Source: Bacteroidaceae bacterium | Lineage (GTDB): Bacteria; Bacteroidota; Bacteroidia; Bacteroidales; Bacteroidaceae | DNA length: 64,000 nucleotides | Assembly: GCA_017631315.1 (NCBI GenBank) | Contig: JAGBTN010000015.1 | Coordinates: 62,001 to 126,000, forward strand | Direction of reading: 5' to 3' | Shown: piece after piece, positions 1 to 64,000 of the stretch | Layout of the letters: each line of letters begins with the position of its first letter | How positions within the stretch are numbered: position 1 is the stretch's first letter | Position numbers and translations under genes: made by a program | Notes under the pieces: generated by a model | Told to the model about the DNA's origin: nothing | The model's database searches: none | What the model saw: only the letters and a program-made list of their open reading frames with translations

Positions 1-1527
1 CATCGCACAACGCATCTCGCTCATGTTGGCAAAAATCCGTGCCACCATCTCCTGAGGAATGTAGCCCGCACTCACATACTGCTGCATGTAAGCCTGATCC
101 GACGTGGAAATATAATTGCCGAAGAACACGTCGGGCATAAGCCAGAAGAGCAAAGCCATACCACCCGTCAAGGCAAAAGAAACCGTAATGTAATGCACAC
201 GGGGCAAATGGTCCTCCCTGCCACGCAAACAATCAGGGTCCTCAACCACCTTCTTCAATGCCAACATGGCAAGCATCGGAATAGTAAACTCCGCAATAAC
301 CAGTATGCTCGCCACCGTACGGAACTTGTCGTACATCGGAATGTAGTCCAAAAAGAAGTCGGTCAGCCCCATAAAATTCTTGCCCCACGACAGCATAATG
401 CTCAACGCCGTAGCAGCCAACAGGCACCACTTCATAGGACCCTTCACAACAAAGAAGCCCAACCAGAAGAGCATCAACACGAAAGCACCGACATATACAG
501 GGCCGCTCGTGCCGGGTTGCTCACCCCAATACTGCGTAAAGGCACGGTAAAGAGGCGCAAAGGTTGAGTCCGCATGCTTCATCGCCGTTTCATTGTCGGC
601 CAAAAGCTGGCTTGCTCCGCCCTTTGTGTTAGGCACAAGCAGCGTCCAGGTCTCGCCAATGCCGTAACTCCACATGGTGATATAGCTTCTTTCCAGTCCG
701 CTGTCGGTTTGGTCGGCAGGGTCTTTTGTCTTTTGGGTTAACTCACTCTTGCTTCGCATGCTTTCCTTGCTGTATTCCCATGTGTGATACAGGTTGCTGA
801 GGTTAATGCAAACGCCCAGAATGCCACCGATGGCAAAGCAACAGGATGCTTTGAGCCACTTGGCAAACGCTTTCTTGCGAATGGCATCGACAAGGAACGC
901 GAGGGACATAAGGCCAATGACGAAGAGGAAATAGTATGTCATCTGGACGTGATTGCTGAGCACTTGCATGGCTGTAAAGAAGCCTGTGACGACAATGCCC
1001 AGGAGGTATTTGCCTCTGTAGCACAGCAACATGCCGCCTATTGTTGGGGGAATGAAGCTGAGGGTCAGCAGTTTCCAGATGTGTCCGGCTTGTATGATGA
1101 TGAAATAGTAGCTGCTGAAGGCCCACAGCACTGCACCGAGTGCTGCCATCCAAACGCGGAAGTCGAAGGCTCGGAGCATGATGTAGAAGCCCAGAAGCAT
1201 CATGAAGACGTAGGCTGCGTAGGCCGAAAGTTCGGGCAGCCCGAGTTGATAGACGCGTTCCAGCGTGCTGAGTGTTTCGGTGCTGCGGTAGCTGGGGCTC
1301 ATCTGGTAGGTGGGCATTCCGGAGAAGAGGGTGTTGGTCCAGCGTGTTCGTTCGCCGTTGTGGGTTGCTCTGTACTGCTCCATTTCCACACCACTGCCTA
1401 CGGCTCCTGTGTGGTCGTGCCCTGTCAGGACGAGTCCGTCGCGGATGGGCACATAGAAATATGCTATGCTGACGGCCACGAAGAAGAGGACTGCCAGCAC
1501 ATCGGGGAGGATACGTTTATAGTTCAT
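1..1527 (-). CDS. YfhO-like polytopic membrane protein (3' end beyond the window)
   Basis: The minus-strand frame is open from an ATG at 1527 to the window edge, giving 509 residues with no stop. It starts MNYKRILPDVLAVLFFVAVS and has many hydrophobic segments separated by short polar loops, including a long outer loop at roughly residues 260-330. The layout (one early membrane span, a soluble loop around residues 25-80, then repeated spans) fits the YfhO family, large integral membrane proteins linked to glycosylation of envelope polymers. Family members are usually about 800 residues, so about a third is missing. The assignment comes from topology and general resemblance; no catalytic motif is visible. 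It is separated from the upstream rpsO gene by a hairpin. Confidence 0.7.
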   Translation of the reverse strand, partial: MNYKRILPDVLAVLFFVAVSIAYFYVPIRDGLVLTGHDHTGAVGSGVEMEQYRATHNGERTRWTNTLFSGMPTYQMSPSYRSTETLSTLERVYQLGLPELSAYAAYVFMMLLGFYIMLRAFDFRVWMAALGAVLWAFSSYYFIIIQAGHIWKLLTLSFIPPTIGGMLLCYRGKYLLGIVVTGFFTAMQVLSNHVQMTYYFLFVIGLMSLAFLVDAIRKKAFAKWLKASCCFAIGGILGVCINLSNLYHTWEYSKESMRSKSELTQKTKDPADQTDSGLERSYITMWSYGIGETWTLLVPNTKGGASQLLADNETAMKHADSTFAPLYRAFTQYWGEQPGTSGPVYVGAFVLMLFWLGFFVVKGPMKWCLLAATALSIMLSWGKNFMGLTDFFLDYIPMYDKFRTVASILVIAEFTIPMLAMLALKKVVEDPDCLRGREDHLPRVHYITVSFALTGGMALLFWLMPDVFFGNYISTSDQAYMQQYVSAGYIPQEMVARIFANMSEMRCAM

Positions 1528-1548
1528 AGTTCTTTATTATAAAATGAG

Positions 1549-1583
1549 AAAGGCTGCATACCCGCTGAGGGAATGCAGCCTTT
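1549..1583 (-). terminator. Hairpin between rpsO and the YfhO-like gene
   Basis: AAAGGCTGCAT at 1549-1559 pairs with ATGCAGCCTTT at 1573-1583 around a 13-nt loop. T-rich sequence follows on both strands, so it can terminate rpsO on the minus strand. Confidence 0.7.
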
Positions 1584-1609
1584 TGTTTTTTCCAGCGGTG
1601 CTGCGCAGA

Positions 1610-1879
1610 TTACTTACGCAGGCCGAGAGCCTTGATGATGGCACGATAGCGGTTGATGTCGCGACGCTTGAGGTAGTTGAGCAGGGCGCGACGCTTACCT
1701 ACGAGGCCAGTAAGAGCACGTTCGGTGCTGTGGTCCTTGCGGTTTTGCTTCATGTGCTCGGTCAGGTGCTTAATGCGATAGGTGAACAGAGCGATTTGGC
1801 TTTCTGCGCTACCTGTGTCGGTCTTGCTCTGGCCGTACTGACCAAAGATCTCTTCTTTCTTAGCTGAATCTAAGTACAT
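1610..1879 (-). CDS. rpsO: 30S ribosomal protein S15
   Basis: An 89-residue product, the exact usual length of S15. It begins MYLDSAKKEEIFGQYG and contains the family core GSAESQIALFTYRI, H-T-E-H and LLNYLKRRDINRY. S15 binds 16S rRNA helices in the central domain of the small subunit and nucleates platform assembly. A longer start at 1921 is possible, but the ATG at 1879 matches the family N terminus and lies about 75 nt downstream of a good -7 box. It appears to be transcribed alone, with a hairpin at 1549-1583 downstream. Confidence 0.97.
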   Translation of the reverse strand: MYLDSAKKEEIFGQYGQSKTDTGSAESQIALFTYRIKHLTEHMKQNRKDHSTERALTGLVGKRRALLNYLKRRDINRYRAIIKALGLRK

Positions 1880-1953
1880 AATGATATTTGTTATGTGTTG
1901 AACTTGTTTGTCGAACAGCACCTCTCGTCGGCACTGTTTCGCAAATGCGGGTG

Positions 1954-1961
1954 CAAAGGTA
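1954..1961 (-). promoter_or_regulatory. rpsO promoter -7 box
   Basis: TACCTTTG on the minus strand matches the Bacteroidetes TAnnTTTG box, 75 bp upstream of the rpsO start. No exact TTTG -33 element is seen. Confidence 0.6.
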
Positions 1962-2137
1962 CGAAGAAAAGTGAAAAGCGAAAAGCAAATGAAGAAAAAT
2001 TATTTGTTTATCAGCACTTTTTCGTCTTTTTACCCTTCCGAGTGGTGGTTTTCCCTTGTGTGTTGTGAGGCTTTGGGTGGCTTTCTTATGCAAAGTCCTA
2101 TCGGGCCGGGAGAGGCATCTGCCGGGGCATCTGTCAA

Positions 2138-2203
2138 AAAGGTGTGCCTTGTTGGCAATAATGGTTAAGCATTATGGGCAGAATGGTTAACCTTTCCGGC
2201 CTA
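2138..2203. repeat. 22-bp phased palindrome array 1
   Basis: Three consecutive 22-bp units begin AAGGTGTGCC, ATGGTTAAGC and ATGGTTAACC. A shared module TGGCAGTAGATGTTTT follows at 2206-2221 and recurs at 12784-12799. The rest of the 1880-2265 gap shows no gene. Confidence 0.8.
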
Positions 2204-2265
2204 CTTGGCAGTAGATGTTTTGGGGCACGGCAAGGGGGTGTCGGAAAGATGGTCTGACGGCAGTG

Positions 2266-2721
2266 TCAATGCTCTGCTGCTGACATGATTTCGCGCAAGG
2301 GTATCATCACGAAATCTCGCTCCTGCATACGGGGATGAGGCAAAGTGAGTGTGGGGGTGGAAAGGTGGAGGTTGCCATACATAAGCAGGTCTATATCGAT
2401 GGGACGATCGTGGTATATGCCGTCATGCGACTTCGTCTTTCGCCCCAACTCACGCTCTATCTGCTGTGTCCGCTCGAGACATTGCTCGGGGGCGAGTGCC
2501 GTGCGGACCAGGCAGGCTGCATTGAGAAACGGGTTTTCGCTGTGAAAGCCCCAGGGCTCGGTCTGGATGAACGACGAGACACGCTGCACCGTGCCGATGC
2601 GCTCCTCTATCAACGCAATGGCACGGTGTAACATCTCTTCTCTGTCGCCCAGATTCGAGCCCAGAGAAAGGTATAGATTTTCCTCCTTCGGAGAATGGGC
2701 GCAAGCCGTCTTATCAGTCAT
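2266..2721 (-). CDS. folK: 6-hydroxymethyl-7,8-dihydropterin pyrophosphokinase
   Basis: 151 residues. FolK transfers pyrophosphate from ATP to 6-hydroxymethyl-dihydropterin in folate synthesis. The start of the fold is seen in [16 protein letters not shown] (about residues 16-31). The family signature [11 protein letters not shown] and the following [16 protein letters not shown] are both present. It is the last gene of the miaB-ftsX-DUF3098-uppP-truB-queA-folK series, and its first codons overlap the queA stop by 8 bp, which implies translational coupling. Short, single-domain form; no FolB or FolP fusion. Confidence 0.93.
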
Positions 2722-3796
2722 TCAATATCAACATGGCATCGCCATAGGTACCGAAACGGTAGCGGCGCTCGGGGTCGTTCTCGTTGAAACGAAGTGCCTC
2801 CTTGTAAGCCTTCATGATAAGATCGTAGCCTCCGAAAGCACATGTCAGCATGAGCAACGTGCTGTAAGGCAGGTAGAAATTGGCAACCATAGCGTCTGCC
2901 AAGTGGAAATCGTAGGGCGGGAAGATGAAACGGTTCGTCCAGCCGTGATACTCCTTGAGCTGACCGTCGGTGGAAACCGCAGTTTCCAGAACACGCTGCA
3001 CGGTGGTGCCGACTGCCACAACCTTATGACCCTCCTTGCGAGCACGGTTGATAATGTCGCAAGCCTGCTGCTCGACGTGCATCTCCTCGCTGTCCATCTT
3101 GTGCTTCGTCAAGTCCTCCACATCAATGTCGCGGAAGTTGCTCAAACCACAGTGCAAGGTGACAAAGGCAAAGTCCACACCCTTAATCTCCATCATCTTC
3201 ATGAGCTGGGGCGAGAAGTGCAAGCCCGCCGTAGGAGCCGTAACAGCACCCTCCTTCTCGGCAAAGATGGTTTGGAAGTTCTCCACATCCTCGGGCAAAG
3301 CGTCACGCCTGAGAATATGCTTTGGAATGGGTGGCTCGCCAAGCGCAAAGAGCGAACGCTTGAACTCCTCGTGAGTGCCATCGTAAAGGAAACGCAACGT
3401 GCGTCCGCGGCTCGTAGTGTTGTCAATCACCTCGGCCACCATCGACTCGTCCTCGCCGAAATAAAGCTTGTTACCAATACGAATCTTGCGAGCAGGATCG
3501 ACCAGCACGTCCCACAAACGCATCTCCTTGTTCAACTCACGCAAAAGGAACACCTCAATCTTCGCACCCGTCTTTTCCTTATTACCATACAGGCGCGCCG
3601 GAAAAACCTTCGTGTCGTTGAAAACAAAAACATCCTTCTCGTCGAAATAGTTGAGCACATCGCGGAAAGATTCATGATGCTCGATAATTCCACGCTTGGC
3701 ATGAATAACCATCAAACGACAATCGTCGCGGAAAGGCGTCGGTTCCTGCGCAATACGATCCTCTGTCAGTTTGTACTTGAATTGCTGAAGTTTCAT
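2714..3796 (-). CDS. queA: S-adenosylmethionine:tRNA ribosyltransferase-isomerase
   Basis: 360 residues, typical for QueA, which transfers the ribosyl moiety of SAM to 7-aminomethyl-7-deazaguanine in tRNA to make epoxyqueuosine. The protein has the expected start ([20 protein letters not shown]), the conserved [14 protein letters not shown] segment near residue 60 and [13 protein letters not shown] near residue 190. It lies between truB (45-bp gap) and folK (8-bp overlap) in one operon, so two tRNA-modification genes and a folate gene are co-transcribed. Confidence 0.96.
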
Positions 3797-3841
3797 ATCT
3801 TGTTGGCGTTATGACATTAAATATCTTACAACTTTATACAA

Positions 3842-4555
3842 TTATTCGGTTCCCGTCTCTGTAATCTCCTGCTCATCCAGCCAGGCAGAGAAGTCCTCCA
3901 CCTGCATGCAGTCCTCCACCCTGACATTGCCCACACGAGTACGGCGCAGGCTCACAAGGTGAGCACCACTGTCGAGAGCCAAGCCAATGTCGCGGGCCAA
4001 AGCACGGATATACGTACCCTTACTGCAAACAACACGTATCGTGGCCTGCATCGTGGCAGGATTAAAGCACTGCAACTCTATCTCATCAATAACCAAAACC
4101 TTCGGCTTCAGTTCTACCTCCTCACCCTTTCGGGCAAGATCATAAGCACGCTTCCCATCAACCTTACAAGCAGAATATGCCGGCGGCACCTGCTCAATAC
4201 GGCCAAGGAAACGGCCCAAAGCCTCGCGAACCAACTCCTCAGTGATATGATCCGTAGGATACGTCTGGTCAACAGGCTTTTCAAGGTCAAAACAAGGCGT
4301 CGTCGCACCCAGCTGAAGCGTAGCAACATATTCCTTAACTTCAGCTTGAAGCTCATCAATACGCTTCGTCGCCCTACCCGTACAGACAACCATCACACCA
4401 GTAGCCAAAGGGTCGAGCGTACCGGCATGGCCCACCTTGAGGCGCTTCACACCCAGCCGACGGCTCAATTGCCACCGTATCTTACTTACCACATCAAAGC
4501 TCGTCCACCTCAAAGGCTTGTCGAAACAAAGTATTTCTCCTTCTTGAAAATTCAT
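3842..4555 (-). CDS. truB: tRNA pseudouridine-55 synthase
   Basis: 237 residues. TruB converts U55 of the T-loop to pseudouridine. The catalytic motif is visible as GHAGTLDPLATGVMVV (near residues 43-58, with Asp in TLDPLA), and the second family block PPAYSACKVDGKRAYDLARKG near residue 140. It lacks the long C-terminal PUA extension of the E. coli enzyme, as is common in this phylum. The ATG shares one base with the uppP stop (TGATG), so the two are translationally coupled. Confidence 0.96.
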   Translation of the reverse strand: MNFQEGEILCFDKPLRWTSFDVVSKIRWQLSRRLGVKRLKVGHAGTLDPLATGVMVVCTGRATKRIDELQAEVKEYVATLQLGATTPCFDLEKPVDQTYPTDHITEELVREALGRFLGRIEQVPPAYSACKVDGKRAYDLARKGEEVELKPKVLVIDEIELQCFNPATMQATIRVVCSKGTYIRALARDIGLALDSGAHLVSLRRTRVGNVRVEDCMQVEDFSAWLDEQEITETGTE

Positions 4556-5418
4556 CAGTCAACCATTACAAGTGAATGACCCGACCATAGAAAGCCGAGA
4601 ATAACAAGGCCCACAATAATACGATAGATACCGAAAGCCTTGAAACCATATTTGGCAAGAAAATCCACAAACCACTTCATTGCCAGCAATGCCACAACGA
4701 AAGCCACCACACAACCAAGGGCAAGCATCGTCAAATTGTCGCGTGTTGCCCAGCTCGCATCAGCCTCATCGCCAAAAAACAACTGCAGAAAGTCCAAAGC
4801 AGTGGCTGCCGCCATCGTAGGAACGGCAAGGAAAAACGAGAACTCTGCTGCAGCACGACGCGTCAGTTTCTGTGCCATGCCGCCAACAATGGTTGCCATC
4901 GAACGCGACACACCCGGTATCATGGCGATACACTGGAACAGGCCTATACGGAAAGCACGACTCTCTGTCAGTTGGTTCTGCTCGCTGCCTTTGTTGAAAA
5001 GGCGGTCGCAAAAAAGCATAAAGATGCCGCCCACGACCAGCATTACTGCTACAACTTCCACACTTTCGAGAAAGCGATCTATCAATCCCGTCATCTTTCC
5101 GACGAAACCTATCACTACTGCCGGCACGAAAGCCACAAGCAATTTCCAATAGAAGTCCCACTTATGGAGGAAAGCCCGAAGAGGTGTGCTGCCTGCAGGG
5201 GCTGGTGTTCGGTTCAGACGGAAGAAGCGATTCCAGTAAAGACACACAACGGAAAGGATGGCACCGAACTGGATGATGATGGTAAAGGCCTTCACAAAAG
5301 GTGTACTCTCCACTCCGAGCAGGTTCTGTGCGATAATCATGTGACCCGTCGAGGACACGGGAAGGAACTCGGTAAGGCCTTCGACTATGGCAATAATGAT
5401 TGTCTCGATAGCTGTCAT
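4555..5418 (-). CDS. uppP: Undecaprenyl-diphosphate phosphatase
   Basis: 287 residues with about eight hydrophobic spans. UppP (BacA) dephosphorylates undecaprenyl pyrophosphate at the membrane to recycle the lipid carrier for peptidoglycan and other polymers. Both family signatures are present: the EGLTEFLPVSSTGHMII block near residue 14 and the IPGVSRSMATI block near residue 168. It sits between the DUF3098 gene (11-bp gap) and truB (1-bp overlap). The order is a known Bacteroidetes arrangement linking division and envelope genes to tRNA modification. Confidence 0.96.
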   Translation of the reverse strand: MTAIETIIIAIVEGLTEFLPVSSTGHMIIAQNLLGVESTPFVKAFTIIIQFGAILSVVCLYWNRFFRLNRTPAPAGSTPLRAFLHKWDFYWKLLVAFVPAVVIGFVGKMTGLIDRFLESVEVVAVMLVVGGIFMLFCDRLFNKGSEQNQLTESRAFRIGLFQCIAMIPGVSRSMATIVGGMAQKLTRRAAAEFSFFLAVPTMAAATALDFLQLFFGDEADASWATRDNLTMLALGCVVAFVVALLAMKWFVDFLAKYGFKAFGIYRIIVGLVILGFLWSGHSLVMVD

Positions 5419-5429
5419 GCCTGTCCCTT

Positions 5430-5663
5430 TTATTTGTTATCCTTGTCTTGTTTTTCTGTTTTGGGCTTGTACATGATGGCGAACATAATGAATATGAAGC
5501 CAAAGAGGCTTACCACCGGTGCCACTTTGATACGGCGAACGCTGAAAATGTCCGGATTGAAGACGCCTTCTGCGCTGCCTTCGCCCGACATCAGGACGAG
5601 GCCAATGATAACGATGGCCATGCCGATAGCGAGCAGGATGTAGTTCTTTTTACTGAATGCCAT
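5430..5663 (-). CDS. DUF3098 family small membrane protein
   Basis: 77 residues with two membrane spans (about 8-25 and 48-66), separated by a polar segment containing VFNPDIFSVRRIKVAP, which marks DUF3098. The C-terminal tail is highly charged (KPKTEKQDKDNK). The function is unknown. It sits between ftsX and uppP, the position it usually holds in Bacteroidetes, which suggests a role near the divisome or cell wall; that is inference from context. Confidence 0.88.
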   Translation of the reverse strand: MAFSKKNYILLAIGMAIVIIGLVLMSGEGSAEGVFNPDIFSVRRIKVAPVVSLFGFIFIMFAIMYKPKTEKQDKDNK

Positions 5664-5743
5664 ATTGTTTTTGTTTTGCTATTTTGCTGTTTTCTGTGTT
5701 TTTTCTTGTGCTTCTGCCGGTGAGGGGACGAGTGTTCTTGCTC

Positions 5744-6619
5744 TTAATAGAGTTTCGAGCTGCGCATCTTCAGGCAGTGTGTTACGGAGAAGAATGTGCA
5801 AAGGATGGTCAACACGAGTCCGACTACGAGTATTGCGACTGCGGTATATGTCATATTTTGCTGTGTGACGTAGCGGAATACTTCTTCGTCGTGGGATGCT
5901 GCCCAATAGATTCCTGCAAAGAGGGCTGCGTTGGCTATGATTGCGGAGGCTATGCCCATCCAGAATGCCTTTATGAGGAACGGGCGTCTTATAAAGCTCC
6001 ATCTTGCGCCTACGAGTTTCATTGTGTAGAGCAGGAAGCGGTGGTTATATACGCTCAACCTTACTGTGTTGTTGATGAGGCTCAGCGATATGATGATGAG
6101 CAGCATTGCTATGGCGAGCAGGAAGAAGGATGCGCGCTGCAGGTTGCGGTTGAGGCTGTCGACGAGGTCTTTCTGGTAGATGACTTCGGCTATGTTTTTT
6201 GTGGTGCGCAGTTCGGTGCTTATCCATTGCAGGCTGTCGGTGACGGAGTATTCGGGCTTGACTTTTATTTCCATTGATATGGAGAATGGGTTGGCTCCGA
6301 GGAATTCTGTGGGGTCGATGCCCATGCTTTCTATCTGTTCCTGCATGGCTTGTTCGCGACTGATGTAGTCGATGTTGCCTACGTAGCGCAGGTTGCAGAG
6401 TGAGTCTTGCAGTTGTTTGGCCTGGGTTGTCTGTACGTCGTCGTTCAGGACGATGGTGACGGTGAGGTTTTCCTTGACGCTATCGGCCACGACTCGTGCG
6501 GTTAGCGACAGGAGTATCACGAGTCCGATGAGGATGAGTACGAGGCTTGTGCTGATGGTACTGGTGATGGTCTGCACGTTCCAGTGCATCTTGTTTTTCT
6601 TTCTCCTTTTGTGCGCCAT
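5744..6619 (-). CDS. ftsX: Cell-division permease-like protein FtsX
   Basis: 291 residues with the four-span FtsX topology. One span lies at about 21-45, then an extracytoplasmic domain (46-170), then three spans (about 170-195, 225-245, 260-283). FtsX works with the ATPase FtsE to activate peptidoglycan hydrolases at the septum. No ftsE is in the window; in this phylum ftsE is often elsewhere. The basic N terminus MAHKRRKKNK is typical. It starts 9 bp after miaB ends and is followed by DUF3098 and uppP. Confidence 0.93.
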   Translation of the reverse strand: MAHKRRKKNKMHWNVQTITSTISTSLVLILIGLVILLSLTARVVADSVKENLTVTIVLNDDVQTTQAKQLQDSLCNLRYVGNIDYISREQAMQEQIESMGIDPTEFLGANPFSISMEIKVKPEYSVTDSLQWISTELRTTKNIAEVIYQKDLVDSLNRNLQRASFFLLAIAMLLIIISLSLINNTVRLSVYNHRFLLYTMKLVGARWSFIRRPFLIKAFWMGIASAIIANAALFAGIYWAASHDEEVFRYVTQQNMTYTAVAILVVGLVLTILCTFFSVTHCLKMRSSKLY

Positions 6620-6628
6620 TGTTTTTCG

Positions 6629-7939
6629 TTATTGTTCTATGACGTTTCCTTTGAGGGTTGCGCTGCTGCTTTCTGTTATGATGACGGGGGCTGTCTGTCC
6701 GATGCGGAGTTCTTTGCGTGGCACGATGACGACTTTGTTCTGCCCTGTTCGGCCGAAGAGCTCGTCTTTGCTGCGTTTGCTGACGCCTTCTACGAGGATT
6801 TCGTACTGTTTGCCGATGCTTTGTCGGTTGGCTTCGGCGGAGAGTTCGTTCTGGAGTGCGATGATTTCGTTGAGGCGTCGTATCTTGATTTCTTCGGGGA
6901 CGTCATCGGGAAGGTGTTTGCTGGCGTATGTGCCGGGGCGTTCGCTGTACTTGAACATGAAGGCGCTGTCGTAGCCTACCTTGCGCATGAGGTCGAGGCT
7001 CTGCTGGTGGTCTTCTTCTGTCTCGCTGCTGTAGCCGACGAAGATGTCGGTGGAGATGGCGCAATCGGGTATGATGCGGCGTATGGCTTCCACGCGTTCC
7101 AGGTACCACTGGCGTGTGTACTTGCGGTTCATGAGTTTCAGTATGCGGTCGCTTCCGCTTTGTACGGGCAGATGTATGTGGTGGCAGATGTTGGGTTCCT
7201 CTGCAATGACGTGGAGGGTTTCGTCGCTCATGTCTTTGGGATGTGAGGTGGTGAAGCGCACTCTCATTTGCGGGACTTCGCGTGCCACGAGGCGAAGCAG
7301 TTGTGGGAAGGCGGTGTCGCCGCAGAGGTAGGAGTTGACGTTCTGCCCGAGCAGTGTGACTTCTTTGTAGCCTCGTTCTTGCAGGTCGCGACATTCGCGC
7401 AGGATGCTTTCCACGTCTCGGCTGCGTTCGCGTCCGCGTGTGTAGGGGACGATGCAGTAGTGGCAGAAGTTGTTGCAGCCTCGCATGATGCTGACGAAGC
7501 CGGAGATGTGTGGTCCGCAGATGCGGCTGGGCACGACATCGCGATAGGTTTCTGTGGTGGAGAGTTCGATGTTGATGGCCTTGTGTCCGCATTCGACTTG
7601 GGATATGAGGTCGGGCAGCGACATATAGGCGTCGGGGCCTGCTACGATGTCGACGTGATGCTTCTCGATGAGTTCTTCTTTCACACGCTGCGCCATGCAT
7701 CCGAGCACGCCGACGATGAGCCGGCGGCCTTTCTTCTGCAGGCTGTAGAAGTATTCCAGGCGTGAGATTATCTTTTGTTCGGCATTGTCGCGCACGGAGC
7801 ATGTGTTGAGGAAGACGGCGTCTGCCTCGTCTATGTTTGTGGTTACTTCATAGCCGGCCATGCCCATCACGCTGGCCACCACTTCGCTGTCTGCCACATT
7901 CATTTGGCATCCGTATGTTTCTATAAGCAGTTTTTTCAT
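6629..7939 (-). CDS. miaB: tRNA-2-methylthio-N6-dimethylallyladenosine synthase
   Basis: About 436 residues from the ATG at 7939 (MKKLLIETYGCQMNVADSEV). MiaB is a radical-SAM methylthiotransferase acting on i6A37 of tRNA. Visible parts are the N-terminal UPF0004 domain with conserved cysteines (YGCQMN, NTCSVRD, GVLGCMAQ), the radical-SAM motif in CNNFCHYCIVPYTRGRE, and a C-terminal TRAM domain. A longer frame starts at 8041, but a -7 box at 7974-7981 would place the transcript start inside it, so the 7939 start is preferred. First gene of the seven-gene operon down to folK. Confidence 0.95.
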   Translation of the reverse strand: MKKLLIETYGCQMNVADSEVVASVMGMAGYEVTTNIDEADAVFLNTCSVRDNAEQKIISRLEYFYSLQKKGRRLIVGVLGCMAQRVKEELIEKHHVDIVAGPDAYMSLPDLISQVECGHKAINIELSTTETYRDVVPSRICGPHISGFVSIMRGCNNFCHYCIVPYTRGRERSRDVESILRECRDLQERGYKEVTLLGQNVNSYLCGDTAFPQLLRLVAREVPQMRVRFTTSHPKDMSDETLHVIAEEPNICHHIHLPVQSGSDRILKLMNRKYTRQWYLERVEAIRRIIPDCAISTDIFVGYSSETEEDHQQSLDLMRKVGYDSAFMFKYSERPGTYASKHLPDDVPEEIKIRRLNEIIALQNELSAEANRQSIGKQYEILVEGVSKRSKDELFGRTGQNKVVIVPRKELRIGQTAPVIITESSSATLKGNVIEQ

Positions 7940-7973
7940 CTTCCTTTCAGTGCAGACTTCTCCATTTTCGATG

Positions 7974-7981
7974 CAAAGATA
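7974..7981 (-). promoter_or_regulatory. miaB operon promoter -7 box
   Basis: TATCTTTG on the minus strand, about 35 bp upstream of the preferred miaB start. It decides against the longer start at 8041. Confidence 0.6.
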
Positions 7982-8096
7982 CATCTTTTTTGTGAGAATA
8001 GCGATTTTTTGCTTGCAAAATGTGCCGTGCAAAGTGTTCATAAGGCAAAATCGTGTAGCACCGTGTTAGGAAGGGCATACTTGGGGTGCCAAAATA

Positions 8097-8206
8097 ATGG
8101 TTAACCTTTCGGCGAATAATGGTTAAGCATTCTGCCCATAATGGTTAAGCATTATTACAATAAAGGCGTGCCTTTCTCGCTGGGAAGGCACGCCTTGTAT
8201 TCTGAG
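8097..8206. repeat. 22-bp phased palindrome array 2, running into a terminator
   Basis: Three units beginning ATGGTTAACC, ATGGTTAAGC and ATGGTTAAGC lie at exact 22-bp spacing. In the same phase they continue into AAGGCGTGCC and AAGGCACGCC, the two arms of a strong hairpin. Confidence 0.8.
8163..8196 (-). terminator. Terminator hairpin downstream of ddh
   Basis: AAGGCGTGCCTT (8163-8174) pairs with AAGGCACGCCTT (8185-8196). It lies at the 3' end of ddh (minus strand), and each arm coincides with one 22-bp array unit. Confidence 0.75.
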
Positions 8207-8233
8207 TTCCTCCGGCTCGGGGCGTAAGAGGCT

Positions 8234-9133
8234 CTAAACCAGATGGGCAATAATCTGTTCGCGGTCGCCGGGCAGATAGTCGATGACGGGGATTTCTATC
8301 ATGGTGTAGGCACCGGGCTGTTGCCTCATCGTGGCACGGGCTGCATTGACAAGCACCTGAGCCGTAAGGGCCGGGTTGTTGATTTTCATGTTGAACTCGA
8401 AGAGTTGGTTGTGCGTCTGTCCGCTCACGCCCTTGCGGACGAGGTTCACGCCATGGCCTACATCGTTCAGCGCATCCACGCTCTCCACCTGGAAGACGTG
8501 CGTCTCGTCGTGGGAGAAATAAGGGTCTGCCTTGATGGCCTTCGTCACTTCCTCCAGGCTGGCACCCTCCTCCAACTCCACATATACCATGCGGCGATGG
8601 ATTCCCTCGCCCACGGGGATGGTCATCGAGAGGGCATCCTTCACACCAGCCTTGCTGCGGACGCAGACACTGTGGCCCATGCTACGGCCGGGGCCGAAGT
8701 TGGTGTAGGTAAGTCCCTTGGGAGCAAGGCTCTCCATGAGCGTGCGGACGATGCTGTCGCTGCCCGGATCCCAGCCGGCAGACACAATGCTCACGGCACC
8801 ATACTGCTTGGCGGCAGCCGAAAGCGAACGGCGCAAATCGAGAATAGACGAGTGGATGTCGTAGCTGTCCACCGTGTTGATGCCCAGCGCCAGGCACTTC
8901 AGCGCATACTCCTCCACGGAGCGCGTAGGCGTAGCCAGAATGGCAACATCCACCTTGCCCAACTCTGCAATATCCTTCACCACAGCATAGCCGGCCAACT
9001 CGGCAGGCGCATCAGCAGTACCACTGCGGCGAACAATGCCGGCAATCTCCATATCCGAAGCGGCCTGCAACGCCTGAACAGCATACTTACCAATGTTTCC
9101 GTATCCAACAACTGCTACTCTCAACTTATCCAT
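8234..9133 (-). CDS. ddh: meso-diaminopimelate D-dehydrogenase
   Basis: 299 residues from the ATG at 9133 (MDKLRVAVVGYGNIGKYAVQ). Ddh is an NADP-dependent enzyme that aminates tetrahydrodipicolinate directly to meso-diaminopimelate, bypassing the succinylase route to lysine and peptidoglycan precursors. The Rossmann motif GYGNIG (10-15) is at the N terminus, and the substrate-binding region contains SAGWDPGSDSIVRTL, TNFGPGRSMGHS and GVSGQTHNQLFEFNMKINNP. An upstream start at 9208 would precede the -7 box at 9175-9182 and is rejected. Single-gene unit ended by the hairpin at 8163-8196. Confidence 0.95.
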   Translation of the reverse strand: MDKLRVAVVGYGNIGKYAVQALQAASDMEIAGIVRRSGTADAPAELAGYAVVKDIAELGKVDVAILATPTRSVEEYALKCLALGINTVDSYDIHSSILDLRRSLSAAAKQYGAVSIVSAGWDPGSDSIVRTLMESLAPKGLTYTNFGPGRSMGHSVCVRSKAGVKDALSMTIPVGEGIHRRMVYVELEEGASLEEVTKAIKADPYFSHDETHVFQVESVDALNDVGHGVNLVRKGVSGQTHNQLFEFNMKINNPALTAQVLVNAARATMRQQPGAYTMIEIPVIDYLPGDREQIIAHLV

Positions 9134-9174
9134 GTCTTGTGTTCTTTTGTTATATGTTATCCTGTTTGCGTTGA

Positions 9175-9182
9175 CAAAGGTA
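9175..9182 (-). promoter_or_regulatory. ddh promoter -7 box
   Basis: TACCTTTG on the minus strand, 42 bp upstream of the ddh start. Confidence 0.6.
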
Positions 9183-9219
9183 CGGCTTTTCGCACGAACC
9201 GACAACAAAAAGTCAACTT

Positions 9220-12200
9220 TTATCTGCCAGCCACAAACTTTTTGCCATTACGGATATACAGAGAACCGGGAGTCGTCTCCGAAACCACACGGCCCATCAA
9301 GTCGTAGGTTGCAACCGGTTCCCCAAAGCCGCCTTCCGTTTCTGCCTGAACAGTCTCGATGGCATCGATAAAATCGTCGTCCAAATCGCCCACAATGGTA
9401 CCATACTCCGCCCATTTCGAAGCCTTATATGTCTCTACCGCACTGGCATAAACATGGATGACAGGGTTGCTCGAGAACAGATAAGTACTAACATTTGGCG
9501 GAGTAAGTGCCTTGACGTAAGCATGCTTAACTGGCGAATTGTAGAAAATACCCTGAGCCATAGACCTGACAGCCTTGCCCACAATAACCGTCGTCAACTG
9601 GTCGCAATAAGCAAACGCATCGCCCGAAACACTGACCACCTTATCGGGGATTTCAATCATCTGAAGGCCAGAACGAGAAAAAGCATTAGAACCAATCTTC
9701 ACCAAACCCTGAGGCAACTGAATGGACGACAACTTCTTGAAGGTATGGAAAGCATAATCGCCCAAATTATTAGTGGAAGTATTATAGGAAGTGGTGCCCG
9801 AAGTATAGTACGGCGTACCGCCACCCGTAACAGTCGCCTGCGAAAGGTCTATCGACTGAAGATTGCCATCGGTAAGAAGCGAACGCAAATGCTTCACGTC
9901 AGTACCATTGATTTTACCACTGACAATAGCCTTGATGGCAAATTCCGTCAAGCCCTTGTTCAACCTTCCTGCAGTGTTATTCTCCACTCGCTCAATGCCA
10001 TTACCGCCCTTCGCAACCTCATGCAGCGAACCATCAGCATCGTAAGAATAGATTTTGAAGTCGCGTCCCACACTCGAGGGAATACAGAAGTTCTTAGCAT
10101 TGGCAGCATACTTGAGATTGTCGTCAGCGTCGAGCATCAAAAAGCCCAAGCCGCCCTTGCCCTCCATAGCATAAAGAGAGTCGGCATACATATAGACATA
10201 CTCCGACGGCGCACAAGCACCGGGCCAATAATCCGTGAACTGACCCAAATCGCCACACTGGCCCACAACCTCCGAACCACGACGCTTCTTGCCAGCCGTA
10301 GTAAGGAAACCATTGGTAAGCACATAGTCCGCACGGTCCTCCACAAAGAGAATCTCACGGTTCTTCACAGGATATTTGCTGATATTGTACTTCGTAGAAT
10401 TGATGTTGGACTTGGTCACGGTCATAGTATACGTACCATAGTCTTCAATCGTCTGGCGGTTCATCGGCTCGAAGAAACCCCAAACAGTAAAGAAGTCAGT
10501 AAGGTCTTCCTGCACAATCTCGCAAACCTTACGCACAAACTTCATGCCACTATTGTTGTTATTGCTGGCATTCCACAATGTCATGGGGTCCTTGCGCAAA
10601 GCTTTGAAGAGTTCCGGATAGAAAGAAGTATTCTTCTGTCCCAAATGATAATACAGATAGAGGTTCCAATACATGCGGAGCTTGCTGTCAACATTTCTTG
10701 TGTAGAAAGGCTCACGACGTGCAAACTCACCCATCACGGTAGAGAGTGGCGAGCCATTCGACGTAACAAGTCCGTCGAGATAACGCACATAGTTAGAGAA
10801 AAGGTTGTTGGAACTCTCGCCACAACCCTCAAGATTGATGGCTCTCTGGTTGTTGTGTCCACACTCATGGCCTGCACACCAGTCGTCCATCTCCGGGTTG
10901 GTAGCATCCAGACAGTTGCGGATACATGTCAAACTATTATACGCCGTACGATAAGTCGAAGAGTTGGCATAACCGGCATCGGTCTCCTCGCCCTCGATAG
11001 CAAAGTTAGGATTGTTGTAATACAAAGGATAGATGGCCTCGCCGCCCGTCAGGAACCAAGGCGCACCCGCCTTCTTGCCCGAAGCAACAGACTCGCACAT
11101 ACCCATCAACTCCTTCTGCCATACAGCCACACTGTCGAACCAAATAATACTCTTGTCAATACTTCTTGGGAAAACACTCTTATAGGAAGAGGTCTTCAAA
11201 TGATAGAGCGAATGGCCACCCCTAACGGTAAAGCGCGGCAAAGTGGCAGCCTTCAAGATTGCCTGATAGTCGGCATCGCTGTGACGAGACACATCATAAT
11301 AACCATTCACCTTACCGCCTGCAATATGAATCTTAATCTCGGGCCACTCACTAAGTGTCTTGGTCTGGGATTTCGTATCAGCAGTATATAGAACATAATA
11401 GATGGCATCCTTCGTTCCGTCTATGACATTAAGACCTTTTGTCAGTTTCTGTCCGGACTTTGCACTCGTGATAAGGTCGTTCTCAACACAGCCCGCAAAG
11501 TAAAGTGTTGCATCGGCAGGAACATCGCAATCAACGAAAACATAGATTTCGTCACCATCGTTCTGTGCATAAATACCAGTGGGATTGCCCATATAAGAGC
11601 CGCCGCTGCTCATCATCTTCTCGTTCCAATAGTTGGCATCACTGTATGCCTTGTAATTATGGATGCGGAAATCCTGTTCGTAAGCAGCCCAATCCTGGTT
11701 CTTTATCTTGATAGCAGTAGCTATCAGGAGTTCCGACATGCCGGCCTCAGTCAAGGTTGTCGTCAATTGTTCATCGCTCATTGCCTGGTATTCTGCCTTC
11801 AATTGCGTACAAGCAGCATCCTCAAAATAGTTGCCACAAAGAGCCTTCATGGCATCATAGGGGTCCGGCTCCATGGGATAGGTGTTTTCCAATCCGCCTC
11901 TGATTGTGCCATAATCCTTCCAACCTGAATCCTTGTAATCGGCCAAGGCGGTAGAATAGACAGTTATCGACGGATTTGAGGAGAACAGATATACTGGCGG
12001 AGCAGGAGGCGTAATAGGCTTAACATAGGCATATCTTACTGCAGAAGAGAAGAATACGCCTTGCCCTAAATGAGTTACCCTCTTGCCTACAATGACTTTT
12101 TGCAGTGAATTACAATAAGCAAAGGCGTCGCCTCCTATACGAGTCACGCTGTTCGGGATGTCAACCTGCTTTAGACCTGTTCGGGAGAAGGCATTGCTTA

Positions 12201-12573
12201 GGATTGACGACAGTGTGGAAGGCAGGACAATTGATTGCAGATTGGAGCACTCGGTGAACATCTTTTCACCGATAACATTGTCTTCCGTTTTGAAACTTTC
12301 AAAGTATGCTTCGCCGCCGGCCACAATCTTTACCCCCGACCAGTCGAGGCGTGTCACCGTTCCTGCCGTTACGAGTTCGCGAATAAACTTAATGTCTGTA
12401 CCGTTGATGACACCCGTCACCTTGAGTTCCGTATCGGTGGTAGTCAGGAGAGAGGAAAGGGTTCCTGCCTTTTCCACGTGAACCTCGGTCACAGCAAGGA
12501 GGTTAGTAGAGAAGATGCACACCAAGATTGCCAATAGCGATCTGAGCATTGTTACAAAGTAATTGTTCTTCAT
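9220..12573 (-). CDS. Secreted BspA-repeat protein with M60-type metallopeptidase motif (copy 1)
   Basis: 1117 residues. The signal peptide is at 1-27 (MKNNYFVTMLRSLLAILVCI, cleaved near LLA). A first block of BspA-type leucine-rich repeats covers about 100-225, including NLQSIVLPSTL and SLQKVIVGKRVTHL. A large central domain contains HECGH at 569-573 with Glu 582, the HExxH-x8-E zinc motif of M60 (enhancin-like) peptidases. A second repeat block lies at about 920-1060, and the end YDLMGRVVSETTPGSLYIRNGKK resembles Bacteroidetes sorting tails. M60 enzymes cut mucin-type glycoproteins, so mucin or host glycoprotein degradation at the cell surface is inferred. Adjacent to a paralogue at 12979. 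Confidence 0.85.
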   Translation of the reverse strand: MKNNYFVTMLRSLLAILVCIFSTNLLAVTEVHVEKAGTLSSLLTTTDTELKVTGVINGTDIKFIRELVTAGTVTRLDWSGVKIVAGGEAYFESFKTEDNVIGEKMFTECSNLQSIVLPSTLSSILSNAFSRTGLKQVDIPNSVTRIGGDAFAYCNSLQKVIVGKRVTHLGQGVFFSSAVRYAYVKPITPPAPPVYLFSSNPSITVYSTALADYKDSGWKDYGTIRGGLENTYPMEPDPYDAMKALCGNYFEDAACTQLKAEYQAMSDEQLTTTLTEAGMSELLIATAIKIKNQDWAAYEQDFRIHNYKAYSDANYWNEKMMSSGGSYMGNPTGIYAQNDGDEIYVFVDCDVPADATLYFAGCVENDLITSAKSGQKLTKGLNVIDGTKDAIYYVLYTADTKSQTKTLSEWPEIKIHIAGGKVNGYYDVSRHSDADYQAILKAATLPRFTVRGGHSLYHLKTSSYKSVFPRSIDKSIIWFDSVAVWQKELMGMCESVASGKKAGAPWFLTGGEAIYPLYYNNPNFAIEGEETDAGYANSSTYRTAYNSLTCIRNCLDATNPEMDDWCAGHECGHNNQRAINLEGCGESSNNLFSNYVRYLDGLVTSNGSPLSTVMGEFARREPFYTRNVDSKLRMYWNLYLYYHLGQKNTSFYPELFKALRKDPMTLWNASNNNNSGMKFVRKVCEIVQEDLTDFFTVWGFFEPMNRQTIEDYGTYTMTVTKSNINSTKYNISKYPVKNREILFVEDRADYVLTNGFLTTAGKKRRGSEVVGQCGDLGQFTDYWPGACAPSEYVYMYADSLYAMEGKGGLGFLMLDADDNLKYAANAKNFCIPSSVGRDFKIYSYDADGSLHEVAKGGNGIERVENNTAGRLNKGLTEFAIKAIVSGKINGTDVKHLRSLLTDGNLQSIDLSQATVTGGGTPYYTSGTTSYNTSTNNLGDYAFHTFKKLSSIQLPQGLVKIGSNAFSRSGLQMIEIPDKVVSVSGDAFAYCDQLTTVIVGKAVRSMAQGIFYNSPVKHAYVKALTPPNVSTYLFSSNPVIHVYASAVETYKASKWAEYGTIVGDLDDDFIDAIETVQAETEGGFGEPVATYDLMGRVVSETTPGSLYIRNGKKFVAGR

Positions 12574-12606
12574 TTTGATATTAGTTTACAGATGTTTATT
12601 TGGGCA

Positions 12607-12614
12607 CAAAATTA
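12607..12614 (-). promoter_or_regulatory. -7 box of M60 copy 1
   Basis: TAATTTTG on the minus strand, about 34 bp upstream of the start at 12573. Confidence 0.5.
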
Positions 12615-12717
12615 TCTTTTTCTATTGACATCTACAAGAAATAGATGTGAAAAGAACATAAAAAACAAGTGATTGCAAAGGCATTGCAGAGAAACGCCTA
12701 TGGGAAGCAGGGAAAAT

Positions 12718-12799
12718 AGGTTAACCTTTCTGCAAATAATGGTTAACCATTATGCCCCGAATGCTTAACCATTGTCGAGGACGTGGCAGTAGATGTTTT
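12718..12799. repeat. 22-bp phased palindrome array 3
   Basis: Units beginning TAGGTTAACC, ATGGTTAACC and ATGCTTAACC at 22-bp spacing are followed by TGGCAGTAGATGTTTT (12784-12799), the module also found after array 1. The remainder of the 12574-12978 gap contains only the terminator at 12909-12940. Confidence 0.8.
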
Positions 12800-12908
12800 A
12801 TAGCGGGGCACACGCCTCCGGAAGACGCTCTTTACCAATGCCATACATCAAGCATTCCCCTATTCGGATTTACCTTGCAGAAGGTCAAATGCTCGGCACA
12901 ATAAAAAA

Positions 12909-12940
12909 CGAACTGCGCCAGGCATTCTTGGCGCAGTTCG
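12909..12940 (-). terminator. Terminator of M60 copy 2
   Basis: CGAACTGCGCCA pairs with TGGCGCAGTTCG around an 8-nt loop. On the minus strand the stem is followed by TTTTTTAT. Confidence 0.9.
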
Positions 12941-12978
12941 TGTGAGTTACCGCAAAGATATATCGGCTTATCGATTTT

Positions 12979-15900
12979 TTACTTTACAATCTTCTTGCCG
13001 TCGCAGATGTACATATTGCCCGGCTGAGTCTTTGCTACCTTACGACCAAGAAGGTCATAAATCACCGGCTCGTGCTTTGTCTCTTCAACACTGCTAATCT
13101 CCTCAATACTATCGATTATATCATCAGTCAAATCGCCCACAATTGTACAATATTCAGCCCAAGTCGATGCCTGATAATCCTCAAGTGCGCTGGCATAAAC
13201 ATGGAGAGTTGGCTTATGGTCACCCGAGAACTGATAACCACTAATGGACGGAGGTGTGAGAGGCATAGCATATATATCCTTAACCTTAGTGCTGTAGAAC
13301 GCACCGCCCGACACCGTCTTCATTCCCTTGCCAAGGACTACGGTAGTCAGATTATCGCAATAAGAAAATGCATCGCTACCAATGCTTGTCACCTTGTCGG
13401 GCACCACAAGCTTATGAATTCCGGTTCTGGAGAACGCCCACGTACCTATCTTGGTAATAGTCTTTGGCAACTTTATGTCAACAAGATTCAAAAAGCCCTC
13501 GAAAGCATAATCGCCCATAACATCCTTAGAAGTCTTGTATGTCTTGTAATAAGAGTACGACGTATTGGCGACAATCTGCGCATTCTCGAGGTCGAGAACC
13601 TGAAGGTTTCCTTCCGTAAGAAGCTTACGCATATACTTGATGTCCTTACCATGTATTCTGCCTTTAACAATCAACTTAATGACATTCGCATCCTCAAGCG
13701 TCGCCTCAAGCTTGCCTGCCATGGAAAGTTCTACACTCTGCGTACCACTACCGGCATAAGGAACCTCATGGAGAGAACCATCAGCATCCAAAGAATAGAT
13801 AGTGAAGTCGCGTTCCACATTCGTAGGAATGAAGAAATTTTTAGCATTGGCCGCATACTTAATGTCACCCTCGCCATCGAGCATCAAGAAGCCAAGACCA
13901 CCCTTACCCTCAAGAGCATAGAGAGAATCCGAGCGCAAATAAGTGTAAGAGGAAGGCTCGCAAGCCCCGGGAAGATAATCAGTATACTGTCCAACGTCGC
14001 CGCACATGCCAACTTGCTCCTCGCTTCTGTACTTACGATGCTGACCTGCCGTTGTCACAAAACCTGTGGTGGGAACATAATCCACACGGTCCTCAATGAA
14101 GATAATCTCACGATTCTTCACCGGATACTGAGCAATAACAGCCTTCGTGTTATCAATATCCTCCTGCCTTGTCGTTACATAATGGTCGCCATAGGCTTCA
14201 AGGTAACGTTTATTGGTAGGCTCAAAGAAACCATAAACGGTAAAGAAGTCGGTAAGATCCTCTTGAGCAACCTCACAAACCTTACGCACAAACTTCAACA
14301 AAGAATTGTTAGAGTTTGATTCATATATGGACAAAGGATCGTTACGCAAAGCCTTGAAGAGCTCAGGATAAAAGGATGTATTCTTCTGCGCCTGGTGATA
14401 ATAGAGGTACAAGGAGTAGTACATTCTGAGAGTTGCCTTGTCCGGACCTCGCCAAGAGAATGGCACTCGATTTGCAAACTCCTGCATAGTAACGCTCAAA
14501 GGTCGGCCGGTAGATGCTCTATGGCCTACGAAGAAACGGTTTACATTAGCAAACAAGTCGTTACTTCCCTCTTCTGTTCCTTCCAACTTGATAGCCCTTT
14601 GGTGTTGATGACCCAGCTCGTGCGAGGTGCCGCCCTCGTCATAATCTGAAATATAAGGGTTCAGACAATACTTGGAAGCACCAAGAGAATAGTGAGTTCC
14701 ATAGCGGTTGGCATGTGCATAAACGCCTTCAGAATCGTTGTCTATGTATGCCGGATTATTGAAATAGCCGGGGAAATATGCCTCACCTCCTGTTAGGTAC
14801 CAGGGGGCTCCAGCCTTTTCTCCGTTGGCAACACTCTCGCTGACACCGGACAAATCGTTCTCCCATACATAAAGACTGTCCATGCATTCGCTTGCTTTAT
14901 GTATTTTGCTGGGGAATGTTTCTCTTAGGAGAGAGGTTTTAAGGTTCTGGACCGAGTATGTTCCTTTAATGACAAATGTCTCGTAAGTGGCTGCTGCAAG
15001 CAGTTTCTTGTAGTCGGCATCGGTGTGACGAGATGCATCGAAATAGCCATCAAGGGTGCCGCCTTCGATGTGAATCTTTAACTCCGGCCACTCTTCTACC
15101 CTTTTGGTCATGCTCTTTGTGTCTGCCGTATACAGGATATAGAAGTACTTTCCGGCTTCACCTTCTACAACATTGAGTCCCTTCTGGAGTTTCTGCCCTG
15201 CCTTACCGGTATTGAACATCTTGTTGACACCAAGGCAAGCCATGTACAAAGTGGCATCCTCGGGGATGTCATCGCCCACGAAAACGTAGAGTGGTTCTGC
15301 ATCGTTCTTGGTATAGATGCCGGTGGGGTTGCCCATATATGAGCCAGTTTCTATAAACAACTTCTCGATCCAATAGTTGGCATCGCTGTATGCTTTGTAG
15401 TTATGGATGCGGAATTCTTGTTCATATTCTGCCCATGTCTGGTTCTTCACCTTGAGGGCGATGTCTATTATACCGGTTGGCATTCCTGCCTCTGCCATGG
15501 ATTGTGAGAGTTGTTCGTCGGTCATGGCTTGATATTCGGCCTTGAGTTGGGTGCATGCTGCATCTTCGAAGAATGTGCTGCACAGTTCCTTTGCGACGTC
15601 GTTCTCGTCCTGTTCTTGGGGGTAATATGTGGCGAGTGTGCCATATATAATACCATAGTATTCCTTCCAGCCCGATGTTTTGTAGTCGGCCAATGCCTCC
15701 TTGTAAACATATATTGTAGGCTTTGAGTTGAACAGATAGCTTGATATGCTGGGAGGTGTCAAGGGTTTCACGTATGCCTTCTTGAGTGAGCTTGAACCAT
15801 AGAACGCACCTTTGCTTATGGACTTTACTCTTTTACCAATAACGACTTGTGCCAGAGAATTACAGTAGGCAAAGGCATCTTCGCCGAGGCTATACACGCT

Positions 15901-16323
15901 GTTGGGGATGTCTACCTTCTTGATTCCCGTTTTGGCAAAGGCATTCTTCTTGATACTGGTAATGGTGGATGGCAGCACAATGGTCTGGAGTTTGGAGAGG
16001 CCATAGAACATTTCCTCGCCGATGGCATTGTCCTCCGTAGTGAAAGAGCCTGTGTAAGCCTCACCACCGGCCACGATGCGCACAGCATCAAGGTCGAGAC
16101 CTATCACCGTTCCGGCTGAAATAAGTTCGCGAATGAACTTGATGTCTGTACCATTAATGCTACCGGACAACTTAAGTTGCTTGTCGGTAGAAGTCAGCAG
16201 AGAAGACAGCGTACCGGCCTTTTCCACATGGACCTCCGTCACCGCCATAACATCTGCCGGACAGAAACACATACAGATTGCCACCAGCAACCCGTATAGA
16301 CTTGCATAAAAATTCTTAGTCAT
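12979..16323 (-). CDS. Secreted BspA-repeat protein with M60-type metallopeptidase motif (copy 2)
   Basis: 1114 residues from the ATG at 16323 (MTKNFYASLYGLLVAICMCF, signal peptide to about residue 27). Architecture matches the 9220 gene throughout: N-terminal BspA repeats, a central domain with HELGH near residue 567 followed after eight residues by Glu (HQHQRAIKLEG), C-terminal repeats, and an end YDLLGRKVAKTQPGNMYICDGKK. The frame is open upstream to 16443, but a TATATTTG box at 16352-16359 puts the transcript start inside that extension. The pair clearly arose by tandem duplication. Each copy has its own promoter, and copy 2 ends at the terminator at 12909-12940, so they look like separate units. 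Confidence 0.85.
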   Translation of the reverse strand: MTKNFYASLYGLLVAICMCFCPADVMAVTEVHVEKAGTLSSLLTSTDKQLKLSGSINGTDIKFIRELISAGTVIGLDLDAVRIVAGGEAYTGSFTTEDNAIGEEMFYGLSKLQTIVLPSTITSIKKNAFAKTGIKKVDIPNSVYSLGEDAFAYCNSLAQVVIGKRVKSISKGAFYGSSSLKKAYVKPLTPPSISSYLFNSKPTIYVYKEALADYKTSGWKEYYGIIYGTLATYYPQEQDENDVAKELCSTFFEDAACTQLKAEYQAMTDEQLSQSMAEAGMPTGIIDIALKVKNQTWAEYEQEFRIHNYKAYSDANYWIEKLFIETGSYMGNPTGIYTKNDAEPLYVFVGDDIPEDATLYMACLGVNKMFNTGKAGQKLQKGLNVVEGEAGKYFYILYTADTKSMTKRVEEWPELKIHIEGGTLDGYFDASRHTDADYKKLLAAATYETFVIKGTYSVQNLKTSLLRETFPSKIHKASECMDSLYVWENDLSGVSESVANGEKAGAPWYLTGGEAYFPGYFNNPAYIDNDSEGVYAHANRYGTHYSLGASKYCLNPYISDYDEGGTSHELGHQHQRAIKLEGTEEGSNDLFANVNRFFVGHRASTGRPLSVTMQEFANRVPFSWRGPDKATLRMYYSLYLYYHQAQKNTSFYPELFKALRNDPLSIYESNSNNSLLKFVRKVCEVAQEDLTDFFTVYGFFEPTNKRYLEAYGDHYVTTRQEDIDNTKAVIAQYPVKNREIIFIEDRVDYVPTTGFVTTAGQHRKYRSEEQVGMCGDVGQYTDYLPGACEPSSYTYLRSDSLYALEGKGGLGFLMLDGEGDIKYAANAKNFFIPTNVERDFTIYSLDADGSLHEVPYAGSGTQSVELSMAGKLEATLEDANVIKLIVKGRIHGKDIKYMRKLLTEGNLQVLDLENAQIVANTSYSYYKTYKTSKDVMGDYAFEGFLNLVDIKLPKTITKIGTWAFSRTGIHKLVVPDKVTSIGSDAFSYCDNLTTVVLGKGMKTVSGGAFYSTKVKDIYAMPLTPPSISGYQFSGDHKPTLHVYASALEDYQASTWAEYCTIVGDLTDDIIDSIEEISSVEETKHEPVIYDLLGRKVAKTQPGNMYICDGKKIVK

Positions 16324-16351
16324 ATAGTTGTTAGTTTTCGTATATTTGCTG

Positions 16352-16359
16352 CAAATATA
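16352..16359 (-). promoter_or_regulatory. -7 box of M60 copy 2
   Basis: TATATTTG on the minus strand, 29 bp upstream of the preferred start at 16323. Confidence 0.55.
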
Positions 16360-16442
16360 CTCCTTTTCCCGAAAATATGCAAGCGAACAAACAGAAAACA
16401 AAAGGAAGGAGACAAAAGTGGAACACAAGAGTGGCAAAAACA

Positions 16443-16520
16443 AGGTACACCTAATCGGGCAGAAAGGTTAACCATTATGTCCCGAAAGGTTAAGCATTAT
16501 TGCCGGAAAGGTTAACCTAT
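16443..16520. repeat. 22-bp phased palindrome array 4
   Basis: Four units beginning AAGGTACACC, AAGGTTAACC, AAGGTTAAGC and AAGGTTAACC are spaced exactly 22 bp apart in the gap between era and M60 copy 2. The first unit shows the palindrome variant GGTACACC. Confidence 0.85.
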
Positions 16521-16636
16521 TTTTACAACAACGCAAGCGATGTTCCCAAAAACAAAACGCCACAACGACAAGCGCCTCGCAATCAGCGAGATAACAGAAC
16601 CCTAAAAATCAGCCGGGAAACAACCTCCGGACAATC

Positions 16637-17518
16637 CTAATCCAGACTGTAACCGTAGGATTTCATGGCGCGAGAACTCTGACGCCAATCCTTGTCGACC
16701 TTCACAAACACTTCGAGGAAAATACTCTTGCCGAAGAACTTCTCCAGACTCTTACGCGCCTCCGTAGAAACACGCTTCAGAGCAACACCCTGATGGCCAA
16801 TGATAATACCCTTCTGCGAGTCGCGCTCCACAAAAATAACAGCACCGATGCGGATGTTGCGCTCCGACTCCTTGAACTGCTCCACAACAACCTCCACCGA
16901 ATAAGGTATCTCCTTGTCGTAGTACAACAGAATCTTCTCACGGATAATCTCCGTAACAAAGAATCGGGCAGGCTTGTCCGTCCACTGGTCCTTGTCAAAG
17001 TATGCAGGCGACTCGGGCAAAAGTTCCTGAATACGCTTCAACAGATTGTCCACATTGAAACGGTGCAAAGCACTGATAGGAACAATCTCCGCCTCAGGCA
17101 AAGCCTCATGCCAAAGCTCCACCTTCTCGGTCAAAGCCTTCTGGTCGCTAAGATCTATCTTATTGATAAGTACAAGGATAGGAGCACTCTGGCGGCGCAC
17201 CTTATCCAAAAAATCACTATTCTTGTCGGGAGTCTCCACCATGTCGGTGACATAGAGCAACACGTCAGCATCCTGCAAAGCACTCTCGCTGAACTGCAAC
17301 ATCTGCTCCTGCAACTTATAATTGGGCTTCAACACACCAGGCGTATCACTGAAACAAATCTGCATCTCCGGCGTATTGAGAATACCCATGATGCGGTGAC
17401 GAGTAGTCTGAGCCTTAAAAGTGGCAATGGAAATACGCTCACCCACCAAAAGATTCATCAGCGTCGACTTACCAACATTCGGGTTGCCGACAATGTTCAC
17501 AAAGCCCGACTTATGCAT
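16637..17518 (-). CDS. era: GTPase Era
   Basis: 293 residues from the ATG at 17518 ([19 protein letters not shown]). Era is an essential GTPase that binds the 3' end of 16S rRNA and assists 30S assembly. The G1 motif GNPNVGKS, G3 DTPG (in [12 protein letters not shown]) and G4 NKID (in [12 protein letters not shown]) are visible. The C-terminal KH domain follows, with its [14 protein letters not shown] loop. The start overlaps the end of fabH by 8 bp. A start at 17545 is in frame but would overlap fabH further. Last gene of the yceD-rpmF-fabH-era series. Confidence 0.96.
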
Positions 17519-18596
17519 CACGACGGAGTTTGTACCACTCTTCACGAGTCATCAATCCCTCCTTGTAGAACTCAGCAGGCTCTTTAGCCGCCTCCTTCGC
17601 ACCATCGTAGCCCCAAACCATGTAGCTCGCACCCCATGTAAATCCGGCTCCGAAAGCAGTAAAGACAAGCTTGTCGCCCTTCTTCAGCTTCGGCTCATAC
17701 TCCCAAAGGCACAAAGGCAACGTACCGCCACTGGTGTTCGCCATGTGGTCAATGTTAATCATCACATGGTCCTCGTCAATGCCAATACGCTGTGCCACAG
17801 ACACCTCGATGTTGATATTTGCCTGATGAGGCACAACCCAATCGATATTGTCCTTGTTCAAACCATTACGCTTCGTAATAGTCTTAACCGCAGAAGCCAT
17901 GTCGAGAACAGCATGCTTGTAAACAGCACGACCCTCCTGATAAACGAAATGCTCGCGGGCATCCACAGTCTCATGGCTTGGCATCTTGGCCGAACCACCA
18001 GCCGCCATGTGCAGATTCTGGAAACCCTGACCGTCAACACGATAATAACCATCAAGGAGTCCCACCTCTTCCGTCGTCGCCTCCATCATAACACAAGCAG
18101 CACCATCGCCGAAGATGGGGCAGGAATTGCGGTCCTCATAATTAGTCATGGAACTCATATGGTCGCCACCACAAACAATAATGCGTTTGTATCGACCCGA
18201 ACGGATAAAGCTCGCACCCGTTTCCATCGCATAAAGAAAACCGGCACAGGCAGCCTCCATATCAAAGCCGAAAGCAGCCGGCAGCCCACATTGGCCAATG
18301 ACAAGCGATGCCGTAGATGGGAAATGATAGTCAGGTGTAGTGGTAGCACAAATCACAAGCTCCACCGATTCGGGCGCAACCTGCGTCTTTCTGAGCAACT
18401 GACTTACTGCACGCGACATCATATAAGATGTTCCGCTGCCCTGTTCGGGCTTAAGGATGTGGCGCGTCTTAACGCCAATGCGCTCCATTATCCATTCGTC
18501 GCTGGTATCAACAATCTGCGACATCTCTTCATTGTCCAGGATATAATCGGGCACATATCCTCCCACACCGGTTATGACAGCATTAATCTTCTCCAT
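17511..18596 (-). CDS. fabH: 3-oxoacyl-[ACP] synthase III
   Basis: 361 residues. FabH starts fatty-acid synthesis by condensing acyl-CoA with malonyl-ACP. The catalytic triad is visible: Cys117 in [10 protein letters not shown], His257 in VVPHQANI and Asn287 in HMANTSGG. The protein is about 40 residues longer than the E. coli enzyme, with a small insertion before His257 and a C-terminal extension ending [10 protein letters not shown]. It is downstream of rpmF (the order plsX-less yceD-rpmF-fabH is common in this group) and overlaps era. Confidence 0.95.
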
Positions 18597-18611
18597 CTTA
18601 GGTCTATTTAT

Positions 18612-18650
18612 GATTAGAGATTAAGGAACGCCGCTCCTTAATCTCTAATC
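18612..18650. terminator. Long hairpin between rpmF and fabH
   Basis: GATTAGAGATTAAGGA (18612-18627) pairs perfectly with TCCTTAATCTCTAATC (18635-18650). The T-run (TCTTTTTG) follows on the plus strand only. For the minus-strand genes it is more likely an attenuating or RNA-processing structure than a full stop. Confidence 0.6.
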
Positions 18651-18661
18651 TCTTTTTGTTT

Positions 18662-18841
18662 TTAAGCTTCTTTTTCAATTGCAACCTTGCCGCGATAGTA
18701 TCCGCAAGCAGGGCATACAGTGTGGTAAATGTGGAACTCGCCGCAGTTAGGGCAAACTGCCAATGCAGGAGCTACAGCTTTGTCGTGAGTTCTTCTTTTG
18801 AGAGTCCTGGTCTTGGACTGTCTTCTTTTTGGATGTGCCAT
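18662..18841 (-). CDS. rpmF: 50S ribosomal protein L32
   Basis: 59 residues, beginning MAHPKRRQSKTRTLKRRTHD and containing the zinc-ribbon pairs CPNC (30-33) and CPAC (43-46). L32 is a small large-subunit protein near the peptidyl-transferase region. The four-cysteine form binds zinc; no zinc-free paralogue is in the window. It lies 12 bp after yceD, the usual partner. The hairpin at 18612-18650 separates it from fabH and may set different expression levels for the ribosomal and lipid genes. Confidence 0.97.
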   Translation of the reverse strand: MAHPKRRQSKTRTLKRRTHDKAVAPALAVCPNCGEFHIYHTVCPACGYYRGKVAIEKEA

Positions 18842-18853
18842 AATATTTACTAT

Positions 18854-19339
18854 TTATTGTTTACTGTTTATCAATTTCTTTAATTCTGCCCATCGCGGAT
18901 CTACTCTCTCCTCCTCTGAGGACTCGGAAAGGGCTTCGCAATCGGGGTGAACGTGACGCAAAGGAATCTGAAGAGCTGCAAACTCGTAGATATTCCAAGC
19001 CACGTTGATGACGCCTTCCCTCTCGGGAATGACCACCACATCACCGTCGTCGACGAAGTCTTCGCCCATCACAACACGCAATGTGCAAAAGGCATCGATA
19101 GGTTGGTTCATGCTTTCAAGGCAACGGTCGCACGTCACTTCCACCTCGCCCTGCAACTGAAATTCCAGTTCATAAGCGCCAGATGTACGTTTCACCCGCA
19201 ATGCAACATCGAGCAAACCCTGCTTGATTTCCGAACCCTGAACGGCGGAGAAGAAGTCGTTATCTGCCTGCCAACGATACGACACAGTATCGGTTGCCAT
19301 GCCTTTCAAATCGACTTTATATCCATCCAGTTTTCCCAT
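18854..19339 (-). CDS. YceD/DUF177 family protein
   Basis: 161 residues. DUF177 (YceD) proteins are encoded next to rpmF across bacteria and are implicated in 23S rRNA accumulation. The hallmark is a conserved Cys-Asp-Arg-Cys, seen here as VTCDRCLESMNQPIDAFCTLRVV near residue 90. The acidic C-terminal part contains DPRWAELKKL, also typical. A TAATTTTG box at 19347-19354 sits only 8 bp upstream of the ATG, so either the mRNA is nearly leaderless or transcription starts further upstream. Confidence 0.93.
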   Translation of the reverse strand: MGKLDGYKVDLKGMATDTVSYRWQADNDFFSAVQGSEIKQGLLDVALRVKRTSGAYELEFQLQGEVEVTCDRCLESMNQPIDAFCTLRVVMGEDFVDDGDVVVIPEREGVINVAWNIYEFAALQIPLRHVHPDCEALSESSEEERVDPRWAELKKLINSKQ

Positions 19340-19403
19340 CGGGCTGCAAAATTACAAAAAAAATCAATTACTTGTGCAATATTTTGCCCGAAAAAATGCC
19401 ATA

Positions 19404-20561
19404 TTAGTGTTTTTTGAGTTCTACACGGAACGTTGTGCCTTTTCCAATCTCGGAATTTTTAACATAAATGCGCCCATCGTGATACTCCTCGACAATGCGT
19501 TTGGCAAGCGAAAGTCCCAGCCCCCAACCACGTTCTTTGGTCGTATAGCCAGGAGTGAAAACAGAACTGAAACGGTTTTTAGGCATACCCTTTCCTGTAT
19601 CTGCTACTTCAACACTGATGCATGTGGGCTCTTCCCTTGCTGTCAAGGTGATACTTCCACTCCCCTCCATCGCATCAATAGCATTCTTACAGAGATTTTC
19701 TACTACCCATTCAAAAAGAGGAGCACAGACCGAAGCAATGATCGGCTCATGAGGGAGTTGTAGGCTTATTGTAATTCTGTTGCTTGTCCGGCGGCCTATA
19801 TATTGAACAACACTTGCAAGTACATCGTTGAGGTTCTCCGGCTTTGGTTCCGGCTGCGAACCTATCTTGCTGAAACGTTCGGCAATGCGTTGTAACCGCT
19901 GTACGTCTTTTCCCATCTCGGGCAACAATTCATCGTCGGGATATGTTTCCTTCAGTACCTCCTGCCATGCCATAAGACTGCTAATAGGCGTCCCTAATTG
20001 GTGAGCTGTTTCTTTACTTAAGCCAACCCACACTTTGTTCTGCTCTGCTTTCTTACTGCTGAGCAAGGCAAAAATAGCAACAACTACAAATATCAGCACT
20101 ATGCCAAGCTGCACATAGGGCCACCATGCGAGCCGACGAAGTATTAAACTATCGGCATAACAGATCTCCATGTAATCCGATTTGCCCAGATTGATTCGGA
20201 TTACCCGTCCTGCCTTACGCATAGAAAAGGCACGCTGCCGAACTAGTGTATCGAGCGATGCTCCTGACAAAGAACCGTCTTCGATGTTGCGATAGTCTTG
20301 CACTCGGCCTTCTTTGTCAAGCACAATGACAGGAATAGTATTGTTGCTATTGAGTACTGTCCACACCAGTGTAAGGTCGGTTGTCTCGTCGGCATTATTC
20401 AGCGAGCGCATGGCTTCGGCCCAAATCTCCATTTTCCTTTGCTCCTCAACCTTGAGATCGCGCACCAGGAAGTTTGAGACGACGAGCGAAGCGATGCTCA
20501 ACACGACTGCCAGCACCACCAGAACTATCTTCACTCTGCGAATCCTATTTATCCATTGCAT
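19404..20561 (-). CDS. Sensor histidine kinase without adjacent response regulator
   Basis: 385 residues. Membrane spans at about 11-33 and 148-168 bracket a periplasmic sensing region of about 115 residues with no recognised domain. The cytoplasmic part has an unusual H-box, SKETAHQLGTPISSL, with His187. The ATP-binding boxes follow: N box NLCKNAIDAM, G1 DTGKGMP, F box FSSVFTPGYTT and G2 GWGLGLSL. The 'HQLGTP' H-box and this compact architecture recur in Bacteroidetes kinases. No receiver or regulator gene is nearby, so its partner cannot be named. It is followed by the yceD operon on the same strand after a 64-bp gap. Confidence 0.9.
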   Translation of the reverse strand: MQWINRIRRVKIVLVVLAVVLSIASLVVSNFLVRDLKVEEQRKMEIWAEAMRSLNNADETTDLTLVWTVLNSNNTIPVIVLDKEGRVQDYRNIEDGSLSGASLDTLVRQRAFSMRKAGRVIRINLGKSDYMEICYADSLILRRLAWWPYVQLGIVLIFVVVAIFALLSSKKAEQNKVWVGLSKETAHQLGTPISSLMAWQEVLKETYPDDELLPEMGKDVQRLQRIAERFSKIGSQPEPKPENLNDVLASVVQYIGRRTSNRITISLQLPHEPIIASVCAPLFEWVVENLCKNAIDAMEGSGSITLTAREEPTCISVEVADTGKGMPKNRFSSVFTPGYTTKERGWGLGLSLAKRIVEEYHDGRIYVKNSEIGKGTTFRVELKKH

Positions 20562-20668
20562 ACGCTATAATAACGTAAAGGGTTGTCTGGTTATTGTCTT
20601 TACAATGATTTATAAGGGTATAAAGCAAAAAATTATTGCAAGGCGATGTGTAGCTTTTAACTTTTTTG

Positions 20669-20676
20669 TACCTTTG
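20669..20676 (+). promoter_or_regulatory. -7 box immediately upstream of the clostripain gene
   Basis: TACCTTTG is separated from the ATG at 20682 by only five bases, which predicts a leaderless or nearly leaderless transcript. Confidence 0.6.
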
Positions 20677-20681
20677 CATCC

Positions 20682-21887
20682 ATGAAACATTTCGCACTAT
20701 ACATTATCATATTATATAGTATATTATCGCTGACTGCCTGCCGCGACAGATTAGTTCCACCAGAAGAAGACCCTGCGTCTTCAGGAGAAGTTCTTCAGCC
20801 CAAAGCCGAAGCCGAGCGGACTGTCATTATTTATATGGCTGCCGACAACAATCTTACGGAGATTGTCCGCGGGGATACGGCAGAGATGATTAAGGGGAAG
20901 GGGTTGATTCCCGAGAACGTGAATTTTGTTATCTACCTGGATGACAATACACACAAGCCTGCTTTCTACGAATTGTCTGCCAAGAATGGCATGAAAAAAC
21001 TGAAGGAGTCCGACGAAGAACTTTGCAGTACCGACGGAGAGACCATGCTCAAGGTTCTTCGGGAGATACAGCATTATTTCCCGGCACGCCATTATGGCAT
21101 CACATTCTGGTCGCACGCCTCGGGTTGGGTGCCACGCCGCAACACCTTCGGGGTAGACGAAACGCCCGGACCTACTGCTAAAGTACCAGAGATGGAGATA
21201 CCCGTTCTGCGCGACGTGCTTGCCCAACTGCCCAAGTTTGATTATATTTTCTTCGACGCTTGCTTCATGCAGAGTGTTGAAGTGGCATGCGAACTGCGCC
21301 ACCAAGCCGATTGGATGATAGGTTCTCCGGCAGAGATTCCGGGGCCTGGCGCACCTTATGACAAGATAATGGGGGCTCTTTGTTTGGGTGACGCAAAGGG
21401 TATTGTGGAAGGTTACGACAGCGGTTATCCCGGCCGTTACGACGAGTATTACTATACCGGCACGTTGCTTTCCTGCATTTATCTGCCGGAGATTGAACCT
21501 TTGGCACAAGCCACGGGGCACTATCTGCTGCCTTTTTACCAAGACCGAGCACTGCCTTCCGTTGAAGGTTTTCAGGCATACTGCACAAAACTGAGTATGT
21601 TTACCCATTGCTATGACATGCGAACAACGATGTGCCGCTTGCTTTCGGAGGAGGATTATATTGCCTGGATGGCACTTTTCGACAAAGCCGTTCCGTTGCG
21701 AACCTTGTCACACACCAAGACTTGGAATGCAGTGTATTGTCATACCCCTCACGTCAAAGACCCGGCATGTTATGGCGGTGTGTCGATGTTTGTCCCGATG
21801 GAGGAGTATGAATTCTACGGCTGGAACAAAGAATTCCAGAAGACTTCCTGGTATGCTGCTATGGGATGGCCGGAGACGGGCTGGTAA
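20682..21887 (+). CDS. Clostripain-family (C11) cysteine peptidase lipoprotein
   Basis: 401 residues. The N terminus is a lipoprotein signal with lipobox LTAC (Cys20). The C11 fold follows with the sequence blocks RTVIIYMAADNNL near residue 46, His145 in FWSHASGW and the catalytic Cys194 in FFDACFMQSVEVA. C11 peptidases cleave after Arg or Lys and usually act outside the cytoplasm; as a lipoprotein this one is expected at the cell envelope. It is a single-gene unit divergent from the histidine kinase. Confidence 0.93.
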   Translation: MKHFALYIIILYSILSLTACRDRLVPPEEDPASSGEVLQPKAEAERTVIIYMAADNNLTEIVRGDTAEMIKGKGLIPENVNFVIYLDDNTHKPAFYELSAKNGMKKLKESDEELCSTDGETMLKVLREIQHYFPARHYGITFWSHASGWVPRRNTFGVDETPGPTAKVPEMEIPVLRDVLAQLPKFDYIFFDACFMQSVEVACELRHQADWMIGSPAEIPGPGAPYDKIMGALCLGDAKGIVEGYDSGYPGRYDEYYYTGTLLSCIYLPEIEPLAQATGHYLLPFYQDRALPSVEGFQAYCTKLSMFTHCYDMRTTMCRLLSEEDYIAWMALFDKAVPLRTLSHTKTWNAVYCHTPHVKDPACYGGVSMFVPMEEYEFYGWNKEFQKTSWYAAMGWPETGW

Positions 21888-21890
21888 GGC

Positions 21891-22658
21891 TTACGGACAG
21901 GGCAGTGTCACCTTAATGAGTCCGGCTGCGTATGGGGCTATCTCATACTGGTTGAAGAGGAACTGGATGCTGTCGCCTTTGAAGCAGAAGTTATTGGTAA
22001 GGTAGAGGTCGCCCAGTGCGGTGATGCCGGTTTTGCTCTGCAAGTCGGGCAAATCGGTTGCATCGAAGTCCTTGCATAGCTGTTCCTCCATTGCTTTCAG
22101 CACTGCTTGTTCTTTGTCGGCAGGCACGATGTCTTTGATGTCGAGCAGTTTGCCTGTGTTCATGTCGAAGTTGTAATAGTTCACCATGTAACTGCCGTGT
22201 GCTCCGCCGAGGTAGCAGTCGGTGGTCATCTTGTAGGACAGGATGTCGTCGCGTCCATTGTCCAGGGGCTTTCCGCTGACGGCGAAGTGATACTGGAACA
22301 TGTCGTTGAAGTCCGATTCCGGGTCGTACATATCGGCGATTATCTCTTTCCATTCTGTTTCGAGGCTGTCGCCCAGGGCGGTCATTGCCGAACCGACCGA
22401 TGTTTCGTTGCGTCCGGGCAAGAGATTCTCGCAGATGGCCGAGGAGAGATTTCTTGCTAAAGAGTTGTCGGCAGAGAGGGTGTCGAGTTCGATTTTGATT
22501 TGGTAACAGAGTGTATCGTCCGGAGCAATCGGGGTTTTGATGTTGAGGGAAGTCGTTGCCCACGAAGATTCGGTTTCGCTCTCGGCACTGCCCTGTCTGC
22601 CTGTGCAGCAGACCACCACAGGTGCCAGGGCAAGAAGTATCAGTTCCTTTGCTTTCAT
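21891..22658 (-). CDS. DUF3298-type lipoprotein
   Basis: 255 residues. The N terminus MKAKELILLALAPVVVCCTG is a lipoprotein signal with adjacent cysteines at 17-18. The C-terminal half shows the DUF3298/RsiV-like pattern: GGAHGSYMVNYYNFDMNTGK, LDIKDIV, then LTNNFCFKGDSIQFLFNQYEIAPYA. Such domains occur in RsiV anti-sigma factors and envelope proteins that bind extracellular ligands such as lysozyme. No sigma factor is linked here, so the role is open. It is convergent with the clostripain gene (3-bp gap) and divergent from the GH43 gene. Confidence 0.85.
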   Translation of the reverse strand: MKAKELILLALAPVVVCCTGRQGSAESETESSWATTSLNIKTPIAPDDTLCYQIKIELDTLSADNSLARNLSSAICENLLPGRNETSVGSAMTALGDSLETEWKEIIADMYDPESDFNDMFQYHFAVSGKPLDNGRDDILSYKMTTDCYLGGAHGSYMVNYYNFDMNTGKLLDIKDIVPADKEQAVLKAMEEQLCKDFDATDLPDLQSKTGITALGDLYLTNNFCFKGDSIQFLFNQYEIAPYAAGLIKVTLPCP

Positions 22659-22683
22659 AAGTTCAATGTTTTTGCGTTGGGAG

Positions 22684-22743
22684 CAAAAATACGAAAAAGT
22701 TCATTACGCATAATTTGTTGTAGATGTTTTTTTCGTACTTTTG
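22684..22743. promoter_or_regulatory. Divergent promoters of the DUF3298 and GH43 genes
   Basis: On the minus strand TATTTTTG (22684-22691) serves the lipoprotein gene. On the plus strand TTTG (22714-22717), 18 bp, then TACTTTTG (22736-22743) serves the GH43 gene. Confidence 0.6.
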
Positions 22744-22771
22744 CAGACAAATGGTAAAAGACTGAAGGTTT

Positions 22772-23851
22772 ATGGATAAAAAAGCTTGTTTTCTTGTTGC
22801 TCTTCTCTCTTGTTTGGGGAGTCTGAGCATGATGTCACAGAGTATTGACGAACATGCTGTTGCCGACAAGGCCATGTTCGAACTTCGTAAGGGTATGCCC
22901 GACAAGACTGTGGCGATGAACCCTGTGACGGATTTCGACTGTCCGGACCCGTCGATAGTGAAGGTGGACGAGTGGTTCTACTGCTTCAAGACGGGCTACC
23001 CCATCAAGATATATCGCAGCCGCGACCTGTGCAACTGGACCTACTACCGCGATATGTTCCCCGGCCCATCGCCGCACGACCCGTATGGCGACGGCAAGCT
23101 CGACCCCATGAAGACCGGTGCCGGCAAGCAGAACATCAACTACTGGGCGCCGAGCCCTGCACTCATACGGGGCAAACTCGTTGTCTATCTTACCCTCTTT
23201 GTCTCAATGGAGAACGACCGCCAGGTGGTCTGCGTGGCAGACGACATCGACAGTCCCTTCCGCTATGTCAACACCCTGAATGTAGGCACGCCCGAGCATC
23301 CCACACCTCAGGACGGGCAATACTTCCTCGACGACGACGGCAAGCACTACCTCGTCTATGGCGACGTGAACAGCAAAGGCAATTTCATACGCGAACTGGC
23401 GAAGGACGGAATCCACTACGCCAAAGGCAGCAAGCCCCATTACATCACGACGGCCTACGAAGGCGGCTACATCTATAAACATAAGGGGCTATACTACTTC
23501 TTCTGCTCAAAGAACCATTTCAACAACTACGAGTACACCCTTTGCCTGAGCACCTCGAGCCAACTCCTGTCCGGATGGACAGAGCCCGAGCCCATTCTCA
23601 CCTCCAAAAGCCCCGATGCCATACTGAACGGCGCCGGCCACAACGGCGAAATCATCACCGACAAGGCTGGCCGCATGTTCATGATAATGCACGCCCACTG
23701 CGAAGGACTCATACCCCGCCGCGGCGACTACCGCCCCCGACCAATGATTCTCATGGAACTGAAAGACATCAACGGCAGGCTCACCTTCGTCGACCACAAA
23801 GGCAACCCGACCGCCCACCCCACCTGGTTCGTAAGTCGCCCTGAATTCTAA
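22772..23851 (+). CDS. Secreted glycoside hydrolase, GH43-like five-bladed propeller
   Basis: 359 residues with a signal peptide (to about residue 22, SMMSQS). The general-base Asp lies in DCPDPSIVKVDEWFYCF near residue 57. YWAPSPALIRGKLVVYLTLF (about 125-145) is the typical second blade. The likely general acid lies in YEGGYIYKHKGLYYFFCS near residue 230. GH43 enzymes cleave alpha-L-arabinofuranosides, beta-xylosides and related sugars; the exact substrate cannot be read here. The family is sometimes confused with GH117 or GH130-type propellers. The next gene encodes an outer-membrane barrel on the same strand, but a repeat array separates them. Confidence 0.85.
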   Translation: MDKKACFLVALLSCLGSLSMMSQSIDEHAVADKAMFELRKGMPDKTVAMNPVTDFDCPDPSIVKVDEWFYCFKTGYPIKIYRSRDLCNWTYYRDMFPGPSPHDPYGDGKLDPMKTGAGKQNINYWAPSPALIRGKLVVYLTLFVSMENDRQVVCVADDIDSPFRYVNTLNVGTPEHPTPQDGQYFLDDDGKHYLVYGDVNSKGNFIRELAKDGIHYAKGSKPHYITTAYEGGYIYKHKGLYYFFCSKNHFNNYEYTLCLSTSSQLLSGWTEPEPILTSKSPDAILNGAGHNGEIITDKAGRMFMIMHAHCEGLIPRRGDYRPRPMILMELKDINGRLTFVDHKGNPTAHPTWFVSRPEF

Positions 23852-23860
23852 TGCCCAACA

Positions 23861-23937
23861 AGGTACACCATTATCTCCCGAAAGGTTAACCATTATTGCC
23901 CGAAAGGTTAACCATTATTGCCAACGAGGCACACCAT
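23861..23937. repeat. 22-bp phased palindrome array 5
   Basis: Four units beginning AAGGTACACC, AAGGTTAACC, AAGGTTAACC and GAGGCACACC lie between the GH43 and outer-membrane genes. The central units repeat almost exactly at 22-bp spacing; the flanking ones are off by about two bases. GGTACACC and GGCACACC are palindrome variants. Confidence 0.8.
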
Positions 23938-24030
23938 GTTTGACAAACAGACTGCACACGCATCAACTCATTACACTATTTTCCACTCCGGATTAAACCT
24001 TTTACGTTTCCACAAATCATATATAATACA

Positions 24031-26922
24031 ATGAGTACGATTGTCAAATACATTGCCTCGCTTTTGCTCCTGCTTGCTACCACCCAGATGTCGGCCCAGC
24101 AAAAGCAGGCAATGTTACTTAATATCCGCGGCACAGTCTTCGAAAACGAAACACTCCACGGCATGGAAGGCGCAGCCGTGAAACTCTACAACGAACGCGA
24201 CTCGATGATAGCCGGCGCCACAACCAAGCAGAACGGCCAGTACCTCCTGCCCGGCATCCCCTCCGCCACATACACCCTGCAAGTATCGTTCATGGGCTTC
24301 AAGACACAGAAGTTCAAACTCAACCTGCCACAACGCTCCGGCAACTTCAAGGTAGCCGACGTCATGATGCGCGAGGACGCAACCATCATGGCCGAAGCCG
24401 TAGTCGAAGGCAAACTGCCAGAAATGACCGTAGTCGACGACACCGTCGCCTACAACGCCGACGCCTTCAAACTGCCCGAAGGCTCCATGGTGGAAGAACT
24501 CATCAAGAAACTGCCAGGCATCGTCGTAGACGAAAACGGAGGCTTCACATTCAACGGCAAAAACATCAGCCAGATACTCGTGGACGGAAAAGAGTTCTTC
24601 GGCAACAACCGAAACCTCGTACTCCAAAACATACCTGCCGAAATCGTCGACAAAATCAAAGCCTACGACAAAAAAAGCGACATGGCACGCATCACAGGCA
24701 TCGACGACGGCAACGAAAGCACCGTACTCGACATCGCCGTCAAAAAAGACAAAAAGAAAGGATTCTTCGGCAACGCCAACGCCGCCTACGGCACACACGA
24801 CCGATACAACGGCAGCATGAACGTCAACTCCTTCAAGGGAGACCAGAAATTCAGCTTCGTAGGCAACGCAAACAACACAAGCGGAAACGGACTGAACGAC
24901 CACCAGTCGCTCGGAACAACCATGAACTGGGAGAACGAAAAACTGGAACTCAACGGCAGCATAAACGGCAACTTCAACCAAAGCAGCAGCGCCTCGCAGT
25001 CGAACTCACAGAACTTCGAACTCCAGAACTCAGCCTATTCGGCAAGCAAAAACCAAAGCAACAGCCGCTCGGGCAACTTCGGCTTCCAATACAAAATAGA
25101 GTGGGAACCCGACACAACATGGAATATCCTCTTCCGACCCGAATTCAGTCTGGGCAAAAACAGTGGCGCAAGCGGCAGCGAGTCTGCCACATGGAACGAC
25201 AACCCATTCCTCCACTCCCCTACACCACTGGCCGACTACCTCAAACTCTCAAAGACCATCGGCGTAAACCACCGCCTGAGCGACAACTGGAACCGCTCTA
25301 AAAACATCAATGCCTCCGCCTCCCTCCAGATAAACAAACGGCTGAAGAAGCCCGGACGCAACATCACATTCAACTTCGGAGGCGGCTACGGCGACTCCGA
25401 AAGCCAAAGCAACAACTACTCACAAACAGACTATTACCTCATACAAGCACTCAACGGCGGCGACTCCGTCTATCATAAAGTGCAATACAACCGCGGCACA
25501 AACTACAACTACAACCTCAACGCCCGCTTCAGCTACAGCGAACCCATCGCATATCAAACCACCCTGCAGTTCTCCTACAACTACCGATACAGCTTCCGCG
25601 ACAACGATCGCGACGTCCGCTCCATCTTCGACCCATACAACGACATGCTGGGCGTGAACGCAGAAAACTACGATGATTTCTACAACTCCGAGTATGTGGT
25701 GCAAGACAAGCAACAGTGCAGCTACACACGCAACATAGGACAGAACCACGACCTCCGTTTGCAAGTCCGCATGAACCGCACCAAATACCGCCTGACCATC
25801 GGAGCAAACGTGCAGCCACAAGTCAGCAAAGTCGATTACCAGAAAGGCAGAATCGACACATTGCTTCGCCGCACCGTCGTCAACGCCTCGCCCGTCGTGA
25901 ACTTCCGCTACAAGTTCAGCCGTCAGGAGCAACTCGACTTCCGCTACAATGCCGACACCGGATGGCCCAACATCACCGACATGATTCCCGACACACTGAG
26001 TGATGCCAACCCGCTCAACATACGCATCGGTAACGCAGAACTCAAGCCAAGTTTCACCCAACACCTCAACTTCGACTATCGCCGCACGGTGGTCGAATAC
26101 CAACGCACTTCCTCTGTCAACCTGCAGTTCCGCACAACACGCAACGCAACCGCTAACCGAACGGAATACAACGAGGTAACCGGCGGCCGCGTCTCAATGC
26201 CTGTCAATGTAAACGGCAACTGGAATGCGTCGGGTTCTTTCAACTTCAACACCGCACTCGACAAGAACAAGTATTGGCGCATCAATACAAACACACGAAT
26301 AAACACCTCGAAAAGCGTGGGCTACCTCTACCGAAGCCAGGACAAAGCCACAGTGGAGAACCACACCCGAAGTGCAAACTTCAACGAATGGATGCGTATC
26401 ACCTATCGGAGAGACTGGGAAAGCGAATGGCAAGTGGAGTTCAATGCCCACGGCAACTTCAGTTATAACCTCCACCGCAGCAACAATGCCACCGCCTCGA
26501 ACCTCGACAACAAGTACTTCTCCTATGGCGGAAGTTTCGTCATCACCACTCCCTGGGGCATGACCATCAGCAGCGACATAGAGCAGCAAAGCCGCCGAGG
26601 CTATTCCGATGCCTCAATGAACACCAACCGTCTCATTTGGAACGGCAGCATCAGCCAACGCTTCCTGCCTCACAAACAACTGACTGTCAGTCTTCGTGCC
26701 ATCGACATCCTGAACGAACGCGACGACATAAACCGCAGCGTCAGTGCGGTAAGCCGAACAGACACACAGAGTGAAATGGTGCGCAGTTACGTCCTGCTTT
26801 CCGCTTATTGGCGTTTCGGTCGCTTCGGCGGAAAAGGCAAGGGCGGTGGCAAAAGCAAGGACAAAGACAAAGGCGAATATGGTCCTCGCGGCGAAAACGG
26901 TTTCGGCGGCGGAAGATTCTAA
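24031..26922 (+). CDS. Outer-membrane beta-barrel protein, TonB-dependent-receptor-like
   Basis: 963 residues with a signal peptide to about residue 23 (TQMSAQQ). A carboxypeptidase-regulatory-like beta-sandwich (about 30-112) is followed by a plug-like region with the conserved block MVEELIKKLPGIVVDENGGF, and then GKNISQILVDGKEFFG. The long C-terminal part, rich in alternating Asn/Thr/aromatic strands, ends as a barrel. The last 35 residues are Gly/Lys rich (GGKGKGGGKSKDKDKGEYG), an odd tail after the barrel. Members of this group are annotated as outer-membrane beta-barrel family proteins related to SusC; the substrate is unknown. No SusD partner is adjacent. Confidence 0.85.
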   Translation: MSTIVKYIASLLLLLATTQMSAQQKQAMLLNIRGTVFENETLHGMEGAAVKLYNERDSMIAGATTKQNGQYLLPGIPSATYTLQVSFMGFKTQKFKLNLPQRSGNFKVADVMMREDATIMAEAVVEGKLPEMTVVDDTVAYNADAFKLPEGSMVEELIKKLPGIVVDENGGFTFNGKNISQILVDGKEFFGNNRNLVLQNIPAEIVDKIKAYDKKSDMARITGIDDGNESTVLDIAVKKDKKKGFFGNANAAYGTHDRYNGSMNVNSFKGDQKFSFVGNANNTSGNGLNDHQSLGTTMNWENEKLELNGSINGNFNQSSSASQSNSQNFELQNSAYSASKNQSNSRSGNFGFQYKIEWEPDTTWNILFRPEFSLGKNSGASGSESATWNDNPFLHSPTPLADYLKLSKTIGVNHRLSDNWNRSKNINASASLQINKRLKKPGRNITFNFGGGYGDSESQSNNYSQTDYYLIQALNGGDSVYHKVQYNRGTNYNYNLNARFSYSEPIAYQTTLQFSYNYRYSFRDNDRDVRSIFDPYNDMLGVNAENYDDFYNSEYVVQDKQQCSYTRNIGQNHDLRLQVRMNRTKYRLTIGANVQPQVSKVDYQKGRIDTLLRRTVVNASPVVNFRYKFSRQEQLDFRYNADTGWPNITDMIPDTLSDANPLNIRIGNAELKPSFTQHLNFDYRRTVVEYQRTSSVNLQFRTTRNATANRTEYNEVTGGRVSMPVNVNGNWNASGSFNFNTALDKNKYWRINTNTRINTSKSVGYLYRSQDKATVENHTRSANFNEWMRITYRRDWESEWQVEFNAHGNFSYNLHRSNNATASNLDNKYFSYGGSFVITTPWGMTISSDIEQQSRRGYSDASMNTNRLIWNGSISQRFLPHKQLTVSLRAIDILNERDDINRSVSAVSRTDTQSEMVRSYVLLSAYWRFGRFGGKGKGGGKSKDKDKGEYGPRGENGFGGGRF

Positions 26923-26942
26923 GCAGACAAAGGATATAATAT

Positions 26943-26980
26943 AAAAAGGTCAGGCTTCCAATAAGGAGTCTGACCTTTTT
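26943..26980 (+). terminator. Terminator of the outer-membrane barrel gene
   Basis: AAAAAGGTCAG (26943-26953) pairs with CTGACCTTTTT (26970-26980), followed by more T residues. Confidence 0.9.
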
Positions 26981-27034
26981 TGTTTTGCAGATATCTGCGA
27001 GCATAAGCAGACAACAGATGTCTGCACTTATGTA

Positions 27035-28441
27035 TCAACGAAGAATCTTCTTGCCACCCTTGATATAGATGCCTTTTTGAATCTTTTGGATGCGCTGACC
27101 AGCAAGATTGTACATAGCGTCGTCGTCCGTTTCTGCAAGAGGTGATACAATTGCATCCGCGTCGTCGCCGAAACTGATATGTAGCATCTTGGCAGTAACA
27201 CCATTGCCACCGGGAACACGCAGATATGCCTTGCCTGCAGCAACGGTACTCTCATCGTCGGCAAGATAGAAACCTGCATCGCCATTGCGGAACGAGAGCA
27301 GATAGTTGTTGAAACCATCGGAACTCTGCATGATGACAACCGACTGTGGAGTGCCTACAAGCAAGTTGGCATAGTAAGAATAGGATTGCAAGACAGGCAC
27401 CTCGTATGTACCCGGTTCGCCTACAAGGAGCAAACCTTCGCCAGCAGGCACATCGTCCACACGCCCCATCTGCACATTGCCCGTAGGTCTGTGGAAACCG
27501 ATGGCAGTGTAAGCCTTAAGGCCTTCTATGCTGCCAAAGTCGAGTCCTTTCTCGCTTGAGAATGTAACTATCGGGGCTTGCAGTGTGATGGAAATGCTCC
27601 TCAACTCGTCCACCTCGAACATTGTCGTTGCCTCTGCCAACTGTTCTCCCATAGCATTGACCAGAACGACGTGCAGGTCGTGCACTCCGGCAGCAAGGTC
27701 TTCCACTGCAACCATAATGTCTTCCGTCATGCCAAAGGTCATCGCCTTGTCTGCATCGTCGTCTATCCACAAACGACATGACAGCGAAGAGAGTTCCAGT
27801 TCGTTCTTCTTGTGGACATACTGGGTGCGTACGGGCATTGATTCGCCTTTAGCATTGAATGTCTGGAAGTGCAGAGCATGAAGACCTACAGGCAGAGAAC
27901 TTATGTCGATACTGACAAGTCCGTTCACTACAGATGTGCTTTGGGCAGCCTTTTCGTCGCCGTCGAACCAATAGCGGGCGGTAGCCTCTTTGCTGCTTGC
28001 TGCATAGATGTGCTGTGTATGCACCGGCGAAGTCTCGCCATCGGCATTAACCATCTGAAAGCGCACAGCATGGATGCCGGCACTCAGGTGCTTGGTGTCG
28101 ATGGGAATCACGCCTGCTGCCTGAGAAGTCGTCCACACCGTTTCCGGGTTGTTGTCGAACCAGTAACGGACAGATGTGCTTGCCCCCGACGGAACAACGA
28201 AGTGCTGTGTGTGCACTGCGCCCCACTTGTTTCTCGCATCAAGTGCCTGAACGTGCAAGGCATGGAGTTGTCCTTTCGCCAGCATGCCGATGTCGAGTTC
28301 CATGGTTGTCTTGCCTTGAGCCGTGCCCTCTCGCAGGGTGGAGAGGTCGTCGTCGAACCAATAGCGGTAACTATAGGCAGACTGTCCCCTTGCCGAGCCT
28401 ATCAAGGCAAGGAGCATGATTAAACATATCAACCTACGCAT
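27035..28441 (-). CDS. Secreted protein with four internal about 60-residue repeats and a C-terminal sorting-like tail
   Basis: 468 residues with a signal peptide to about residue 20. Four tandem repeats fill about 24-270. Each has a Tyr/Leu-x-Trp-Phe/Ile-Asp-Asp/Asn start (YRYWFDDD, VRYWFDNN, ARYWFDGD, CRLWIDDD), an 'I-D-x-x-x-L-x-x-G-x-H-A' middle and an 'N-A/D-x-G/K-x...V-x-T-Q-H' end. The C-terminal region ends MYNLAGQRIQKIQKGIYIKGGKKILR-like, typical of Bacteroidetes exported proteins with a sorting tail. Function unknown; a surface adhesive or structural role is a guess. It follows the beta-helix gene by 9 bp in one operon. Confidence 0.75.
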   Translation of the reverse strand: MRRLICLIMLLALIGSARGQSAYSYRYWFDDDLSTLREGTAQGKTTMELDIGMLAKGQLHALHVQALDARNKWGAVHTQHFVVPSGASTSVRYWFDNNPETVWTTSQAAGVIPIDTKHLSAGIHAVRFQMVNADGETSPVHTQHIYAASSKEATARYWFDGDEKAAQSTSVVNGLVSIDISSLPVGLHALHFQTFNAKGESMPVRTQYVHKKNELELSSLSCRLWIDDDADKAMTFGMTEDIMVAVEDLAAGVHDLHVVLVNAMGEQLAEATTMFEVDELRSISITLQAPIVTFSSEKGLDFGSIEGLKAYTAIGFHRPTGNVQMGRVDDVPAGEGLLLVGEPGTYEVPVLQSYSYYANLLVGTPQSVVIMQSSDGFNNYLLSFRNGDAGFYLADDESTVAAGKAYLRVPGGNGVTAKMLHISFGDDADAIVSPLAETDDDAMYNLAGQRIQKIQKGIYIKGGKKILR

Positions 28442-28450
28442 ATTGCTTCG

Positions 28451-29440
28451 TTACTCTACGTTTATCTGTACGTTCAGTTTGCCATCCTTGTGGCTGCCTA
28501 TCACATCGAGCGACTTCACCACCGGGTAGTCGGGTGTCTTCTCATACGGATAGGTACCGCCATAGACGCCTACTTCGGTGCCATTGGTGCCGATGTATGT
28601 CTGCGAAGCCTCGTCGGTCAGGTGATAGTTTCCGGTGAAAAGGTTGTCCCATACCACCACTGCATCCGGTTCGTCCCATGGACCTGGGTCGGGAGCTACG
28701 CTCTTTATGTACCAAGAATCGGCAAAGCCCTCGCTGCCTTCCTTTACAAGACAGTGACTGGTGGTGTTTGTTTCGTTCACGGTGCAAACCTCGCTGATGA
28801 TGCAATTCTTGATAGACGAGTAAGCAACATCCAATTTGCCTTCAATAAAGCAGTTTTGCAAGTCATACTTTCCCGTTGAACTGTACGACAAACCTCCTGC
28901 CAAAATACTGTTTATACAGGTCACATTGGCATTCTCATATGCCCCAATAGCATACTCGCCATGGTCGATAATCGATTGTATTATTACTGCATTGCACTTG
29001 TAAATAGATAACCTCGTGGAACGATAGTTAGCATAAAAACGACATTTTGATATAAGTACTGTCTCTGATCCTGTTGTTCCTTTTATAGAAGGAGCGTAAT
29101 CTGATGTTGGACGTACAGTCAAGCCCTCCAACGACAAAGGATAGGAAGTACCTCCTGGGATTATGAAAGTTGTAGCATTATAATCTGCTATCGCTGTTTT
29201 ATCCATTCCTTCGCCTCTGATGGTGATGGCTTTGGATATTTCGCCTGCATTGAATTCGCCCGCGGAGAGTGTGATGATGTCGCCATCCACAGCGCCTTTG
29301 TGTGCTTCCACCAAAGCATCGGGGCCGTAGTATGCCTTGATGTTTGTGCCATGTTGCAGGGTGGCGACACGGCTGTCTTGTGCCATCGCTGCCATGCTGC
29401 AGGCAATGACGGTGAGCAATGAGATGAAGATTCGTTTCAT
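28451..29440 (-). CDS. Secreted right-handed beta-helix-like protein
   Basis: 329 residues with a signal peptide (MKRIFISLLTVIACSMAAMA). The opening GDIITLSAGEFNAGEISKAI and ITIRGEGMDKT are characteristic of pectate-lyase-like or NosD-like parallel beta-helix proteins. Repeated short strands follow (SLEGLTVRP, VLISKCRFYANY, VIIQSIIDHG, VTCINSILAGG, YDLQNCFIEGK). No catalytic residues of a known lyase family are recognised. It lacks the sorting tail of its partner at 27035 and is first in the two-gene operon. It may act on or bind polysaccharide, which is inference from the fold only. Confidence 0.75.
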   Translation of the reverse strand: MKRIFISLLTVIACSMAAMAQDSRVATLQHGTNIKAYYGPDALVEAHKGAVDGDIITLSAGEFNAGEISKAITIRGEGMDKTAIADYNATTFIIPGGTSYPLSLEGLTVRPTSDYAPSIKGTTGSETVLISKCRFYANYRSTRLSIYKCNAVIIQSIIDHGEYAIGAYENANVTCINSILAGGLSYSSTGKYDLQNCFIEGKLDVAYSSIKNCIISEVCTVNETNTTSHCLVKEGSEGFADSWYIKSVAPDPGPWDEPDAVVVWDNLFTGNYHLTDEASQTYIGTNGTEVGVYGGTYPYEKTPDYPVVKSLDVIGSHKDGKLNVQINVE

Positions 29441-30074
29441 ATCTATGTACTTTTGTGCCTCCTGCTCCCAAATTCGGCGTTAATAATAGGTTTCGTTCGG
29501 AAATAAAAAAGGCATGGGAGTTTCTACTTCTGCCCATCCCTGTTCTCAGGCCTTCGCATTGCCCCACTTCAAGGATAAGCAACGCAGCCAGCCCACGCCA
29601 AGCGACTATATAACCGGCAATGCCTTATTATATATAAGGTATTGCCAGAATACAATCTACCCACGCAGACGCTTAACGTTGCATTACCTTTGTGAAGTGT
29701 GTCTAAGTTGCGAAGTTAGAGAACACAGATGATAACGTCCGTAAACGCCTTTCCCCAGCCTCTACCAGCTTCCCCCGAGGAGGAAGACTTTCTTCACTCG
29801 CCCCGTCATTGACGGAGAGGTTGGAGGAGAAAGCCAGGATTCCATAAAGTTTTTCATGGCCCGCCCTGCCACGATGGGCTGGCTTGACCGACACAAAGTT
29901 ACGAAAAATGTGGAAACAACAAGGCAAAAAGTGAAAAATTCTCTGTTTATCACTGTATTTTGTCCGTCGCATGGCAAACACCGGCAGAACACCACGCGTC
30001 CTCTTGCCTCGAAGGACGCGTCCATTTTAGCAAGTGGACAGCAGGGGTGAAAACCTGCCACTCGTCGGGCTCCG
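29441..30074. other. Gene-free region with hairpins and repeat remnants
   Basis: No convincing gene is seen. It contains GGCAATGCCTTA facing TAAGGTATTGCC (about 29619-29649), and an isolated plus-strand TACCTTTG box (29685-29692). It also has a minus-strand TAACTTTG box (29894-29901) and an ACGCGTCCT/AGGACGCGT hairpin near 29996-30023. The block 29755-29845 is rich in CCTC/GGAGG and translates on the minus strand as LSPPTSPSMTGRV...FLLGGS, like the repeat near korA/korB. It looks like decayed repeat sequence. Confidence 0.5.
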
Positions 30075-30075
30075 A

Positions 30076-30163
30076 AACTTCTCGTGAGTAATTGCCAAAG
30101 TTCTGCAGAGAAGTTGGGCATTTTCTCTGCAGAAGTCGGGCAACTTCTCTGGAAGGTTGGGAT
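30076..30163. repeat. 22-bp phased TTCTGCAGAGAAG array A
   Basis: Four 22-bp units start at 30076, 30098, 30120 and 30142. Units 2 and 3 centre on TTCTGCAGAGAAGTT and TTCTCTGCAGAAGT with a GGGC spacer; units 1 and 4 are degraded. The array lies 3' of korB. Confidence 0.75.
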
Positions 30164-30205
30164 TTCATTCGCGTCTTGCTGGACAATTTTGCTGCATGTA
30201 AAAGC

Positions 30206-30241
30206 AAGAGGCGGCAGGGAACATTGTCCTTGCCGCCTCTT
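30206..30241 (-). terminator. Terminator of the kor operon
   Basis: AAGAGGCGGCA (30206-30216) pairs with TGCCGCCTCTT (30231-30241), followed on the minus strand by GCTTTTAC. It lies 20 bp beyond korB. Confidence 0.85.
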
Positions 30242-30261
30242 GTGGTTATGTGTCTTTGTGT

Positions 30262-31356
30262 TTACTTCACCTCCCAGATGTCGTTCGTCTCGAGCAACTC
30301 TGCGAAGTTGTGATACTTCTTCGCTGCTTTCACTTCCTCGATTTGCTGCCATACGCAGTCGTCGTATGTGGGTGCCTCAACGTCGCGTATCACACCGAGG
30401 GCAACGGGCCACTCCATCTCGGCAAGTTTCAGTTGCAAGGTATTGTCTTCGCACTTGGCGTCGTGAACCAGAACGTCGGCTTCTGTGTAGCATTTATGAA
30501 ATACTTGACCTTCGGCCGATTGGCCTTCGGTCGAGCCGTCCTCACCCAACTTTACGGCCTTCACGCCAAAGCCTTCCTGCACGATACCCCATTCGTTGTT
30601 CTCGCCGAAAAGCATCTTCTCGCCATGCTTCAGGTAGATGGCGTTCTTGGTGCGGCCTTCCTTCGAATAGACTGCATCGTGTGTGCCGTTGTTGAAGATG
30701 ACACAGTTCTGCAGGATTTCGCAGACGCTGGCTCCCTGGTGATTGTATGCCGCCTTGAGCACCTCGACGGTTCCGGGGGCATCGGTGGCAACGGCACGGG
30801 CAAAGAAATGACCTCTTGCGCCAAAGCAAAGCTCGGCAGGACGGAAGGGATCCTCAACCGTTCCGTAAGGCGAGGACTTGCTGACGAAGCCACGAGGACT
30901 GGTGGGACTGTACTGTCCCTTGGTCAAGCCATAGATGCGATTGTTGAGCAGAATCATGTTCAGGTTGATGTTGCGGCGGTTGGCATGTATGAAGTGGTTG
31001 CCGCCGATGGCCAGTCCGTCGCCATCGCCGCTGACCTGCCAGACGGCGAGATTGGGGTTGGCAACCTTGCAGCCAGTGGCAATCGCTGCAGCACGGCCGT
31101 GAATGGTGTTCATGCCATAGGTGGCCATATAGTGAGGCAAGCGGCTTGAACAGCCGATACCACTGATGACGGCAGTCTCGTGAGGCGCCACGCCTATCTC
31201 TGCCATTGCCTTGTGGAGGCTGGCAAGGAAGAAGTGGTCACCACATCCGGGGCACCAACGCGGCTGTCCCTTTTTATAATCGGCAGCCCCCCACCTGCTC
31301 CCCCCAAGAGGGGAGGGATTGGAATTTATTTGTGCTCGTTCCATATCTCTATTCAA
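30262..31356 (-). CDS. korB: 2-oxoacid:ferredoxin oxidoreductase, beta subunit
   Basis: 364 residues. With KorA it oxidises a 2-oxoacid (2-oxoglutarate is most likely) to the acyl-CoA with reduction of ferredoxin. The thiamine-diphosphate subunit is recognised by RWCPGCGDHFFLASLHKA near residue 33. The Mg/TPP motif GDGDGLAIGGNHFIHANRRN and LLNNRIYGLTKGQYSPTSP follow. The N terminus is odd: residues 13-25 (NPSPLGGSRWGAA) are encoded by a C-rich intergenic repeat, and no start codon lies between the repeat and the conserved DYKKGQPRW. The gene therefore uses a start upstream of the inserted repeat. Downstream of korA by 114 bp. Confidence 0.93.
   Translation of the reverse strand: MNRDMERAQINSNPSPLGGSRWGAADYKKGQPRWCPGCGDHFFLASLHKAMAEIGVAPHETAVISGIGCSSRLPHYMATYGMNTIHGRAAAIATGCKVANPNLAVWQVSGDGDGLAIGGNHFIHANRRNINLNMILLNNRIYGLTKGQYSPTSPRGFVSKSSPYGTVEDPFRPAELCFGARGHFFARAVATDAPGTVEVLKAAYNHQGASVCEILQNCVIFNNGTHDAVYSKEGRTKNAIYLKHGEKMLFGENNEWGIVQEGFGVKAVKLGEDGSTEGQSAEGQVFHKCYTEADVLVHDAKCEDNTLQLKLAEMEWPVALGVIRDVEAPTYDDCVWQQIEEVKAAKKYHNFAELLETNDIWEVK
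31284..31319. repeat. C-rich palindromic repeat, copy in korB
   Basis: GCAGCCCCCCACCTGCTCCC plus the following AAGAGGGGAGGG. It is read in frame as korB residues 13-25 and belongs to the same family as the block at 31479-31510. Confidence 0.7.
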
Positions 31357-31470
31357 TATTCTTCTTTATATTTTTCTACTACTTTATCTGTATCGAACAA
31401 TACTTGTTCTTCGGCAAAACTTATAACACTGAAATTCTGTACGTCCAATCATCGCGTCCCCGTTTTAGGA

Positions 31471-33324
31471 CTATTGTTCCTCCCCCATGGGGGAGGTTAG
31501 GAGGGGGCTTAACGCTTCTACCAATTCGCTGACCTTGAAGGGCTGGCCCTTTACCTCATTGTATTGCATGGGCACGAAGCCGTCTATCTTCATACGGAGC
31601 CAGCCTGCAAGTTGTCCCATGTTCTGTTCTGCCACCACAACCTTCGGATACCTGCGGAGCACCTCTGCTGTATTCTTGGGCAAGGGATTGATGTAACGGA
31701 AGTGTGCAAGAGCAACCTTCTTGCCCTGGGCACGCAGTTCGTCCATCGCCGCATGCAGATGGCCATAAGTGCCACCAAAGCCAACGATGAGGAGTTCTGC
31801 ATCGTCCTTGTCGCCCAAGACCTCGAGGTCGGGCACGGGAATGGCGTCTATCTTTGCCTGACGCTTGCGTGTCATCAGGTCGTGGTTCTCGGGATTTGTG
31901 CTGATGGCACCCGTCTTGTCGTCCTTCTCGAGACCGCCCAGGATGTGTTCGAAGCCTTCACGACCGGGCACAGCCCAGTAGCGGACACCGCTTTCGTTGC
32001 GCATATATGGTGTCCACGAGCCCTTGAGTTCCTCGGGAACATAAGGCGGATTGATGGCAGGATACTGCTTCAGGTCGGGAAGTTTGAAAGCTCCCGAGCC
32101 GTTAGCCACAAAGGCATCGGTCATAAGAATGACAGGCGTCATGTGCTCCAACGCTATCTTCGAGGCAGCATATGCCATCTCGAAGCAATCGGTGGGACTG
32201 GCTGCAGCAACAACCGGCATGGGGCTCTCGCCGTTACGACCAAAGAGAGCCTGCAAGAGGTCGGTCTGTTCGCTCTTCGTAGGCAAGCCGGTAGCAGGTC
32301 CGCCACGCTGCACGTCGAGCACCACGAGCGGCAGTTCCATGATGACAGCAAGGTTCATTGCCTCGCTCTTCAGGCAGATACCGGGACCACTTGTGCTGGT
32401 AACAGCCAATGCACCACCATAAGAAGCACCTACCGCACTTGCGCAGCCTGCAATCTCGTCCTCGCACTGAACGGTAATCACGCCAAGGCTCTTATGCTTG
32501 GACAGTTCATGGAGAACATCCGTTGCCGGTGTGATGGGATAGGAACCAAGGAAGAGTTTCAGTCCGGCCTTCTCGGCAGCAGCAATGAAACCATAAGCCG
32601 TAGCCTTGTTGCCCGTAATGTCCATGTAACGGCCAGGCACCTTGTTCTTGGTTTCCACACGATATACATTTGCCACGCTGCTGTGCGTGTTGTGTCCGTA
32701 ATCATATCCTGCCTGAATGACCTTGATGTTTGCCTCTGCCACTTCTGGCTTCTTGGCAAACTTCTCACGCAAGAAAGTAAACGCAATGTCGAGGTCGCGG
32801 TCGAAGAGCCAACACACCAGTCCAAGGGCAAACATATTTCGACACTTGCTGATGCTCTTGACGTCCATACCACTGTCCTTCAGACAATCCTTCACCATCG
32901 TCGTAAGAGGACAGGCAATCACTCTGTCGGGATCGATACCCATCTCGCCAAGATAGTCCTCGGTTTGGAACTGCGCCTTCTCCAAGTCCTTTGGTCCGAA
33001 GCTATCGGTATCAATAATGATGGCAGCATCGGGCTTGGCAAAACGATACTGCGTCTTGAGGGCAGCAGCATTCATAGCCACAAGCACATCGCACTGGTCG
33101 CCGGGTGTATAGACCTGTCCGGCACCGATGTGTACCTGGAATCCACTGACACCGGTGAGCGAACCCTGCGGAGCACGGATGTCGGCAGGATAGTCGGGGA
33201 ATGTACTAATACTATTGCCTACGGTAGCAGACACAGTAGAAAAAATATTTCCGGCGAGCTGCATGCCGTCGCCGGAATCACCAGAGAACCTAACTACTAC
33301 AGATTCTTTTTCCTTTATTTCCAT
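31471..33324 (-). CDS. korA: 2-oxoacid:ferredoxin oxidoreductase, fused gamma-alpha subunit
   Basis: 617 residues. The N-terminal gamma domain begins VVRFSGDSGDGMQLAGNIFS and spans to about 190. The alpha domain follows, with the pyrimidine-binding region near GAVGASYGGALAVTSTSGPG-like sequence (QCEDEIAGCASAVGASYGG) and LVVLDVQRGGPATGLPTKSEQ. The fusion is the usual form in Bacteroidetes. The last 14 residues (ALSPLLTSPMGEEQ) are encoded by a palindromic CCTCCCCCATGGGGGAGG repeat, so the native C terminus was probably slightly different. Together with korB it feeds ferredoxin in anaerobic central metabolism. Confidence 0.94.
   Translation of the reverse strand: MEIKEKESVVVRFSGDSGDGMQLAGNIFSTVSATVGNSISTFPDYPADIRAPQGSLTGVSGFQVHIGAGQVYTPGDQCDVLVAMNAAALKTQYRFAKPDAAIIIDTDSFGPKDLEKAQFQTEDYLGEMGIDPDRVIACPLTTMVKDCLKDSGMDVKSISKCRNMFALGLVCWLFDRDLDIAFTFLREKFAKKPEVAEANIKVIQAGYDYGHNTHSSVANVYRVETKNKVPGRYMDITGNKATAYGFIAAAEKAGLKLFLGSYPITPATDVLHELSKHKSLGVITVQCEDEIAGCASAVGASYGGALAVTSTSGPGICLKSEAMNLAVIMELPLVVLDVQRGGPATGLPTKSEQTDLLQALFGRNGESPMPVVAAASPTDCFEMAYAASKIALEHMTPVILMTDAFVANGSGAFKLPDLKQYPAINPPYVPEELKGSWTPYMRNESGVRYWAVPGREGFEHILGGLEKDDKTGAISTNPENHDLMTRKRQAKIDAIPVPDLEVLGDKDDAELLIVGFGGTYGHLHAAMDELRAQGKKVALAHFRYINPLPKNTAEVLRRYPKVVVAEQNMGQLAGWLRMKIDGFVPMQYNEVKGQPFKVSELVEALSPLLTSPMGEEQ
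31479..31510. repeat. C-rich palindromic repeat, copy at the end of korA
   Basis: CCTCCCCCATGGGGGAGG (31479-31496), an 18-bp perfect palindrome, continues TTAGGAGGGGGCTT. It encodes the last residues of KorA. Confidence 0.75.
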
Positions 33325-33412
33325 ATCTTTTTACAGTTGACAAGTAAACAAGTCGACGAGTTGTTGCCTCAAATCGTAACACCTCGCTCTTAACTATTCA
33401 CCTTACATGTAG

Positions 33413-33484
33413 TACTCCCGAGGGGAATCGAACCCCTATCTAAAGTTTAGGAAACTTCTATTCTATCCGTTGAACTACAGGAGC
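33413..33484 (-). tRNA. tRNA-Arg (anticodon CCT)
   Basis: 72 nt on the minus strand. The acceptor stem GCTCCTG pairs with CGGGAGT (two G-U pairs). The T arm reads GGGGTTCGATTCCCC, and the anticodon loop is TTCCTAA between GAAGT and ACTTT. CCA is not encoded. A TACCTTTG box at 33504-33511 is its promoter. Confidence 0.95.
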
Positions 33485-33503
33485 GCTATCAATTATTCGC
33501 GTG

Positions 33504-33511
33504 CAAAGGTA
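33504..33511 (-). promoter_or_regulatory. tRNA-Arg promoter -7 box
   Basis: TACCTTTG on the minus strand, 20 bp upstream of the mature tRNA 5' end. Confidence 0.65.
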
Positions 33512-33612
33512 TAACAAATAATTGAATTTCACTATGTGAACAATAAAAAAATAAGTTAAAAGTATCGGAGAACGGAGAAAGACACCTGAAGCAAAGTTCG
33601 GACAGAATGGGT

Positions 33613-35277
33613 TTAATGGCCGAACACACTGCCTCCGGCAAACTCCCGGAGCAGACTCGAAGGCGGAACCTGCTCGTCCGGGATACCTCGGAAATAAGTC
33701 AGGAACTTGCGCAAACGCGACGCCTCCGCATACTCCGGAGCACGCTCCGGCACTTGCTCCAGGATAGGCATCACCTGTTCTCGTATCACACCCAACTCGT
33801 AGAGCAATGCGCTGTTGAACATCGCATCGGCCAAACCCTGAAACGGGAAAATCCACTTCTCCTCGCCTGCCTTGACGCTTGGCGCACGACGTATGGTCTC
33901 CACAGCAGAATAACCACGATATCGATAGTCACGCAATATGCGACGCAGCAAACGAATGTCGTTTGTTGGGATATGGTTATGGTCGTCGAGTTGGACAGTT
34001 GTCAGCGTGGAGACATAAATACGATACTTGCTCTCGTCTGGAATCTGTTGTGTCAGCATGGGATTGAGCGCATGAGTGCCCTCCAAAATCAAGACATCAT
34101 CGGGGCCGATGCGTAACTTCTTTCCCTCGAAAACACGCTCGCCACTGGGGAAGTCATAGCGTGGCAGTTCTACCTCCTCACCTCGCAGCAGAGCGCTCAT
34201 CTGCTCGTTGAAGAAAGGAATATCGATGGCATCGACACGCTCGAAATCATAAACACCATTTTCGTCGCGAGGAGTATCGACCCTATTGACGAAATAATCG
34301 TCTGTGCTGATGGTGTGAGGACGCAAACCACATGCCATCACGAGGACTGCCAGACGCTTGGATGTTGTTGTCTTGCCACTGCTGCTCGGGCCTGCCAACA
34401 GGACCAAACGGGCATGTCGGGCGGCTATCTCGTCGGCAATGTTGCTAAGTTTCTTCAACTGGAGCGCCTCGCTGACATTTATGAGGTCGGTAGCATGGCC
34501 TGCTTCGACGGCCCGGTTCAGTTCACCGACCGTCTGCACACCCAATATTTTCTGCCAATGATGGTGTTCGCGAATAGTATCGAGCATCTTCTCATACACT
34601 TCCACCTCCTCCAGTCGCCATGGCTCCTGACGGGAAGGGATACAAAGAAGAAAGCCATCATAGAACTTAACAAGGTCGAACAAATGAATCTGACCGGTAT
34701 GGGTAAGCAAGCAACTGTAGAAATAATCGACGGTCTCGCCCAATTGATAGTAATATGTATAGAGTCTGTCCAAACCTTCCAGCAACAGAACCTTGCTCTT
34801 CATACCACGCTTGGCAAACATCTCGATGGCTTCTTCGGTAGGGCACTGCTTCTGGCAGATAGGCATATCGGCATCAATGATTTCCTGCATCCGGGCTTTA
34901 AGGCGATTTATGTCCTCCTTCTCCACCGGGCGGCCAAGTCGAAGTTTACAATAATAACCGCGACAAAGTGAACCGCCAATAAACAATTGAACTCCCGGGA
35001 ACACATCCTCCACTGCTTTGGCCAAGATCAGGAATAAAGAACGTGTGTAGGTTCGCATTCCACTCGATGATGTCAGCGAAAGAAATTCTACATCCTTATT
35101 GTTATAAAGGCGATAGTTCATGCCCTGCACCTTGTTATTGACAATAGCCGACACTGGTCCATAGTCCATCGTGAAGCCTGCAAGAGCATATACTTCGGAG
35201 AGCGTACTGCCCAAAGGCACACTTATCTGTCGGCCATTATTGCGACAGCGTATTTTTAATTCACTTCCCATCATCAT
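33613..35277 (-). CDS. Nucleoside kinase with N-terminal TGS-like and threonyl-tRNA-synthetase-like domains
   Basis: 554 residues. The N terminus (about 5-70) resembles a TGS domain (ISVPLGSTLSEVYALAG). A middle region resembles the editing domain of threonyl-tRNA synthetase. The C-terminal half is a uridine-kinase/phosphoribulokinase P-loop domain with LAGPSSSGKTTTSKRL near residue 295 and STDDYFV, then DVLILEGTHALNP. This composite is widespread in Bacteroidetes as 'nucleoside kinase'; the substrate is presumed to be uridine or cytidine. Its ATG overlaps the sirtuin stop (ATGA), so the two are translationally coupled. Confidence 0.88.
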   Translation of the reverse strand: MMMGSELKIRCRNNGRQISVPLGSTLSEVYALAGFTMDYGPVSAIVNNKVQGMNYRLYNNKDVEFLSLTSSSGMRTYTRSLFLILAKAVEDVFPGVQLFIGGSLCRGYYCKLRLGRPVEKEDINRLKARMQEIIDADMPICQKQCPTEEAIEMFAKRGMKSKVLLLEGLDRLYTYYYQLGETVDYFYSCLLTHTGQIHLFDLVKFYDGFLLCIPSRQEPWRLEEVEVYEKMLDTIREHHHWQKILGVQTVGELNRAVEAGHATDLINVSEALQLKKLSNIADEIAARHARLVLLAGPSSSGKTTTSKRLAVLVMACGLRPHTISTDDYFVNRVDTPRDENGVYDFERVDAIDIPFFNEQMSALLRGEEVELPRYDFPSGERVFEGKKLRIGPDDVLILEGTHALNPMLTQQIPDESKYRIYVSTLTTVQLDDHNHIPTNDIRLLRRILRDYRYRGYSAVETIRRAPSVKAGEEKWIFPFQGLADAMFNSALLYELGVIREQVMPILEQVPERAPEYAEASRLRKFLTYFRGIPDEQVPPSSLLREFAGGSVFGH

Positions 35278-35975
35278 AAACTTATGTTAAGTATAGAAAA
35301 CAGTTCCTTCATGCCTTCGCTGGCACCCTTCACGATGTGATGCACCTTCTCATTGCTGTTCCATGTAACAGGATTGGGGTCAATGAGATATATCGGTGTG
35401 CCGGGAGCGACGCAACGGGTAAGACCTGCAGCAGGATAGACATTGAGACTTGTGCCGATGACTATAAGCATCTCAGCCTTTGCACACTCCTCGGCAGCCT
35501 TTTCGATTTCGGGCACAGACTCGCCAAACCATACAATAAAGGGACGAAGCTGGCTTCCGTCGTCTGCAAGATCGCCGATTTTTACCTCAAGATGTTCTTC
35601 GTTGAGCGTCTTGACGTATCGGGAGTCGTTGGGCGAGATGCTGCTTGTGACCTTCATCAGTTCGCCATGCAGATGAATTATGTAACTGCTGCCGGCACGT
35701 TCGTGCAGATTGTCGACGTTTTGCGTAATGACTGTCACGGCGTGTTCGTCTTCCAGTTTTGCCACGAGCTCGTGCCCAAGACAAGGCTCCACCTCGAGAA
35801 GTTGCTTCCTGCGAACATTGTAGAAGTCCGTCACAAGTTGTGGATTGCGCATCCATCCCTCTGGGGTTGCCACGTCTTCCACGTTGTACTGGTCCCACAA
35901 ACCGCCATTGTCGCGGAAAGTGCTAATGCCACTTTCTGCGCTCATACCAGCACCGCTCAGTACCACAATTCTCAT
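35274..35975 (-). CDS. Sirtuin-type NAD-dependent protein deacylase lacking the zinc cysteines
   Basis: 233 residues. NAD-binding motifs GAGMSAESGISTFR (8-21), QNVDNLH (85-91) and the catalytic His103 in HLHGE are all present. Tyr52 and Arg55 (FYNVRR) match the class III pattern of E. coli CobB, associated with removal of acidic acyl groups such as succinyl. Between HLHGE and FIVWFGE, where most sirtuins have four zinc-binding cysteines, there is no cysteine. It is first in an operon with the nucleoside kinase. Confidence 0.92.
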   Translation of the reverse strand: MRIVVLSGAGMSAESGISTFRDNGGLWDQYNVEDVATPEGWMRNPQLVTDFYNVRRKQLLEVEPCLGHELVAKLEDEHAVTVITQNVDNLHERAGSSYIIHLHGELMKVTSSISPNDSRYVKTLNEEHLEVKIGDLADDGSQLRPFIVWFGESVPEIEKAAEECAKAEMLIVIGTSLNVYPAAGLTRCVAPGTPIYLIDPNPVTWNSNEKVHHIVKGASEGMKELFSILNISL

Positions 35976-36003
35976 AAATTCCCTTTTTTATGTTAAAGAC
36001 ATG

Positions 36004-36063
36004 CAAATATACTAAATTTTTTAAAGCATATATGCCTGGTATAGAGAAAAAGTTTTAACTTTG
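36004..36063. promoter_or_regulatory. Divergent promoters of the sirtuin and FKBP operons
   Basis: TATATTTG on the minus strand (36004-36011) serves the sirtuin gene. TAACTTTG on the plus strand (36056-36063) serves the FKBP genes. Confidence 0.65.
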
Positions 36064-36095
36064 CGCGGCATTTAACAATAATAATATAATATAGA

Positions 36096-36680
36096 ATGGA
36101 TAAAATAAGTTACGCTCTGGGGCTTGGCATCGGCCAACAGATTAAGAGCATGAATATCGAAAACTTCAGTATTGAAGACTTTGCGAAAAGCATCAGCGAT
36201 GTAATGGAAGACAAGGAAACAGCATTTACAAGCCGTGAGGCACAGGTAATGCTGCAAGAGTTTTTCCAGAAGAAGCAGAAGGAAGAGGCAGAGAAATTCA
36301 TTGCTGAAGGCAAAGCCTACCTCGACGAAAATGCCAAGAAGGAAGGTGTCACCGTAACAAAGAGCGGTTTGCAATACGAAGTACTCCAAGAAGGTACGGG
36401 CAAGAGCCCCAAGGCGACCGACACTGTTCGCTGCCATTACGAAGGACGTTTGCTCGACGGTACTGTCTTTGATAGCAGCTACAAGCGTGGAGAGCCCGCT
36501 GACTTCGGTCTGAACCAGGTCATCCCTGGCTGGACAGAGGGCGTACAACTGATGAAGGAAGGTGCAAAGTATCGCTTCACCATCCCCTACTTGTTGGCAT
36601 ACGGCGAACAGGGTGCTGGTGCAAGCATTCCTCCTTTCAGCACACTTGTCTTCGACGTGGAACTTATCAAGGTTCTTTAA
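36096..36680 (+). CDS. FKBP-type peptidyl-prolyl isomerase, no signal peptide
   Basis: 194 residues. An N-terminal helical dimerisation domain (about 1-85, DKISYALGLGIGQQIKSM) precedes the FKBP domain (about 100-194), marked by VRCHYEGRLLDGTVFDSSYKRGEP, VIPGWTEGVQLM and PPFSTLVFDVELIKV. It has no signal sequence and should act in the cytoplasm, catalysing proline isomerisation and chaperoning. It is the first of three related genes on this strand, with gaps of 44 and 138 bp. Confidence 0.94.
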   Translation: MDKISYALGLGIGQQIKSMNIENFSIEDFAKSISDVMEDKETAFTSREAQVMLQEFFQKKQKEEAEKFIAEGKAYLDENAKKEGVTVTKSGLQYEVLQEGTGKSPKATDTVRCHYEGRLLDGTVFDSSYKRGEPADFGLNQVIPGWTEGVQLMKEGAKYRFTIPYLLAYGEQGAGASIPPFSTLVFDVELIKVL

Positions 36681-36724
36681 TTCAGCACAAACGAAACATC
36701 AAATAAACTAAAAACACAAACGAA

Positions 36725-37594
36725 ATGAAGAAGTTTTCAATTCTGGCAGCTGTTGTTTTGGCTGCCATTATGGGAAGTTGCACAAACAGTGCTCCCAAAG
36801 CAGACATGAAGAACGACGTTGATACGTTGAGCTATTCTATCGGTATGGCACAGAGCCGTGGCTTGAAAGAGTATCTGACACAGCGCATGGGCGTTGACAC
36901 AACTTACATCGACGAGTTCATCAAGGGTATCGTTGAAGGCGCAAATGCCGGCGAGAACAAGAAGAAGGCTGCTTACTATGCTGGCCTGCAGATGGGTCAG
37001 CAAATTAGCACTCAGTGGATTCCCGGTATCAGCTACGAGATGTTCGGCGACGACAGCGTGCAGACTGCAAGCCTGCAGAACCTTTTGGCCGGTTTCATCG
37101 ACGGCAGCAAAGGCAACAGCGACATCATGAGTGTTGAGGTAGCTGTTACAACTGCCGAGACCTTGATGCCCATCGTAAAGAAGAATGCCATGGAGGCTAA
37201 GTTTGGTGATTGGAAGAAACAGTGTGAGGAGTACATGGCCGGCGTTGCCAAGAAGGAAGGCATCAAAGAGCTGGGCGACGGCGTTTACTATGAGGTTCTC
37301 ACCGAAGGCACTGGCGCCGTTCCTGCCGACACCAACCGTGTAAGCGTGAACTACGAGGGCAAGTTGCTCAACGACACTATCTTCGACAGCAGCTACAAGC
37401 GTGGTGAGCCTGCCAAGTTCCGTTGCAACCAGGTTATTCCCGGCTGGACAAAGGCTCTGACCAACATGCCTGTTGGCTCATCTTGGATGGTTTATATTCC
37501 TCAGGAGCAGGCTTATGGTAGCGAGAACAGAGGCGAGAAGTTGCCTCCCTTCTCTTGCCTTATCTTCAAGATCGACCTTCTGGGTATTGAATAA
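36725..37594 (+). CDS. FKBP-type peptidyl-prolyl isomerase lipoprotein
   Basis: 289 residues. The signal has lipobox MGSC (Cys19), so the protein is envelope-anchored. The N-terminal half (about 28-170) is the helical FkpA-like dimerisation domain (VDTLSYSIGMAQSRGLKEYL). The FKBP domain (about 190-289) has VSVNYEGKLLNDTIFDSSYKRGEP, VIPGWTKAL and PPFSCLIFKIDLLGIE. It is probably a folding factor for exported proteins. Its cytoplasmic relative lies 44 bp upstream and another exported one downstream. Confidence 0.94.
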   Translation: MKKFSILAAVVLAAIMGSCTNSAPKADMKNDVDTLSYSIGMAQSRGLKEYLTQRMGVDTTYIDEFIKGIVEGANAGENKKKAAYYAGLQMGQQISTQWIPGISYEMFGDDSVQTASLQNLLAGFIDGSKGNSDIMSVEVAVTTAETLMPIVKKNAMEAKFGDWKKQCEEYMAGVAKKEGIKELGDGVYYEVLTEGTGAVPADTNRVSVNYEGKLLNDTIFDSSYKRGEPAKFRCNQVIPGWTKALTNMPVGSSWMVYIPQEQAYGSENRGEKLPPFSCLIFKIDLLGIE

Positions 37595-37610
37595 TCTAAG
37601 CCTTAAGATA

Positions 37611-37706
37611 TAGAGGTTGGCAGTTAGACAAGAGAGATTGGCCTACGGTTTCGGCTTCGAAGCCAAAGGTTTCCCTCAACTTCTAACTGCCAGCCTCTAA
37701 TTTTTT
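37611..37706 (+). terminator. Long branched hairpin between the second and third FKBP genes
   Basis: An 18-bp stem TAGAGGTTGGCAGTTAGA (37611-37628) pairs with TCTAACTGCCAGCCTCTA (37682-37699) with one G-U pair. The loop contains GGCTTCGAAGCC, and ATTTTTTC follows. It probably terminates or attenuates transcription ahead of the third gene. Confidence 0.65.
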
Positions 37707-37732
37707 CTAACCAATAAACCACAGACAGCATC

Positions 37733-38626
37733 ATGAAAAAGTATATTCTCTTTGCCCTTTGCGCCGTTCTCTCGTTGGGCGTAAGTGCAGCAAAAAAGAC
37801 AAGTAAGAAGAAAAAGAAGTCGAAGCAGCCCGTAGAGGTTGTGGACACCGTCAGCATCGACACGTTCAGCTATCACTTCGGCCGTGCCAACAGCAACGGA
37901 CTGAAGATGTATCTGGCTCAACGCATGGGCATCGACACCACCTATGTTGCAGACTTCATGAAAGGCTTCGAGCAGAAAGTTCTCACCGAGGCCGACAAGA
38001 AGGAGAAGGCTCGCCTGGCAGGCATTGAGATTCGCCAGCAGGTGGAGGAACAGGTCTATCCCGGAGCATGCAAACAAGTAAACGACAGCGCAGACATTCT
38101 GAACAAGGCTCTGTTCATCAAGGGCTTCTGCGACGGCGTTTCAGGCGCAAAGGTTTCAGTTCCCATGGACAGCACCCAGAAGCTCGTGAAGAAGCAGATG
38201 GAGTACTACCACAAGGTCAACATGGAGAAGAAGTATGGCAAGAACCGCATCGAGGGCGAGGAATTCCTCAAGGCTAACGCCAAGAAGGACAGCGTGAAGG
38301 TAACCCCCAGCGGCCTCCAGTACAAGATTCTCACCGCAGGCACCGGCGAAATTCCCACAAAGGAGGCTAAGGTGAAGGTCAACTACGAAGGCCACCTCAT
38401 CAACGGCACCGAGTTCGACAGCTCATACAAGCGCGGCAAGCCCGTCACCTTCCCCGTAGGGCAGGTAATTCCCGGCTGGACAGAAGCACTCTGCATGATG
38501 CCCGTAGGCAGCAAATGGATGCTCTATGTGCCACAGGAACTGGCATACAAGGACCGCGAGCAGGCAAAGATTCCTCCCTTCTCCTGCCTCATCTTCACCG
38601 TAGAACTTCTGGAGATTGAGAAGTAA
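37733..38626 (+). CDS. Exported FKBP-type peptidyl-prolyl isomerase
   Basis: 297 residues. A signal peptide (MKKYILFALCAVLSLGVSA) is followed by a very basic linker (KKTSKKKKKSK). The helical dimerisation domain (about 40-190) contains IDTFSYHFGRANSNGLKMYL, and the FKBP domain (about 200-297) contains VKVNYEGHLINGTEFDSSYKRGKP, VIPGWTEALCMM and PPFSCLIFTVELLEIE. It lacks a lipobox, unlike the preceding gene, so it is probably soluble in the periplasm. Separated from gene two by the 37611-37699 hairpin, which may give it different expression. Confidence 0.93.
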   Translation: MKKYILFALCAVLSLGVSAAKKTSKKKKKSKQPVEVVDTVSIDTFSYHFGRANSNGLKMYLAQRMGIDTTYVADFMKGFEQKVLTEADKKEKARLAGIEIRQQVEEQVYPGACKQVNDSADILNKALFIKGFCDGVSGAKVSVPMDSTQKLVKKQMEYYHKVNMEKKYGKNRIEGEEFLKANAKKDSVKVTPSGLQYKILTAGTGEIPTKEAKVKVNYEGHLINGTEFDSSYKRGKPVTFPVGQVIPGWTEALCMMPVGSKWMLYVPQELAYKDREQAKIPPFSCLIFTVELLEIEK

Positions 38627-38659
38627 GCACAAAAAGCATATCTCTCACAAACACATCAG

Positions 38660-38702
38660 AGAGAGGGCATTCGCACACCGCAGAATGCCCTCTCTTTTTT
38701 TA
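38660..38702 (+). terminator. Terminator of the FKBP cluster
   Basis: AGAGAGGGCATTC (38660-38672) pairs with GAATGCCCTCTCT (38683-38695), followed by TTTTTTT. Confidence 0.92.
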
Positions 38703-38815
38703 CCCCGACAGCGCAGATTGACCGAACACATAAAGCACTTTCGCATAGCAAAGAGAAAAGTGCAAACCCGTTCAGCTAATGAAGCAAAAAAACGCTTACC
38801 AAAATCAAGGGAAAA

Positions 38816-38903
38816 TACGTCTGCAAAGAACCACACAAACTTCTGCGGAGAAGTTCACGATCTTCTGCAGAGAAGTTCACGATCTTCTGCGGAGAGGTTC
38901 ACA
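38816..38903. repeat. 22-bp phased TTCTGCGGAGAAG array B
   Basis: Three clear units start at 38838, 38860 and 38882 and a degraded one at 38816. Each has AACTTCTGC(G/A)GAGAAGTT (or a close variant) plus a CACG spacer. It lies between the FKBP terminator and tRNA-Leu; nothing else is seen in the 38627-39057 gap. Confidence 0.8.
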
Positions 38904-38964
38904 TCACATTTTTAGGAGGTAAAAAGAAACCTCAAAACCACGCCAAACAACACACACACCAACA

Positions 38965-40734
38965 TCACCAAAAGCCCACCCAATAAGGATGGAATAGTGC
39001 TAATTCAGCCCCCACCCATAAGTTTAGAACATATTTTTGCACAAAATCGCCAAAAAGTTTGGCAGGAATAAAAAAAAAACCTACCTTTGCACTCGCTTTA
39101 AGCCCAGATGGCGGAATCGGTAGACGCGCTGGTCTCAAACACCAGTGGGGCAACCCGTGCCGGTTCGACCCCGGCTCTGGGTACTGAAGCGGAGTTTTAG
39201 AGAAATCTAAGACTCCGCTTTTATTTTCATCTTCGCAAATACTTGATTTCCCTATCATTAGCGAAATCACAGGGTTAAATTCAGCGGTTCGACATTTTCC
39301 ATCCTCAAACACCATTTTTCCGCTAAATATCGAACCTAAGACATCCATTTTAACCGACATTTCAACATCTGATAAGCATTTTACCATATTGTTAATGAAC
39401 GACATAGCATAGGCTACACGAGGTTCGATAACAGTTCGATTTGGAGTTTTCATTGCTTCAACCTTACACTGTAGGGTATGAATTTCGTTTTTATACCTTT
39501 GCTTTGTTTCATTGAACTCTTCAATATCCTCTGCACTTCTATCTTCTTTATCGTAATATTCATCTTGAAGCCTCTCCAAACGTGCCTTGATTTTATTTAT
39601 ATCTTCCATAATACGGTTCTTTTCCTTATTGATGCCTTTGAACCTCTCAGTCCTAATATCACCCAATACTTCTTCGTATAAGTCTAAAACAGCTTTGCAT
39701 GGACGAATTTTACTAATATAGCGTAGTATATCTTCGTTCATCTTCTGAGCAGGAATACGGTATTTCCTACATTTATTACAATGATAGTAGGCATATCTCT
39801 GACTTCTTCCCGTGCTATGCGATGCAGTTATTTTTGCCCCACAAATAGGACATTGTAGGAATGGATAAAAGTAGTAGTCATCATGAGGAAGTTTTACTAC
39901 TTTCGCTTTTCTTTTACTCTCTATGCTTCGATTGCGCTCAGCTACGGTGTTTATTCGGCTTTGAACCTGCATAAATGTCTCCATGCTAACCAACGGTTCG
40001 TGAATACCCTTTACATACTGTGCAGGTTCATCAAGATATGCAGGAACATACACCTCGCCACAATAGAAGTGATTTCTAAGCATCTCAAAGAACGAACTTT
40101 TAGACACCTTCAATCCCTTAGCTTTGACTTCTTTCATTACCAATGTAGGTGTTTTAATGCCTTTGGCAACTTCTTCGAAGGCTTCACTTACTAATGGAGC
40201 TGTGTCTTTATCGACAATAACGATTTTTTGTCCTATTACGTTTTTATAGCCCCTTGGAGCTTTATTTGAACATCTACCCTTGAGTAGTGTTCCATGGATT
40301 CCATCTCGGGTTCTTCGAGAAATTTTATCATCCTCAGTGTGTGCAACTCCGCAATATATTGCCATAGTCGTAGACCATTCTGTTCCTTTGAAATCAATTG
40401 GTGACTCTATGGCATTTATCTCAACTCCCAATTCGTCATAGAATTTACGTTTGTATGCAAAAGCAAACTCTACATTTCTTGAGTATCTATCCCAACGCAG
40501 AAAAAGAATCTTGCTAATCTCCCCTTTATGCTTTTTGCAATACTCATACATCAGCTTCATTTTAGGACGTTTCATGTCATAATTCTTTGCTGAATAGTTT
40601 TCATGATAGGCTTCTACGACATAATACCCGTGGCGTGCACAATACGAACGTATCTGTCTCTCCTGTTCATCAAGGGAGCAAGTCTTTTCTTGCTCCTCAC
40701 TACTAACTCTACAATACGCTAAAACTTTCTTCAT
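38965..40734 (-). CDS. Large serine recombinase (integrase) whose 3' end runs through tRNA-Leu
   Basis: 589 residues as read in the integrated state. The N-terminal resolvase domain begins MKKVLAYCRVSSEEQ with the nucleophilic serine in YCRVSS. It continues with the recombinase domain (RDGIHGTLLKG, APRGYKN), a zinc ribbon (CPICGAK...CNKC near 300-330) and a coiled coil (about 365-425). Such enzymes integrate and excise mobile elements. The natural protein part ends near residue 520, where the att core is reached. The rest (EPGSNRHGLPHWC and beyond) is antisense translation of tRNA-Leu and its promoter. The alternative 35-codon tail lies at the right end of the element (47209-47316). Confidence 0.9.
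   Translation of the reverse strand: MKKVLAYCRVSSEEQEKTCSLDEQERQIRSYCARHGYYVVEAYHENYSAKNYDMKRPKMKLMYEYCKKHKGEISKILFLRWDRYSRNVEFAFAYKRKFYDELGVEINAIESPIDFKGTEWSTTMAIYCGVAHTEDDKISRRTRDGIHGTLLKGRCSNKAPRGYKNVIGQKIVIVDKDTAPLVSEAFEEVAKGIKTPTLVMKEVKAKGLKVSKSSFFEMLRNHFYCGEVYVPAYLDEPAQYVKGIHEPLVSMETFMQVQSRINTVAERNRSIESKRKAKVVKLPHDDYYFYPFLQCPICGAKITASHSTGRSQRYAYYHCNKCRKYRIPAQKMNEDILRYISKIRPCKAVLDLYEEVLGDIRTERFKGINKEKNRIMEDINKIKARLERLQDEYYDKEDRSAEDIEEFNETKQRYKNEIHTLQCKVEAMKTPNRTVIEPRVAYAMSFINNMVKCLSDVEMSVKMDVLGSIFSGKMVFEDGKCRTAEFNPVISLMIGKSSICEDENKSGVLDFSKTPLQYPEPGSNRHGLPHWCLRPARLPIPPSGLKASAKVGFFFIPAKLFGDFVQKYVLNLWVGAELALFHPYWVGFW
39058..39089 (+). promoter_or_regulatory. tRNA-Leu promoter
   Basis: TTTG (39058-39061), 20 bp, then TACCTTTG (39082-39089), 12 bp before the mature 5' end. 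It fits the Bacteroidetes promoter spacing well. Confidence 0.75.
39102..39183 (+). tRNA. tRNA-Leu (anticodon CAA)
   Basis: 82 nt. The acceptor stem GCCCAGA pairs with TCTGGGT, the discriminator is A39183, and the anticodon loop is CTCAAAC. There is a class II variable arm, and the T arm reads CCGGTTCGACCCCGG. CCA is not encoded. Its 3' end overlaps the left att core of the integrated element and remains intact. Confidence 0.96.
39175..39188. other. attL core of the integrated element
   Basis: CTCTGGGTACTGAA, identical to 47317-47330. It covers the last nine bases of tRNA-Leu. Serine recombinases exchange strands at two or three central bases, so the 14-bp identity is a maximal core. Confidence 0.8.
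39187..39224 (+). terminator. Element-borne terminator of tRNA-Leu
   Basis: AAGCGGAGT (39187-39195) pairs with ACTCCGCTT (39212-39220), then TTTATTTTC. It lies in the element and inside the recombinase frame. A different hairpin with the same placement follows attR. Confidence 0.75.
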
Positions 40735-40744
40735 ATTATTTATA

Positions 40745-40900
40745 TTAGTTGATTATTTTTTCAGAATCATTATTTATCTCGCACTTTATTTGGTACGAAG
40801 CTATCTGATATAAGAATTCTCTCAATAATTTTATCTCGTCATTATCCAGCTCATAATTCTCTTGCATTAGGATTGTACGACATTTTTCAATACTAAGCAT
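40745..40900 (-). CDS. Small acidic hypothetical protein upstream of the integrase
   Basis: 51 residues, beginning MLSIEKCRTILMQENYELDN and ending NNDSEKIIN. It ends 10 bp before the integrase start and on the same strand, so it is probably co-transcribed. No domain is recognised. A short helical protein next to a serine integrase could be a directionality factor, but this rests on position only. The region 40901-41091 to its right has short open stretches without a start codon and is otherwise empty. Confidence 0.55.
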   Translation of the reverse strand: MLSIEKCRTILMQENYELDNDEIKLLREFLYQIASYQIKCEINNDSEKIIN

Positions 40901-41091
40901 TTATTATTAGCATTCTGTGCTCTTGGCACTCCCCTATACGCTATTTAAGGCATAGAGGTTATTTGTTTTTCGCCCATCGTTCTTTGATGTTCTTGTATGG
41001 CAGGGATAAGCGTAAAACCCTTGCATCATATATGCGAATTATCTCTTTCTTTAACTGCTATTCATGCTTTTCTGTATTACTTAAACGAAAA

Positions 41092-41724
41092 CTATATGTA
41101 TTTCTTAATCTTTTGCAATGTTCCCACTGATGTGCCTGTTAGCTTCTGAATATTGCGTAGGCTGATGCCTTTTCTCAACAGCGAGAGTTCCTGTGCATAA
41201 TCCTCTCTGTACGACTGTTCATCTTTCTTATAGCCTTGTCTACCAAGTCTGAGCTCAGGATTTTCCTTCCGTCTTTTAAGGTAGTCCTCGTAGCCCGCTT
41301 TCATGCGATACTTAATGAGATTTCGCTCGTAAGCCGAGATTTCAAGGCAGATAGTAAGTATTAGACGTGCGATAGGGTTCACTGTGCCATCGGGCAATAA
41401 TGTCTCAATGCCATAGTTCGCAAAGTATAGATTTACCTTGTTCTCGTTGAGGATTTCAATAATCTTCAAGGCTTCCAAGGTATCACGCCCTAATCGGCTA
41501 ACCTCAGTTGCCACAACAATATCAACATCATTATTCTTGACATAATCAAGTAGTTCGACTATCTCTTCTCGCTCCTCGCTTTTTTTAGCACCGGACACCT
41601 TGTTTTCTACTGTATGTACTACCTCCCAGCCATTGCGCTTACATATATCAGTCAAAGTGTTGCGCTGATACTCATAGTCCTGAGAGTTTGTTGAAACTCG
41701 CAATAACAAAACAACCTTCTTCAT
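41092..41724 (-). CDS. Small serine recombinase (resolvase/invertase type)
   Basis: 210 residues from the ATG at 41724 (MKKVVLLLRVSTNSQDYEYQ), with the catalytic serine in RVST. The domain continues with VDIVVATEVSRLGRDTLEALK and the helix E region RLILTICLEISAYERNLIKYR. A C-terminal helix-turn-helix (RKGISLRNIQKLTGTSVGTLQKIKK) follows. This is the resolvase/invertase layout, which resolves cointegrates or inverts DNA. The frame is open upstream to 41850 but that region overlaps the next gene. Second serine recombinase of the element. Confidence 0.9.
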   Translation of the reverse strand: MKKVVLLLRVSTNSQDYEYQRNTLTDICKRNGWEVVHTVENKVSGAKKSEEREEIVELLDYVKNNDVDIVVATEVSRLGRDTLEALKIIEILNENKVNLYFANYGIETLLPDGTVNPIARLILTICLEISAYERNLIKYRMKAGYEDYLKRRKENPELRLGRQGYKKDEQSYREDYAQELSLLRKGISLRNIQKLTGTSVGTLQKIKKYI

Positions 41725-41728
41725 ACCT

Positions 41729-42031
41729 CTATCTATTGACAAGTCCATACTCCTTTTTAACCCTATCAGCATAGTCATCTGTACGCTCAACCAAGCCATC
41801 AATGACATCCACAAGGCAATCTGCGTACACATCAGCCTCAACACGACCATCGCTTAGATAAATCTCAAACAAATCCATTCCTGCGTTGTAGATAACCTCA
41901 ACAATGCCTGTAAACTTGACCCCCTGCACCTTAAAACGCAAGCCGTTTGTGATGGCGTTGGGGCTATTAAATCCCCAACTTAGAACCACCATCAACTTGG
42001 ACATCAGAATCGTATATATGTAGTTAGCCAT
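41729..42031 (-). CDS. Hypothetical element protein
   Basis: 100 residues. The central part (LRFKVQGVKFTGIVEVIYN, then MDLFEIYLSDGRVEAD and VYADCLVDVIDGLVE) looks like a compact beta-rich fold. A helical tail follows. No domain is recognised. It lies 4 bp upstream of the small recombinase and 3 bp downstream of the next gene, so it belongs to a tight element operon (42589 to 41092). Confidence 0.65.
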   Translation of the reverse strand: MANYIYTILMSKLMVVLSWGFNSPNAITNGLRFKVQGVKFTGIVEVIYNAGMDLFEIYLSDGRVEADVYADCLVDVIDGLVERTDDYADRVKKEYGLVNR

Positions 42032-42034
42032 ATC

Positions 42035-42364
42035 TTAGTAAACCTTTACGAGTGATTGAACCTGAAAGCATCGCCAAGCGGATTTTTCACAATCCCAAAA
42101 AGTCACAACATTTCTGTCATCGCCTGAAATACCTCTGCCGTTGATGTGTTGTTTTGCCAACGAACCCATAGTGGTCGCAAATCTACGAGTGATAGAGCCG
42201 TCCTTCTTACGAAATTCAATCTCCACAACCTCTTTCTGCATACGTCTTTTGAGTTCGGATATACGCTCCATAATCACGCCTGTCATAAATGGATTCTCAA
42301 TGCGAGAGTTGATAACCAATGCTCTTTTCAGCGCTTTATTCTCCAATGCTACTATTGCTGTCAT
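42035..42364 (-). CDS. SH3-like beta-barrel element protein (DUF2693-like)
   Basis: 109 residues. The C-terminal part VEIEFRKKDGSITRRFATTM, then GRGISGDDRNVVTFWDCEKSAWRCFQ matches the small Sm-like SH3 beta-barrel proteins (DUF2693) often seen on Bacteroides mobile elements. The N-terminal third is helical. Function unknown; members are presumed to bind nucleic acid. It is second in the operon of small genes. The family call is from memory of its pattern and is moderately sure. Confidence 0.6.
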   Translation of the reverse strand: MTAIVALENKALKRALVINSRIENPFMTGVIMERISELKRRMQKEVVEIEFRKKDGSITRRFATTMGSLAKQHINGRGISGDDRNVVTFWDCEKSAWRCFQVQSLVKVY

Positions 42365-42394
42365 ATACTTATTATATTATTAGTTACACAATTC

Positions 42395-42589
42395 TTAAAA
42401 ACTTCTTCGAATCTGTTTTGGCTCGCCCCAACCATTCAGGTGATATACCTCTCTCACTGCCTCTTCGTAAGAAAATACATCCTTGATGAATCTTGCAGAT
42501 GAACCCGTCTCTGAAACCCAATCCCACTGCCAAATGCCCCATAAGTTATAATGGCGACCAAACTTATATTTCCCAACTTCTGCTTTCAT
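42395..42589 (-). CDS. Small aromatic-rich element protein
   Basis: 64 residues (MKAEVGKYKFGRHYNLWGIW and so on, ending EPKQIRRSF) with five tryptophans. A TAACTTTG box at 42622-42629 lies 33 bp upstream, so it is the first gene of the minus-strand element operon. Function unknown. Divergent from the XRE regulator, with which it shares a symmetric operator pair. Confidence 0.6.
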   Translation of the reverse strand: MKAEVGKYKFGRHYNLWGIWQWDWVSETGSSARFIKDVFSYEEAVREVYHLNGWGEPKQIRRSF

Positions 42590-42612
42590 AACACTTAGTA
42601 CTTTACCATTAA

Positions 42613-42732
42613 TTACCGACGCAAAGTTAATGCTTTATTACTTACCATCCAAATGTTTTTAGTAGTTTTTCATTAAAAACTTCACTTTTTTTAGTGTTTT
42701 ATGCGTTATGTCGGTAAAAATTGCTATATTTG
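42613..42732. promoter_or_regulatory. Divergent promoter region with mirrored TTACCGAC / GTCGGTAA sites
   Basis: Minus-strand box TAACTTTG (42622-42629) and plus-strand box TATATTTG (42725-42732) face apart. TTACCGAC (42613-42620) and its complement GTCGGTAA (42710-42717) each lie beside one promoter. A further inverted repeat AGTTTTT-cattAAAAACT sits between them (42664-42681). Probable operators of the XRE protein. Confidence 0.6.
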
Positions 42733-42751
42733 CACATAAATTAATCGAAAA

Positions 42752-43339
42752 ATGGCACTTAGAATAAAAGAAATTGCAAAAGCAAAAGGTATTACCATGG
42801 GTGAGATTGCCGATAAGATGGGAATCAATCCTGTAAACCTTAGTGCATCATTGAATGGAAATCCTACCCTCAACAGATTGCAGGAAGTTGCAGCAATATT
42901 AGGTGTAGAGATTTCTGATTTATTCATACAAGATTCTTCGTACATCAACGGATATATTGAGACTGGAAATAACTTATACCCTGTAAAAAGCAAAGAACAG
43001 CTCATCGGCATAATAGATAAGGTAGATGGCATTGTTCAGATTCCATCATGTACAAGAGGAAAGAACCTTAAAGAGAATATTGAAGCGTTCTACTACAAGT
43101 CCATTAACAATGCCGAAAGTGGGGCTATAATGATGAGGTATGGAATTAACGAGGTTTTTACACTTACCTACGACTCCGACCACAAGAGATTTAGCCTCAC
43201 ACTATGCAAAGGCAACAGTGTTATCGAGTTTATGACTTTCGATTTCGCAAAGTACAACCAATCAGATGCACCTCAAAGTCACCATAAAAACCATTTAGTA
43301 GATGATATAATGGATTTCATCGAAGACGTATATGAATAA
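42752..43339 (+). CDS. XRE-family transcriptional regulator
   Basis: 195 residues. The N-terminal helix-turn-helix (about 1-58) is KEIAKAKGITMGEIADKMGI, then VNLSASLNGNPTLNRLQEVA. The C-terminal region (about 65-195) is unrelated to known sensor domains. It is transcribed away from the small-gene operon and flanked by mirrored operator-like sites, so it probably represses one or both promoters. A fragment of a related protein (EKMAVALGVSVKSLF) survives in the relic element at 47480-47628. Confidence 0.88.
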   Translation: MALRIKEIAKAKGITMGEIADKMGINPVNLSASLNGNPTLNRLQEVAAILGVEISDLFIQDSSYINGYIETGNNLYPVKSKEQLIGIIDKVDGIVQIPSCTRGKNLKENIEAFYYKSINNAESGAIMMRYGINEVFTLTYDSDHKRFSLTLCKGNSVIEFMTFDFAKYNQSDAPQSHHKNHLVDDIMDFIEDVYE

Positions 43340-43704
43340 AATTTAAATACTCATACAACTTTTATAGTTTTTCTTCAAAGAGTGTTGTTCGTTTGAAAAT
43401 TTCTTTCTAAATTTGCATGTCATTAAATAAGTGACATTATATATTGGAAAGTGTTTTCCTTGCCTAGTCGAAAATGTGGTAGTTTTCAAAGCAGATGGCA
43501 AAGCGGACAACACTCACTTTTGGTATTGTTTATTACCAAGGGGTATATTATATACCTTCCTTTGTATACACACCAAGTGTGAGAATAGTACGATTTATCT
43601 CTGCATGGGTTCTACCACAACCTTCGACTGGATAAAGAAACTGCCTCACACTTTTTCTTTTATTAATCTCCTGAGGGGCAGAGGCGAACTTAATAATTTA
43701 AATT
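43340..43704 (+). other. Leader-like region between the XRE gene and the next small gene
   Basis: No convincing gene is seen. A TAAATTTG box near 43410 could start a transcript. Downstream sequence forms hairpins (AAGGGGTATA with TATACCTTCCTT near 43540-43565; TCACTTTTGGT with ACCAAGTGTGA, about 43516-43583). Possibly a structured leader for the 43705 gene. Confidence 0.35.
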
Positions 43705-43872
43705 ATGGCACTCTACAAAGTTTATTTCAAAGTCGGCTTTTCGCACAGCGCACGCACAATGAATCTCGACTACCCATCAGAAAGCGCAGCAAAGGAGACT
43801 CTAATCAGGCAGTGTACTGTTCCTGCCACAAAAGCTAGTGAACTTGTAATAGAAAGGATAGAACGAGTTTAA
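43705..43872 (+). CDS. Small hypothetical element protein
   Basis: 55 residues, starting MALYKVYFKVGFSHSARTMN and ending VIERIERV. Codon use and amino-acid composition look protein-like. It follows the structured region 43410-43700 and lies between the XRE regulator and the membrane protein. No domain is recognised. Only one start is possible in this frame near an A/T-rich Bacteroidetes-type leader. Confidence 0.5.
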   Translation: MALYKVYFKVGFSHSARTMNLDYPSESAAKETLIRQCTVPATKASELVIERIERV

Positions 43873-44057
43873 TAGGGTTTTCATCCTTTGTCAAAATCGT
43901 GGAAGAGAATACCCACTTGATTGGCATTGGCATATCTACGATAAATACGGATTCAGAATCTGCCTTTCGCATAGGTGTGCATAAGAGCAAGCATGGAGCT
44001 GGATATGAATGTAGCCAATGTGTTTTGGGGCAGATGAAAGAAAGAAGACTCTAATAA
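43873..44057 (+). other. Short open frames without a clear start
   Basis: One frame could begin at a GTG (43899) and end at 44054 (51 codons, beginning VEENTHLIGIG). An overlapping frame reads REYPLDWHWHIYDKYGFRI. Either may be a gene remnant; neither is convincing alone. Confidence 0.25.
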
Positions 44058-44133
44058 ATAAAAAGTAGCGTCTTTGGCCTTGAAGTAAGATTCTATATGA
44101 ATCACCCAAGATAAAAGTGACGCTACTTTTTAT
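44058..44133. terminator. Long bidirectional hairpin upstream of the membrane protein gene
   Basis: ATAAAAAGTAGCGTC (44058-44072) pairs perfectly with GACGCTACTTTTTAT (44119-44133). Inside is GATTC-TATAT-GAATC. A/T-rich flanks allow termination in both directions. Confidence 0.75.
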
Positions 44134-44181
44134 GCTTCTTTATATTAATAGTATAAAGATATTACTAATCAAATTCTATGT

Positions 44182-44189
44182 TATATTTG
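44182..44189 (+). promoter_or_regulatory. Promoter -7 box of the cargo membrane protein
   Basis: TATATTTG, 24 bp upstream of the ATG at 44214. Confidence 0.55.
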
Positions 44190-44213
44190 CAATAATTTAT
44201 TTAAAAAAGCAAT

Positions 44214-45443
44214 ATGAAAAATAAGTGGAAAACTATTTTAGGGTATTCAAGAGTGTTAACAATTATGTTTGCAATGCTATTAGCAAACGCACTTTATAAG
44301 GACACTGATGATTTAATAGTGGCGAAACTGGTGTCGGTGGGACTTGGAGGCACATCCTTATTCGCAATCCTATGGATTCTTTCTAAGATAAAAGTAGAAA
44401 ATATTATAATGGAAGAACAAAGAATCAAAAAAGAGGAACAAAAAAAAATTGAAGAGGAAAAGAAAAAACAACAATATGAAGAAATTTCCGATATTTGGAA
44501 ATATGGTGAAAAGGCTGTGCTTGCGGTCTCTCAACCTCTATCAAAAGATATTTTGGGAAGAATCCATTATATAAAACTCAAATACACAAACATTAATTCA
44601 AACCCTTGGATTATTACAATTAATACTCCCACAGGATTTAGTGAAGATTTTAAAGCTAAAAGAAAAAATAATACTCTTGTTGGACTTAAAGATGACAAGA
44701 TTGCCATAATGAAAGAAGGTCAATTAACAATTAATGATGAAATCTTTTACTTTTCAACAGAAAATAAATCTGTAAAAACTGTTAGTGGACTGATGGAAGA
44801 GTTGCTAAACGGCAAAAAGTTTGAAACTATTCGAGACGAACACTTTAAAGCTGCAAGCGAAGATATTATTGACGCATTGCCAAAATTCCATTTTACTTTT
44901 ACGGAAAAAGGGATAATGTGTGATGAAATCAATTATCCACAAAAACATCTTGAAGACTTTTTTAAAAAAAACAATGGGAAAGAGCATATTTTTCAGAATA
45001 AAATATTTTATATGGATTATTGCAGGAATCATGGATTGTTCCATTTTGATGTCTTTCAAGAGAAAGAATTTAAAGAATATATGCGTAAAATGGGTATGCA
45101 AGCAATAAAATCAGGATATAGTTGTAATACGAATTTTGAATTATCTGAATGGCAAGTTTCTATCAAACATGGAGTCGAAAGATTATTTAGAAGTATCAAA
45201 TCGTATGTAGACAAGAAAACGCTAGATGTTGTCCCCATAGCCTTTGGGAACAACACCATTTACTTCCAACATAAACATTATTCTCCTAAAAATAATGAGA
45301 CAATGCTATTTCATAATTTAGCTATTGTATCAATGGAAGAAGAAAGAGAGGGAAAAGAACCTGTGTACGTTATATCAAAGACTGATAGTGGAATAATACA
45401 CATTAATATTGATGGGGAAGTCTTTGTTGGTGTACAAAAGTAA
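44214..45443 (+). CDS. Unknown two-span membrane protein carried by the element
   Basis: 409 residues. Two membrane spans at about 9-28 and 34-59 are followed by a highly charged coiled coil (about 64-92, EEQRIKKEEQKKIEEEKKKQ). A large cytoplasmic part of about 310 residues has no recognised domain; mixed alpha/beta blocks include TLVGLKDDKIAIMKEG and VVPIAFGNNTIYFQHKHY. It has its own promoter (44182-44189) and terminator (45552-45590), isolated on both sides by hairpins. Its codons are far more AT-rich than the chromosome. This is the only sizeable gene of the element without an obvious transfer or replication role, so it is the cargo candidate; a defence function is speculation. Confidence 0.7.
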   Translation: MKNKWKTILGYSRVLTIMFAMLLANALYKDTDDLIVAKLVSVGLGGTSLFAILWILSKIKVENIIMEEQRIKKEEQKKIEEEKKKQQYEEISDIWKYGEKAVLAVSQPLSKDILGRIHYIKLKYTNINSNPWIITINTPTGFSEDFKAKRKNNTLVGLKDDKIAIMKEGQLTINDEIFYFSTENKSVKTVSGLMEELLNGKKFETIRDEHFKAASEDIIDALPKFHFTFTEKGIMCDEINYPQKHLEDFFKKNNGKEHIFQNKIFYMDYCRNHGLFHFDVFQEKEFKEYMRKMGMQAIKSGYSCNTNFELSEWQVSIKHGVERLFRSIKSYVDKKTLDVVPIAFGNNTIYFQHKHYSPKNNETMLFHNLAIVSMEEEREGKEPVYVISKTDSGIIHINIDGEVFVGVQK

Positions 45444-45551
45444 ATAATATAAATCGCATTTATATACCATTTATATCTAAAAGAACAAGAATGTCACACT
45501 GTGATAGTATTGTCTATACATAAAAATAACACAAAATAGCTATGTTACAAA

Positions 45552-45590
45552 ATGATGAGGCTCTCTTTTACGGAAAGCCTCATCTTCATT
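45552..45590 (+). terminator. Terminator of the cargo membrane protein
   Basis: GATGAGGCT (45554-45562) pairs with AGCCTCATC (45576-45584), followed by TTCATT. Confidence 0.8.
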
Positions 45591-45672
45591 ATATAACACC
45601 CAAATCATTAGTTATAAATTGGAGTTATCAGCATTAATTAACTTAAAGTACAATACTTTTTCTTTTTTTTGG

Positions 45673-45780
45673 GGGGTGCAAATCTCATCAGGGGTTGCAC
45701 CCCTAGGCCGAATTGCCGTTGGCCTTACCCTGCAAATATCGCTCACACTTCTGTTCGCTCAGGTATATTGGTTATATACC
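45673..45780. other. GC-rich inverted repeats beside the initiator gene: candidate origin
   Basis: GGGGTGCAA (45673-45681) and TTGCACCCC (45695-45703) flank a 13-nt loop. Then come AGGCC/GGCCT near 45705-45725 and GGTATAT/ATATACC (45762-45780). This GC-rich, hairpin-dense block in an AT-rich element, next to a Rep_trans-like gene, suggests a double-strand origin or oriT. Confidence 0.4.
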
Positions 45781-46718
45781 TACGCCACCTCAACAATACT
45801 GATTTTTTCAGTAGTTTTCTTATTTCTGAAATAGACAAGTCTATCGATACTATCCAAGAACATTGCAAGGCGAAAATCAGGCACACAAAGCAAATTGAGT
45901 ATGTTTGCATGTACCCCCCATTCTTCTAGTAATTGTTTCTCGGCCCTTTCAACAAATTCTCTAATATTAGCATTATGGAGAACTACCTCAACACGGTATA
46001 ATTTACTTATATCCTCCCACCCAAGCCACTCTTTAACTTGCTCTTCCTTCTGAGGAGAACTCTCTTCGATTTCCTTAGCTTTATTGTATATTCTCATTTT
46101 CATATCTGATTTTTTTGCCTGAGAAAAGTATAAAGTTGGCAGTTTGGATAACTTAATTCGAGTTCGAGTGTAGTATTCTCCATATCCATCCAAGATTTCC
46201 TCATCCTTCACTTTCCTACCATTGAGGTATAAATCATAGTTTTCTACATCCTTGATTAGGGTACGTATTGAGTTAATATAGTTACAAGTGCTATCAAAAG
46301 CAAGTTCAAGTTCGGTAACGTTGTTGAACGTCATTCCATAGAACTCGGCCACATATAGTAAATCACAAATATGATTTTGATGAACTGAATTAAGTTGTTT
46401 TGTATAAATACGGTATAGTGCACTATTCTCAAAAGCGAAGAACGCTTTACCTTGATATTTCGCACTGGCACTAAATGTAAATGTACCCAGACGAAAAAAA
46501 CCTTCAACATCTCTTACATTGAGAACTGCCGACATCTTATTTTCATCCTCATCAAAAAAAACTAAATTAAAGTCATCTTCATCCAATATACGGGATTTAT
46601 TTAGTTTATCATATCTGCTGTAATGGTCGTGCAAATATTCATACAAGTTTTCGGGCATATTAAAGCAAATTCGCAGCTTATCTATATTTACTGCCCACTT
46701 AAAATCCTTTCTTCTCAT
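45780..46718 (-). CDS. Rep_trans-like replication initiation protein
   Basis: 312 residues. The N terminus (FKWAVNIDKLRICFNMPENL), middle (VTELELAFDSTCNYINSI) and C-terminal third (LPTLYFSQAKKSDMKMRIYN, then KLYRVEVVLHNANIREFV) follow the Rep_trans pattern. That family covers rolling-circle initiators of plasmids and conjugative elements and related relaxases such as those of the Tn916 group. The catalytic tyrosine cannot be fixed by eye. GC-rich inverted repeats lie directly beyond its stop. It would let the excised circle replicate or be mobilised. It overlaps the next upstream gene by 20 bp. Confidence 0.6.
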   Translation of the reverse strand: MRRKDFKWAVNIDKLRICFNMPENLYEYLHDHYSRYDKLNKSRILDEDDFNLVFFDEDENKMSAVLNVRDVEGFFRLGTFTFSASAKYQGKAFFAFENSALYRIYTKQLNSVHQNHICDLLYVAEFYGMTFNNVTELELAFDSTCNYINSIRTLIKDVENYDLYLNGRKVKDEEILDGYGEYYTRTRIKLSKLPTLYFSQAKKSDMKMRIYNKAKEIEESSPQKEEQVKEWLGWEDISKLYRVEVVLHNANIREFVERAEKQLLEEWGVHANILNLLCVPDFRLAMFLDSIDRLVYFRNKKTTEKISIVEVA

Positions 46719-46902
46719 TACTATTTATGCTGTTGTAATCATTATTCTTCATTGATGGCAAGCTTTTATAAAAGTTCTTTAATCCTTGTGATATAGCTTG
46801 TCGATGAGATAAGCTCTTAGAGCGGTTGCGGAGGCTATTGCTAATCTTCATTTTCGTAATCTCATCACGCTCACGAAATTTTCTCCTGTGTTCATTTTCC
46901 AT
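46699..46902 (-). CDS. Small basic protein preceding the initiator
   Basis: 67 residues (MENEHRRKFRERDEITKMKI and on to SNEKKGF), strongly basic. The segment TKMKISNSLRNRSKSLSHRQ resembles the DNA-binding NUMOD3-like repeat seen in homing endonucleases and small mobilisation-linked proteins. It overlaps the initiator start by 20 bp, which implies coupled translation. A DNA-binding accessory role is inferred. Confidence 0.55.
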   Translation of the reverse strand: MENEHRRKFRERDEITKMKISNSLRNRSKSLSHRQAISQGLKNFYKSLPSMKNNDYNSINSNEKKGF

Positions 46903-47208
46903 GCTTATTTATTTTTAGGAAACTATTATTATATAATCATAAATATCTCGTAAGTTTAAAAGGTTTGGTAAGATGCACTTGATTTACGAAAAAAATTAAG
47001 TAAAATTTTTACAAGCAACGATGTATACCTATTATACCTACCATAGGCGGCTTGTAAATTATAAGCGCTTACGGCTGTAACTTATTGAATTATGAGGTGT
47101 AGGGAGGGGCTCACCAAATTTAATTAGTGAACACGCCCCCTTTTCCAAGGTGTTATTTTTCTTGCAAAACTTTGTCACTCGAAGAAAAAGCCCTAACTTT
47201 GCAGAAAA
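46903..47208. other. Gene-free right end of the element
   Basis: No gene is seen. It has a TTATAAGCGCTTAC-type palindrome near 47060. A large hairpin lies at about 47101-47155 (GAGGGGCTCAC with GTGA and GCCCCC). A plus-strand TAACTTTG box lies at about 47194-47201. Possibly regulatory DNA at the junction end. Confidence 0.4.
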
Positions 47209-47316
47209 TCACGAAGAAATACGGCTTTGCCTCGGCTCTTCAAACGAAGGAAAATACTTACGGAGACGATATATACGTTCCAAGTCTTCCATGAATTGGT
47301 TCGAAAAAAGGTATTC
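47209..47316 (-). other. Detached 3' tail of the integrase gene at the element's right end
   Basis: Reading out of the attR core in the integrase frame gives EYLFSNQFMEDLERIYRLRK and 15 more residues ending SRISS, then TGA at 47209. The frame matches exactly: both cores have a codon boundary at their first base. In the excised circle this tail would complete a 555-residue recombinase. Confidence 0.7.
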
Positions 47317-47330
47317 CTCTGGGTACTGAA
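47317..47330. other. attR core
   Basis: CTCTGGGTACTGAA, identical to attL at 39175-39188. The element between them is 8142 bp. Confidence 0.8.
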
Positions 47331-47368
47331 ACGGAGAAAGTTGAAAAACTCTCTCCGTTTTCTTTTTT
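47329..47368 (+). terminator. Hairpin after attR, of the older element
   Basis: AAACGGAGA (47329-47337) pairs with TCTCCGTTT (47352-47360), then TCTTTTTT. Its placement matches the hairpin after attL, although the sequence differs. It was probably the tRNA-Leu terminator before the newer element arrived. Confidence 0.75.
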
Positions 47369-47490
47369 ACCCACCCGTAACTCATTGGTTTGCTGATATA
47401 TTAAATCAAGCACCTTGTTATATTCATTGGTTCGATATTTATTTCCGTCAAACTCTATTTTTTGAGGAAACATCGAACCAAGCAACTTTA
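47331..47490 (-). pseudogene. C-terminal fragment of a second serine recombinase
   Basis: The minus strand reads LGSMFPQKIEFDGNKYRTNE, clearly homologous to LGSIFSGKMVFEDGKCRTAE near residue 470 of the intact integrase. The frame is shifted by one before the core, in an A-rich run, and nothing upstream of the fragment survives. It is a relic of an older element integrated at the same tRNA site. Confidence 0.75.
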
Positions 47491-47628
47491 GAAAAGATGG
47501 CTGTTGCTCTTGGAGTCAGCGTAAAATCCCTTTTTGAACCTATGGGCGATGAGGCTGTAGAGGGATTTATAAAGATAAGAGGAAAGATATATCGTTCAAC
47601 AGCAGGGTTGAATTGGAAAATCTATTGA
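47480..47628 (+). pseudogene. Fragment of an XRE-type regulator
   Basis: The plus strand reads ATLEKMAVALGVSVKSLFEP and then EAVEGFIKIRGKIYRSTAG. It aligns with residues 39-80 of the 42752 regulator (LNRLQEVAAILGVEISDLF). The part encoding the first helices is missing and it ends early. It abuts the recombinase fragment, so a large deletion joined the two. Confidence 0.65.
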
Positions 47629-47644
47629 AATAATAGTAAATAAA

Positions 47645-47673
47645 AAAGTGTACCATTTTAAACGGTACACTTT
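47645..47673. terminator. Terminator hairpin downstream of the DUF4468-like gene
   Basis: AAAGTGTACC (47645-47654) pairs with GGTACACTTT (47664-47673). T-rich flanks occur on both strands. Confidence 0.8.
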
Positions 47674-47706
47674 CTTTTATGCCAAATTTTAATAAGATAA
47701 TTTTTT

Positions 47707-48270
47707 TTACCAATCTTCGTCCTCTGCTTGCATTTTTAGAATTTGGTTTATTAAGGCATTAAATTCCTCATTTACACTTAAACAAAACTCTTGTTTACCT
47801 TTTTTTGTACTATAAGTTCCATCGGACTTAAAAAACTTTTGTGCTTTGACCCACTCAGGAATGTTTGGCTGACTAGCTCCAGTGCTAAATGTTAGTAAAG
47901 AAAAATATGGAGCATCAACCTTAATTTTCCCATCTTTTATATGCATTTTTAGCACATAGTGAAAGTTTACCTCAACAGCACCTAACAGACCTCCAACATT
48001 CCAAATGATAGGCTGAACAGCATTAATACTAATTAGTTTGTTTTCAACATAACTGATAGTTTTCTGTGGATTATTGTATATAGATGATGCTGAAACAAGT
48101 AATTCTTGGTATAATTTTTCTTTTGTTTTTTCGGGAAAAGAAACCACTTGAGATGACTCTCCATTTTTTGTTAACATAGAACCATTGGGCTGCCATTCAA
48201 ATGTGACAAATTGTCCTTTTGCATTTATAATAGTAAAACTTACGATAAAAAATAACAATAATCTTTTCAT
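47707..48270 (-). CDS. Exported protein, possibly DUF4468-type
   Basis: 187 residues with a signal peptide (MKRLLLFFIVSFTIINAKGQ). The fold appears to be an alpha/beta repeat: FPEKTKEKLYQELLVSASSI, then FHYVLKMHIKDGKIKVDAPY, typical of the DUF4468 (TBP-like) exported proteins of Bacteroidetes. The family call is tentative. It has its own promoter (48337-48344) and terminator (47645-47673). AT-rich like the element, so it is probably cargo of the older, decayed element. Confidence 0.6.
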   Translation of the reverse strand: MKRLLLFFIVSFTIINAKGQFVTFEWQPNGSMLTKNGESSQVVSFPEKTKEKLYQELLVSASSIYNNPQKTISYVENKLISINAVQPIIWNVGGLLGAVEVNFHYVLKMHIKDGKIKVDAPYFSLLTFSTGASQPNIPEWVKAQKFFKSDGTYSTKKGKQEFCLSVNEEFNALINQILKMQAEDEDW

Positions 48271-48336
48271 ATAAAAATCAATTTATGTATTAAACTTTGT
48301 AATAAGAATATGTATGTGGTTTATTACACCACTTTG

Positions 48337-48344
48337 CAAATATA
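48337..48344 (-). promoter_or_regulatory. Promoter -7 box of the 47707 gene
   Basis: TATATTTG on the minus strand, 66 bp upstream of the start. Confidence 0.5.
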
Positions 48345-48426
48345 TCAATAAATCCGCTGTTCTAATGAAAATAACAAATAATTTTTTATATCAATAAGAT
48401 ATTTTAGATTAGTCTAATACAAAACG

Positions 48427-48472
48427 AATGTATCAATACGACCAAATTAAGGTTATATTGATACATTTTTTG
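48427..48472 (+). terminator. Isolated hairpin with T-run
   Basis: AATGTATCAAT (48427-48437) pairs with ATTGATACATT (48457-48467), followed by TTTTTG. No gene is seen immediately to its left on the plus strand. 48473-48660 holds no recognisable gene. Confidence 0.6.
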
Positions 48473-48663
48473 TTTATACGGTATTTACATCACTTTCATA
48501 TAGAGCCAAGCTATTTATTTGTTCGCATTTGGGAATGCGCCTTGACATCTGCTCCTTCTGTTTATGCAGAATACACTTTGCGGATATACAAAAAGACAAA
48601 GGAAAAGCCACCTGCCGTATGGAGCAATATATAGGTTTCAGCTTTATTTTGCCTTTGTGTCAT

Positions 48664-48783
48664 AATAATCGTTAAAACATTTGGGCCTATCCGAAAATCT
48701 GCTAACTTTGTAGGCGGAACATTACTAACAACTGCTTAAAAATCTAACCTGACACCGCAAATGACCCACCTGACTCTTCCTAC
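48664..48783 (+). repeat. Left copy of a 120-bp direct repeat (promoter and first codons of lplA)
   Basis: About 13 mismatches and no gaps against 54097-54216. It retains TTTG (48680-48683), 19 bp, TAACTTTG (48703-48710) and an ATG at 48761 followed by THLTLPTNEAG and a stop. The last bases overlap the 3' end of rhaD on the other strand. Confidence 0.88.
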
Positions 48784-49595
48784 AAACGAGGCAGGTTGAA
48801 GGCGACGGACATCTCCTTCATCTGGGCATCGCTCATGCCTTCCGGCTCAAAGCCCATTGCCTTCGCACTCTGATATATCTTCGCACTCTTGGAAAGAACG
48901 TCTATCTGGTCGAAAGCATCCATGGCATCCAGGCCTTTGGCAAAGACTCCATGCTTCTCCCACATCACCACATCGTAGTCTTCCAACTCGCTAAGCGTGG
49001 CTTCTGCCAGGCAGTTGGAACCGGGCAAGGCGTAGCGGACTATGCCCAGACCGAGTGGGCAGAAAGCCTTCGTCTCAGGTATCATCGACCACAGAAGTTG
49101 CGTCAGGACATCCTTGCCCAGGAAAGCCGGATTGTGACTCATGGCCACCAGTTCTATGGGGTGTGTATGTACCGTTGCCCTATAAGGGGAACCTTTCTCT
49201 ATCAGACGGGCATGCACAGCAAGATGCGACGGCAACTCACTGGTAGGCATCACGGCCTGGTCGGCAATAATCACATAGGAAGCACAATCGTCGAGTATGC
49301 GGATAATCGACCCATTCTGCATAGGTTGGCGTGCAAGGTCGCGCATCCGTTTGCCCGTCCCCTTGCAATAGAAATAACAACCCCTTAAGGAAGGCAGAGT
49401 AATGCCTATCGGTTTCACCTCACTGATAGGCGGAAGCCGACGCACCTCCTCGTCGATGAGGTCAGTAACGTTCACCGTTATGTTGCCGCCATTGCGCTCC
49501 GCCCACCCGTTTTGCCACAGGTAGCCCGCAACTTCTGCCGTCTTTTCCACCTCACACTGCAAGGCCGGACGGCCGTCTAAAATGCTTTTCATCAT
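48780..49595 (-). CDS. rhaD: L-rhamnulose-1-phosphate aldolase
   Basis: 271 residues. RhaD splits rhamnulose-1-phosphate into dihydroxyacetone phosphate and lactaldehyde. The class II aldolase zinc ligands His143 and His145 (VHTHPIE) and His215 (EKHG) are visible, with the acidic residue Glu120 in TSELPSH. It is last of four genes transcribed from 53453 downward. Its final codons overlap the left copy of the lplA-promoter repeat, so the operon's 3' boundary is a rearrangement junction. Confidence 0.95.
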   Translation of the reverse strand: MMKSILDGRPALQCEVEKTAEVAGYLWQNGWAERNGGNITVNVTDLIDEEVRRLPPISEVKPIGITLPSLRGCYFYCKGTGKRMRDLARQPMQNGSIIRILDDCASYVIIADQAVMPTSELPSHLAVHARLIEKGSPYRATVHTHPIELVAMSHNPAFLGKDVLTQLLWSMIPETKAFCPLGLGIVRYALPGSNCLAEATLSELEDYDVVMWEKHGVFAKGLDAMDAFDQIDVLSKSAKIYQSAKAMGFEPEGMSDAQMKEMSVAFNLPRL

Positions 49596-49619
49596 GAATA
49601 TACTTATATATAATATAGA

Positions 49620-50657
49620 CTAAACTATCCATTGCGGTACAAAACTGGAGGCTATCAGAACAATAATGCCAACCACAAGAACCGCTATCGTTGCCCTGGA
49701 ACAACCCTTCCACTCGCCAAGAAGGACTCCCCACACGTTGGAGAATACAACATTGAGTGCCATAAGGATGCAGAAGGAAAGCGTATCCAGCGCACCACCC
49801 GCTTCAAAAAACGAACGGCCCAACGACAATCCGAAGAACTGACTGTACCACAAAGCACCAGCCAACAGGCAAAAGAACAGATTATTCTTCCACACTTCAG
49901 CCTTCCCATAGTCGCTCCAAGTCCCATTCCGTTGGTTCTGCCAGAAACAATACACGGCATTCGTAAAGAAACCGCCAATAGTAACAAGCAGCGTAGCAGG
50001 TAAAGTTCGGAACATAGGGTCTGTGAGAGAACCGAAATTAATATCCTTTCCAAACTCCAGACCCACATTGAAACAACCACTCATGAAGCCGGCAAGCAAA
50101 GCAATGGCCAGCCCCTTGGGGAAATTAAAGTCCCTTACTGCAATCTTCTTCTCTTCCTCGGACAAGGTTGACGCCTTCATCGAACCCGCAACACCAATGA
50201 CGGCAATACCTACAAGGGTAACGACAACGCCAAGAACAACAGCGAAAGTAAGCGACTCCAACGCACCAAGTTCCGGGAAAAACACATTCATCAGCACCGG
50301 CCCCATAATGGTTCCGAGAGCAGCACACGTGCCAAGAGCAATCGACTGGCCAAGAGCGACGCCAAGATAACGCATAGAAAGACCGAAAGTCAGACCACCA
50401 ATTCCCCATAAGATGCCAAAGAAAACCGTCATCCACAAGTTAAACGATGGCACAGAAGCAAACAGTCCCAACAACGATTCACCTGCCGGAACAGCAAGCA
50501 TCGCCCCCAAAAGCGGCAGCAAAAGCCAGGCAAACACACCTTGCACCACCCAGTATGATTCCCACGACCACTCCTTAATCCTGTTGATAGGAACATAACT
50601 GCTCGATTGGCACATGGCCCCTATTGCAATAATGATAAGCCCTATAATGGTTCCCAT
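49620..50657 (-). CDS. rhaT: L-rhamnose-proton symporter
   Basis: 345 residues with about ten hydrophobic spans; the RhaT family has the same size and topology. The family start is MGTIIGLIIIAIGAMCQSSS, followed by VPINRIKEWSWESYW, which matches 'xxPxxKxKxWSWEtyW' of RhaT. It imports L-rhamnose with protons. It sits between rhaD and the isomerase. Bacteroides thetaiotaomicron has the equivalent permease in its rhamnose cluster. Confidence 0.94.
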   Translation of the reverse strand: MGTIIGLIIIAIGAMCQSSSYVPINRIKEWSWESYWVVQGVFAWLLLPLLGAMLAVPAGESLLGLFASVPSFNLWMTVFFGILWGIGGLTFGLSMRYLGVALGQSIALGTCAALGTIMGPVLMNVFFPELGALESLTFAVVLGVVVTLVGIAVIGVAGSMKASTLSEEEKKIAVRDFNFPKGLAIALLAGFMSGCFNVGLEFGKDINFGSLTDPMFRTLPATLLVTIGGFFTNAVYCFWQNQRNGTWSDYGKAEVWKNNLFFCLLAGALWYSQFFGLSLGRSFFEAGGALDTLSFCILMALNVVFSNVWGVLLGEWKGCSRATIAVLVVGIIVLIASSFVPQWIV

Positions 50658-50669
50658 AAGACGTTTCTC

Positions 50670-51920
50670 CTATCGTTTGCTGGTTACATCCCTTTCATAC
50701 TGCTGGACAAGTTGTATGAACTCTTCGCCGATTGGCACATTGTTCTTCATGTTGAAGTAGTCATAGACTGCCCCAAATGGCATCGATTTCGCTTCCTCCA
50801 TCAGAGCGAGGCGTTCGAAGAGTTGGTCGTTGTCCTCATATTGTCGCAACATCTGCTTTGGTTCGAGCAAGGCTTGAAGTATGCATTTCTGCGTAGAACG
50901 CACCCCAATTATGTAAGCACCTATGCGATTGATGCTGGCATCGAAGTAGTCGAGGCCGACATGGGCACGGTCGAGAGCATCGGCACGTACGAGTTCCTTG
51001 AAGAGATCGAGCGTCTGATCGTTCATAATGGTCACGTGGTCGCTGTCCCAACGAACAGGACGACTGACATGGAGCATCAGTTCGGGAACATACATGAGCA
51101 GCGTCGAGACAAAGTCCGACACGTTTTCCGTGGGTTCGTAGTGACCTGTGTCGAGTGTATACATCTGCTTTCTTGTGGCACAATATGCAGTGTAGAAGTC
51201 GTGCGAGCCAACCGTATAGCTTTCCAAGCCTATGCCAAACAGTTTGGCTTCAAAGCAGTTCTTCACACCATCGAGTTTCTCTTCCATAATCTCGTCGAGC
51301 GACGCGGCAAGCAATTCACGGTATTTCTTGCGCTGCACAGGTACGTCTTTCGAGCCATCGTGCACCCAAATGTTCATGATGCATGGGTCGTTTTGTGCCT
51401 TTCCTATGGCGTCGGCTATGCGACGGCAACGCTTTGTGTGCTCTATCCAAAAGTCGCGGATGCTTTTGTCGGGGTTGGAAAGTGTGAGATTGCCACTCTT
51501 GGGATGTGAGAATGATGTGGAGTTGAAGTCGAGCTTCATGTTCATTTCTCTTGCCCAGTCTATCCAACTTTGGAAATGTTCTACGCCACATTCGTCGCGA
51601 TCTACGAACTTTCCGCCGAAATCGCCGTATATTTCGTGCAGGTTAAGGCGGTGGTTTCCGGCAAGAAGGGTTTTGACGAAAGCGATGTCCTGCCTTACTT
51701 CGTCGATGTTTCGGGCACGGCCGGGGTAGTTTCCGGTTGTCTGTATGCCGCCGGAGAGTGCTTCGTTGCGCTCGAAACCCATTACGTCGTCGGTCTGCCA
51801 GCAGTGGAGTGAGATTTGTTGGTTCTGCAGTAGTGCGAGGACTTCGTCTGTGTCGACACCGATGGTTGCATAGCGTTCTTTGGCTATGGCGTATGCCTTT
51901 TCGATATGTTCTTGTTTCAT
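50670..51920 (-). CDS. rhaA: L-rhamnose isomerase
   Basis: 416 residues. Converts L-rhamnose to L-rhamnulose, using divalent metal in a TIM barrel. Family blocks present are QISLHCWQTDDVMGFE near residue 50, LNLHEIYGDF and VDRDECGVEHFQSWIDWAR. KLDFNSTSFSHPKSGN and IWVHDGSKD follow. Length and start (MKQEHIEKAYAIAKERYATI) fit. 30 bp downstream of the kinase gene. Confidence 0.96.
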   Translation of the reverse strand: MKQEHIEKAYAIAKERYATIGVDTDEVLALLQNQQISLHCWQTDDVMGFERNEALSGGIQTTGNYPGRARNIDEVRQDIAFVKTLLAGNHRLNLHEIYGDFGGKFVDRDECGVEHFQSWIDWAREMNMKLDFNSTSFSHPKSGNLTLSNPDKSIRDFWIEHTKRCRRIADAIGKAQNDPCIMNIWVHDGSKDVPVQRKKYRELLAASLDEIMEEKLDGVKNCFEAKLFGIGLESYTVGSHDFYTAYCATRKQMYTLDTGHYEPTENVSDFVSTLLMYVPELMLHVSRPVRWDSDHVTIMNDQTLDLFKELVRADALDRAHVGLDYFDASINRIGAYIIGVRSTQKCILQALLEPKQMLRQYEDNDQLFERLALMEEAKSMPFGAVYDYFNMKNNVPIGEEFIQLVQQYERDVTSKR

Positions 51921-51950
51921 AATATTGTATTTGTTAGTTTGTTTTCGTTT

Positions 51951-53453
51951 TTATGCTTTGGCATTTACTATTTTGCAGTAGTGTTCGTAGGCTTCATCCC
52001 AAGCGGATTTGTCTTGTGGCTGATAGGTTTCTACCTTGACGCTGTTGCGGATGATGTGTCTCATCTGCCAGATATCGGCTACGACGCCTGCGGCTTTTGC
52101 CTGCAGCATGATGTTGCCGATGGCTGTACACTCTTGTGGTCCTGCCAGGACTTCTGTGTGGAGTGCGTTGGCAGTGAACTGGTTGAGGTATGGATTTTGC
52201 GAGCCTCCGCCGATGATGTGCAGGACATTGATGGGGAACGGGGCGAAGGTTTTGAGGAGTTCGAAGACTTGTCTGTAGCGGAGAGCCAGTGAGTCGAAGA
52301 TGCATCGGCATATCTCTGCCCGGGTCTGCGGCAGGGGTTGTGATGTCTGGCGGCAGTAGTTTTGGATGGCTTCCACCATGGATTCGGGGTTGGCGAAGGC
52401 GGCATCGTCGGGATTGATGATGCTGCGGAAGGCCTGGACCTGCATGGCGGCTTGCTGCAGGGTGTGGTGTGCGAGGTCGGTTGCGGCGTTGGGGTTGTTT
52501 GCATCTGCCTCTTTCCATTCCTTGCGGCAGCGTTCGTAGAGCCACATGCCACAGATGTTTTTCAGGAATCGTGTTGTGCCTTCTATGCCGCCTTCGTTGG
52601 TGAAGTTGCATGCGAGGCTTTGTGTGTTGATGATGGGCTGTGGGCTTTCTATGCCCATAAGGCTCCATGTTCCGCTGGAGAGGTAGGCGAAGTGTTCGTT
52701 GGCGGCTGGCACTGCGGCTACGGCGCTGCCGGTGTCGTGTCCGGCTACGGCTACGACGGGCAGGGGGCCCAAGCCCGTCTGCCGCTGCAGTTCTTCGCTG
52801 AGCGGGGCGACGATGGTGCCGGGGGCGACCATTGGGCCGAACTGATTGCGGTGCAGGCCTACGCTCTGGAGGAGTTCGTCGTCGAGGTCTCCGGTTCGGG
52901 GGTTGAGCAGTGCGGAGGTGGAGGCTATGGTGTATTCGCAGACTTCGTGCCCTGTGAGCATCCAGATGAGTGCGTCGGGCATGAAGAGCACTTTGTCGGC
53001 GTGGCGCAGTGCGCTGTTGTCGGCACGGTGCATGGCGTAGAGTTGGAAGAGGGAATTGAAGTTGAGGAACTGTATTCCGGTCTTCTCGTAGACCTTTTCG
53101 CGCGTGTTCACCTGCGCGAGATACTCGTCCATTGCGGGAATGGAGTGTGGGTCGCGGTATGCAAGGGGGTTGCGCAGAATCTGTTTGTCTTCGCCTATAC
53201 AGACGAAGTCTACGCCCCAGGTGTCGATGCCGATGCTCCGGATGGGCAGTTGCCGTTGTGCACAGAGTTTCAGTCCGCGCACGATTTCGCTGTAGAGGGC
53301 ATAGATGTCCCAATAGAAGTGTCCGCTGGTTTCGACGAGATTGTTGTCGAAGCGTGTCAGTTCCTCCAGTTCCAGTTCTCCGTTGCGCAGTGTTCCTATG
53401 ATGGTGCGGCCGCTTGTCGCTCCCAAATCCACTGCAAAAAAGGAGTTTTCCAT
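51951..53453 (-). CDS. rhaB: L-rhamnulokinase
   Basis: 500 residues of the FGGY sugar-kinase fold. It phosphorylates L-rhamnulose at C1. The N-terminal phosphate-binding motif FFAVDLGATSGRTIIG (4-19), the middle SIGIDTWGVDFVCIG, and GHDTGSAVAAVPA and GGGSQNPYLNQFTANAL near 420 are visible. It is first in the operon, 29 bp after a promoter with a perfect operator-like inverted repeat. Confidence 0.95.
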   Translation of the reverse strand: MENSFFAVDLGATSGRTIIGTLRNGELELEELTRFDNNLVETSGHFYWDIYALYSEIVRGLKLCAQRQLPIRSIGIDTWGVDFVCIGEDKQILRNPLAYRDPHSIPAMDEYLAQVNTREKVYEKTGIQFLNFNSLFQLYAMHRADNSALRHADKVLFMPDALIWMLTGHEVCEYTIASTSALLNPRTGDLDDELLQSVGLHRNQFGPMVAPGTIVAPLSEELQRQTGLGPLPVVAVAGHDTGSAVAAVPAANEHFAYLSSGTWSLMGIESPQPIINTQSLACNFTNEGGIEGTTRFLKNICGMWLYERCRKEWKEADANNPNAATDLAHHTLQQAAMQVQAFRSIINPDDAAFANPESMVEAIQNYCRQTSQPLPQTRAEICRCIFDSLALRYRQVFELLKTFAPFPINVLHIIGGGSQNPYLNQFTANALHTEVLAGPQECTAIGNIMLQAKAAGVVADIWQMRHIIRNSVKVETYQPQDKSAWDEAYEHYCKIVNAKA

Positions 53454-53481
53454 AGTATGTGTTTCGTTTGTTTTCCTGTTA

Positions 53482-53514
53482 CAAAGTTAGCATTTATTTC
53501 GATACGATGTATCG
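53482..53514 (-). promoter_or_regulatory. rha operon promoter and candidate operator
   Basis: TAACTTTG on the minus strand (53482-53489), with the perfect inverted repeat CGATAC-GAT-GTATCG (53500-53514) 10 bp upstream of it. This is a likely regulator site. Confidence 0.6.
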
Positions 53515-54096
53515 TCTGGTGCTGTAAAACATTCTTTTCCGCACCCTTTCGGCGAACAACCATCTTGCCATACGAGGAAGACAGACGAGATTCTTCTCTA
53601 AAAATCCGACTCAAAAGGCAAGTTATTGCAACAACCTTCTGCCAACAGTCCCGCTGCGGAAAACATGGCCTCGAACAGGAAAGATATTTACAAAACAAGG
53701 CTTCCGTTCCGACTCGAAATTGTGTAAAGAATTTTCCTCTCTGCCAAAATCGACGACGAAAAAGACGAACTCCGCCAACAAGCCACGCCTTCCCGTCCGA
53801 CAAGCCACAGCCTTCTGCCGGACAAGGCACGCCTGTTCAGCACTTTTGCCATGCCTTTCGGGCACAAAAAACGGGGCTTTTAGGGGCTTTTGGCACAGAT
53901 ATTTTACATTCCGCGAAAGCCAGTCCCTTGATAATCAAAGCGATGCCTCCAGGCAAAAGAACAGCATTTTCTCCCGCAAGCCATACGTCGGCAGAAAACA
54001 AGCCATTCTCCACCACCCAAAACAACGAAAAAGCACGACAACAACAGCCCAAGAGACTCTCACACACGGAATGGCTCTCATTTCACATCCCAACAA
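53515..54096. other. Gene-free region between the rha operon and the second direct repeat
   Basis: Short frames exist on both strands but none has family signatures, good starts or a promoter. No AraC-type regulator gene or gene remnant is recognised. Confidence 0.5.
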
Positions 54097-54216
54097 AATA
54101 ATCGTTAAAACATTTGGCTCTATTCGAAAATCTGCTAACTTTGTAGGCGGAACACTGCTAACAACGGCTTAAAAATCTAACACGACACCTCGAATGACCC
54201 ACATCACACTTCCTAC
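54097..54216 (+). repeat. Right copy of the 120-bp direct repeat, serving as the lplA promoter
   Basis: Contains TTTG (54113-54116), 19 bp, TAACTTTG (54136-54143) and the lplA ATG at 54194. About 89% identical to 48664-48783. Confidence 0.88.
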
Positions 54217-54919
54217 GGACGAAACACGCCGCCTTTCCTTCTATCTGGCGATGGAAGAATATGTGGCCTCCCAAAAAGGAGATTTAGAGGAGGCTTTCTT
54301 CCTCTGGCAAGTGGAGCCCACAGTCATCTTCGGCAGGCATCAGGTCATCGAAAACGAAGTGAACATCCCATACTGCTGCGAGCACGGCATACAATTCTAC
54401 CGCCGCAAAAGCGGAGGAGGCTGCGTCTATGCCGACAAGAGCAACGTCATGATGAGCTACATCACATGCTCCGACCACGTGAAAACCACATTCCAGGAAT
54501 ACATGCACATGGTCTGCTCCATGCTCCGGGAACTCGGACTGGAAGCAACATCCACAGAAAACAACGACATACTCATCGGCGGCCGAAAAGTCTCGGGCAA
54601 TGCCTTCTACCACCTCCCCGGACGAAGCATCGTACACGGCACAATGCTCTTCGACACCGACATGCAACACATGCTCCAGGCCATCACACCACCCACACAG
54701 AAACTCAACAAGCACGGCGTAGAAAGCGTACGCCAACGCATCACACTCCTCAAGGAACACACCAACCTCAGCATCGAACAATTCAAACAGTTCGCAGTCC
54801 GAAAACTCTGCAACAAAGAACTGCAACTCAACGCAGAAGACATCAAAAACATCGAAACCATTGAAAAAAAATACCTAAACACTGAATTCATCTATGGAAA
54901 AGAAAACCTGCCTCTATGA
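54194..54919 (+). CDS. lplA: Lipoate-protein ligase A-type enzyme
   Basis: 241 residues of the biotin/lipoate-ligase fold. The family motif RRKSGGGCVYAD (near 74-85) and the lysine-bearing RKVSGNAFYHLPGR near 130 are visible. The length suits the catalytic domain without the separate accessory domain. It overlaps gcvT by 26 bp and precedes gcvH, so its substrate is surely the lipoyl lysine of GcvH (Lys64). It could use free lipoate or octanoate; the sequence does not decide. Confidence 0.88.
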   Translation: MTHITLPTDETRRLSFYLAMEEYVASQKGDLEEAFFLWQVEPTVIFGRHQVIENEVNIPYCCEHGIQFYRRKSGGGCVYADKSNVMMSYITCSDHVKTTFQEYMHMVCSMLRELGLEATSTENNDILIGGRKVSGNAFYHLPGRSIVHGTMLFDTDMQHMLQAITPPTQKLNKHGVESVRQRITLLKEHTNLSIEQFKQFAVRKLCNKELQLNAEDIKNIETIEKKYLNTEFIYGKENLPL

Positions 54920-55973
54920 CCGCCACGTGGCACTCGGCGCACTCATGTCACCCTTTGGCGGCTTCATCATGCCAATTCAGTACACCAACATCACAGACGA
55001 ACACCACGCCGTACGCAACGATTGCGGTGTATTCGACGTAAGCCACATGGGCGAAGTGCGCATCACCGGCCCCGACGCCGAACGATACGTTCAACACATC
55101 TTCACTAACGACATCGCCGGAGCACCAGTCGGACAAATCTACTACGGCATGATGCTCTACCCAAACGGCGGCACTGTCGACGACCTCCTCGTCTACAAAA
55201 TGGGCGAAAACGACTTCTTCCTCGTCATCAATGCCGCTAACATCGACAAAGATGTCGACTGGATGAAACAACACGCCACAGGCTTCAACATCAACCTCGA
55301 ACACCAAAGCGACCAATACGGACAACTCGCCGTGCAAGGACCACAAGCAGAAACCGTCGTAGAAGAAGTGCTCGGCATACCATGCAGAGAACTCAAATTC
55401 TACACAACCAAAGTTGTGGGCGACCTCATCGTCAGCCGCACAGGCTACACAGGCGAAGACGGATTCGAAATCTACGGCACACACCAATTCACACAACAGG
55501 CCTGGGACAAACTCATCCAAAGCGGCCGCTGCAAACCCTGTGGACTTGGATGCCGAGACACCCTGCGCTTCGAAGTCGGACTCCCACTCTACGGCGACGA
55601 ACTCAGCGCAGACATCTCACCCGTCATGGCAGGCCTCTCCATGTTCTGCAAACTCGACAAACCCGAATTCATCGGCAAAGAAGCCCTCGAAGAACAGAAA
55701 GCAAACGGCGTCGAACAGAAACTCGTCGGCATAGAACTCACAGACAAAGCCATACCACGCCACGGCTACCCCGTCCTCAACGCAGAAGGCGAACAAGTGG
55801 GCGAAGTAACAACCGGATACCACTGCCTCAGCGTCGACAAAAGCGTCTGCATGGCACTCGTCAAAACAAACTATGCAAAACTCGACACAACCCTCTACAT
55901 CCAAATAAGAAAGAAAGTATTCGAGGGCAAAGTAGTAAAGAAAAAATTCTATGACAAACATTATAAAAAATAA
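54894..55973 (+). CDS. gcvT: Glycine cleavage system aminomethyltransferase (T protein)
   Basis: 359 residues. GcvT transfers the methylene group from aminomethyl-H protein to tetrahydrofolate and releases ammonia. The folate-binding pattern includes VFDVSHMGEVRITGPDAE, YTGEDGFEIYG near 190 and GLGCRDTLRFEVGLPLYGDE. Overlaps lplA by 26 bp and is 7 bp upstream of gcvH. The C-terminal half has a strong skew to C-rich codons, like gcvH. Confidence 0.96.
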   Translation: MEKKTCLYDRHVALGALMSPFGGFIMPIQYTNITDEHHAVRNDCGVFDVSHMGEVRITGPDAERYVQHIFTNDIAGAPVGQIYYGMMLYPNGGTVDDLLVYKMGENDFFLVINAANIDKDVDWMKQHATGFNINLEHQSDQYGQLAVQGPQAETVVEEVLGIPCRELKFYTTKVVGDLIVSRTGYTGEDGFEIYGTHQFTQQAWDKLIQSGRCKPCGLGCRDTLRFEVGLPLYGDELSADISPVMAGLSMFCKLDKPEFIGKEALEEQKANGVEQKLVGIELTDKAIPRHGYPVLNAEGEQVGEVTTGYHCLSVDKSVCMALVKTNYAKLDTTLYIQIRKKVFEGKVVKKKFYDKHYKK

Positions 55974-55980
55974 GTAAACT

Positions 55981-56358
55981 ATGGCTAAATTTGAAGAAGG
56001 ACTCCGCTACAGCGAGTCACACGAGTACATTCGCGTTGAAGGTGAATACGGTTATATTGGCATCTCCGACTATGCCCAGCACGCACTCGGCAACGTTGTC
56101 TACGTCGACATGCCAGAAGTGGACGACGAAGTAACAGCAGGCGAAGAGTTCGGAGCCGTGGAAAGCGTCAAGGCAGCCAGCGACCTTATCTCCCCCGTAA
56201 GCGGCACAGTTGTCGAAATCAACGAAGCTCTCGAAGACACTCCCGAGCTCCTGAACGAAGACGCCTTTGCCAACTGGATTATCAAAGTAAAACTCTCCGA
56301 CCCATCAGAACTCGACAAACTGATGGATGCCGAAGCATACAAAACAATCTGCAACTAA
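55981..56358 (+). CDS. gcvH: Glycine cleavage system H protein
   Basis: 125 residues, standard length. Lipoyl-lysine Lys64 is in FGAVESVKAASDLISPVSG. It carries the aminomethyl group between the P, T and L proteins. The other landmark is GISDYAQHALGNVVYVDMPE. Between gcvT and gcvPA with 7- and 11-bp gaps, one operon. Confidence 0.97.
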   Translation: MAKFEEGLRYSESHEYIRVEGEYGYIGISDYAQHALGNVVYVDMPEVDDEVTAGEEFGAVESVKAASDLISPVSGTVVEINEALEDTPELLNEDAFANWIIKVKLSDPSELDKLMDAEAYKTICN

Positions 56359-56369
56359 CCCAAACCACC

Positions 56370-57719
56370 ATGTTCAAGTACTTCCCTCACACAGAGGAAG
56401 ACCTGCAGGAGATGCTCAAGGCAACCGGAGTAGAGAGCATACACAACCTCTTCGACGACATACCTGAGCCTGCAAGGTTCAAGAGGGACTACAATTTGCC
56501 CGAAGCCCTCTCAGAAACCGACCTGCGACTCTTCTTCAATCAACTGACAGCACCGCACAACACCCGTCAACTCGTCTGTTTCGCCGGTGCAGGATGCTAC
56601 GACCATTACGCTCCAAGCGTAGTGCAAAACATCATCCAACGCTCAGAGTTCCTGACATCATATACACCCTATCAGGCCGAAATATCACAAGGAACACTCC
56701 ATTACATCTTTGAATACCAGTCAATGATTGCAGAGTTGACAGGCATGGACATTGCCAACGCTTCGATGTACGACGGCGCAACCGCAACGGCAGAGGCAGC
56801 CATTATGGCATGGGGCAATGCCAAGAAAGCAACTCGTGTGCTGGTAAGTGAGACATTAGACCCAAAGATTCGGCGTGTTGTGGAGACCTATGCACACTTC
56901 AACGGCTTTCCCATCAAACTCGTACCCGCTGTCAATGGTGCCATCGACCGCAACGCTCTCGATCAAGAACTTGCAGAAGGAGGCGTGGCAGGGCTCATCG
57001 TTCAGCAACCCAACTACTACGGCATCGTCGAAGACTACACAGGAATTGCCGACAAAATCCACGAGCAGAAAGGTATTTTCGTTGTGAATGCCAATCCCAG
57101 CGACCTGGCAATCCTGAAGACGCCTGCAGAGTGGGGAGCTGACGTGGCAGTAGGCGAAGGCCAAAGTCTTGGTATTCCCATGACCTTCGGAGGCCCCGGA
57201 GTTGGCTATATGGCTTGTACAGAAAAGCTGATGCGAAAGCTTCCGGGACGCATTGTGGGGCAGACTCTCGACAATCGTGGGCAGCGTGCCTTCGTCTTGA
57301 CCTTGCAGGCCAGGGAGCAACACATACGTCGCCAGAAGGCAACCTCCAATATATGTTCTAACCAAAGCCTCATGGCGTTGTACGTTACGATATACCTCAG
57401 TCTCATGGGTAAAGAGGGTCTTCGCGAGGTTGCCGAGATGAGTTATGCCGGAGCGCACTGCCTTCGCGACAAACTTGTTGCAACAGGCAAGTTCAAGGAT
57501 ACTTTCCCGGGACAGCCTTTCTTCAATGAATTCTGTGTCGATTACGAGGGATATCTCGATGCACTCCTTGATGAATGTACTGCAAACGGCTACCTTGCCG
57601 GCATAAAGATTAGTGAAAAGACGCTTATGTTGGCTGTCACGGAACAGCGTTCGCCGGAGGAGATTGACGAACTTGTCGATATTATTCAACAATTTAAGAC
57701 GGAGGAGGCAGAGGTATGA
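56370..57719 (+). CDS. gcvPA: Glycine decarboxylase (P protein) subunit 1
   Basis: 449 residues, the non-catalytic-lysine half of the split P protein. Characteristic blocks are FAGAGCYDHYAPSVVQNI, SMYDGATATAEAAIMA and TFGGPGVGYMACTEKLMRKLPGR. Together with GcvPB it forms the PLP enzyme that decarboxylates glycine onto GcvH. The stop overlaps the gcvPB start by 4 bp (ATGA), ensuring equal synthesis of both halves. Confidence 0.96.
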   Translation: MFKYFPHTEEDLQEMLKATGVESIHNLFDDIPEPARFKRDYNLPEALSETDLRLFFNQLTAPHNTRQLVCFAGAGCYDHYAPSVVQNIIQRSEFLTSYTPYQAEISQGTLHYIFEYQSMIAELTGMDIANASMYDGATATAEAAIMAWGNAKKATRVLVSETLDPKIRRVVETYAHFNGFPIKLVPAVNGAIDRNALDQELAEGGVAGLIVQQPNYYGIVEDYTGIADKIHEQKGIFVVNANPSDLAILKTPAEWGADVAVGEGQSLGIPMTFGGPGVGYMACTEKLMRKLPGRIVGQTLDNRGQRAFVLTLQAREQHIRRQKATSNICSNQSLMALYVTIYLSLMGKEGLREVAEMSYAGAHCLRDKLVATGKFKDTFPGQPFFNEFCVDYEGYLDALLDECTANGYLAGIKISEKTLMLAVTEQRSPEEIDELVDIIQQFKTEEAEV

Positions 57720-59233
57720 ACAGAACATTATATGGGAACCTCATCTTCGAGTTGTCGAAGAAGGGACGCAAGGGTTATTCTTTGCCACAAGATTATGACC
57801 GCACTCACACTACGGCGGAACTGCCCGAGGCCTTGCGCCGAAAGGAAGCAGCAAGGCTGCCCGAGTGCGATGAGTTGACGGTTGTGCGTCACTACACGAA
57901 CCTCAGTCATAACAATTTCGGTGTGAACGATGGTTTCTATCCGCTTGGTTCGTGCACAATGAAGTACAATCCCATTATAAACGAAGAGATTGCCGGAATG
58001 AAGGCCTTCGCCGGATTGCATCCTCTGCAGCCGGCTGTGACCTGCCAAGGTGCGCTGGAGGTTTATTATAACTTGCAGCAATCGCTTGCCGAGCTTGCCG
58101 GATTGAGCGAATTCACTTTGAATCCTTGTGCCGGTGCACACGGTGAGTTGACCGGTTTGATGGTGATTCGTGCTTATCATGAAAGCCGAGGGGACAGTGG
58201 CCGCACCAAGGTTCTCATCCCCGACTCTGCCCACGGCACGAATCCTGCTTCGGCGGCTGTCTGCGGTTTGGAGGTTGTGGAGGTTAAAAGCCTTGCCGAC
58301 GGCACTGTAGATGTAGAGCATCTGCGCCAACTTCTGAATGAGATGGGTGGCGAAGTGGCAGGCATGATGATGACCAATCCCAATACCTTAGGTATTTTCG
58401 AGCCGCAGGTTCTGGAGATTACGGAGATGGTTCATGAGGCAGGTGGCTTGATGTATTATGACGGTGCGAACCTCAATGCGCTGCTCGGCGAATGTCGTCC
58501 CGGCGACATGGGCTTCGACGTGATGCACATCAACCTGCACAAGACTTTCTCCACGCCTCATGGTGGCGGTGGCCCGGGCAGTGGCCCTGTCGGTGTACGC
58601 GAGGGTCTGGAGCAGTTCCTGCCTACGCCTCGTGTCAACAAGGTTGTTGTGAACTACGACGGCGATAATGAGCCTTACGAATGGATAGGCTATATCATCG
58701 ACTGGGGAACCGACTCCTCGCTCGGCAGCGTGGGCAGTTTCTTCGGAAACTTTGCTGTGATGCTGAAGGCATATGCCTACATCCTGTCGCTCGGAAGCGA
58801 GAACATCAAGCAGGTTGGCCCACTGGCAACACTGAATGCGAACTACATCAAGGAGTGCCTGAAGGGCGACTATCTGTTGCCAATCGGCGGGCTATGCAAG
58901 CACGAAGTGGTCTTCGACGGGCTCGTAGACAAGAGTTCCGGCGTCACTACAATGGATGTTGCCAAGCGTCTTCTGGACTATGGATACCATGCTCCGACCA
59001 TCTATTTCCCGTTGCTTTTCCATGAAAGTCTGATGATTGAGCCAACGGAGAACGAGAGCAAGGAGACCATCGACGCCTTCATCGACGTGATGCACAAGAT
59101 TGCAGAGGAGGCCAAGACAGATCCTGAACTGGTGAAGACGGCACCACACAACACACCAATCGGCCGTGTGGACGACGTGCTGGCAGCCAAACAACCTGTA
59201 ACAACCTACTGGAAGTCTATTGCTGATTCCTAA
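57716..59233 (+). CDS. gcvPB: Glycine decarboxylase (P protein) subunit 2
   Basis: 505 residues. The PLP lysine is Lys276 in HINLHKTFSTPHGGGGPG. Other blocks are NPCAGAHGELTGLMVIRAY and DSAHGTNPASAA. The split P protein is normal for this phylum. Coupled to gcvPA by a 4-bp overlap and followed by lpd after 27 bp. Confidence 0.97.
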   Translation: MNRTLYGNLIFELSKKGRKGYSLPQDYDRTHTTAELPEALRRKEAARLPECDELTVVRHYTNLSHNNFGVNDGFYPLGSCTMKYNPIINEEIAGMKAFAGLHPLQPAVTCQGALEVYYNLQQSLAELAGLSEFTLNPCAGAHGELTGLMVIRAYHESRGDSGRTKVLIPDSAHGTNPASAAVCGLEVVEVKSLADGTVDVEHLRQLLNEMGGEVAGMMMTNPNTLGIFEPQVLEITEMVHEAGGLMYYDGANLNALLGECRPGDMGFDVMHINLHKTFSTPHGGGGPGSGPVGVREGLEQFLPTPRVNKVVVNYDGDNEPYEWIGYIIDWGTDSSLGSVGSFFGNFAVMLKAYAYILSLGSENIKQVGPLATLNANYIKECLKGDYLLPIGGLCKHEVVFDGLVDKSSGVTTMDVAKRLLDYGYHAPTIYFPLLFHESLMIEPTENESKETIDAFIDVMHKIAEEAKTDPELVKTAPHNTPIGRVDDVLAAKQPVTTYWKSIADS

Positions 59234-59260
59234 TGTTCAATGGTCAATGTTCAACAGTCA

Positions 59261-60520
59261 ATGAATAACACAGACCTCATCATCATAGGAGCCGGTCCGG
59301 GTGGCTATAAGGCTGCTGTCTATGCGGCAAAGAAAGGGCTCAAAGTCACGGTGTTTGAAGATGCCAATGTTGGTGGAACCTGCCTGAATGTGGGTTGTAT
59401 TCCGACGAAGACCTACGTACATTCCGCCACCTTCGGCGAAGCCATAGAGCGACAAGAGCAAGTGGTGAGCGCATTGCGAGGCGGTGTGGAGACATTGCTT
59501 TCGCACCCAAACATCACTCTGATTCGCGAGAAAGGCGTCTTCACCGACGCACAAACAGTGAATGGCATTACGGCAAAACACATCATCATCGCCACGGGCA
59601 GCAGCGCAAAGGTGCTGCCCATTCCCGGAGCAGACAGTCCGAAGGTGGTGACCTCCACCGAACTGCTCGCCCTCAAGGAACTGCCCAAGAGACTCTGCAT
59701 CATTGGTGCCGGCGTCATCGGCATGGAGTTTGCGAGCGTGTTCCAGAGGTTCGGTTCGGAAGTAACCGTGGTGGAGTATCTGAAGGAGTGCTTGCCCATG
59801 CTGGACAGCGACATAGCCAAGCGCCTGCGCAAACTGATGGAGAAGCGTGGCATCGCCTTCTACATGGGAGCAGGCGTGAAGAGCATCGACGGCCCAGCCG
59901 TCCTCTTTGAGCAGAAAGGCAAGGAGGTGAGCGTGGAGGCCGACTATGTGCTGATGGCAACAGGCCGCAAACCGAACACCGAAGGCCTTAACCTCGAAGC
60001 AGCAGGCATCAGCCTTGCGCCCAATGGCACCATCCCCGTCGACGAGCACTTCAGGACCCTTAGCGGCCAATGTTACGCCATTGGCGACGTCAACGGACGG
60101 CAGATGCTGGCACATGCGGCAGAGATGCAAGGCATCCACGTAGTGAACAGGATTCTCGGCATCGAGGACAACATACGCTTCGACATCATGCCTGCAGCCA
60201 TCTTCACCAACCCCGAAGCCGCCCTCGTAGGGCCTTCGGAAGACCAACTGAAGGAGGCAGGCACACCCTTCGAGTGCCACAAGGCCTTCTATCGTGCCAA
60301 TGGCAAGGCACTGGCCATGGGCGAAACGGAAGGAATGGTCAAACTCTGCTGCGAACCCGAAGAAGGGAAACTGCTCAGCGCACACATCTTCGGCGCACAC
60401 GCCGCCGACCTCGTGCAGGAAGTAACAGCATACATCACACTCGGAGCCACACTCCGTCAACTCCGCGAGACAGTGCACATCCACCCCACCCTCTCGGAGG
60501 TACTCATCGAAGTGAACTGA
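59261..60520 (+). CDS. lpd: Dihydrolipoyl dehydrogenase (L protein)
   Basis: 419 residues from the ATG at 59261 (MNNTDLIIIGAGPGGYKAAV). The FAD motif GAGPGG, the redox-active pair Cys41-Cys46 in GGTCLNVGCIPTK, and the C-terminal His/Glu pair in VHIHPTLSEVL are present. The protein is about 40-50 residues shorter than most E3 enzymes. An in-frame start at 59240 would add VNVQQS from a TTCAATG-like repeat and is less likely. It reoxidises GcvH and completes the glycine cleavage operon. Ends with a strong array-derived terminator. Confidence 0.93.
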   Translation: MNNTDLIIIGAGPGGYKAAVYAAKKGLKVTVFEDANVGGTCLNVGCIPTKTYVHSATFGEAIERQEQVVSALRGGVETLLSHPNITLIREKGVFTDAQTVNGITAKHIIIATGSSAKVLPIPGADSPKVVTSTELLALKELPKRLCIIGAGVIGMEFASVFQRFGSEVTVVEYLKECLPMLDSDIAKRLRKLMEKRGIAFYMGAGVKSIDGPAVLFEQKGKEVSVEADYVLMATGRKPNTEGLNLEAAGISLAPNGTIPVDEHFRTLSGQCYAIGDVNGRQMLAHAAEMQGIHVVNRILGIEDNIRFDIMPAAIFTNPEAALVGPSEDQLKEAGTPFECHKAFYRANGKALAMGETEGMVKLCCEPEEGKLLSAHIFGAHAADLVQEVTAYITLGATLRQLRETVHIHPTLSEVLIEVN

Positions 60521-60553
60521 CAAGGCTGCAAACACCACAGCCTATATGAAAAT

Positions 60554-60641
60554 AATGGTTAACCATTCTGCCCGGAAAGGTTAACCATTATTGCAAAAAG
60601 GGTTAACCTTTCCAGACGAAATGGTTAACCCTTTTTTGCGT
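60554..60641. repeat. 22-bp phased palindrome array 6
   Basis: Four units beginning ATGGTTAACC, AAGGTTAACC, AGGGTTAACC and ATGGTTAACC lie at exact 22-bp spacing just after lpd. Confidence 0.88.
60595..60637 (+). terminator. Terminator of the gcv operon, built from two array units
   Basis: AAAAAGGGTTAACC (60595-60608) pairs with GGTTAACCCTTTTT (60623-60636), and the T-run follows. The two stems are adjacent array units. Confidence 0.88.
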
Positions 60642-60655
60642 GTTCGCTAACTGTC

Positions 60656-61612
60656 TTATTTCAGAAGCTTTACGGAGAGTTTCTCCAGCATATCCTTCGT
60701 CATCTCGTCAAGACCGAACTTCGGCGCCCAATCCCACTCCTGGCGAGCACAACTGTCGTCCATCATGTTGGGCCAAGACTCGGCAATCGACTGCTTCAAG
60801 GGGTCCACATCGTAAACCATCTCGAACTCCGGCTTGTACTTTCTGATGTTCTCCAAAATCATTTCGGGGTCGAAACTCATGGCAGCAATGTTGAAACCAT
60901 TGCGGTGTTTCAGGCGAGAAGGATCGGCCTCCATAAGCATCTGTGCCGCCTGAAGCGCATCGGGCATGTACATCATGTCCATGTGTGTGCCGGCCTTGAT
61001 GGGGCAAGTAAAACGCTCACCACGGACAGCATAGTAATAAATGTCAACAGCATAGTCCGTAGTACCACCACCCGGAGGCGTAACATAAGAAATGATGCCC
61101 GGGAAACGTACGCTGCGCGTATCCACACCATACTTGTGGAAATACCAGTCGCTCAACAATTCCGTCGTCACCTTCGATACACCATAGATGGTTCGGGGGC
61201 GCTGCACAGTGTCCTGGGGCGTCATGTCGTGTGGCGTTTCATGGCCAAACGAACCGATGGAACTGGGCGTAAACACCGCACACTTGTTCTCACGAGCAAT
61301 CTCAAGCGTATTCCAAAGACCATCAATGCCAATCTGCCAGGCCAGACGGGGCTTCGACTCGGCAACCACCGACAGCAGAGCCGCCAGATTATAGATGGTG
61401 TCGATGTTGTACTTCTTCACAGCATCGGCAATACTCTGCGCATTGATAACGTCGGTAACGGCACACGGACCGCTCTCCAACAACTCGCCTTTCGGCTCGG
61501 CACCAGGAATATAACCGGCCACAACATGTTCGTTTCCGTAAATTCCCCTGAGGTGCATGGCCAGTTCAGAACCTATCTGACCTGTAGAACCAATAATAAG
61601 AATGTTTTTCAT
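60656..61612 (-). CDS. L-threonine 3-dehydrogenase, SDR family
   Basis: 318 residues of the extended short-chain dehydrogenase fold. The NAD motif GSTGQIGSEL (8-17), catalytic Ser in TPSSIGSFG, Tyr143 and Lys147 (IYGVSK) are visible. The C-terminal substrate region contains GTTDYAVDIYYYAV, then YMPDALQAA. This SDR-type threonine dehydrogenase oxidises threonine to 2-amino-3-ketobutyrate. Divergent from kbl, which uses that product, so the pair is a functional unit. A generic epimerase is the alternative, but the pairing makes threonine dehydrogenase much more likely. Confidence 0.9.
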   Translation of the reverse strand: MKNILIIGSTGQIGSELAMHLRGIYGNEHVVAGYIPGAEPKGELLESGPCAVTDVINAQSIADAVKKYNIDTIYNLAALLSVVAESKPRLAWQIGIDGLWNTLEIARENKCAVFTPSSIGSFGHETPHDMTPQDTVQRPRTIYGVSKVTTELLSDWYFHKYGVDTRSVRFPGIISYVTPPGGGTTDYAVDIYYYAVRGERFTCPIKAGTHMDMMYMPDALQAAQMLMEADPSRLKHRNGFNIAAMSFDPEMILENIRKYKPEFEMVYDVDPLKQSIAESWPNMMDDSCARQEWDWAPKFGLDEMTKDMLEKLSVKLLK

Positions 61613-61643
61613 TCGGTTACTGAAAGTTTAGATTTTACGGCTG

Positions 61644-61651
61644 CAAAATTA
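61644..61651 (-). promoter_or_regulatory. Promoter -7 box of the threonine dehydrogenase gene
   Basis: TAATTTTG on the minus strand, 31 bp upstream of the start at 61612. Confidence 0.55.
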
Positions 61652-61802
61652 CATAAATTCTGCGAGATACAAAACGAACACAGCCAAGAAAATAAACAAT
61701 CAACAGAAGAAAAATCAAACAAACAGCAGACTTCACAATTTTACCCGAAACTTTTCACACATTTTTAATGCATAATCCACCAACTATTTCACAACTATTT
61801 CG

Positions 61803-61810
61803 TACCTTTG
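61803..61810 (+). promoter_or_regulatory. kbl promoter -7 box
   Basis: TACCTTTG, 36 bp upstream of the kbl ATG. Confidence 0.6.
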
Positions 61811-61846
61811 CACAAGCATTACAACAAACCTTAAACCCTATATACT

Positions 61847-63034
61847 ATGTACGGAAAGATGAAACAGCATCTCAGCCAGACGCTTGCTGAGATTCGCGAA
61901 GCAGGACTCTACAAAGAAGAGCGTCTCATAGAAAGCCCACAGCAGGCAGCCATTCAAGTGAAAGGTCAGGAAGTACTGAACTTCTGCGCCAACAACTACC
62001 TCGGACTCTCCAACCATCCCCGCCTCATCGAAGGTGCTACCAAGATGATGCAGCAACGAGGATTCGGCATGTCCAGCGTACGATTCATCTGCGGAACGCA
62101 GGACATTCACAAGCAACTCGAAGCAGCCATCAGCGAATACTTCCAGACAGAAGACACCATTCTCTATGCCGCATGCTTCGATGCCAACGGCGGCGTGTTC
62201 GAACCCCTCCTTACGGAAGAAGACGCCATCATCAGCGATGCACTCAACCACGCATCCATCATCGACGGCGTACGCCTTTGTAAAGCAAAACGCTACCGCT
62301 ATGCCAACGCCAACATGGAAGAACTGGAGAAGTGTCTGCAAGAAGCACAGGCACAGCGTTTCCGCATCATCGTCACCGACGGCGTGTTCTCCATGGACGG
62401 CAACGTAGCACCTATGACACAGATATGCGACCTTGCCGAGAAGTACGACGCACTCGTCATGGTGGACGAAAGCCATTCGGCCGGCGTTGTAGGCAAGACC
62501 GGTCACGGCGTAAGCGAACTCTGCGACACCTACGGACGCGTGGATATCTACACCGGCACACTGGGCAAAGCCTTCGGCGGCGCACTGGGCGGCTTCACCA
62601 CAGGCCGCAAGGAAATCATCGACCTGCTGCGCCAGCGTTCACGTCCCTACCTCTTCTCCAACTCACTTGCTCCATGCATCATCGGCGCATCGCTCGAGGT
62701 CTTCAAGATGCTTAAGGAGTCAAACGAACTGCACGACCGCCTGGTGGAGAACGTGAACTACTTCCGCGACAAGATGATAGCAGCCGGCTTCGACATCAAG
62801 CCAACACAGAGTGCCATTTGCGCCGTGATGCTCTACGATGCAAAGCTCTCGCAAGTGTTCGCCGCAAAGATGCAGGAAGAAGGCATCTACGTGACAGGTT
62901 TCTACTATCCCGTCGTTCCGAAAGGCGAAGCACGCATCCGCGTACAACTCTCCGCCGGCCATGAGCGCGAACACCTCGACAAGTGCATAGCCGCCTTCGT
63001 CAAGGTCGGAAAAGAACTTGGCGTACTGAAGTAA
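61847..63034 (+). CDS. kbl: Glycine C-acetyltransferase (2-amino-3-ketobutyrate CoA ligase)
   Basis: 395 residues. Kbl cleaves 2-amino-3-ketobutyrate with CoA to glycine and acetyl-CoA. It is a PLP enzyme of the alpha-oxoamine synthase group: Lys241 in YTGTLGKAFGGALGGF, the cofactor region VDESHSAGVVGKTGHGVSE, and FCANNYLGLSNHPRL near residue 47. The glycine made here can be degraded by the gcv operon 1.2 kb to the left. Confidence 0.96.
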   Translation: MYGKMKQHLSQTLAEIREAGLYKEERLIESPQQAAIQVKGQEVLNFCANNYLGLSNHPRLIEGATKMMQQRGFGMSSVRFICGTQDIHKQLEAAISEYFQTEDTILYAACFDANGGVFEPLLTEEDAIISDALNHASIIDGVRLCKAKRYRYANANMEELEKCLQEAQAQRFRIIVTDGVFSMDGNVAPMTQICDLAEKYDALVMVDESHSAGVVGKTGHGVSELCDTYGRVDIYTGTLGKAFGGALGGFTTGRKEIIDLLRQRSRPYLFSNSLAPCIIGASLEVFKMLKESNELHDRLVENVNYFRDKMIAAGFDIKPTQSAICAVMLYDAKLSQVFAAKMQEEGIYVTGFYYPVVPKGEARIRVQLSAGHEREHLDKCIAAFVKVGKELGVLK

Positions 63035-63058
63035 AACACACCACACACCAGCACACCG

Positions 63059-63168
63059 ACAATGGTGTGGCTAATAAACAAGAAAGGTTAACCATTATCG
63101 CAATAAAGGTTAACCTTTCTTCGTGTAATGGTTAAGCATTCCGGGCAGAATGGTTAACCATTATTTTA
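63059..63168. repeat. 22-bp phased palindrome array 7
   Basis: Five units beginning ATGGTGTGGC, AAGGTTAACC, AAGGTTAACC, ATGGTTAAGC and ATGGTTAACC at exact 22-bp spacing between the ends of kbl and recQ. Confidence 0.88.
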
Positions 63169-63189
63169 TCGTCCCTACTGGGGAGTTTT

Positions 63190-64000
63190 CTAATGTCCGT
63201 TTTCGGCGAGGAACTTGATGCGGACAAGTTTTATTTCCTCCTCTGTGTATTCGTCTTCTTCGTCGGCGAATTCGTCGAGTGCCTCGTCGATGTCGTTGTT
63301 GTCTGCCTCGCGGAAGTAGTCGTAGATGTCCTGCATGTGGTAGTCGTCCATCACCTCGTTTATGTAATAGTCAAGGTTGAGTTTTGTGCCGCTGTCCACG
63401 ATGCTGTATATTTCGTCGAGGAGTTCGCTCAGGGAGAGGCCTTTGGTCTTGGCTATTTCGTCGAGGTCCACCTGACGGTCCACTGCGAGGATGATGCTGA
63501 CTTTTTCGGCGCTCTTGTTGACGAGGGTTCGGACGCGGAAGTCTTCGAAGCGGTCTATTTCGTTTTCTTCGCAGTAGCGTGCTATGAGTTGACAGAACTC
63601 TGCGCCATAGCGTTGTGCCTTGCCGGCGCCGACGCCCTTGATGTTCTTCAGTTCCTCAATGTTTGTGGGGTACGAAGTGGCCATGTCTTCGAGCGACGGG
63701 TCCTGGAAAATGACGTAGGGAGGCAGGTTCTTGCGGCGGGCAACGTCGCGGCGCAAGTCCTTGAGCATGGCGAAGAGTGTCTCGTCGAGCACTGATGTTC
63801 CTTCGCCGGCCATGTCGTTGTATTCGTCGAACTCACGGTCTTCTGTGATACAAAACTCTTGGGGCGACTTCATGAAGCTGCGGCCCTCGGGCGTAATGCT
63901 GAGCAGGCCATAGTTTTCTATGCCTTTGGAGATGTAGCCGGATATCATGGCTTGGCGGATGACGGCGTTCCAGAATGGTGCCTCATGGCGATCGCCGCTG
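63190..64000 (-). CDS. recQ: ATP-dependent DNA helicase RecQ, C-terminal part
   Basis: The minus-strand frame runs from the window edge to a stop at 63190, about 270 residues. It contains the end of the RQC winged-helix domain (HEAPFWNAVIRQAMISGYIS, then IENYGLLSITPEG). The HRDC domain follows (LFAMLKDLRRDVARRKNLPP, YVIFQDPSLEDMA, then IKGVGAGKAQRYG). RecQ unwinds DNA 3' to 5' in recombination and fork repair. After the HRDC domain is a C-terminal extension with a very acidic segment (DNNDIDEALDEFADEEDEYT), common in Bacteroidetes RecQ. The helicase domain lies outside the window. Confidence 0.93.
   Translation of the reverse strand, partial: SGDRHEAPFWNAVIRQAMISGYISKGIENYGLLSITPEGRSFMKSPQEFCITEDREFDEYNDMAGEGTSVLDETLFAMLKDLRRDVARRKNLPPYVIFQDPSLEDMATSYPTNIEELKNIKGVGAGKAQRYGAEFCQLIARYCEENEIDRFEDFRVRTLVNKSAEKVSIILAVDRQVDLDEIAKTKGLSLSELLDEIYSIVDSGTKLNLDYYINEVMDDYHMQDIYDYFREADNNDIDEALDEFADEEDEYTEEEIKLVRIKFLAENGH

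Follow-up and report, generated by a model that had tools for sequence, protein, structure and literature searches.

Why would a gut bacterium keep four short palindromic units, spaced exactly 22 bp apart, in the gap between two of its genes, and do so again at many other places on its chromosome? The question is raised by the array at 60554 of the DNA analysed here, a window of 64,000 nucleotides (positions 62001-126000 of contig C15) from the draft genome of an uncultured gut bacterium (G000; 2.68 Mb, 87% complete). The lpd-like gene beside this array has its best named match, among the best 80 of 143, in L018, a roe-deer colon Bacteroidaceae MAG (96% protein identity). A preliminary description of the window had listed seven arrays built on a 12-bp palindrome with a 22-bp period; all seven were found at the positions given, and three further 22-bp arrays had been overlooked (Table 1). 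The palindrome is commoner than chance, since GGTTAACC occurs 15 times in the window as against a mean of 0.64 and a maximum of 3 in 100 shuffles. Genome-wide, the pair GGTTAACC-N14-GGTTAACC is present 105 times in the draft, its reversed control 0 times.

Arrays were further analysed in a 464-kb sample, made up of the window and 20 stretches of 20 kb chosen mostly for containing arrays, and in a hold-out set of 20 further places. Genes were called with a custom script based on open reading frames and codon usage. Compared with G000 were G023, its closest relative within the same genus, and L018, a near relative that is perhaps the same species as G023. The window also encodes, at 9220-12573 and 12979-16248, adjacent BspA-type LRR proteins with Peptidase_M60 domains.

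Table 1. Arrays and other features of the window, in positions counted from its first nucleotide
Feature	Position	Context
GGTTAACC array, 4 units	60554..60641	between convergent lpd-like and epimerase-like genes; orthologous array in L018
Array, 3 units (GGTGTGCC, GGTTAAGC, GGTTAACC)	2138..2203	
Array, 5 units, two of them GGCGTGCC/GGCACGCC	8097..8206	
Array, 3 units	12718..12799	
Array, 4 units	16443..16520	
Array, 4 units	23861..23937	
Array, 5 units	63059..63168	between convergent aminotransferase and RecQ-domain genes; orthologous array in L018 lacks one unit
22-bp array of another family (AAGCCACGCCTT)	53771..53834	
22-bp array with TTCTGCGGAGAA core	38820..38902	edge of recombinase segment; out of register (~9 bp)
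22-bp array with TTCTGCAGAGAA-type core	30102..30165	
Longest stretch of the window with an 11.0-bp AA/TT phase within ~4 to 111 degrees	49006..61876	several genes
Two resolvase-family genes and a weak Rep_trans match	38601..48600	without 11.0-bp rhythm (z -1.8)

The period is exact. Between the 115 GGTTAACC sites of the 464-kb sample there are 93 distances of at most 140 bp, and all 93 are 22 (45 cases), 44 (27), 66 (19) or 88 bp (2), as the reported concentration at 22 bp would have it. The variants said to keep the phase are real (GGTTAAGC, GCTTAACC, CCTTAACC, GGTACACC and GGYGTGCC), and the dyads lie at multiples of 11 bp, in keeping with the suggestion that the sites look to one face of the DNA. 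Counting in-phase variants, 32 of the 44 G000 arrays with at least two units have exactly four (12 of 17 hold-out arrays with at least three), and, as had been stated for the window, none of the 44 lies within a gene called by our script. What had to be given up is the fixed 12-bp palindrome: the unit consists of an 8-bp core, two exchangeable 5-bp flanks and a 4-bp middle, and its halves vary independently. The types of half-site (flank plus half core) are few, the leading ones being ATAATGGTT (73 of 342), GGAAAGGTT (28) and ATAATGCTT (25), and they include ATAATGG, GGAAAGG, ATAATGC and AAAACCC. In the 32 four-unit arrays left and right halves are combined freely, none of 16 flank pairings being clearly above permutation (one had p 0.03, seven leaned to avoidance with values above 0.95). 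Copying of whole arrays was considered for G000 and rejected, because the arrays are no more alike than shuffled units (maximum 35/42, mean maximum after shuffling 34.9). Since the halves are independent and the arrays are not copies of one another, the half-sites behave as protein sites do. The 14-bp spacers between cores are mostly distinct (109 among 129), some being shared between loci; the outer edges carry A tracts at the left and T tracts at the right, and beyond the array the flank information dies out within ~30 bp.

For the recent evolution of the arrays, 27 orthologous regions were aligned between G000 and either G023 or L018, of which 25 were counted; the other two concern an array absent in G023 and one with inverted units. 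Substitutions per site were 0.027 in the core, 0.090 in the flanks, 0.276 in the middle and 0.082 in the outer edges, as compared with 0.133 in intergenic DNA and 0.040, 0.030 and 0.139 at the three codon positions. The core thus changes as slowly as second codon positions, and the middle of the spacer twice as fast as intergenic DNA. Indels numbered 6 in 1790 array sites and 60 in 6477 intergenic sites, the latter including the loss of three units at L110:15315, which the script counted there; protection does not extend to the outer 6-bp edges (3 in 291 sites). The six array indels were one whole 22-bp unit, one 23-bp insertion at an array edge and four single bases. The constrained core, the fewer indels and the near-fixed unit number agree with the proposal that selection acts on the period and that slippage does not account for it. 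Spacers can be inverted: of 72 compared between orthologues 3 clearly were, 55 were not and 14 were ambiguous. At L098:17906 and L116:12359, compared with G023, single 14-bp spacers or inner units are inverted, as in hairpin-loop inversion.

G000 and G023 also have a rhythm of AA/TT dinucleotides, which is too faint to be spotted by eye. It was measured as the autocorrelation of AA/TT at lags of 200-2000 bp, with z taken against the autocorrelation's own scatter, and gave a peak at 11.00 bp with z of 21.0 in G000 and 20.5 in G023 (fine period 10.995 bp, half height 10.985-11.010). It persists when the arrays are masked (z 21.7), and both genomes still have it when the lag is raised to 3-4 kb (z 3.6 each). 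Synonymous shuffling within genes lowers z from 19.8 to 6.8-8.1, and since the rhythm survives in part, this part must be independent of codon choice within genes. Over long range the signal of coding DNA alone (z 13.2) exceeds that of noncoding DNA alone (z 1.4), perhaps because the noncoding pieces are short. A 50-kb stretch of E. coli K-12 treated in the same way has no line at 11.0 (best 10.8, z 3.9). The difference AA minus TT has no clear 22-bp line (z at 22.0 of 1.8 in G000 and 2.2 in G023; best periods 22.05 with z 4.4 and 10.98 with z 4.6), so that a dimer asymmetry of the rhythm is not borne out.

Within the window the rhythm is present in positions 1-38600 (z 12.8) and 48601-64000 (z 16.5); the segment between them, which carries the recombinase and Rep-like genes and lacks the rhythm, is probably an acquired element. 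Two other stretches of G000 without the rhythm are L103 (G000:C1:100001-120000; z 0.6, 0 array cores), with Schlafen-AlbA, helicase and HAD/Zn-ribbon genes and perhaps a defence island, and L108 (G000:C3:120001-140000), with open reading frames of 3850 and 1726 aa, one of which has an M26-type N-terminal domain. A rhythm near 11 bp, found in coding DNA and missing from segments that look foreign (as judged from their gene content), belongs with the ~11-bp periodicity of A tracts and dinucleotides in genomes, which is persistent, led by AA/TT, found in coding and noncoding DNA and generally absent from phage DNA (PMC3431218, PMC4132750, PMC1242344, PMC7537859); in E. coli it is said to reach at least 1000 bp (PMC7537859). 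The present rhythm differs from it by its sharp line at 11.00 bp, by its reach of 3-4 kb, by its presence in a few of the sampled species of the genus and by its lock to palindrome arrays. Among 18 other species of the genus it was found in G034 (z 10.0) and G008 (z 4.9) and was absent in 16; L018, L027 and L035 have it as well. One of 13 loci from other families of the order, L159 (20 kb), has a peak at exactly 11.00 bp (z 5.0), from which the sharp rhythm may occur outside the genus.

Arrays and rhythm are in register. In G000 and G023 the array dyads stand about 5.5 bp from AA/TT maxima, with p of 7e-10 at 40-340 bp, 6e-11 at 640-1240 bp and 4e-4 at 1840-2440 bp, the two flanks of an array counting as independent. 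Both genomes keep a significant lock out to 2.4 kb, and G000 a weak one out to 3.6 kb (p 0.03); beyond 2.4 kb in G023 (p 0.46) and beyond 3.6 kb in G000 (p 0.84) it is absent. The settings of the test, AT content at a period of 11.0 in four windows, were fixed before the hold-out arrays were scored; their 32 flanks gave p of 0.004, 0.04, 0.006 and 0.18, and their phases differed from those of the discovery set by no more than ~40 degrees. No register was seen with stop codons far from arrays as control anchors (370 flanks), and flanks that are less than half coding have the lock (53 flanks, p 2e-8). At 110-710 bp both genomes also have a lock at periods of 22/3 and 5.5 bp, and G000 has one at 22 bp (p 0.003; p 0.05 in G023), whereas there is none at 4.4, 7, 8 or 10.5 bp; the pattern around the arrays therefore has a 22-bp component.

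The offset recurs with unrelated palindromes. In G034, with array centres chosen by script, it is alike within 600 bp (R 0.72, p 2e-4; 16 flanks of 8 arrays), and for arrays with other cores in rhythm-bearing species R is 0.49 (p 0.0075, 20 flanks), some being off by 2-4 bp: L027 has 7.4-9.7 on 4 of 5 flanks, L145 has 1.3 and 7.9. The window's array of another family, 53771..53834, has AA/TT maxima ~5 bp from its centre on both sides, the centre being poorly defined (palindrome score 0.47). Outside arrays, positions in phase have an AA/TT density of 0.147, those out of phase one of 0.106 (p 8e-21). In 26 aligned pairs AA/TT is lost equally in phase (273/1696) and out of phase (198/1227), a comparison of limited power (about 2 sigma by estimate), and is gained more often in phase (0.026 vs 0.019, p 8e-4), which looks more like a phase-dependent bias of mutation or gain than like selection against loss. 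Rhythm power drops only slightly with distance from the arrays (bins 1.93, 2.38, 1.92, 1.87, 1.80, 1.77; Spearman -0.11, p 1e-4), so that the arrays may be following the rhythm and not setting it. Per stretch, the number of array cores goes with the strength of the rhythm (Spearman 0.49, p 0.03 in G000; less clearly, 0.41, p 0.07 in G023), yet L127 of G023 has a strong rhythm (z 9.0) and 0 array cores, and in most of the sampled species with arrays, G012, G002, G011, G016 and G022 among them, there is no rhythm of kilobase range.

The sequence of the palindrome is not what relatives have in common. Among 60 of them the 22-bp GGTTAACC pair was found only in G023 (112 pairs). Just past the stop codon of the lpd-like gene, 8 of 25 relatives examined have a lag-22 array with another core, and regions with a lag of 21 or 22 bp occur in 13 of 20 genomes of the genus (1.16 Mb, coding rows included). 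When long open reading frames were removed and lags of 12-41 bp compared, the noncoding DNA held 29 lag-22 regions in G000, 30 in G023, 32 (and 9 at lag 21) in 20 other species of the genus, 19 (and 2) in L019-L052, 9 (and 4) in the Prevotella-named loci L053-L097 and none in the 42 kb of noncoding DNA from 20 genomes of other families, with at most 2 regions per group at every other lag. No noncoding array of lag 21 or 22 was listed in the 6-14 kb covered of each of the isolate records L056, L057, L058, L067, L079 and L092; a lag-22 stretch of L058 is part of a long open reading frame. Palindrome centres, sought blind to sequence, cluster at multiples of 11 in G000, in the other species of the genus, where 8 more are found at 21, and in L019-L052; there is no cluster in the Prevotella-named loci or in other families. 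Three palindrome families were tested across 11 genomes of the genus, and each was limited to a single species: the hairpin unit of G012 (205 + 202 copies), the core pair of G016 (8) and the unit of G002 (34 + 33) each had 0 copies in the 10 other genomes. Searched by exact core, G012 has four units at 21 bp in 16 of 17 arrays examined, whose five-base loops belong to a small set and occur in both orientations; G002 has four units in 8 of 10. The palindrome, real as it is in this genome, was therefore too narrow a definition of the element; what is conserved is the geometry of palindromic units of 21 or 22 bp. That each species has its own palindrome suggests a specificity that drifts together with its sites.

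We propose, at what we judge to be even chances, that the arrays are platforms for a putative multi-dimer DNA-binding protein that fixes the register of chromosome packing. A protein of several dimers within an extended nucleoprotein structure is suggested by the independent half-sites, the two-turn units with a near-fixed number of four, the constrained core with its fast-changing middles, and the register. Each array would be an intergenic binding platform of ~90-110 bp with four dyad-symmetric sites 22 bp apart, that is, eight alternating half-sites, one per 11-bp turn. A dimeric or oligomeric protein would bind the four sites and fix the rotational register of a nucleoprotein structure with 11.0 bp per turn, which would reach into both flanks, genes included, and of which the faint AA/TT rhythm would be the imprint. 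A fixed bound structure that biases mutation could yield the higher gain of AA/TT in phase. The sequence of the half-site would shift between species with the specificity of the protein, the geometry being retained. We infer the protein, its oligomeric form and a setting, not a following, of the register by the arrays; the geometry and its conservation, the constraint on the core, the species-specific cores and the register itself are shown by the data given above.

A more far-reaching version, which we regard as tentative and at clearly less than even chances, has the whole chromosome coated by a dimeric filament with an exact footprint of 22 bp (2 x 11), nucleated at about a hundred arrays, with its register coded in the sequence. 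Such a filament would keep the same register over kilobases and generations and so leave a mutational imprint in genes, and species would rewrite the palindrome as the specificity of the protein drifts; it would amount to a bacterial chromatin.

That the arrays are a dispersed selfish repeat of the REP, BIME or MITE kind, which spreads lineage by lineage and has no host role, is unlikely in our judgement, although their families are species-specific and their positions poorly conserved. Inspected by eye, GGTTAACC arrays follow the aminotransferase gene in 2 of 29 readable loci (30 were compared, one being incomplete) and precede MiaB in 2 of 30, in both cases only in G000 and G023; from these two genes, arrays are also gained or lost. 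At L236 the aminotransferase gene is followed by a 22-bp array of another family (by eye), and at L224 and L225, from two species, by a different kind of array, with repeats of ~40 bp (GCACGCCAAGG..). An ordered set of units common to some G012 arrays, in either direction, would likewise suit a spreading element. The G000 arrays, however, resemble one another no more than their shuffled units do, their core is strongly constrained and in register with the 11-bp rhythm, and the sole array missing from G023 is missing without a clean insertion. A viral origin was also considered and dropped, as the 22-bp pair occurs in 20 of 2.9 million IMG/VR contigs, by estimate near chance.

Of described repeats, REPs and BIMEs are alike in being many short intergenic palindromes in species-specific families (PMC3733652). 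REPs end in GTAG or CGTC, and those with GTAG accompany RAYT genes (PMC3733652). Neither tag is a constant part of the array units or edges as judged by eye, and the Y1_Tnp family (PF01797) has 0 matches in G000 (87% complete), control genomes giving matches in 5 of 14; with no transposase found, a RAYT-REP system was rejected for G000. To our knowledge a strict 22-bp spacing and a number of four units are not features of REPs. BrickBuilt of Porphyromonas gingivalis, a minisatellite/MITE with intergenic tandem units of 23 nt at 19 loci, comes close in belonging to the Bacteroidales, in its near-equal unit length and in imperfect units with conserved and variable halves (PMC4596501). When the window was scanned for its unit AGAYCATARTATCCTCTCRTRTG, allowing up to 3 mismatches, there were 0 matches. 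BrickBuilt itself ranges from 1 to 22.8 units and has a leader and a tail segment with IS5-like ends (PMC4596501); it is not described as keeping to four units, as changing its core while the period stays, or as being in register with a genomic rhythm.

We consider it quite unlikely that the arrays are bidirectional intrinsic terminators or RNA hairpins at 3' ends, formed in the transcript by two palindromes at a time, their outer A/T tracts serving as U tails in both directions. In tandem gene pairs they do stand close behind the upstream stop codon (median distance 52 bp in G000 and 37 bp in G023) and well before the next start (166 and 156 bp), and in G000 the downstream edge is followed by a run of at least five T in 11 of 21 tandem cases. 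Ordinary stem-loop terminators were recognised by eye at several of the orthologous sites in other species, and the array at 60554 has one paired change in its last hairpin. However, no effect of gene direction on the T tracts is seen: 11 of the 21 upstream edges have such runs too, and in G000 and G023 together the longest T run averages 4.28 on the downstream side as against 4.10 on the upstream side (p 0.50). A chain of hairpins, suggested by the array at 60554, where every unit has a left flank complementary to the right flank of the unit after it, did not hold as a rule, flank complementarity being not above permutation in the 32 four-unit arrays. The 40 arrays with both neighbours comprise 23 in tandem, 11 in convergent and 6 in divergent gene pairs, the last of these counting against a terminator; among gaps of 120-600 bp, arrays occupy 8 of the 20 convergent ones, 19 of the 49 tandem ones and 5 of the 30 divergent ones. 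Termination is also silent on the 22-bp spacing and on the register over kilobases. Rfam at gathering score finds two tRNAs in the window and no match at the arrays.

Two turns of underwound DNA measure 22 bp. It is nonetheless very unlikely, as we see it, that the bare DNA suffices, curved and underwound at 11.0 bp per turn, most strongly curved at the arrays, and pinning supercoil loops without a dedicated protein. This explanation meets the period, can draw on the genomic ~11-bp periodicity known before, and fits G012 well, whose arrays are flanked by phased T tracts that decay without a sharp terminus and are predicted to be strongly bent (203 degrees, against 70 when column-shuffled). The prediction, made with wedge values of roll, tilt and twist, makes the G000 arrays only moderately bent (78 vs 59 degrees, mean percentile 0.71), and G002, G001, G015 and G022 (9, 1, 1 and 1 arrays) are not above the null. 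Intrinsic curvature as a common denominator was therefore rejected: it holds for G012, to a moderate degree for G000 and G016, and fails for four other species, with G016, G001, G015 and G022 represented by one or two arrays each. Exact palindromes and sequences peculiar to each species are left unexplained by it.

A neutral minisatellite that arises by slippage and is homogenised through gene conversion and hairpin-loop inversion is hardly credible, for although complete units have been gained or lost (one at 63064 and three at L110:15315) and a few spacers are inverted, the arrays mostly have four units, no off-phase spacing, a constrained core beside a spacer middle that outpaces intergenic DNA, and a register over kilobases. 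Plain terminators, RAYT-REPs and slippage thus all fit poorly.

CRISPR loci have repeats of 24-48 bp with unique, regularly sized spacers between them (PMC3733652). The present arrays differ in that their 8-bp cores vary and their 14-bp spacers partly recur between loci. The preliminary description knew of no element with these properties, and excerpts from the open-licence PMC literature, searched for the element, the rhythm and the filament, contain no match, neither species-specific 22-bp palindrome arrays nor any arrays locked to the ~11-bp periodicity.

Plasmid iterons are direct repeats that offer protein sites ~22 bp apart on one face of the DNA; here, to go by the counts of pairs and sites, there would be roughly a hundred arrays on the chromosome. 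Sites of the parS, MatS and Noc type are palindromic, distributed over the chromosome and organise it. They are single sites with a widely conserved sequence, whereas the arrays have four units with cores specific to the species.

A rhythm with the helical period has long been known in bacterial genomes, and its cause is not agreed upon. In this genus the rhythm is sharp, is present in some species and not in others, and is tied to discrete elements, so that its cause becomes testable. The rhythm might also serve to detect foreign DNA. Since the sequence of the arrays turns over fast and their geometry does not, searches by sequence similarity would miss them. The arrays behave as if they marked the register of chromosome packing.
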